DNA of 31,286 nt from Synura sp. LO234KE (taxonomy: Eukaryota > Sar > Synurophyceae > Synurales > Mallomonadaceae): NCBI GenBank assembly GCA_015143735.1, contig VKHC01000010.1, positions 1 through 31,286 on the forward strand, read 5' to 3'. A program made the translations under genes and the position numbers. The notes beneath the pieces were generated by a model that had not been told where the DNA came from, ran no database searches, and saw only the letters and a program-made list of their open reading frames with translations. Within the stretch, counting starts at the first letter, position 1, and each line of letters starts with the position of its first letter. Shown here one piece after another: positions 1-31,286 of this stretch.

Positions 1-811
1 AAATATTCTATTTACGGTTTTCTATAGAGTTTTTTCTAAAGAGTCGATTCTATAGAATGGTATTTAGTCCACCGATGTAGCGTGGTTTTTTATCTACTGA
101 TGTCCTCGCGGAAGAAAAAAGGGATTCGCTTCCAGCACTCTCCTCGTGCGGTGGTGGCCTACTCCTCCTCACCATGCCCAGCCTAATCCGGCCAACTAGC
201 TAATAATTTACTCAGTAGGATAGTATCATACCTCGCTCAGAACTTAGTACCTCGTAAGTAAGAAATATTAGATATCGTTAAGCAACTTTGCCGTTTGCTT
301 TCCAAATATTTTACTCAGCGCAAGTAAATATAAAGTTCACTCATATTAGTAAAATTGCCCCATGTAAGTCCCCTTCCCAAAGAAATCGTTTCAACCGCTT
401 GGCGGTGAATAAAACCAATCGAATGAAAGGATTCATTAAGCTCGCTCCACCATCCCCGTACTTTTAAGATAAATGAGAACGGTATCACTCCGCTAACAAG
501 TGAAAAAGAAATATTCAAAATTGAAACCACCATAATATGGCACACATGCAAAGAACAGAAATGGTAAAGAAGAATAAAGAAACACAACAGATTAAATATC
601 CGTCCCCACTCACAAGAGAATTTTCAGTCCTGTCTTTCTCAAAGGGAATTTGTTGATGCCCGATAGGATTGGACTGCGCCTGTAATCACCAAACTATTTC
701 CGCTCATAAGGAACACTAAGACCCATATCATCCCGCGCATCCCACGATCGGCACCCACGCGAAGGCAAGAAGTGGGAGGGTTGAATGAATTGAATTGGCC
801 AGTCACTTTCC
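1..811. other. Intergenic region 3' of the VPS9 gene
   Basis: No supported gene. Positions about 7-80 are a direct repeat of about 15932-16001 (see repeat family A). A 90-codon minus-strand frame at 315-587 has no recognisable motif and is not called. The rest is AT-rich DNA with no visible structure. Confidence 0.5.
7..80 (+). repeat. Dispersed repeat A, copy 1
   Basis: This stretch (core tctatttacgg..ttctatagagttttttct, then gtcgattcta) reappears in the same orientation at 15932-16001 with few differences. It looks like a fragment of a dispersed non-coding element. In the second copy it runs on into repeat B. Confidence 0.7.
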
Positions 812-3232
812 TCACACAGACACCACCCTTTCTACACCCTCCGCGGCCCGACCTGAAGTCGGTCCTCCCTCATTCCCCGCGCGGATAGACCGCAGTTGAA
901 AGCCGTCTGACATCTCCAGGATATGTTGCAGGGATGCCTCCAACGTGGCCGCGTAGTAGCCCATCTCCGACATACGCAGTTCAGGGTCACAAAGGGCAGA
1001 CAACTCCTCCTTCAGACACACGACCGAGGGCAGCCGAGCGCGTACGAGTACAAATATGAAGATTGGCAGGAACTCGTCCGCGCCTAGCGCCTTGTCCTCG
1101 CCCGGGTGCTCCTGCAAATACACCTTATACATCTCCTCGGCGACCGTGGACAACACTTCATGCTTGTCCTGAGGCAGTGTCTTCTGGGCCATCATGCGCA
1201 TCGAACATACAACTTCCTGCCAGTTGCTCACAGACTGCAAGTGCACCGGAATCCCGAAGTAGGTTTGTGGTTGCTGGGAGAGTCGGGAAAGTTGCCTTTG
1301 AAGGTCTCTCTCCTCCACCTGATACGTCCGGCTCACGAGAGCCCTCAAAGCGCTGCAGCACGGGACATAGACCAGGATCTCGATCTGACGGCGCAGGGCC
1401 GATCGCACGAGTCGCCGCATCTCCTCCGCCCTTCTCTTGCGATCCCTCACCCGAGCCTCCATCTCCACCACCTCCACCCCGTCCCTCATTCCCCCTCCAT
1501 TTACACGCACTTCCGTCGGGTTGCCGTCCCCCCGATCGCTCGAACGACGGTCGATCAGAATATACTGCAGGACGGAGTCCGAGGTATCGTACCGCCTCAG
1601 GATGGAGTAGCAGTCCTCCAGAAGTCCGGCGGTGAGGACGCTTTGAAGGTGGTCTATGAAGTCCTTCAGGCTCTCCACCGCGGCCTTTGTCCGCCCCACG
1701 TCCACTCGTCCCTGACCGTTCAACATACCTGCCACACTCTCGTTGTACTGGTTCACGAAATACGACACGACTCGCTCGATGTCGCCGATACTCAGTACGC
1801 AGTGGACGAACACCTGCAGCATTTGCCTGACCGCCAAGGCCGTGGGCAGTTTCAGATAGGCGAGACTCTCCAATCGCTCCTCCACCTCTAAGAACCTCTG
1901 CAGCGCGATCTGCACCATCTCCGTAGTCGGGTGAAGCGAGTTCACACACACGAGGTTAGAGATGCGGCGGAGGAACTTCTGCAGCGCCTTCTGCCGGAGG
2001 TCGTCGGGCGCCTTGCCCAACACTTTCGGAGGGAAGGCGATCCTCGATATGCTCGGCCTGATCGCCATGATCCGCTGTAATATATGCGGTAAAATAGGGC
2101 ATGGGAGTGATGAGAATTGCACGAAGAAGAGTGGATTGAATGGGAGATAAGAAGGGACAGGGGAAGCGGCACAAGGCAAACTGCATTCCTTAGGAGGAGA
2201 TCTGTCACCCTATTCTGATCCCCGCGAGATTCATATATATGTACGTACCTCGCGGAACTCGTAGAACTCCCGGAAGCGCCTTCTAACCTGCCACTCCACG
2301 CCAGTCTTCACGTCCAGTACCCAGATGATATATGTGAAGTGATCCAGTACAAACTCCGAGCGCAATATGAGTATGGCCAGGGCCGGCCGCAGCCGGTGGG
2401 TCCGCATGACCACGTCGTCAGTGGACTCGACATCCGTCAATCCTGTCCCTTTCGTAACAACAGGCCCGGATGTGCAAATCTCAGGGATGGGATCGCAGCC
2501 GAAGCTGAAGGAGGACGAGGACAGCCCTTTCTGAGGAGAGGAGGTGCCCAATCCAATAGCGTTTACGCTGATATTGCTACTAGAATGGTTGCGGGAAGGA
2601 GGCATCGGAGAAAAAGCATTACTGGAGGAATTATCTTGTCCGGAACTGCTGGTGCTCCTGGAATCTATGTCTGTGCGACCGAGGCGGTCATTTTTCTCTA
2701 GCAGCCAACCACTTTCCCATTGTAAGCTTCGTTGCCGCAACCTTTCTATTGAAGCGCTGACGTGATGAACGCGTGCAATAGGAATATACTTATACTCTGA
2801 AAACACCAGAGCGCATTTATGAAATGAAAATATTGTGTTGTCTTTCTTTAAATCTGATGGATGCCGACGTAAAAAATGAAGCCGCACCGGATCATCAGCT
2901 GTTGCTAAATAACTTACTATTTCCGCCAAACGGACTTCTTTATTTAAATAGTCATAGTTGATTCCGATTAATATATCACCAGTTTGTACACCCGCTTGCG
3001 CAGCTAAGCTGTTGGTGTAGCCATCCGGCGATGAAACAACTCTAACATAAATTTCCTGTGATATTTCTTGTACTGATAGTCCAAGTTTTTGATTTCCTCG
3101 TTTTATGACCACGGTAAAGTTCGTAAAACTGTCCGTAACTGAGTCAATTATGATGCGAAATCGAGGCGGAGATAAAAAGTCATCCGGTAGTATAGCCTTT
3201 TTGCCTCTGGAAAGATTAGCTGAGCGACTCAT
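812..3232 (-). CDS. PDZ-PX-VPS9 domain protein (putative Rab5-family guanine-nucleotide exchange factor)
   Basis: Two exons, 3232-2249 and 2074-812 (stop TGA), are joined by a 174-bp phase-0 intron (GTACGT...ACAG), giving 748 aa. A TAA lies in frame just upstream of the ATG, which supports this start. Domains in order: a PDZ domain at about residues 38-122 (carboxylate-loop-like KLGLSV, later DILIGIN); a low-complexity Ser/Asn linker; a PX domain at about 280-385 with RRFREFYEFRE, and FPPK just after the splice junction, so the intron sits inside PX and the join restores it; a charged helical linker; and a VPS9 domain at about 565-715 with GADEFLPIF and GYYAATLEA, which carry the Asp and Tyr conserved in VPS9 catalytic modules. 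VPS9 proteins load GTP on Rab5-type GTPases and PX domains bind phosphoinositides, so an early endosomal role is inferred. It is transcribed divergently from the RING gene. Confidence 0.88.
2075..2248 (-). other. Intron of the PDZ-PX-VPS9 gene
   Basis: Phase-0 intron with donor GAG|GTACGT and acceptor ACAG|CGG on the minus strand. Removing it joins the two halves of the PX domain without a gap. Confidence 0.85.
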
Positions 3233-3435
3233 ATGGGGAATTAGTAATTAGAAATACTAATACAGCGGTTAAAAATTAAAATTAAAAAAAAAAATTAAGC
3301 AGCAGCTCAAAGAAAAATATAATATCTCTTCATTTGTCAAAATGAAAATTTTACACGTAGTTGCTGCTACAAAAAACCAGTAGAGCGCATATCGGTAACG
3401 GACTCAACGAATTACCTTAATTTTAAGCTTTGATA
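3233..3435. promoter_or_regulatory. Divergent promoter region
   Basis: 203 bp separate the start codons of the PDZ-PX-VPS9 gene (minus) and the RING gene (plus). The interval is AT-rich with an A-run near 3280-3297, so both promoters must lie here or within the 5' UTRs. No specific factor site was recognised. Confidence 0.5.
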
Positions 3436-4744
3436 ATGTCTCAAGCCGAGTGCAGCTTTTGCTCTAGATCTGATCGTTCTATTCAAGTAATTTGTGAAGG
3501 AAGATGCTTAATCTGCACACGATGCTTGCAATCGAGTAAGTTAAGATTCTTTATTATTTAAAATTCTCATTGTTTTTTTGTTATAGGCGTAATTCGGAAA
3601 CTGTTGGTAGATTGTTTAGTAAAACTTTCAGACAATTCAAGTTCACTGGTCTAAATTACATTTAATATTAACACGGAAACTATTCTCTCTCACGAGTTTT
3701 GATCAGAAATATAACCATGGCATCGGGGGATATTGTCCAATATGTGAATCACCAATGGCACCCAACATGGTCTGTTCTTGCGATTCAATCACTTTTATTC
3801 CTTACTTATGTTGATTGCTAGAAAACTACTGTTATAGACTTCAGGGACATTTTGAGTGGACAGGTGGATTTATCAAATAACTTTTTCCCCCTCTATAACT
3901 CTTATTTTCAGTCTACAAACGATTGTTCTCTGGACTTTAAAGACTGCTCAAATGTAGCGTATGATTATATTAAGAAGCTTAGGTAAGCCATAAAATGCAA
4001 TGCAAGTAAGAATTTAGTCCTTCCAACGCCCGCAGACAAATATCTGATGACAATGATGAAAGCAAAGAAAAAAAAGACCCTAAATCGGAGGTGCTCAAAC
4101 AAAAAAAAATTTGTGTGATAATTTCATAGCTCCCTTCAGGGGTTCGAAAAGGGAAAACAATATTTCGGGAAACGGAGGATTACTCGAATACAGGCAAGTT
4201 ATTCTCCACTTCTATGGCACTACTCTTATTGGGCACCTCTTGTCAGAGCGTGAAGTCGAATGAAATATCGGATGCTGACGATCAATCAGAATTGGCAGAT
4301 TTCAATACAGGCTCGTTTTCACTCAACTTCAAGTCAATTCTATTAACACATGCACCTTCACTATTCCTACAGGAGAAGGGGCAACTGCGCGGAACGCCTC
4401 TGGGGAGGAAGCCCCTGAGCGCTTTCGTCGGCTAACCTCCGGTGGAGTCGAAAATATCAACCCAAACGGGGTACGCCGCTCGTCCACTCCGCCTCCATGC
4501 GCATTCAGACAGCCCTCCTACCTCTACAATAAGTGTGGATGTGTATTGAAGATTGCTGGGTTGTTCTATATGTACTCGGGCTCTCGTTCTAAGTGCTGCA
4601 GAGCCATTCAAACTACTATTCCCGCTCGATGGCAAAAACTTGGGCTACAGTATTGGGTTTGGCGTTTCGTCTCTATTATTGTCGTATGGTCTTGCCTGGC
4701 CAGAACTAAAATTTTCCGTATACCTATTTCTTCTGATCGAATAG
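3436..4744 (+). CDS. RING-finger protein with hydrophobic C-terminus (putative membrane-anchored E3 ligase)
   Basis: Ten-exon model: 3436-3535, 3587-3648, 3707-3769, 3822-3863, 3912-3982, 4036-4090, 4140-4193, 4247-4310, 4373-4532, 4594-4744. Phases agree throughout and give 273 aa ending in TAG. Cysteines at residues 6, 9, 20, 24, 27, 30, 64 and 67 follow a RING spacing, Cx2C-x10-Cx3Cx2Cx2C-x33-CPIC; Cys replaces the usual His, so this is an all-Cys RING. A Lys/Glu-rich middle follows, then a roughly 45-residue hydrophobic tail (GYSIGFGVSSLLLSYGLAW and on) that could be a tail anchor. RING proteins usually act as ubiquitin ligases; that role is inferred from the finger only. The first six exons are well supported. 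Introns 4194-4246 and 4311-4372 need GC donors, two others use GTCT donors, and the last acceptor has an alternative eight bases downstream, so the C-terminal half is less certain. Confidence 0.62.
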
Positions 4745-4935
4745 ACTAATTTTTTGTAATGCCATTAATGCAATTTGACTCCTTTCATTACATCGTTCAG
4801 TTTGATTAATTGATTTTTGGTTATCTTATTAAATCTCCGATCCAACTGGTCTACAATCCGCTCGCCTCCATCGCCTTATTTGGATGAATGAAACCTTTGC
4901 GCCTTGACCCACATATTCTCTCTCCCGCTGCGCAG
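4745..4935 (+). other. Intergenic spacer between RING and LRR genes
   Basis: Short AT-rich spacer. An in-frame ATG at 4888 could extend the next gene by 16 residues, but the pyrimidine-rich run ending CGCAG directly before 4936 looks like a splice acceptor. The real first exon of the LRR gene may therefore be non-coding and lie here. Confidence 0.4.
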
Positions 4936-7900
4936 ATGTCCCGATCTGTGCCGGTGAATCACAGGGACCTCATGTGCGACATCTATGCCGAGGTGAGCGT
5001 GGACTCTGCAGCGTTGTTTTCGAGTGACGTTCTCTCCCCTCCGCGGGGACACAGATGTGGGCCACCTACATCAAGGGCGCGTCTGACCCCAGCCAATTGT
5101 GCGCCTCTTCCGTGCTTCTGAAACTGTACAATAAACGCAAAGCCTCTCAGAAGGTACCCCGCCCGTGCCCGTCTATCCCCCTCAGCTCACTTCCCCTCCC
5201 TGCTCCATCGCGCTCGTCCATTTCAACTGCTTGCATGACCCAAAATACGTCTCCCCGTGGACTCTTTCCTCTTCGTCCCCTTCCGCTCATGATAGATAAC
5301 GGACAGAAAGATATTGAGCTTCATGGAGTTTTTTCGAGTTGGGGTGAGTTGTACTGGGTGAGGGAGTGCTTTCCAGCCCTCCCCTCCTCTTTTGCGTCCC
5401 TCCCAAAAACATTCCTCCAGTGCTATGCTACGCTGGGAGCAGATAGTCTTAACTACCTTCCTTCCCTCTGTAACCGTCCTTCCCTCTCTTTCTCTTCCCC
5501 GTGCCTGTCTGTCTCTGTGTCTGTGTCATAAGAACAACATCGAGAACTCCCACGCGCTTCTAATGGGAAAACTGCTAGGAATATTCCCGAAGCTCCAGGA
5601 CCGGTATAAGCCCCGCCCCGCGCTTCTGCTCGTACTATCAGTGTCGTCCTTAACTCTCTCCTATTTTCTCCATTCTTCGGCTGTGCTGCGCAGATGTCGA
5701 CCTGTAATGTCCTTCCTAGCCACTAGTGCCATGGTGATGCTCAACTGTGAACGGTGCGCCCGATTAGTTTGAAGCTCCTCTCTCCCTCCAACCTGACTGG
5801 GACTTCTTTTCATTTTGTCGCCCCACAAACCTGTCAGTTGCCTTAAGAATGGCGAACTGCTCTCAGGAGATCTGCAGCCCTCGCCGGTAATACAACATCA
5901 CCTGCTCTTTCGCCCTATTTGCTACTACTTCCTGACTGTTTTGTCCCCCCACCTCTATTTTCCCGTGGGTGGTGGTATTGTTGCCGATCAGGCGGAGTTC
6001 CGGAGCAAGCTTAGCCGTCTCACGCCACGCAATATTCCTCTGCGCAAAGTACCTCCCCACCCCCACCCCCATGTCCTCTCGAACGTACCCGTATATAACT
6101 GTTTTCCTGTGTTGCACCTACCTAGGTTATTTCGGCCGTGCGAGTCCTCCTCGATAGTAACGAGCCGCATTGGGTCCTGGCTCCTCTGAAGGCCGGCTGC
6201 GTGGAGTACGGTGCGTTCCGATCACCCACAACTTGTCCGCCTAACTAAGTCTATCTCCGTATATTCCCGTCTACCGTCCATGGACCAAGCTGACGTACTC
6301 TCACACCAAGCGCTTTTCTACCTTTCCTTGTCACCGGTCGCAGCCACACCGATTCCATGGACGGCAGCCGGAATTTCTAAGATGTTGAATCTGATCCTGT
6401 ATCTGGACGTGGCGGCTAGGGAGGTGCGACCAATTGATATGCCACGGGACTGTTCTATGCTGATTCGCTGTCTCGCCTGCGTGGCCTGCTGTGCTCCACA
6501 GTCGCCCTCGAGCGCCTTCCGCCTCCTCCCCTCCGTCGCCGCCTCTATCTGGAACCGCCCTTCGAAAGAGGTGCTAGACTACGAAGGTACCGATCCGTCG
6601 CCCGTCCCCAGGTCCACTGTGTTGTATGTATAACAACTTGGGTACTGTTCCCAGCGGCGATGACTAGAGCTGGAAGTCAAGTCACAGACGTGGCTTTAGC
6701 AGTAGCCGCTTGTCTATATGGATGGGAGAGGGAGCTGTCCCACGTCTCCGGGCTCGTCAACAAGTACGGATTTCTAGGAATTGGGAAACGTGCGTTACGA
6801 ACTAACATTTTTGTCGGTCAGAGCTTGGGTGGACATGAAGTCCAAGAAAGCCTCGAACGCGCTGTCCTACGAGGTGAATTCGAATCATCCTAGCATTGAA
6901 GCGGCGCGGATCAAGTTCAGTAATCGGCATCGCGCATGTCCCACGCTTTTCATTGTGCGGTTAGGGCGTCAAGCTTATGATCATCGAGAAGAAAGCGCTG
7001 GCTAAGATTGACGCATACTTCAAAAGCCTCAACACCGAGAGTATGTGCGCACATCTCTGGTCCTCTCGCCACTCCTACTCTTACTGAACTACCCTACCCC
7101 CCTCTACCATTTCGCCGCCTACCGTAGAGAACGATTGGCAAGCATTGAAATTGAAGGTGAGTCCGTTTCATGTCATTCATTCATCCGTTTCACGCATTTC
7201 TCTCGGGGTGAAAGGCTTCCCAGAGACTCCTGCCGTTCGCCGTTCCCTCCACTTTGCTCGCCAAGGTAAGTGCGATCCTCTCCTGGTTAGTGACACCTCG
7301 GTCAGCCGCTGATGATTGCAGCCTATTCCACTTCCGCTCCCGCTTCGCACTTTACTCGTCTTATCGGTACTGCCTCTATAATTGCTGTCTGTGGCGAAAC
7401 GTCATGGACAAAAATAAACTCTAGGATGCGGCAGAGCTCGATTTTCACTTGAAGAGGGTTCGCCAATCCTTGAAGCAGCGCCTTTGGCGGGAAGTGCGTA
7501 TTCATCTCATAGCTGATAGGAACTCCCCCGCCTCCCTGCTTCGTCTCCGACCACATTAACCTGAACCCGTTGCCCTAGGAGGTCGAGCGGTGGATGGGCG
7601 ACTGGAACTGGACGGTGACGGACGACAAGGAGGGATTCAATGCGGGTGAGGGACGACGACAATTATCGCTCAGTTGCATTTCCTTTAAGTCTTTACTCGT
7701 TTTGTCTACTTTCACATCACACGTGTCGGCCAAAGCCCGAGATGACGAGACTGTGTCCGAGAAACCGTACTCTCTTAGCGCGCTACTAAACGGTCACACT
7801 CTTGTGGAGGGATTTCTTTCTGGTCGAGCGTCCGACAGGGGGAGTGAGGGGGGACAGCAGCCCGCCTCCGGACCATCGTCTCCGGCGAACCTTTCCCAAG

Positions 7901-10900
7901 CGGGGTTTGTAAGTCCGTCATCCTCGGAGAGCAGTTACGACGGCGTATTTGGAAGCCGCGCGTCCGCCTCCAGTGTAGTAGAAGAGCATCCCCGAACGCA
8001 ATATCGAAACAAACTGTTGTCCCCGAAAGAGGTAAGCCTCCTGTGAATGAACGGTCATAAGATGTTACGAAGCCCTCGTGCGCGCGTGGTAGGATTCGTT
8101 TCGAGAGAGCGATGGGAGCAACTTCTCCTCGCGCATGCAGGTGGATGAGCCCGCCTGATGGAATGATATTATGATTTAGATAAAAATTGCTATTGCTCCG
8201 TTGCGTCTTTTGTTCGTGTATGAGTACTTTTGCTCATATTAAGCTTTGACCATATTATCCGCGAATGATGATTTCCGCCTCTGTTTAGTCGGTGGATGAG
8301 GGAGATCTAGACCAGTTTGGTGTCGCTGAAGATGGTGACGATGTCGGTGTCTCTGTTCAACTGAAGTTCTCCAGAGGCTTAGGGCCATCCAGTGCGGTGG
8401 GGCTCAGGAGTCACTCTGATTTCAAACCGGTGCGATTGAAATACATGTCGTCGTGATCGCGTATCAGTAAGAGAATCTAGCGTTGACCGTTCTCTATGTT
8501 CGGATTCAGGCGTTCGGCGGCGTATCTACAAGAAAAGCTCCCAATGCCTCAGTGGCTGTCGATTTAGAGCGCTCGCTCGATCCAAACATGCTCCCCACCC
8601 TAACCTCATTGGTGGAAGGAGACGAGCGGTACGGTGTGGCCCCTGATATTCTTCGTTCTTTTTCGAACAACACCGATGAGATATGCTCCCTCTAATTTTC
8701 AGTGTTCGTATATCACTGCAACATTTTCAGGTATCTTAGATCGAACCTCTCTGTACACTCCGTGCAAGTGGACGACGGGGCTTCAGTCTTTACGGCGTCG
8801 TCGTCGAGGTCCCCGCTACTGTACGTTTGCGGCAGTTACTGATATAAACCCGTAACCCTGGGCATGCAGCGCTCATTATTGACTGCGATTCGCGTTGAAT
8901 GTACCGTTGGCTGTCAGGCCTCTGTTAAAGTCGCCGGTGCGGTTGCCCGTATCATCTTGGACGGCGCCCAAACCAGGACGTCATCAGGTGTGCTTTTCTC
9001 CGCGCGAGTGAATCATTTCGGTCCGCCGATTAAGATTATGGTTTGGTGGATTGGTTTCTCTCCCGCAGCCCTGTTTGGTGGACCTGCTGGGGATGAAGGG
9101 GTCGGCTGAAATCCTGGAGAGAGTAGGACTCCTCAGCTCGGCGGTTACAGGGACGACCTACTCGGACCCGTATGTCACACATGCTACGACAGCGATGCCA
9201 GTCCAAGGAGTGACTCGTAAGATTACTGTAATATCGTGACAAGTGCATGAACAGCAGTGCCAATGACCTGACCTGTGGCCTCTACCTTTCAGGGAACAGT
9301 TCTGCCCTCGCTCTCAATCCATTTGACGGCACTCCCGCAATGTCCGTCGGAGGGGAGCCGTCCACCAGGTAAAAAAACTTGATGACTGACAATATTTCCT
9401 GGCTGACCGTGATACCGCATGACACAGGTGGAACAACCCGATGTCAGCGGCGTCTGTTCTACCTCCGAGATACAGTGGAACCCAACCGGGCGACAAGAGC
9501 TGGATAGGAATCGATACAGGTGAAATCATGGTCATCATTATTATCGTCCGCTCATCTCCGACCTGAATTCGAGGAGGGTCTGATCCACGAAGTTGTTATT
9601 TCTGTATTCATGTCTGTCTCCCTCGTCAACTGCTAAAGACACACCGGGTCCCACTGGCCTCGTGAAGAGCGCGACATTTTCTCCCTACTCGTCCATGCAC
9701 TCCTTGGACGCCGATAAGAGACAGCCACTGAGTCCGTTGCGGTCTAAGCTTAGATCCGTCATGTCCATGTCCCAGTCCAATATCAATGAAGATTCGCTGA
9801 TGTTCAGGTTTGCCGCCATGTTTGCTTCATTTTATAGCTATTTCCTTATTCCTGATTTTTTCTACTTTTATCAGGGCACCTACACCAGTTGGTGCACATC
9901 ACAGGGGGACAGTTAACTTAAGTGCGCGAATCCACCTACCCAAATAATTACCCATATTACTTAGAAATGTCTCATTTATGATTTGTTTATTTATATTGCT
10001 GCGCAGCTCATTTCACTGGCTTGCGTACAGCTGAAGTTCCATCATTCGGGCCAGCTGTCGATGGAGTAGAAACTCCAATTACTGTTACAGATCAAAGCAA
10101 ATTTTCCTCTACCGGATTGCGAAACTGGAAGAGCACCGGTGAACTTGTTACTCCGATCGATATACGAATGGGAACCACTCCGGCAAGCAAGGCTTCATTT
10201 TCTCCCATGGCCGTGGCTCGCCCCTCGGGTGACCAGGAGTCCGGTGCAGCCTCAGCCATACAAGATGTGGATGGGCAACGAGACGCGTCTGTCCAAGGTT
10301 TGGATTGTTTACTGCTTCGGGTGAGTACCAGTGTGTCTACCGTCATCTCAATAAATGGACACAAATAATCTACTGTCCTCATTAGAACGCCAACGTGTCT
10401 ACATCCGTCTTTCAAGACATTGTCAAACGGTTTATGCAGCCTCAGCAGATGAGTGCGCTACTCAAGCTAGACCTTGGAGGAAACAGGTAACTTGCGCGGT
10501 GTACCCCGAATAGAAGCATATTCAGGTCGTCTTATTTTTGACGTTGATTCCTTGTTTGCAACGCAGATTTGGCAAAGAATCGCTCTCCCTTCTTGCCTCC
10601 ACTCTTAAGATGACTTGCAACCTAGTCGACCTCTGGTACAAGCTGATACTGCACTGCTTACTCCCTCCCTCCCTCAGCCTCTAAGGCCTATCGCACTTCG
10701 CTCTATTGTTGTAACGTTTGTCCTGCAGTCTTTGCGAGAATAATTTAAATGATCAGGCTGTGAGGATTATACTAGGTACGTTTGTGGGAAAGGAGTAACT
10801 AATTCGGTACCTATCTCAGTTTGATATCAATCGTTGTCTTACTGGACTGCGACGACTAGACGCGATGAAGGCTGGAGGGGGGAACAAGAAACTAAAGAAG

Positions 10901-12004
10901 CTGGATCTGCGTGGAAATCGTATCGCCTTCCGAACAGGTGGGGGGACATGCCTGCGCTCCTTGATATTCAGCTAATCCGATGACATGAACTTACGTACTC
11001 GTGGCAGACGACATGTACAATCTGGACGAGTTCTATCGGCTCAAGTAAGCCTGAAACACGTTTCTTTCCGTTTCCTAATTGACATCGCAATTTACGGAAC
11101 ACATTCGCAGGGTTCTGGACCTAAGCTGGAACCAGATCTCGACGGACACTAGGATCCAACGAGACCTCATTCAGTCGGTTCGTTACTTCCACTTCCTTGG
11201 TGACTTTGCACGTTCTCGCGTAGCACAGTCACATTTCGCCCTATGGATTGCTTTGACTTCCTATAGGTTATGAATGCGCTACAAGATTTACAAGTCGTAT
11301 CCCTCGCCTACAACCGCCTGGGAGACAGGTGCGCAGAATTCAATGCAGCGGTTAAGATCGACCTAAATCTTATGGGTTCGATTGTTGTGCGTGTGTACTC
11401 GGTGGGCGGCCGCAGAGGCTGTTCCATCGTACTGGCCACCTGCACTTCCCTCCCTCAGCTCAAGGTAAAATAAATCTCCCTTCAGGAGGCCAATTTTTCA
11501 CATGTCCCCTCCCTGCAACATGTTTACAGCTCTTAGATATGGCGCACTGCTTTCTAACGGCAGAGTCTGTGAAACCGATTAAAAAATACGTTCAGGTGAA
11601 GATAGTTGGAATTGTAAACGCGCTGTCCTACTCACTTCTGCTGCGTGCACACATCTCCCTACGTATCAGGAGGGCAAACGCGGCAAGATCCTGCTTCTAC
11701 ATGGGATAACGCTCTCGCCCGCGGTAAGGTCCTCGCTCTCGAGGTTATAGTAGTGATGAGGGAAAACGTATTTGTCTGGTGATTGATTTTTGTCTTACTT
11801 TCTATAAAACATCTCGTCACAGCAATATGAAGATATAGTGAACTTCGGGAAAGGTGAGCCGTGATGATGCAATTCAGATTGGACGCTCGATTTTACCCCC
11901 CTTTCTAAACAGAGTATATAACTCGAATGATACTTGACGGCCACTACGACGGAATCGACCTTATGATGAGATTTGACCAAAATATTCAGCAAAAGAGCAA
12001 ATAA
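4936..12004 (+). CDS. Large leucine-rich-repeat protein, about 41 exons
   Basis: Exons: 4936-4992, 5055-5153, 5311-5343, 5533-5603, 5694-5753, 5838-5886, 5992-6048, 6126-6210, 6368-6586, 6655-6789, 6824-6873, 6965-7040, 7128-7156, 7215-7265, 7322-7366, 7425-7493, 7579-7645, 7736-8031, 8093-8140, 8289-8429, 8510-8628, 8731-8820, 8918-8987, 9069-9169, 9300-9368, 9428-9519, 9639-9807, 9875-9921, 10007-10320, 10386-10486, 10567-10635, 10729-10775, 10860-10937, 11008-11044, 11111-11177, 11267-11328, 11416-11464, 11530-11595, 11670-11723, 11823-11853, 11913-12004 (TAA). Phases chain to about 1186 aa. Residues 1-500 are mainly helical and unrecognised; 500-930 is a Ser/Pro/Gly-rich linker; from about 930 there are 7-8 ribonuclease-inhibitor-type LRRs (LLKLDLGGNRFG, LKKLDLRGNRI, LKVLDLSWNQIS). 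Such repeats usually bind proteins. Exons 13-15 have two possible frames; exons 11, 23, 25 and 33 use the second or a later AG. The start may be 4888. Function unknown. Confidence 0.72.
10386..11853 (+). other. Leucine-rich-repeat domain of the large gene
   Basis: After splicing this part encodes consecutive LxxLxLxxNxL units: LLKLDLGGNRFG, LVDLCLCENNLND, LKKLDLRGNRIAF, LKVLDLSWNQIST, LQVVSLAYNRLGD, and weaker LKLLDMAHCFLT and a final degenerate unit. The spacing of about 28 residues with AVRIIL-like helices is typical of ribonuclease-inhibitor (RanGAP-like) LRRs. Several units are cut by phase-2 introns inside or next to the Asn-x-Arg step, which suggests the repeats were duplicated together with their introns. 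Confidence 0.75.
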
Positions 12005-12357
12005 GAAATCCAAAATAACTTGGAAATCGCTTTACAAATCGAGCACCGGTATTATTTGGAAGGCGAATAAACTCATATTTTGCAGTACTTGTCATCCTCG
12101 AAGCTGTTTCGTGTTTGTGCAACATTATTGTGCTTTCTGTGATAGAACGTGTTTAACAATTTTTTTGCAATTGTTGCTTTCCATTCGCATTTTAATTTTG
12201 TGTGATTCTCACCAAGGAAAACAGCTTTCGCAGAAAAGCTACCATTGTAAAAAGTAGGAGGGGAAATATCGCCAAAAAATTCAGTAAATATGAAATCAAT
12301 AAGAAAAATAGCTGAACCACCGCAAACACTATGCCAAGACTTTATCATCTTGGAAAC

Positions 12358-12450
12358 ACCGAGAATCATCGAGGAACGACGAGTTTATTTTCAATTAAAT
12401 TCTCGAGGCTTTGAGAGAAAGTGAAATTATAGAAAATATCTCAGCCAGGT
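12358..12450 (+). repeat. Dispersed repeat B, 5' part only
   Basis: The stretch beginning ccgagaatcatcgaggaac aligns with 19461-19550 and 20155-20240 over about 80-90 bp with moderate divergence. The downstream part of the element found at the other two loci is absent here, so this is a truncated copy. Confidence 0.6.
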
Positions 12451-12668
12451 TGATTAAGCAATGGCATCGAGGAAGTTCGTATCATTCTCGTCAACTAGCT
12501 ACATCTTCGTCATTATAGATGATTACCGAAAATCTTGATAGCAAATTAGTGTGGGTAGTAGAAAAGTCAAAAATGACAAATCAAAACGAGGGGAAAAACC
12601 CGCACCCCCACCTAAAGAACCACTCCCCTAGGTACCAAATGGCAAGTCCCGTGGCCGAGTGGGGAGAT

Positions 12669-12686
12669 CCAGGTGAATTCACCTGG
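12669..12686. repeat. 18-bp perfect palindrome
   Basis: CCAGGTGAATTCACCTGG equals its own reverse complement. It lies in a GC-richer block that has an inverted, diverged relative at about 25.56-25.72 kb. Confidence 0.9.
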
Positions 12687-13891
12687 AGTGCCTATGTTAG
12701 AATGCAACGACGTCCCCAACTAGGTGGAAGGGGACGCGTGCACCCCCGGTCAACGGTGTTGCCAATGGGGGCAAGATGGATACTAAAGAGAGGAGGCGTA
12801 GGCTATCCGGGAGCATATCAAGAGCAGGGATGGGGTGCGCAAGAGGATAAAAAACAGAGAACCTCTGAGAGAAGAGTGAAACTTCTCGCGCGTTGATACG
12901 ACCAGGGGAGATGTCATGAGAAACCCTTCGCAAAAAAGAAGACCACCACTTAAAGCGGGACCACTGGGGTAAGCAGAAAATGCTAAAAATTCAAAAATTA
13001 CCTAAATCCTCTTCCTCACCAGGCAACGACGTCAGGGGCGAATCCAAGCATGCAAAAGAGTCCCTGTGATGCAGTTTCTCCGCTAAAGCAGAGTGTTTCG
13101 TAAGAGTAAGAGGCGGAGTCGCCACTGGTGCCGAGGCCTCCAGTGAGGGTTCTTTAATATCCGAGAGCTTGTTCCCAAAGTTTATCCACTCCTCATCCAC
13201 CGCAGTCTGAAGGTACGACCACAATGAGTCGATGGTCGAGGCCAGGGGTCGGGTTATCCAATGTCCTCTAAAGTATCTTCGATACTATTCAATTGGTCGA
13301 GGGTAAAGAAGCCCAAAAGTCCGCGGAAGCGCTTCGTAGCATCCACGGCGATGGCGTGGAGACGGGGGAGCCATGCTTCGCTCGTTGGGCAACTTTTGAT
13401 GTAAAGATGAGCGGTGCATGTACTTGACTCACGTGGTTTAACAGAGACGCTGGGCATATCCGTATCTCAACACTTAGCCAGTCCTCTTGCAAAGCGAAGA
13501 TTGTCGTCTCCACTCGAAAGAAGAAGCGGCATCGCCAGCCTCCATGGCCGTAGAAGACTTCGTCGCGAAGGTGTTCCTCGGCTTCATATTGCTGGGATAA
13601 ACGAAGCTGTGTAACATCTTTAACTTGAAGTAGACCGAAGAGTTTCTTCAAAAGTTCAGGTGCTCTTCCATCCATTACGGTGATCCGATTAAGCATTTAG
13701 ATATGGGAATTGCGACAAAATTGCTCTTCATCGTTCCCCAGTTCCTCCAGATGAGCTATCCAGGGATTGGACTGCTGTCTTTGAGGTGCGCCATATCATC
13801 TTCAATTGCAAGCTGCGTGTCCCGTACCAAACTGGCAGCTCTCTCATAATCAGTGGGACGTTCTGAGTGTCCGTCAACACCAAAAAGACAG

Positions 13892-14180
13892 TGTGGATTG
13901 AAGCAAGAAGATTTCTTATGACGCATTTCCGGACGTTTTGCAGCTTCGGCAGTTTTCCCAAATGCGAAGATGCTATACGAGCTGCTGCGCTGCGAGATTT
14001 GCTGGAAAAAATTATTTTCGGGAAAAGTAAATATTGAATCCCGATCTGGAAGGAGGCAGGGAGGATTAAGGCAAGGAACTTTCTTATGATGCAATTCCGG
14101 AAGTTTCGCAGCTTCAGCAGTTTTCCCAAATGCGAAAAGTCCATACGAGCTGCTGCGCTGCGAAATTGATGATTCGGCAT
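13892..14180 (-). repeat. 168-bp (56-codon) in-frame tandem duplication
   Basis: Two units about 168 bp apart (anchors at 13913 and 14081; 13981 and 14149) encode ISQRSSSY[G/S][L/I]FAFGKTAEAAK, PE[L/M]xHKK and a CxNPxCL pattern. The spacing is a multiple of three and the frame is kept in both units, which supports past selection as protein. Confidence 0.85.
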
Positions 14181-14530
14181 CAGAGCGATTTTGCGACAAA
14201 TTTAGGTCCGGGGTTAAATCTTCTTGCGCGCCAAATCTAAATTGGGGCGCTGCTAAATTAGATAGTGGGAAATGAGATAGGAGGTTGGCACCAAATCAAC
14301 TCTGCGAAGAATTTAGGGCTGGAGTTAATGGCGGGTGTGCTCCAAACCTAAATCCTTGCGCAGAGTATGCTGGCGCACAATCCAGTTGAATGCTAGTCGG
14401 CGCTGGTATAAAGGCACAGGAAGCATCGGCGCTGCAACCAATACTAGAAGGAGAGAAAATGGGGCGAGACCCAGATGCGACCCTCGAGTAACTGTGATAT
14501 TCTGCTCTGAAAGAGGCAGATGTGGACGAA

Positions 14531-14780
14531 CCAAAGCCCTGTATCGGTAATATTGATACTCTGCCTCATCATCTTCAGCTTCCGACGCTGAGGAGAATTG
14601 AGAGACTAAGTAACTGTTGCCAGGGCAGATTTGCGAATTTGTCACGGTCGGGGTTATTCCCGCATAAGCCAGAGCCCTGTCTCGGTAATATTGATACTCT
14701 TCGTCATCGGCAGCGTTTGATGCTGAGGAGAATTGAAAGACTGAGTGGCTGTTGCAAATGGCCCATAATGACTTAAGAGC
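14531..14780 (-). repeat. 138-bp (46-codon) in-frame tandem duplication
   Basis: Units starting at 14531 and 14669 (offset 138 bp) both encode QFSSAS[N/E]A and EYQYYR[D/Y]RAL on the minus strand. Frame is conserved between units. It is a different unit from the 56-codon repeat in the same gene. Confidence 0.85.
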
Positions 14781-15350
14781 ATGATCGGGCGCAGCAGTTG
14801 TAGATTCTTCCTGTTGTATTGCTTTGCCTTCAGGAGTCGTTTGCAAAGGTTCCACGACTGGGTCTGAAGATTCCGCAATAACCCTTTGAAGGTATTGCTG
14901 AGACATCACATCGCCTTCGTCAATATTGTTACACATAATATGACTAGTTAAGTTAGGGTCCCGAAACCTAAACACTTGCTCATATTGCTTGCGATAAAAA
15001 TTTAGGTTCTGGGTGATGAATTCGTTTTCACCGAAATTTGAAATTTTATCCCTTTCGGGGTTGACCTGGCTCACATCATTAGACCAAGCTCTAGAAAAAC
15101 CTGAATTTCCATCTGCAGACAAGTTAACCGAATGTTGTTACACTGGATGTTCTGGTTGGTTTCGAGTTGCACTTTCCACAAATTTTAAATGTGACGATTT
15201 TCGCATCTTTGGCGACCGAAATTTTAAGGACTAAAATACAACAAAATAAGTACCTTATATGCAAATTCTGAGTCGAAACCTCTCAGAACTGGAGTAGAAA
15301 AAATTGTTTAAAAAGCTGGTGTCAAAACCGCCACACGTTTTTAAAACAAT

Positions 15351-15600
15351 TAAAGTCTGTTTTGTAGAAAAACAGGAAAAATGTGAAAAAACAGGGGAAA
15401 AAAGGGTTTCGTATAGGTATCTTTTGAACGGCGTCGATTTATGAAGAGATCAAGGGTGATTCTTAAAGGTCTAATCATGGGCTATCTAACGACTACTACT
15501 TTGTCAAATAATATGAGGTTTTGCAAAAGATACAAGAGTTTTTAAAAATTGCAAAAACAGGAATTGATTTCTCCTGTTTTTCTACACAACAGACTTTTAT
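15351..15600. mobile_element. MITE-like element with about 31-bp terminal inverted repeats
   Basis: The left end (taaagtctgttttgtagaaa and on) is matched in reverse complement by the right end at about 15568-15600 with about two mismatches over 31 bp. The 250-bp unit contains no transposase frame, so it would be a non-autonomous element. A target-site duplication is not clear; TTA/TA is possible. Confidence 0.75.
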
Positions 15601-15755
15601 TATAAATGATTAGATCATCAGCAGTTAAATCTCCAGCAAATGCAACTCTTATAACCATATCATTTTCCTCCGATTCTACCATTTTCACGCTACAATTTTC
15701 TACTGCCACAAAGTTATCTTCATCATTATGCCCAAAATTTCTTCATTCTGCTTCA
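15540..15755 (-). other. Exon-like open frame upstream of copy I
   Basis: On the minus strand a frame without ATG, from after a TGA to a TAA, contains RNFGHNDEDNFVAVEN and VIRVAFAGDLTADDLI and then reads across the right arm of the MITE. Its composition looks coding. It may be an upstream exon of the decayed minus-strand gene, broken by the element. No splice site could be proved. Confidence 0.35.
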
Positions 15756-15931
15756 GACCTCGTCAACTTTGTACATTTTGCACTTACATTATGCATCGTA
15801 AAATTTTCTTACTTCCGGTGAAAGATTTTGTGTCAATGTCATAAACGCAAGTATAAACCGTTTTTCACGTTTTAGAATACAGTGAAAATTCTATATTCGG
15901 TTACTCTTGACCGTGTCTGTTTAGAAAGTAC

Positions 15932-16080
15932 TCTATTTACGGTCTTCTATAGAGTTTTTTCTTCGGGGTCGATTCTAAAGAGCCGCATTTAGTGCATCGA
16001 TTTTGCAGTAGAATCAATGCAGTCTATGACAAGCATTCCATCTTAGGCTTTGGATGTGTGAAATATCAGATCGTTTTCTT
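15932..16080 (+). repeat. Dispersed repeats A (copy 2) and B (3' part)
   Basis: 15932-16001 matches the start of the window. 16005-16080 (tagaatcaatgcagtctatg, acaagcattccatc) matches about 19608-19665 and 20300-20355. Here the two blocks adjoin, so A and B probably belong to one longer element. Confidence 0.65.
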
Positions 16081-16303
16081 GAAAGCCAAGAGAAGCACAG
16101 GAAAATGAATTTATCATTTGAGAAAGGAGATTATAAAACGGGGCACCAAAGAAATTATTGTACCAAACATCAGATGCATATCACGGAAAAACATGCGAGG
16201 CAATTCATTTTTTTCCGAAAAATTAAATTACCAACCAACTTTGCACATAGAGTAATTTAGCTGAAACAAATCGAGAAGTTGATCGCTAGAATAGAAAAAT
16301 TTA

Positions 16304-18502
16304 ATGCATGAATTCTCCATAAATGTCAAATTCAAAAAAGTTGTTTTCAGCGGATGCACTTTTTGCAAAGACAACGATCCAAAAGCTATACTGAAATCAA
16401 TGCTCACAGCAGAAGCTTTCAAGACATTCAACTCTGTCCCTCTACACAAACTTTACTCGGCAGTAGACGGCGTCTGTATTGAGAAATTTAATCAAAAAAG
16501 AAGCATCGGTAGATAATACTCGAGTAAAACATTCTTAAGTGTTAAATACTATTGCAAGACAAACAGACAACCTATTTAAATTTACAATTCAGTAGTCAGT
16601 TCATAATGCATATTCAAATCCTCGTCAAAGTCAATCAAAATTCTTCAATTTGCCAATAAATATATATTGTGTTTCTATCTTGAAATCGTGCGCTTCAATA
16701 AACCGTCAAACACTAGTAATCATCGCAAGATACAAGTTTGTGTTCATGCATATATAATCCTTTAGTACTCTCGATGATAGTGGATGCCATATTAAGATTT
16801 CAACATGCGTTAAAGCAATCCCTATTTCTAGAATCGGGTTTGAATTAAGATATTGTGCACTCAGCTTCCTCTCCGATATCCATACTGTATATGTCAGTTA
16901 TGACAAATATCCAAAGGGCAACCAGAAGACTCTGAATTCTTATATTTAAGAAACCATTTGTTCTCCCATGGCCATCTTCAGGTCGCTCTCTACAGAGTTC
17001 AAGATGCGTCCAAGATCTCTAAATTTATGAAGAAACATCTACAGTACTAGAACCATTGAGGGAATCAGTTGAAATCGCTACCAATATTATATACCCAGAG
17101 TTATTCCAGTCAGTCAGTTGAAAACATCAAAACTACTAATTAAATGGATACAGATACATTGAATTTAATGGTATTCGACTCCCAGCATTCGCAGTTGCAA
17201 CTGATATTGAACGGTCTCGCCTGCCTTTAGACGAAGCTAGAGGACGTGATGGAAAACAGTAAAATAATTTGCCACTTACATTTGTAGCACCATTCGCGAG
17301 CATTTAAGAAATAAATAAATTCCCCAGTGATTCATGTTTGTGCCGCAGCTACTTCAACACAGTTTGGCTCGGTAGGTCTTACTTTTGCTTCCTCGGTGAT
17401 CACGGGGTTCCGTATTTATTATAAAACAGCGAAAAGGATAAATGCGGTACCATGATAGAAAATTTCTCATGATAATTTTTTTATCATATTCATGATAAAT
17501 CACGGTGAAGTCGATTTTCAAGATGATATGTTACGGTATCATGAAAATTTTTTTTAATGATGGTATGATTGTTCAACTTCTCCCCGCTACAAACCACTGT
17601 TCCTCAACTAAACTCAAAATCAGTTTCTGAGGTACCAATTTCTGTCATATGTAGTTGACTAGAGTTAGGTACGATGGCAAAAATGCAGTTCGTCTCTCGT
17701 ATGAGCAGACAAATTTCTCAGCAGCAAATATATTTCAACAAAAGTAAACTAACAGATTACGTAAGTTCCGTCGCGTATCTACTATGACATGCGGTCACCA
17801 CCACAACAGATAGGCGTTGAAATTCAGGCCAATTTGAAAGTGGGACATAAACAGCAAAAACAGGATATTTCAAGAATTAATCAAGGACAGCAGGTAAAAC
17901 AAAGTGTTTACTAGGTCAAGTAAAATTACTAGTAACCACGATTACAGAAATAGCAAGAGAAAACAACTTTGAGCTTCCTAGTTTTGAAATGGCAAAATCA
18001 AGTAGATCGACATTTACAGATCTCAAGAGAAATACGAAGAGACAGCTCAACTCCTTGGAAGATTGAATTTTAAATGACCTGTAAGTTGATTTACCAAATT
18101 ATTTAAACTCAAATAACCTTCTCTTGTGAAGAAAGTTGTGAATTTTCGCCTCTTAAATCTCCCAAGAAGTTGATTTCGACAAAGACGGCACTAAATCAGG
18201 TAAATCTTTGAAATAATTAATCTGTCTGCAGTTTAAATCAACTTCCACTTATTTTATTTGAGCCTAGTCAGTCTTGCAATATCAGGGGAAACATTTTACC
18301 CAACTTCGTATCTCGTTCTAGTCCCAGAAACGCTTGAAGGTATATTAATTTGAAATAATGAACAATCACCTAATAACGGATTTCTGCTCAAAATTCTCTC
18401 GCCTCCTGTTGTATCTGCTCTCCAGTACTGTTTTCAAAGATTGGCTTCCGGACCCTTCAAACCACATCGATCAGCAGATTTAGCTAGCTCCCTCCATTCA
18501 AG
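16304..18502 (+). pseudogene. Multi-exon gene of unknown function with two in-frame stops
   Basis: Chain of small exons with matching phases: 16766-16886, 16982-17043, 17154-17258, 17349-17371, 17663-17760, 17810-17903, 17948-18080, 18136-18199, 18268-18339, 18426-18502. Pieces of the product are FELRYCALSFLSDIHT, VALYRVQDASKISKFMKKH, IEFNGIRLPAFAVATDIER, FVSRMSRQISQQQIYFNKSK, ANLKVGHKQQKQDISRINQ and RENNFELPSFEMAKSSRS. A likely first exon, 16304-16508, starts with ATG and contains LTAEAFKTFNSVPLHKLYS; its link to 16766 is unresolved because the phases differ. The frame passes through TGA at 18064-18066 and TAG at 18319-18321 and then stays coding-like, so either the gene is a pseudogene or the true end is 18066. 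The final donor at 18503 leads to no recognisable exon. No domain recognised. Confidence 0.5.
17444..17571. mobile_element. Inverted-repeat insertion inside an intron
   Basis: The 291-bp intron between 17371 and 17663 is several times longer than its neighbours. It holds AT-rich arms, ggtaccatgatagaaaattt at the left and the reverse complement of about the same sequence at the right (aattttttttaatgatggta). This is consistent with a short MITE-like insertion. Confidence 0.5.
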
Positions 18503-19400
18503 GTAAGCGCACGAGCACCTCATTCACGTCACATATAAGCCACCAAGCGCTCACATAACGTCAATCTCGCGTCAGGACGCCCAGGAAAGCTCCTGCCATA
18601 AGCTGGTAGACGCCGCTCCCCGCTACGTATCTTTAACACTATGGCACCGCTCGTAGCCCTCCTGCGACGATCCTACCCATCGGTGATGTTACTTCATCTC
18701 CCCTAGTGCTCCCGCGACGCTCTAGCTCACTGTCGTTGCCATAGTTTCCTGATTCCTAGCTCTAGCTTGTAGCCAGTTTCACACAACAATGAACACACGT
18801 TTCACGCCGTCCGGCAACATATATGCACCCACGTCATGTCTGTTATAATATGTCTCACAACTTCATCACAGCATATCACTGCACCACACTCAAGTCGCTT
18901 TCATATCCTCCCATGACTAATGCAAGTTAAGAAACCCTTTCTTGTCTGGATGTGTCACCTGCCTAAAACTAGCTAGAAACTTACAGTAGCGGAGATGAGG
19001 TGAGGAAGAAATGTACCGAGGGTAGTCACGCAGAATAAGAATTTAGCCGTCATTTGCGGATAGCTCCCGGTGGCGGAGTTACCCCACCTATTGAGCAGTC
19101 GACTTGTATAAGAACAGGGAAATAGGAGTGCGCACCATAGAGCGTACGTAAATAGTCTATGGCCAAAATAGCCAGTACTAAATGATGAAGCTGCTTTGCT
19201 GCAACATGTTTGATCATGCTTTTAAAAATTAATCTTTTCACGAACAACCAAGGGCTGATGCACTGTCATACGCGTAGTTAGCTCTGCACTATCAATTTGT
19301 TGGCTTCTACTTGCTTTACTATGATACATTTTGCCAAATAATTGAAGAGTTCCATTTTCGATTTGCATGCTTCAAGCTTCTTTTTTAATTAATCATATTA
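18503..19400. other. Non-coding stretch
   Basis: C-rich on the plus strand from 18503 to about 18920, then AT-rich. No coding signal found. The 15-mer atcacagcatatcac near 18868 occurs inverted near 23798, hinting that a fragment of the 1.6-kb element lies here in reverse orientation. Confidence 0.35.
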
Positions 19401-19439
19401 ATGTCAATAATTCCTTTTACTCTGCGAGAATACAGCGAA

Positions 19440-19760
19440 AACTAAGAGTTTATGTAGGAAAAACCGAAAATAATTGAGGAACAACGAGTTTGTTCTCGAG
19501 TAACTTTTCGAGTCTTGCCGAGAAAATTACGAGAGAGCATCGAGATCGTTTCTGGATGATTCGAGGTACGACCAACATAAACTGGGTTTGTGAAAATAGA
19601 GTAAGCGGTAGAATCGATGCAGGCTATGACAAGCATTCCATCGTTGACTTTGGATAGGCGAAATGTACAGAAAGTACGTCTTTATTGCAAAATTACAAAC
19701 CCTCTTATGATTGTACGTATGTACAAATATGAAGATATTTCAATAAATCGAGACGGGTGT
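19440..19760 (+). repeat. Dispersed repeat B, fuller copy 1
   Basis: Shares with 20140-20440 a succession of matching blocks: gaataattgaggaac-like start, ttcgagtc, aggt(a/t)cgac.aacat.aactggg, gcggtagaat.gatgcag, tctatgacaag, and gattgtacgtatgtacaaat. Divergence is moderate and small indels are frequent. No protein-coding frame. Confidence 0.65.
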
Positions 19761-20139
19761 AGGTCGAACTATGTAATAGGTTTATGTTTACAAATAAACT
19801 GAAAAGGTCCGGTTTATCGTCAGTGAAACCGATAAATAATTGCATATAGTGGGTCCGGTTTTTCCCTTCTTTACAAACTTATATATTCACTTTGTTCTCT
19901 TGTCGAAAAGGTTAAAAAACTATTTTTCTTTAGAATTTACAAATCAAAAATATGCTTCCTTTTCTCCAAACAAATTGAACTTCACTGTTAACTTAACCTC
20001 ACAAATTTCAAAATAGTTATTAAATGCCGACATTCTTCCGTAGCAGCATTAAATGTATAAACAGATAAAAAATTCTATTTTTTAAAAAGCGTTAAAATAG
20101 TTTGTCCACGCGCATCCGAAACCGGTTACAATTTAAACG

Positions 20140-20460
20140 CTTATGTGGGAAAAATCGAGAATCATCCAGGAAAGACAAGCTTATAATCGGGTCACTTTTC
20201 GATACTTATTGAGTTTATTGCTGGAAAACAGCGAAATCTTTTAAAGTTGATTAGAGGTTCGACTAACATCAACTGGGTATATGAAAAGAGATTATGCGGT
20301 GGAATAAATGCAGTCTATGACAAGATTTTTATCTTGATATGTGGATGGGTGAAATGTGCGTTTGTCCTCTTATTGCATAATTATTATGAACCCACCTGCG
20401 ATTGTACGCATGTACAAAAATGGAGAGATTTTAAAATTTCAATTCTGGGTTTTTTATATT
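20140..20460 (+). repeat. Dispersed repeat B, fuller copy 2
   Basis: Direct, diverged copy of 19440-19760 about 700 bp downstream. It keeps the blocks aactgggtatatgaaaa, gcggtggaat, gcagtctatgacaag and gattgtacgcatgtacaaa. Short open frames over it have no recognisable product. Confidence 0.65.
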
Positions 20461-20637
20461 TCAGGCGGGTATATATTCACGCAAATTGAATTTCGAGACG
20501 AAAAATCGTGCTGCGAAATATTTTATATTCAATTTAAAACGCTTAAAATTTATATCGGTCATGGTCTGGAAGTAGATTGCGCAGTTTGGAATAAACCGGT
20601 TAGACAGATTAAATAAATTGAATTGGACTACTTTTCC

Positions 20638-22190
20638 CACTGTTGCAGCATCGCCAGCTGCATAGGATATTTTGAACTATTCTGTCCACTGCCATTTACC
20701 TACTGCACTATGCCTGCCCTTCTTGCTACTCCGTATATCGCTCGACTGCTCAGTAGGCGTTGCATCTCCACCGTCAGGAGCTATCCGTAATTAACGGTCA
20801 ATTTTGTAGGTAGTTGCGGCTATTCTCTATTCAGTTTTTGCTTTCATACGCTACACTGGTGCACACTTCAATTTTGCTTCTACTTCACTTTTCTTCTAAT
20901 AGTAAGATAGACTAGAGGCAGACTGTATACGACCATTTAAATAATCTAATTTAATTACGTATGCACGAGCGGGGTGGAGCGCCGCATTTGACATCCTTTA
21001 TGTGATGTTTAAACATGACGTGACATATGCGCCATTGTTTACAACGTGTAACGGACGTGGTCAAGACAAGCGTGCAAGGGCATGAGCTAGGAGTTGGATT
21101 TATATGGCAGATAAAGCACGGCGGGACATTGGGGGAGCTCTATGGGACTTCGAGACGTGTGATGGAGTGCTATGTTCAAGCGCAAGACGCAAGGAGTTGA
21201 AGCTTACACGGAAGGGGAGGGCGGCTTGGGCTGGTTTGAGCGGGTTGCGTCAAGAGCGTTTCAAAGCGTTCTGCGATGATCCTGACACTTCCTGAACGTT
21301 AATTGGCTATTATGAAGCATGTATATAGTGCCTGTAAAGTTACCTGGTGTGTTGGAGGTCCTACGCCGTTGCTGCTCGATGCGTCCAGGAGGGTCTGGCA
21401 GACAAAGTGATATTTGTGGGTTGGAGAGCAGATATGGCGAATGACAAATTATTTTCATGCAGAAATCGGTCATTAAGACATGATGTGCAATCGTCAAATT
21501 AAATTATCTCAAGATCTTTTGGCTGGAGCGAGTTATGGGGTGGGCCAAGAATCTGTTGTCAGGAGAGCATGATTATCTCTTCCAAAGTAAGAGACAGTTT
21601 TCAGAAAAACTAACTTAGAGCCTTATATATTGTGCCAAGAGCTTACAGACTCGAAGAATTTTTAAGTTTCGACCCTTCGGAGACGATCTGATGTTAGGCG
21701 ATTTTATTTGTCGAATTTTCCTAGTTTTTCTGTGAAGCGAGTTAAATTAAAATATTTTGGGAAATTATTTGTTGACCTAATTGAATTTCGTACCTCTAAG
21801 AAAATTTGCTACTATCTCTTCATATTTTGCGAGTTCTAAAAATGCCGTTTCTTACTGATTTTACTATTTGTATGCCAAGTTGCCACGTCTTGTAATTTCT
21901 GTGATGGGGGTTAATATCTCATTTGCATGATCTGAAATGATTTATTTTACCTGATTTTATGCATTGCTTCATGAGATATTCTATTTTGAGTTTTAGGTTG
22001 TTTGAAATTGTATTAAAACTTGAAATTTAACGCTTATCACGTCTATGTGTCCGCACGTGTGATACGCTTCGTTTGCTTATTATGTAATTAATTTAGTTGT
22101 TTTTGGTTGAAATCTGTCTTTAGGCACTGAGCCCCAATATCTGTTGTTAACGACTAAATACTGCGATTAGTTATGTTGTACCTGTACCAA
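20638..22190 (+). mobile_element. Roughly 1.6-kb dispersed element, copy 1 (ends recognised)
   Basis: The left end (cactgttgcagcatcgccag; later ctatccgtaattaacg at about 20781-20800) and right end (about 22015-22190, tcacgtct, tatgtaattaattta) recur in the same order and similar spacing at 23298 and 24727-24890. The interior is poorly conserved and shows no transposase frame. Best read as a degenerate non-autonomous element. Confidence 0.5.
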
Positions 22191-22499
22191 GTAGTCTGCA
22201 CTTTGTTATAGCAACAAAACTCAGAAGTTGTTTCTGAGACAAGTTAGGGCGCGGTGATCAGAGAGATTAGATTGAGGTCGAACTCAATTAGTTACGAGTT
22301 GAAAACCTTACGCCGAGCATACCACATCCTAGTCCCGTGCTAGTAGTAATGGATAAACGAGTAACATGTTTCTAATAATTGTTTTAACACTGCTTTCTTA
22401 TATTAGTATGCGCCAATACAGCGATTCCCACAGCGGAACTACTACAGCCACAGCTACAGTTTCAAAACAGTACCAAAACTTATCCAAGTGTTTTACGAC

Positions 22500-23176
22500 T
22501 TGGGTTCTAATTAGTAGTTCTTCCTCGTCAAAAGTACAGGGGACAACTCCCGGCTTTTAGCTTAAGCTGCGAAATTGAAAATCGCGAACTGTAAATCGGA
22601 ATCTCCAACCTCCCTAGGATAATACTAGCCGTCAAAGAGAGAAAAATCCAAGGGTGTTTCGCAACAAGGCGAAGGTAATTTAGGCCTCCAGCGAACTCAA
22701 TTCTGTCCGAGATAATACAACTTCTTATTGTAATGGATAACCCATCCCGGACTCTCTTTCGGCCTAGCCATTTTGGGTAACAATCTAGGTTTGAAGCTCG
22801 AAGAAAATTAAGTTCGAACCTAGTTTCTTTGCAAAATTGTGCAGGAGAAAATTCTATGATAAGTCGATTATCATCGTCCACCTCTTTAAATTTTCAGTTT
22901 GGCAACAGTGTTCCAACATTTCCTTCTGCTCCCTTTTTCCATTTAATTCCGGAATCTACCAAGCCTGATGAAGTTATTTCTGCCTGTCATGGAGGTAGTC
23001 TGTACTCAGATCCCTTTATATATGTTGGCGCTGAAGGAGGAGCAGAAAATAACGATGAGCGTGCACAAATGCCCGATTTGAAGCAACTCGCCTCCCGGAC
23101 TTTATTTTATAATTGGGGGAGGACGTGTAAAATGTCAACACTCCCACGTCCGGCAATCTTGACTAATGGGTGCTAG
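22500..23176 (+). pseudogene. Decayed member of the FRFGA family (copy II)
   Basis: 22520-22840 aligns in the same strand with 30320-30640. The product reads AFSLSCEIEN, then an in-frame TAA, then ISNLPRIILAVKERKIQG, where the 30.4-kb copy has AFSVSCEMEI and FSNLFKMVTVKEKEIQG. A two-base deletion before this block breaks the frame. Downstream, from about 22784, SRFEARRKLSSNLVSLQNC runs on as an open frame to 23174 (MISRLSSSTSLNFQFGNS, later MPDLKQLASRTLFYNWGR). That region compares with the FRFGA..TPDLN..SQN..ISQRSSS order of copy I. The gene is therefore broken in its 5' half but open in its 3' half. Function unknown. Confidence 0.5.
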
Positions 23177-23297
23177 AATATATGAAAAGTGCGCCAACAA
23201 GACAATCTCAAAAATATTTTATGTAGAAGGATGCTGGCATTGCAGCTTCTACTTTCGTGTTTGATATCATATTCCATGGAGGGGAGGGGAGAGAGGG

Positions 23298-24895
23298 CAC
23301 TGTTGCAGCATAGCAGCTGCATAGGCCGCTACTGATCATTCTTCGCAGTTTCTATCGAATCCTGCTGTACTGTGCCACCCCAACCATGTAATTATCCACA
23401 TGTGTCGACTGATCAGCGGAGGGTATATCTCCACCCTCAGGATCTATCCGTAATTGACGATTACACTTATGCTAATTTGCGTACACATTTCGTAAAATGC
23501 GGTGTACTGCCTAGGTACCCTATCGGTGGATTGGTAACGGAACTATTGTTGCTGCTGGTCTATAGTGATCTTATTTGATCCCTCAAACACGGAACTTGGG
23601 TACCACTTGGCTGTGGTGCTGTGATGCATCTCCTGTGCGACACATATGTAGTCTTTTCCCTACTTTATGCTCCTAATGCTATCCTAGTTCTTGCAGCTCA
23701 AATAGGTAGAAATCATATAATGGCCTTTGAAGTTGGTATATAATATAAAGTTTATGAGGCGCACACGTCAGGGGAGGTCGATATAAAGTTTTGCGTGATA
23801 TGCTGTGATTGCGTAAACATGTTGAAATTAGGTGGAAATGAAGGGAAAGCATATGAGTGACGTGTTCGGGGGGGATACGTAAGCTGTGCATTTGAGCAGG
23901 CAGGAAACATGTTAGAAAAGAATATTTTGAGCATAGGAGGAGCGCGGGGTTACACTGCAACGATATGGCAAGATGTGCGTGTTGGGGTCAAAACAGTACT
24001 AAAATACAGTTAGGCGCTGGAGAGGTTTCAAATCATAGCATTCGACCGGCTGCCGTCTGGGGCGTTTTCGGGCCATTTGAAGGGAGCTTGACATCTGCAA
24101 AGCGTTCAAGAGGTGATTTGCAATGTGTATGAGCATATGGCAAGCTTACGTTTCGATGGTGAATATGGGTGTAACATATGTCGGTCAGCACATGACAGGG
24201 TTATAACTGCTATGGTTCTAATGAGGGTCCTATGATGCAATATAAACGTTGAGAGGTCATATCCATGCTTGGAAATGATGTTTAAATGATTTGAAATGAT
24301 GGTGGAATGGTGTACCTTAAAGAATCGCTTCAGGTGTTTCGATGGGTTTTTGGCGCTAAAAAATGCGCAGGCGCGTTTATAATATTCATCACATATCAGT
24401 TCAAGTTAAAATAAAAACTGGTTACGGAATCAAATTACGCGCACAGATATGGAGAATCCATTTGGGAAAACGTTGCTTGGTCCACATCTATCCTTCTTCC
24501 GACTCCTTGATTCTTCCACATATATTTGCTGACTCCTTGATGCTTTTGTTGTTCTTGGTTGGTCCTGGTATGATCATTTTAGCGCTGTGCAAAAAGTGAT
24601 GAAGATTGGTATCTATCGTGATTTTTGCAGTTACTGACATGGATGCTTGTGATTTGAGTCGTGTTATTTGACATTGGTCGTGTTATTTGAGTCCATGCGT
24701 TGATTAATTAAATTTGGGGGTGTTTTTACACTCAAACTTTAACATTTTCACGTCTGTATGACCCCACGTAGTTGGATACCATAAACGCATTACGTAATTA
24801 ATTTACTTCTTTGGCTATAATTGGTTTTCGGTGCTTAGACGTTTGGTTTAGTGAACGAAATTGATTGTTGGTAATCAGCAGTCATCAACTGGCTT
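23298..24895 (+). mobile_element. Roughly 1.6-kb dispersed element, copy 2 (ends recognised)
   Basis: Same end blocks as 20638-22190: cactgttgcagcatagcagc at the left, then tctccaccctcaggatctat and ccgtaatt, and ttcacgtct..tacgtaattaatttac at the right (24739-24815). Interior weakly related at best. No coding frame supported. Confidence 0.5.
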
Positions 24896-25019
24896 AGGTA
24901 TAGGGTACTTTAAGATAGTTGGAAGCTTGGAAGCGGATTCTAAGCGATATTATATCGATATTCGTGTAAGGGATTTTTCGTGGTGCCAAAGGTCAACTTA
25001 CAAATCATCACAAAGTCTA

Positions 25020-25480
25020 CCAGAGCATTCCTCAGTTCCATAGTCTTGAAGGATTGACTTTGGTACACTCCCGGAGTATTCTTGGGCGTTATTAGACTAC
25101 TTTTCTGCCCCATAAATATGGAATGTATGAAGATCTCTTCACAACCATCGGGGATCAAGACATCTGGAAAAAGGTAATCAACCCCTGATAAGCTGAACTT
25201 CTTGAAAAAGTAGAGTTAAGCATGAAGCTCTTCTTGGTCTATTTCTTTTACTCCGTCCCTCGCGCCCCTTCAACTCGCATTTCTTCGTTCGCTCGTCCGT
25301 CTACAAAGCGGTATAAACAGGCCGCACCTCCGAGAGCGCCTTAGCAAAGAGGCCCATCACGAGCGACCCCCCGAAGCTGGACCAACAGGAGGAAACGCTC
25401 GAAGAAGACGTGTACGGACCCGATCGGCGGAGCACCTTGCTTGAAGCGACCGTGGAACACGCGATTCGCTATTGTTCTTA
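25020..25480 (+). other. Exon-like fragments of an unidentified plus-strand gene
   Basis: 25114-25171 lies between a TAG acceptor and a GTAATC donor in one open phase (FLPHKYGMYEDLFTTIGDQD, then IWKK). 25320-25479 carries an open frame ending in TAG with SALAKRPITSDPPKLDQQEE and STLLEATVEHAIRYCS, preceded by a pyrimidine-rich tract. Composition is coding-like, but the fragments do not join in phase and no start was found. They could be remnants of a truncated gene. An antisense frame at 24940-25158 is an alternative reading of the first part. Confidence 0.25.
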
Positions 25481-26200
25481 GATCCATTCGCTTGTCCTCT
25501 CTTTTTCTCGCCTGGTTTCGTTCGTTGTGGTGGCCCGTCCTATGCACTTGCTGGCATCACTGGTGTTCATAGTACCCTCTTGTCGCTCCGATACTATGTG
25601 TCATGTTTCCCTCTGTGGTCCCTTGGGTGTGGTACGCGCGTATCACTCTGTCTTTTCGGGGACGTCGTCGCGTACTAACCATCTCCGTGGGAGGACTTTC
25701 CTACACTTTCTGGCGGAGGCCTCCTCCCCCTACCCACACTTGGTCAAGGGGTTCGCCAGTTGGCACATTGGGACTCCATGTTATTAGGCATGTCTATGTC
25801 GAAGGACTGGTACCTCATCATCGATAATGCCTAGTAATATAGTACCACTTAAGTTGATGAATGATTCTTTTCGGTGAACACCAAGCTATTCGCTGTCCGA
25901 GTGGTGGTACAGCAGAACATTTTACATAGCTACCACCAACATACTAGCGGCGCAGCTATAGTAACTGCCAGCTACAGAGGAACCGCTATTTCCTATGGCG
26001 AATGCTTCTTGTTTCGCCAGCTGGTCTCCAATAAGAATTACTGGTAATAATCCATTCGTCCTGTTTTGAATATTTACAGAAGTAGTTTTAACAAGATGAA
26101 TACTTGGAAGCGATTCGCTCTTACTTCTTGGAAAATATCTATCTGATATTTCTCTAGTGTGGAGAAGCTCACCATGATTGACAAGATTCCAAACCACTCA
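25481..26200. other. Non-coding or unassigned stretch
   Basis: Overlapping short frames in several phases, none with recognisable motifs. The ggggacgtcgt.gc block near 25658 is shared, inverted, with about 12705-12725, marking a second copy of a small repeat. Confidence 0.35.
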
Positions 26201-26214
26201 TCAGTGGATAAAAA

Positions 26215-26440
26215 TCCATGCTATAGTGGTACCGACTCTAGTGGTACCACCCAAAGTCCACCACTAAAACCCCAGCTATAGCTGGTTGGATTTTGGATGG
26301 ACCAGCTATAGCTGGTGACCAAGGGTTTAAGGGGTCAAAAATGGAAGGTCCTGGACATTTTAGGTGAACTTTGGTGGTGGACTTTAGGTGGTTAGGTTTT
26401 GGGTGGACCGACTATAGCTGGTGGCGGCACTTATAGAGTA
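26215..26440. mobile_element. Palindrome-rich foldback element
   Basis: Contains ACCAGCTATAGCTGGT (26301-26316, perfect palindrome), the same core again at 26272-26285 and an imperfect third at about 26409-26423. Flanking arms ccacccaaagtccaccacta (about 26249-26268) and their reverse complement (about 26370-26392) make a foldback. No coding capacity. Probably a small inverted-repeat element. Confidence 0.6.
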
Positions 26441-26805
26441 CGGTGAATAAATTTTGGTACGTAGGTCGATTGTGGTGCTTTGAGGCGAACTCATTATCAT
26501 TATGAAAATAAATCAATGGCCTTACCGTCTATAAGGAGAATGCACCTAAGAGTTTATGAGAAAAACTAGTACATTTGGAGAAAAACTAGTCAAAAAGTGC
26601 AAAGTTGTAGCTGATTATATTCACTTCGTTCACAAATCTCCTTGAACAACTTACTAAACCAATAGTATGCGAAACTTTTCTAAAATATTACTGAGGTACA
26701 GGTTAACATGACACGAACAACCTTCCGTCGCCAAACACAACGCAGATAAACACTATTTAAACGACCAACAAAAAGGGTGAAGGCAGCTCACGTCGCCCTC
26801 CCCCA
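26441..26805. other. Intergenic region 3' of the DZIP1-like gene
   Basis: AT-rich DNA with no gene, repeat or RNA signal that I could support. Confidence 0.4.
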
Positions 26806-28497
26806 CTAATAGCTCTCCAGTAGCCTACCCTGAATCTCTTTAGCCAGCGCCTCAATAACTACCTCGCTGCCTCGTCCCTCCAACGCTTCCCTTCTCCGAG
26901 CCTCTGCGCGCATGCGGGCCGCCTCCATCAGCGAGGCTGCATCACCTTGCATAAGCGGGGAGCTGTACAGGGCCATAGCATCCTCCAGGAGAGAGGTGCG
27001 GCCCACCGCTGCGGCACCGCTCAAGTCCCGGGTCACGTCCCCTAAGACGACGTTGTCAGTAAGAAGAACGGGCGGGCTGGTCTCGCCTTCTGCTGGTCGA
27101 CTCAAGGCCAGAAATGACTGTGACATAGACGTGTCCCTGTCCACTCTCTCGTAAGTGTCTCCCACCCCTCGATCGGTCCGCACAACGCTGTTGTCCCTCG
27201 CCGTCTTCCTGGTGAGTGCATTGTACCGAGCCGCCTCTACGGTCGCCCGCTCCCGCTCTGAACTCAATGCGATTTGGAGCGCCCTCTCCTTGGCCCTGGA
27301 CTCCTCCAGAGCTCTGCGCCAGTCCACCTCAGCCTCGTAGCCTTCCCGATCCCGCTCTCGAGCCACCACCGATTTCCATTTGCGAAGTGCCATGCCAAGA
27401 ACGGTTATTACGTTCACCCGGACATACGCCACTACCGCGCGAACCATAGACATCTGCACCCTCCGATTCACCACAGAGGAGTTCTCAGTGGCGAGTGAAG
27501 TGGTGGATGTGGATAATGTCTGGTGCTGGAGCGAATCTGTCGCGGTGTTTATGTCCCTCGTGTGCACTCCAGCTGATAAGGTGGAATCTGTGTTCACACC
27601 GAACGACTTCTTATATTCTGTGACCGTTGGGGCCACTTTCTTATCATCCTCAGGCGTGGTGACCGCAGATGCTCTCGTAAAGTCATGTAGCATGTTCAAC
27701 CAGATCAAACGATGTTTCTCGGCTTCAACTGTGCTACTTTGTAATGTACTAGTCATCGCTTGAAGCAACATTTCCGCTTGATGCTTCCAGTCCATTTCAG
27801 TTTGCCCGAGCTTGGTCTCGTGTTGATACTGGAGGGTGTTCATCAACCGGTGCAATTCGTCCATGAAGGTTGATCTTTGATCGTCGAGGATTTCCTTCAT
27901 GAATGAACGGGTTTCCTTCTCGTGCTTTAAAACTGATTCTACTATTGGTTGGATGCCGGAGTAATTTTCGCGTACGTCTGCTTTGTTCGACTCGTTTCTG
28001 GAGTTAGGATCGTAAACCACGCGAGGACTTTGTTCATCTTTTCCCTTGATCATTATTTGATACTTTGTTAGGGATTCTCTCAACAATTTCAGCTGTTTTT
28101 GATATATCTTTACATCTTCCTTAAGCGCGACTACTTGACGCTCAAGAATTGTAGAGCTCTTAGTTAGATCGCCATTCTTCGAATAGAGATCGCGAACAAG
28201 TTTAAACTGTGATTCTTGACAAAATAGTAAATATTCCAGCAGAAGTTGCATCAATTTAACAAGTTTAGTGGTACTTTGTACAGTATTTTGTTTGACATCT
28301 TCCACTCGGTATTCGCAGAAAGTGACTGGATCCAGTATAGCCTGAAGCTCATCAATCTAAAATGGACGTTAAGATTCCGATGAACGAAAGTTTGGTATCG
28401 ACAAACTTACCCGAATATCCTCAATTACACTGGCTAAATCAATACTAGATATTAATTTCCAGTCAAGGGCTCCTACCCTTTGTCGGAAGGAGAACAT
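26806..28497 (-). CDS. DZIP1/Iguana-like ciliary basal body protein
   Basis: Two exons, 28497-28411 and 28356-26806 (stop TAG), with a 54-bp phase-0 intron (GTAAGT...TTAG), give 545 aa. The N-terminus matches the Dzip-like N-terminal domain: MFSFRQRVGALDWKLISSID, then VIEDIRIDELQAILDP, VTFCEY, and a helical LVKLMQLLLEYLLFCQE. Coiled coil follows at about residues 70-115 and again at about 345-390. DZIP1 family proteins act at the basal body and ciliary transition zone and in Hedgehog-related signalling in animals, so this gene implies a ciliated or flagellated stage. The single C2H2 zinc finger that follows the N-domain in animal DZIP1 is not visible; no Cys pair occurs in residues 80-200. 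The C-terminal half is Arg/Glu-rich and not recognised. Divergent from the GNAT gene. Confidence 0.75.
28357..28410 (-). other. Intron of the DZIP1-like gene
   Basis: 54-bp phase-0 intron, CGG|GTAAGT donor and TTTTAG|ATT acceptor on the minus strand. Splicing it joins two parts of the Dzip-like N-domain. Confidence 0.85.
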
Positions 28498-29147
28498 AAT
28501 TCAATTTAAATAATGTATGTGACATGCGTGACGTATCGTAAGGATGCAGAAATATGGAATATAATCAAGTAAGTAAATCAAAACTATCATTAGTATACAC
28601 TTGTTTTTGACTCCACTTGAGTTCCCCATTAAGCGATTTTTTAATTATTTTCTCCTCGTAATTTTTCCACTATGATGATAATGACTAATTTGTTGTTCTC
28701 TTGTAAGTGACGCGACAACTTACTGTATTCCTTCGCGGAATATATCTAACCCTAACTGAGAAATTGTTAAACTAGCAGTTTAACAGTTAGTAATGGTAGT
28801 TTTTACATATTTTTCTTGCCTTGGTAATCCCATTCCTTTGGACTGCCGAAATATGTAAAAATATGTTTGGCCTGCGACTTACAAGTTGTGCAACAATACA
28901 TTTGAGGATAGATATCAAGCCCTTGTAATATTAGGCGGTTGGGTTCGCCCCCGCATTTGCACGGATGAATACTGTCTAGGGAAAAAATGCTTCTGTCACG
29001 AGCTGAGTGGAACCATTTATCGTATTATTTCCACGGACAAATATTACGCGCCTTCAACATTTTCTACATGATTTTTTTCTGTTTGTAGGAATAACTGCAC
29101 TCATATATCTTGAATATTTGTGGGCCGAGGCGAGAGAAGGACGCACT
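28498..29147. promoter_or_regulatory. Divergent intergenic region with nested inverted repeats
   Basis: 650 bp between the start codons of the DZIP1-like (minus) and GNAT (plus) genes. Three nested inverted repeats lie within 28700-28885: cttgtaagt / acttacaag (outer), GTTAAACT-AGC-AGTTTAAC at 28766-28784, and TTTTTACATATTT / AAATATGTAAAAA at 28800-28812 and 28849-28861. They may be a small foldback element or regulatory palindromes. A possible 3' splice site (TTTGTAG) precedes 29089, so the GNAT 5' UTR may contain an intron. Confidence 0.5.
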
Positions 29148-29708
29148 ATGGCATATAAAATTCGAGTGGCAACGATATCCGATCTTGAACAAGTACTTTA
29201 CGTCTCTAATGAGGCATTCTTAGCTGACTCATTTTTCAAAAAGCCCGAATTCCACCGCAGATTTAAGTTTGATGATATTATGGCCATGTTTTCAAAAGAA
29301 AACGCATTTTTCCTTGTTGCCTATGTTGATATAAACGATCAAGTTATCGGAAGTATTTATTTGGAAATATGCACGACTCCATTTCCTACAATAAGTGGGC
29401 ATTTCTCCGCTGTTTCAGTGCTAAGCAAGTACCGCAACTTGGGAGTTGGTAGTGCCCTGGTGGAGGCCGCTGAAATGAGACTACAACGTTTTACCTCTTC
29501 GAATGATTCCTCTACCGGCCACTCAGGTCAACCTCGAAATAAAGTGATGGATATTGACGTGGTTAGCGTACGACCCGACTTGATCGAATGGTATAAGAAA
29601 AAGGGGTACGTCGTGGGGGCGGAAACGAAGCCGGCTGAATTCATTTCTAAGGTTCAACCTGAATTAGATGTTTGTTTAATTAGAATGCAAAAGTCCTTTG
29701 GTGGTTGA
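29148..29708 (+). CDS. GNAT-family N-acetyltransferase
   Basis: An intact 186-aa frame from ATG to TGA. GNAT enzymes move an acetyl group from acetyl-CoA to an amine. Visible marks: an N-terminal beta strand and helix (YKIRVATISDLEQVLYVSNE), a central beta hairpin (FFLVAYVDINDQVIGSIYLE), motif A with SKYRNLGVGSALVEAAE (residues 93-109, the R-x-x-G-x-G acetyl-CoA pyrophosphate loop), and motif B near EWYKKKGYVV (148-157). Length is usual for a single-domain GNAT. A Ser/Gly-rich insert (residues 117-130) separates motif A from the next strand. The frame is open upstream of 29148, but that part (to 29007) crosses a probable splice acceptor and is hydrophobic without homology, so I take the ATG at 29148. 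The substrate cannot be read from sequence. Confidence 0.88.
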   Translation: MAYKIRVATISDLEQVLYVSNEAFLADSFFKKPEFHRRFKFDDIMAMFSKENAFFLVAYVDINDQVIGSIYLEICTTPFPTISGHFSAVSVLSKYRNLGVGSALVEAAEMRLQRFTSSNDSSTGHSGQPRNKVMDIDVVSVRPDLIEWYKKKGYVVGAETKPAEFISKVQPELDVCLIRMQKSFGG

Positions 29709-30277
29709 TTGCCTGCCATTTAATCGCGATAATACAATGTATTTACAGTTTGAGACTATAGCTGCTGTCTTAGGCTACCGCTTGACCGTGAGAACGACGT
29801 CCTTGAGCAGCATTTTACTACTTTTCAGACTGCACTTTCACCAGCAGTTGTCAGTAGTTATGCGCTACTAGGATTGGTAACTTGAAGCGATAGACTAACC
29901 TGTAAAGGTTCATGCTTTTTTCCGATAGTACATCTAACAAATGAGGGGGTGTCTAAAGGCAGAGTATCATGGTGCTCTCTTACTCCAAACATCACCTATA
30001 GTAGCTACACATATACATTTAATATTAAAAAAAGATCAATTTTTGAGTGTGCCGTGTGCGGTTGTGTGTGCCCTCCTTTAGTAGTACACAGTAGTAGGAG
30101 GGACTAGTTAGTTATTTACCATACACCCTGTATTGCGCCGCCAGATGCTGTTTGACCATGTATTTTATTTGACGAATTCAGGGATCGGGAGTCGTAAATA
30201 TAGTAGATTTAAAATCATGTTTTGTGTGACTGTACCAAAGCATATTTAGTACTTTCCTACTCGGGTTCTGAGTAGTT
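29709..30277. other. Intergenic region 3' of the GNAT gene
   Basis: No gene, RNA or clear repeat supported. Confidence 0.4.
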
Positions 30278-31015
30278 TTGCCTCAGAATGACCTAAAGGC
30301 TTCTAGATCCAAATTATCGAAGCCTTCAAAAGCGCAGGCGACACTGCTCCCTGCTTTTAGCGTAAGCTGCGAAATGGAAATCGCGACCAGCAAAACTGGT
30401 TTCTCCAACCTATTCAAGATGGTGACCGTCAAGGAGAAAGAAATTCAAGGGTATTCTTTAAGTCGAAAGTAATCCAGACCTCGAGCCAACTTAGTCCTGT
30501 CAGAGATAAAAATTTTAGTTTTCTTGGAAAACCATCGCCGAATCTGAAGTTACGCCAATTTATTTCGCGCTGCAATTTAGGTTTGGAGCTCAAGTGCTAT
30601 CAACTCCAGACCTAAGCTTTTCGCGAAATTGGTTTGGCGTCAACTCTTCGAATTTAATCCGACAACTTTTTCTTGTCCAAATTTTCGGTTCGGTCACAGA
30701 ACTCGAGCGGACAATAAATTCAGCTACAGAAATTTTTGCAGTTATGGCGGCTGCACCAGTCTCGGGGGAGCCTCTTGAAAACTTCTTCGAGTCTAAATTT
30801 TTGGTTGAAGACGATATCTCTGAAAAGCACGGACTAATTCTGATTTCGCTAAATGTTCAGGCACATCGAGAACAGCCAGACTCTTTTAAATCGGCATATA
30901 GAAGAAGAGACCCTCTAGAAAATTCAGGGAGTATCGCTTTCTCCGTTGGAAGAAGCCTGGTCTGCCATCTCTAAAGTGGAACAATTGACTGAAACATTTC
31001 TTTCCGTGTTGTGAA
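30278..31015 (+). CDS. FRFGA-family gene, best preserved copy (copy III), model incomplete
   Basis: Two open blocks. The first (about 30290-30472) encodes AFSVSCEMEIATSKTGFSN and VTVKEKEIQGYSLSRK and ends at a GTAATC donor-like site. The second is open from about 30524, after an ATTTTAG acceptor, to 30974: ALQFRFGAQVLSTPDLSFSR, NWFGVNSS, later FFESKFLVEDDISEKHG. An in-phase alternative tail, GVSLSPLEEAWSAISKVEQL, runs to TGA at about 31013 if an acceptor ending at 30929 is used. No ATG starts the first block, so a 5' exon is missing or lost. The phases of the two blocks (2, then 0) do not fit with the simplest sites, so the join is unresolved. Homology to copies I and II on the same reading frame is the main evidence that it codes. 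Function unknown. Confidence 0.42.
30548..30642. repeat. Imperfect inverted repeat over the FRFGA block
   Basis: Left arm gtt-acgccaatttatttcgcg and ttaggtttggag; the right arm, reverse-complemented, reads gttgacgccaaaccaatttc and ttaggtctggag. Equivalent hairpins lie at 22785-22823 (ctaggtttgaa / ttcgaacctag) and about 14308-14352. The fold is thus a shared property of the family's coding block. Confidence 0.65.
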
Positions 31016-31286
31016 TTCCGAAAGTAACTCCAATGGGCCTCTCACAGCAATTAGATCTTCAACGCGAGTTGTCCCTGAAAATGTTGTATGTTCAGGGAGG
31101 ATATCACTCCAACGATCTCTACTTAGACGCGCGCACCACAAAGCTAGTAATTCGGGTTTGTCCAGCAGCCTAGCTCGAACGTACTCGACGTGAACGTTCA
31201 GCTCAAATTTTTGCTTAAACGAGACACTCACTGTCTCGGAGCGTCGGGCGTTGTTGCCAATCTTGTTTCAACACGCCAGCAATCAG
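30971..31286 (-). CDS. 3' end of an unidentified gene, cut by the window edge
   Basis: Minus-strand frame from an in-frame TGA near 31269 to TAG at 30973-30971. It contains FKQKFELNVHVEYVRARLLD, KPELLALWCARLSRDRWSDI and GPLELLSEFTTRK. Rich in Leu, Trp and Arg with alternating helix-like pattern, it looks coding. A possible acceptor (AACAAG) lies just after the TGA, so this would be the last exon. It overlaps the putative end of copy III on the other strand; one of the two models may be wrong. No family recognised. Confidence 0.35.

Follow-up and report, generated by a model that had tools for sequence, protein, structure and literature searches.

Three related copies in a Synura contig probably belong to a protein-coding retroposon family that depends on a LINE

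Our window is the whole 31,286-nucleotide stretch of contig VKHC01000010.1 from Synura sp. LO234KE. It contains three related stretches, copies I, II and III. A preliminary description of the same DNA had already proposed that they are related, and the relationship is real: all three are members of a dispersed family. Their extents had to be amended to those listed here.

12512..12525, minus: target-site duplication of copy I, 3' side, TAATCATCTATAAT
12526..15348, minus: copy I, a whole element of 2823 bp with broken ORFs, delimited by both termini and by DNA matches
12526..12740, minus: LINE-type 3' tail of copy I, conserved core at 12640-12661
12994..13284, minus: copy I, final part of the coding region (A3 family profile, 7e-13)
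13292..13696, minus: copy I, part of the C-terminal domain (A3 profile, 1.8e-56)
13759..14295, minus: copy I, open frame with the FxFG motifs FRFGA and FAFGK (A3 profile, 4.2e-46)
14328..15137, minus: copy I, open frame of 270 aa for the N-terminal part of the protein, with an internal repeat
15349..15598, no strand assigned: nested MITE-like insertion at the 5' edge of copy I, with terminal inverted repeats of about 35 nt
15599..15612, minus: target-site duplication of copy I, 5' side, 13 of 14 bases identical
22458..23261, plus: copy II, decayed, with the 5' part and remains of the FxFG and C-terminal regions (5' end at about 22458, set by eye; right end at least 23261)
25619..25874, plus: lone 3' tail fragment of the same type as the copy I tail, ending TTTTCGG, core at 25737-25758
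30205..31286, plus: copy III, frame-shifted, running off the contig end at 31286
30361..30615, plus: copy III, open frame in the best-maintained frame (dN/dS 0.44-0.50)
31015..31170, plus: copy III, remains of the C-terminal domain (A3 profile, 2.9e-13)

Copy III yields 42 match rows in the 8.09-Mb assembly, itself included, and aligns with C102 (72% over 991 columns) and C546 (71% over 1029 columns). In DNA comparison it matches copy II at 70% over 277 alignment columns (E 3.5e-25). With copy I it shares 70 bp at 77% (E 1.6e-10), 63 bp at 73% and 37 bp at 81%; the two also form an inverted pair (I1) of 92 nt at 72%. Copies I and II gave no direct match at E<=0.01 when the oriented copies were compared on the plus strand. 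Both are tied to each other by way of copy III and by the protein profile.

The A3 family profile finds coding pieces in all three copies. Besides the two strongest hits in copy I there are four weaker ones; copy III is hit at 31015 and 30361 (1.7e-4 for the latter) and copy II at 23163 (5e-6), all on the plus strand. Copy II also agrees with P0017 at 16 of 29 amino acids (E 1e-6 for a single comparison). In copy I, the frame 14328..15137 matches 46 metagenome proteins (best E 1.3e-119), 13759..14295 is 78% alike to P0032 over 172 aa, and 13292..13696 reaches 75% with the C265 copy (A1 row). At the DNA level copy I matches C235, C102 and C265 at 80-91%, and the lone tail fragment matches the C102 element at 80% over 150 bp.

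A 5' end, AGTTTTAAAAACGTG, is common to copies of the family, which finish near GATTTTCGG. In aligned rows judged by eye, the position of the 5' word is constant in 28 of 30 rows of type III and in 4 of 6 rows of type I. A 15-base 5' motif with at most one mismatch occurs at 89 places, compared with 3 for the reversed pattern. Copy I has its 5' terminus, TGTTTTAAAAACGTG, at 15334-15348 and its 3' terminus, GATTTTCGG, with the last base at 12526. The 5' word of copy III, AGATTTAAAATCATG, lies at 30205-30219 with 3 mismatches, and no tail was seen in copy II within 22458..23261. Read directly, the two end words are neither direct nor inverted copies of each other, hence the element has neither an LTR nor a terminal inverted repeat.

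Of 24 loci, five have a target-site duplication at the 3' terminus, of variable length (12-16 bp); whole elements between duplications measure 1.7-2.8 kb. The five score 16, 14, 10, 9 and 8, against at most 9 in 240 swapped-flank controls. The two weakest rest on their position, because 9 and 8 fall inside the control range and one locus (L036) scored 10 away from any terminus. No duplication was found at the 3' terminus in the other 19 loci, many of which probably have too little sequence to reach it. The duplication of copy I is the sole 13/14 match in the window on either strand (next best 12). A nested repeat parts copy I from its 5'-side duplication; the arms of this repeat (inverted pair I3, 15348-15382 and 15567-15601) are 91% complementary.

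The protein has 135 metagenome relatives, none with a Pfam label, and no Pfam match above the curated cut-off, reverse transcriptase included, was found in the family frames scanned. It is predicted to consist of a disordered arm enriched in FxFG and a C-terminal domain without recognised relative. Structure prediction gives the arm low confidence, as disorder would. FG occurs 155 times compared with 58.4 after shuffling, and FxFG 43 times compared with 3.1 (120/139 proteins, which are homologous and thus not independent).

The 3' tail of copy I matches DNA of the LINE copies C23, C87 and C347. Its core lies at 256 places (140+116), compared with 1 (1+0) for the reversed pattern. The same tail is borne by a LINE that encodes both reverse transcriptase and RNase H: C23 matches RVT_1 (9.5e-9) and RNase_H (1.2e-12), C87 also has RVT_1, and by eye C23 carries AAAATTGCCTTCAA as a target-site duplication at both ends in addition to the tail. 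The LINE frame of C347 contains, again by eye, GGDFN and SDHRPI, candidate motifs of an apurinic-type endonuclease domain; the LINE pieces tried gave no endonuclease match in Pfam. The core also sits on a tRNA-Glu-headed SINE (in L011). ARAGORN found no tRNA in the window itself. The tail might perhaps adopt a secondary structure. Because the family has its 3' tail in common with this enzyme-bearing LINE and with the tRNA-Glu SINE, we regard it as a LINE-dependent, non-autonomous retroposon.

Common tails would also be expected if an autonomous LINE subfamily had the FxFG protein as its ORF1 and our copies were its ORF1-only deletion forms. There is a precedent in HAL1, as a passage in PMC3627910 presents it. 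We consider this origin unlikely, but worth weighing. Our LINE comparison covered four contigs (C87, C443, C347 and C23), with no LINE 5' end delimited. There the only match of the family proteins was a marginal one (P0116 on C347, E 0.004), and nothing came up with the A3 profile at E<=1. A convincing relation between the family protein and the partner LINE frames was not found in these four contigs. DNA likeness between family and LINEs amounts to the tail; the exceptions are some short stretches and a 167-column match that lies past the point where the LINE in C87 stops.

The family frame is conserved. Stop-free frames reach 528 aa (C102) and 396 aa (C265), and the metagenome protein P0047 has 428 aa. 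With P0047 as guide, dN/dS is 0.43 in frame versus 0.94 and 1.26 in the other two frames, and stops number 87 of 7984 in frame versus 285 and 367 of 7733 when shifted. The guides P0032 (0.47 versus 1.07 and 0.98) and P0002 (0.37 versus 0.96 and 1.28) give the same kind of result, in a control that leans to the coding frame because the stretches were picked by protein similarity. Among usable pairs, which are not independent, 443 of 445 have dN/dS below 1, and in the closest third the value is higher, at 0.58. The preliminary description had suggested dN/dS below 1 as a mark of a gene family, and its proposal of a dispersed, protein-coding family is supported.

LINEs are able to retrocopy host mRNAs. 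A host gene, perhaps an FG nucleoporin given the enrichment in FG and FxFG, could thus have been retrocopied repeatedly into processed pseudogenes. However, the copies end in a LINE tail, not in poly(A), and have one 5' terminus in common; the dispersed copies, compared with one another, keep the frame; and three proteins scanned whole contain no Pfam domain, nucleoporin domains included. Such an origin is very improbable. A non-coding repeat without frame conservation, which the preliminary description had set against a gene family, is hardly credible: all three window copies are broken and many family copies contain stops, but chance would hardly produce such frame-specific dN/dS and stop counts or such long open frames.

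Not every peptide proposed earlier could be confirmed as coding. AFS[L/V]SCE and VKE[R/K]xIQG lie where the DNA is conserved, but they are read in a frame other than that of the metagenome proteins. For the peptide frame, dN/dS over 30400-30540 is 0.78, with 35 stops among 1325 codons; for the frame of the metagenome proteins it is 0.44, with 12 among 1355. Over 30356-30540 the values are 0.68 (38/1765) and 0.50 (46/1766), hence stops alone cannot tell the two frames apart there. The independent frame test is clean over 30400-30540 only, and 30300-30360 gives no discrimination. Over 30540-30700 the F-R-F-G-A frame has the fewest stops (23/1464), yet its dN/dS is 0.75 versus 0.60 and 0.90. Since the F-R-F-G-A piece of copy III sits in a third frame, this copy is frame-shifted.

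We give a probability of roughly 80% to the reading that copies I, II and III arose by insertion of a single non-autonomous non-LTR retroposon family, which is coding and depends on a LINE through the mechanism proposed below. Of the earlier "fast-turnover gene family", the coding part stands, but what multiplies is a retroposon, recognisable by its common ends, its duplications and its LINE-type tail. The ORF taken for a "gene family" belongs to a mobile element, an alternative that had also been offered.

As far as its sequence indicates, the family seems to have no copying enzyme of its own and appears to borrow one through the shared tail. Element RNA would be translated, and the protein would bind the very RNA that encodes it, in the manner of LINE ORF1 proteins. 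Recognition of the shared 3' tail would let the LINE enzyme carry out target-primed reverse transcription, by which this RNA is copied into a nicked target. The frame would be under selection, even though the enzyme is foreign, provided that an RNA is carried only when its protein works.

A doubtful extension is that a LINE parasite gained a non-LINE protein whose disordered FxFG arm mimics nucleoporins, so that the RNA would enter nuclear pores or the condensates of these pores and reach the LINE enzyme at chromatin. If true, this would be a retroposon with its own nuclear-access factor. The usual picture of a LINE hitchhiker is either a non-coding element, as in SINEs, or a shortened LINE, as in HAL1. 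A protein unrelated to the helper would mean that selection can act on a gene belonging to an element mobilised in trans. The purpose of a non-autonomous element's protein would become directly testable, with helper, SINE and coding parasite on one tail. There is also a warning: metagenome "gene families of unknown function", such as these unlabelled proteins, can be retroposon ORFs.

Compared with FxFG nucleoporins, the family has FxFG motifs in an arm predicted to be disordered, but the three proteins scanned whole have no nucleoporin domain and each of the 30 longest holds 0-4 FxFG motifs. LINE first ORFs encode distinct multi-domain proteins, according to a passage in PMC3905857. The role proposed for the family protein would resemble theirs by analogy; the family frames scanned differ in having no Pfam match above the curated cut-off. 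In Lepidoptera, a CR1 LINE has given rise to a short element with an internal deletion, Persaeus, which is both LINE-derived and LINE-partnered (PMC6740152). Our family would have a LINE partner too, but Persaeus was made by deletion from its partner, whereas the family body is unrelated to its partner as far as seen.

Tail sharing between SINEs and LINEs is described in general terms in a section of PMC3747384. Like SINEs with LINE-derived 3' tails, the family has borrowed a LINE tail. SINEs are not known to encode a protein, whereas the family elements, at 1.7-2.8 kb, are coding, with open frames under frame-specific selection. HAL1 (half-L1) of mammals is called non-autonomous in PMC3627910, whose passage on it states that it long keeps the coding capacity for one protein, the second being supplied in trans. 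The family is likewise non-autonomous and keeps one protein. For its description of HAL1, PMC3627910 cites Bao and Jurka 2010. HAL1 has its LINE's own ORF1, whereas the family protein has no convincing relation to partner LINE frames in the four contigs compared. On these sequence comparisons, the family is best read as a coding LINE parasite that resembles HAL1, with a protein that appears unrelated to the LINE.

The three related loci of the window, copies I, II and III (12526-15348 minus, about 22458-23261 plus and 30205-31286 plus), belong to a family whose unit is a mobile element. The preliminary description gave them one shared block. DNA comparison bears this out for II and III (70% over 277 columns, E 3.5e-25) and for I and III (77% over 70 bp, E 1.6e-10, plus two shorter matches), but I and II have no direct match at E<=0.01. 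A protein-family profile search finds coding remains in all three. Two upstream peptides also proposed are not confirmed as coding; their frame differs from the best-maintained one. The proposed dispersal holds. The host assembly (8.09 Mb, 549 contigs, the window being C10) contains, window included, at least 43 matches to copy I (36 of 36 candidates scored), at least 43 to copy II (40 of 43) and at least 42 to copy III (40 of 133).

The family has defined ends. By eye, 28 of 30 genome matches aligned to copy III open with AGTTTTAAAAACGTG, or a variant of it, at a common position or close by (exceptions L023 and L029), as do four of six aligned to copy I (exceptions L006 and L002), and the flanking sequence differs from row to row. 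The assembly has 44+45 sites with at most one mismatch to a 15-base 5' motif, compared with 3+0 when the pattern is reversed. On contigs C77, C317 and C350 (assembly G000) the motif lies at bases 60-74 of each; these are perhaps assembly breaks at nearly identical, young copies. The 3' end reads GATTTTCGG, or much the same, in seven of nine tails compared; of the others, L035 is cut off and L032 unclear.

A script compared each 5' flank with downstream sequence at 24 loci, alongside 240 swapped-flank controls. The flank is repeated at the 3' terminus in five loci (scores: L031 16, L030 14, L017 10, L015 9, L011 8). Controls reach at most 9, so the duplications of L015 and L011 rest on position, not score; equally high scores occur away from any terminus (L036 10, L023 9, L025 9). 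Elements measure about 1.7-2.2 kb at the scripted loci, L011 including a nested SINE, and 2.8 kb for copy I.

Copy I and its immediate surroundings
12512-12525: target-site duplication, 3' side, TAATCATCTATAAT
12526-15348, minus: copy I, complete element with both ends and flanking duplication
15348-15601: MITE-like repeat with terminal inverted repeats of about 35 nt, between the 5' edge of copy I and the duplication
15599-15612: target-site duplication, 5' side, 13 of 14 bases equal to TAATCATCTATAAT

Other repeats lie in the window. A second dispersed family (D1, D2; 70-78% between copies), apart from the retroposon finding, occupies 12347-12411, 15999-16080, 19452-19680 and 20143-20371. 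A third, short repeat (D5, inverted I2) occurs in both orientations at 19040-19102, 20742-20804 and 23405-23459. By eye, 1-60 and 15930-15990 are similar, with CTATTTACGG and TTCTATAGAGTTTTTTC, and are perhaps another repeat end. VPS9 combined with PDZ and a putative PX, divided here between two adjoining frames that may or may not be one gene, is not known from any common protein; Dzip1 is a cilium-linked family.

Other frames of the window
815-3247, minus: two adjoining frames, VPS9 (4.6e-16) in one, PDZ (PDZ_6 1.4e-5) and a trace of PX (0.084), both below cut-off, in the other
26809-28356, minus: Dzip1-like N-terminal domain (4.2e-8)
29007-29705, plus: GNAT acetyltransferase (8.1e-8)

The reading frame of the family is kept. 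Guided by the metagenome relative P0047, 34 sequences gave 540 pairs with enough codons; the pairs are not independent of one another. Pooled dN/dS is 0.43, below 1 in 443 of 445 usable pairs, with a median of 0.58 in the closest third. The guides P0032 and P0002 gave 0.47 and 0.37; limited to its N-terminal half, P0002 gave 0.73 from 15 pairs. Values below 1 across host copies, which the preliminary description had named as a sign of a gene family, are thus found, in copies many of which carry stops. Shifting the frame by one/two bases raises dN/dS to 0.94/1.26 (P0047), 1.07/0.98 (P0032) and 0.96/1.28 (P0002) and makes stops 3-14 times as frequent, in stretches picked by protein similarity and hence biased toward the coding frame. 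An independent DNA alignment of 30 copies, made without that choice, puts the best-maintained frame at 0.44 and the other two at 0.78 and 1.18 over 30400-30540. At 30540-30700 fewest stops and lowest dN/dS fall in different frames, and at 30300-30360 the three frames are not told apart. Stop-free matches lie in open frames of 363-398 aa in at least five copies (C265, C153, C475, C248, C47; 109 matches, 98 of 451 candidates scored), and C102 has a stop-to-stop frame of 528 aa.

Two metagenome searches returned 46 and 90 related proteins. Together these are 135 distinct sequences, and none of them bears a Pfam label. In the 120 of 139 proteins scanned, FG motifs number 155 (shuffled mean 58.4, maximum 79) and FxFG motifs 43 (mean 3.1, maximum 10); GLFG was not found in them, and FxFG is missing altogether from several of the long ones. 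Because the proteins are homologous, the excess may stem from one repeated ancestral unit. The predicted P0047 model has low confidence at 1-121, fair confidence at about 122-245 and helices beyond; fold comparison of the family protein gave no meaningful match. The motif counts are the basis of a bold and improbable reading, in which the element would carry its own nuclear-pore ticket.

LINE enzymes recognise 3' tails. The conserved core of the family's tail has 140+116 sites; reversing the pattern leaves 1+0. Pfam RVT_1 has 18 matches, and twice (on C23 and on C347) a tail core follows a reverse transcriptase about 3.4-3.6 kb downstream on the same strand. The C23 LINE carries reverse transcriptase (9.5e-9), RNase H (1.2e-12) and Cauli_VI (6.8e-11) domains (Pfam). 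By eye, its 3' end is the family's tail, there reading GATTTTCCGG, and AAAATTGCCTTCAA stands at both its ends, the 5' one inside the presumed endonuclease region, so this copy is truncated. The C347 and C87 LINE copies end in GATTTTCGG. A piece of the LINE has at least 147 matches (138 of 195 candidates scored). Within the tail, stretches of up to 199 columns can be aligned between family elements and LINEs. What else they share is short, apart from a match of 167 columns situated beyond the C87 LINE. A four-pair stem in 22 tails covaries weakly (0.287 versus 0.207, reached by 4 of 500 shuffles); pairing holds in just 78.4% of its cells, and each of the three slides toward the 3' side gives a higher paired fraction from fewer cells. 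The predicted consensus fold of the tail has zero pairs with changes on both sides. The SINE inserted in the family copy L011 (about 2484-2760) joins a tRNA-Glu gene (2484-2556) to the same tail, and is a second hitchhiker on this type of helper. That SINEs borrow LINE 3' tails is established (PMC3747384).

Insertion structure, shared tail and kept frame are the observed basis of a probable mechanism. The element RNA would probably be translated and the protein would probably bind the RNA encoding it; the LINE enzyme would probably recognise the tail on this RNA, which would then probably be copied by target priming. We infer that the LINE moves the element. For a selected ORF on an element without enzyme, the simplest account is that the RNA benefits from the protein it encodes.

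No report of a selected, FxFG-enriched, helper-unrelated protein on a LINE-tailed element came up in the literature searches. The precedent named in a passage of PMC3627910 (citing Bao and Jurka 2010) is HAL1. The family differs from HAL1 in its protein, which showed no convincing relation to partner LINE frames on four contigs where LINE 5' ends are not delimited. Hitchhikers sharing a tail, and hitchhikers with an ORF only, are already known kinds.
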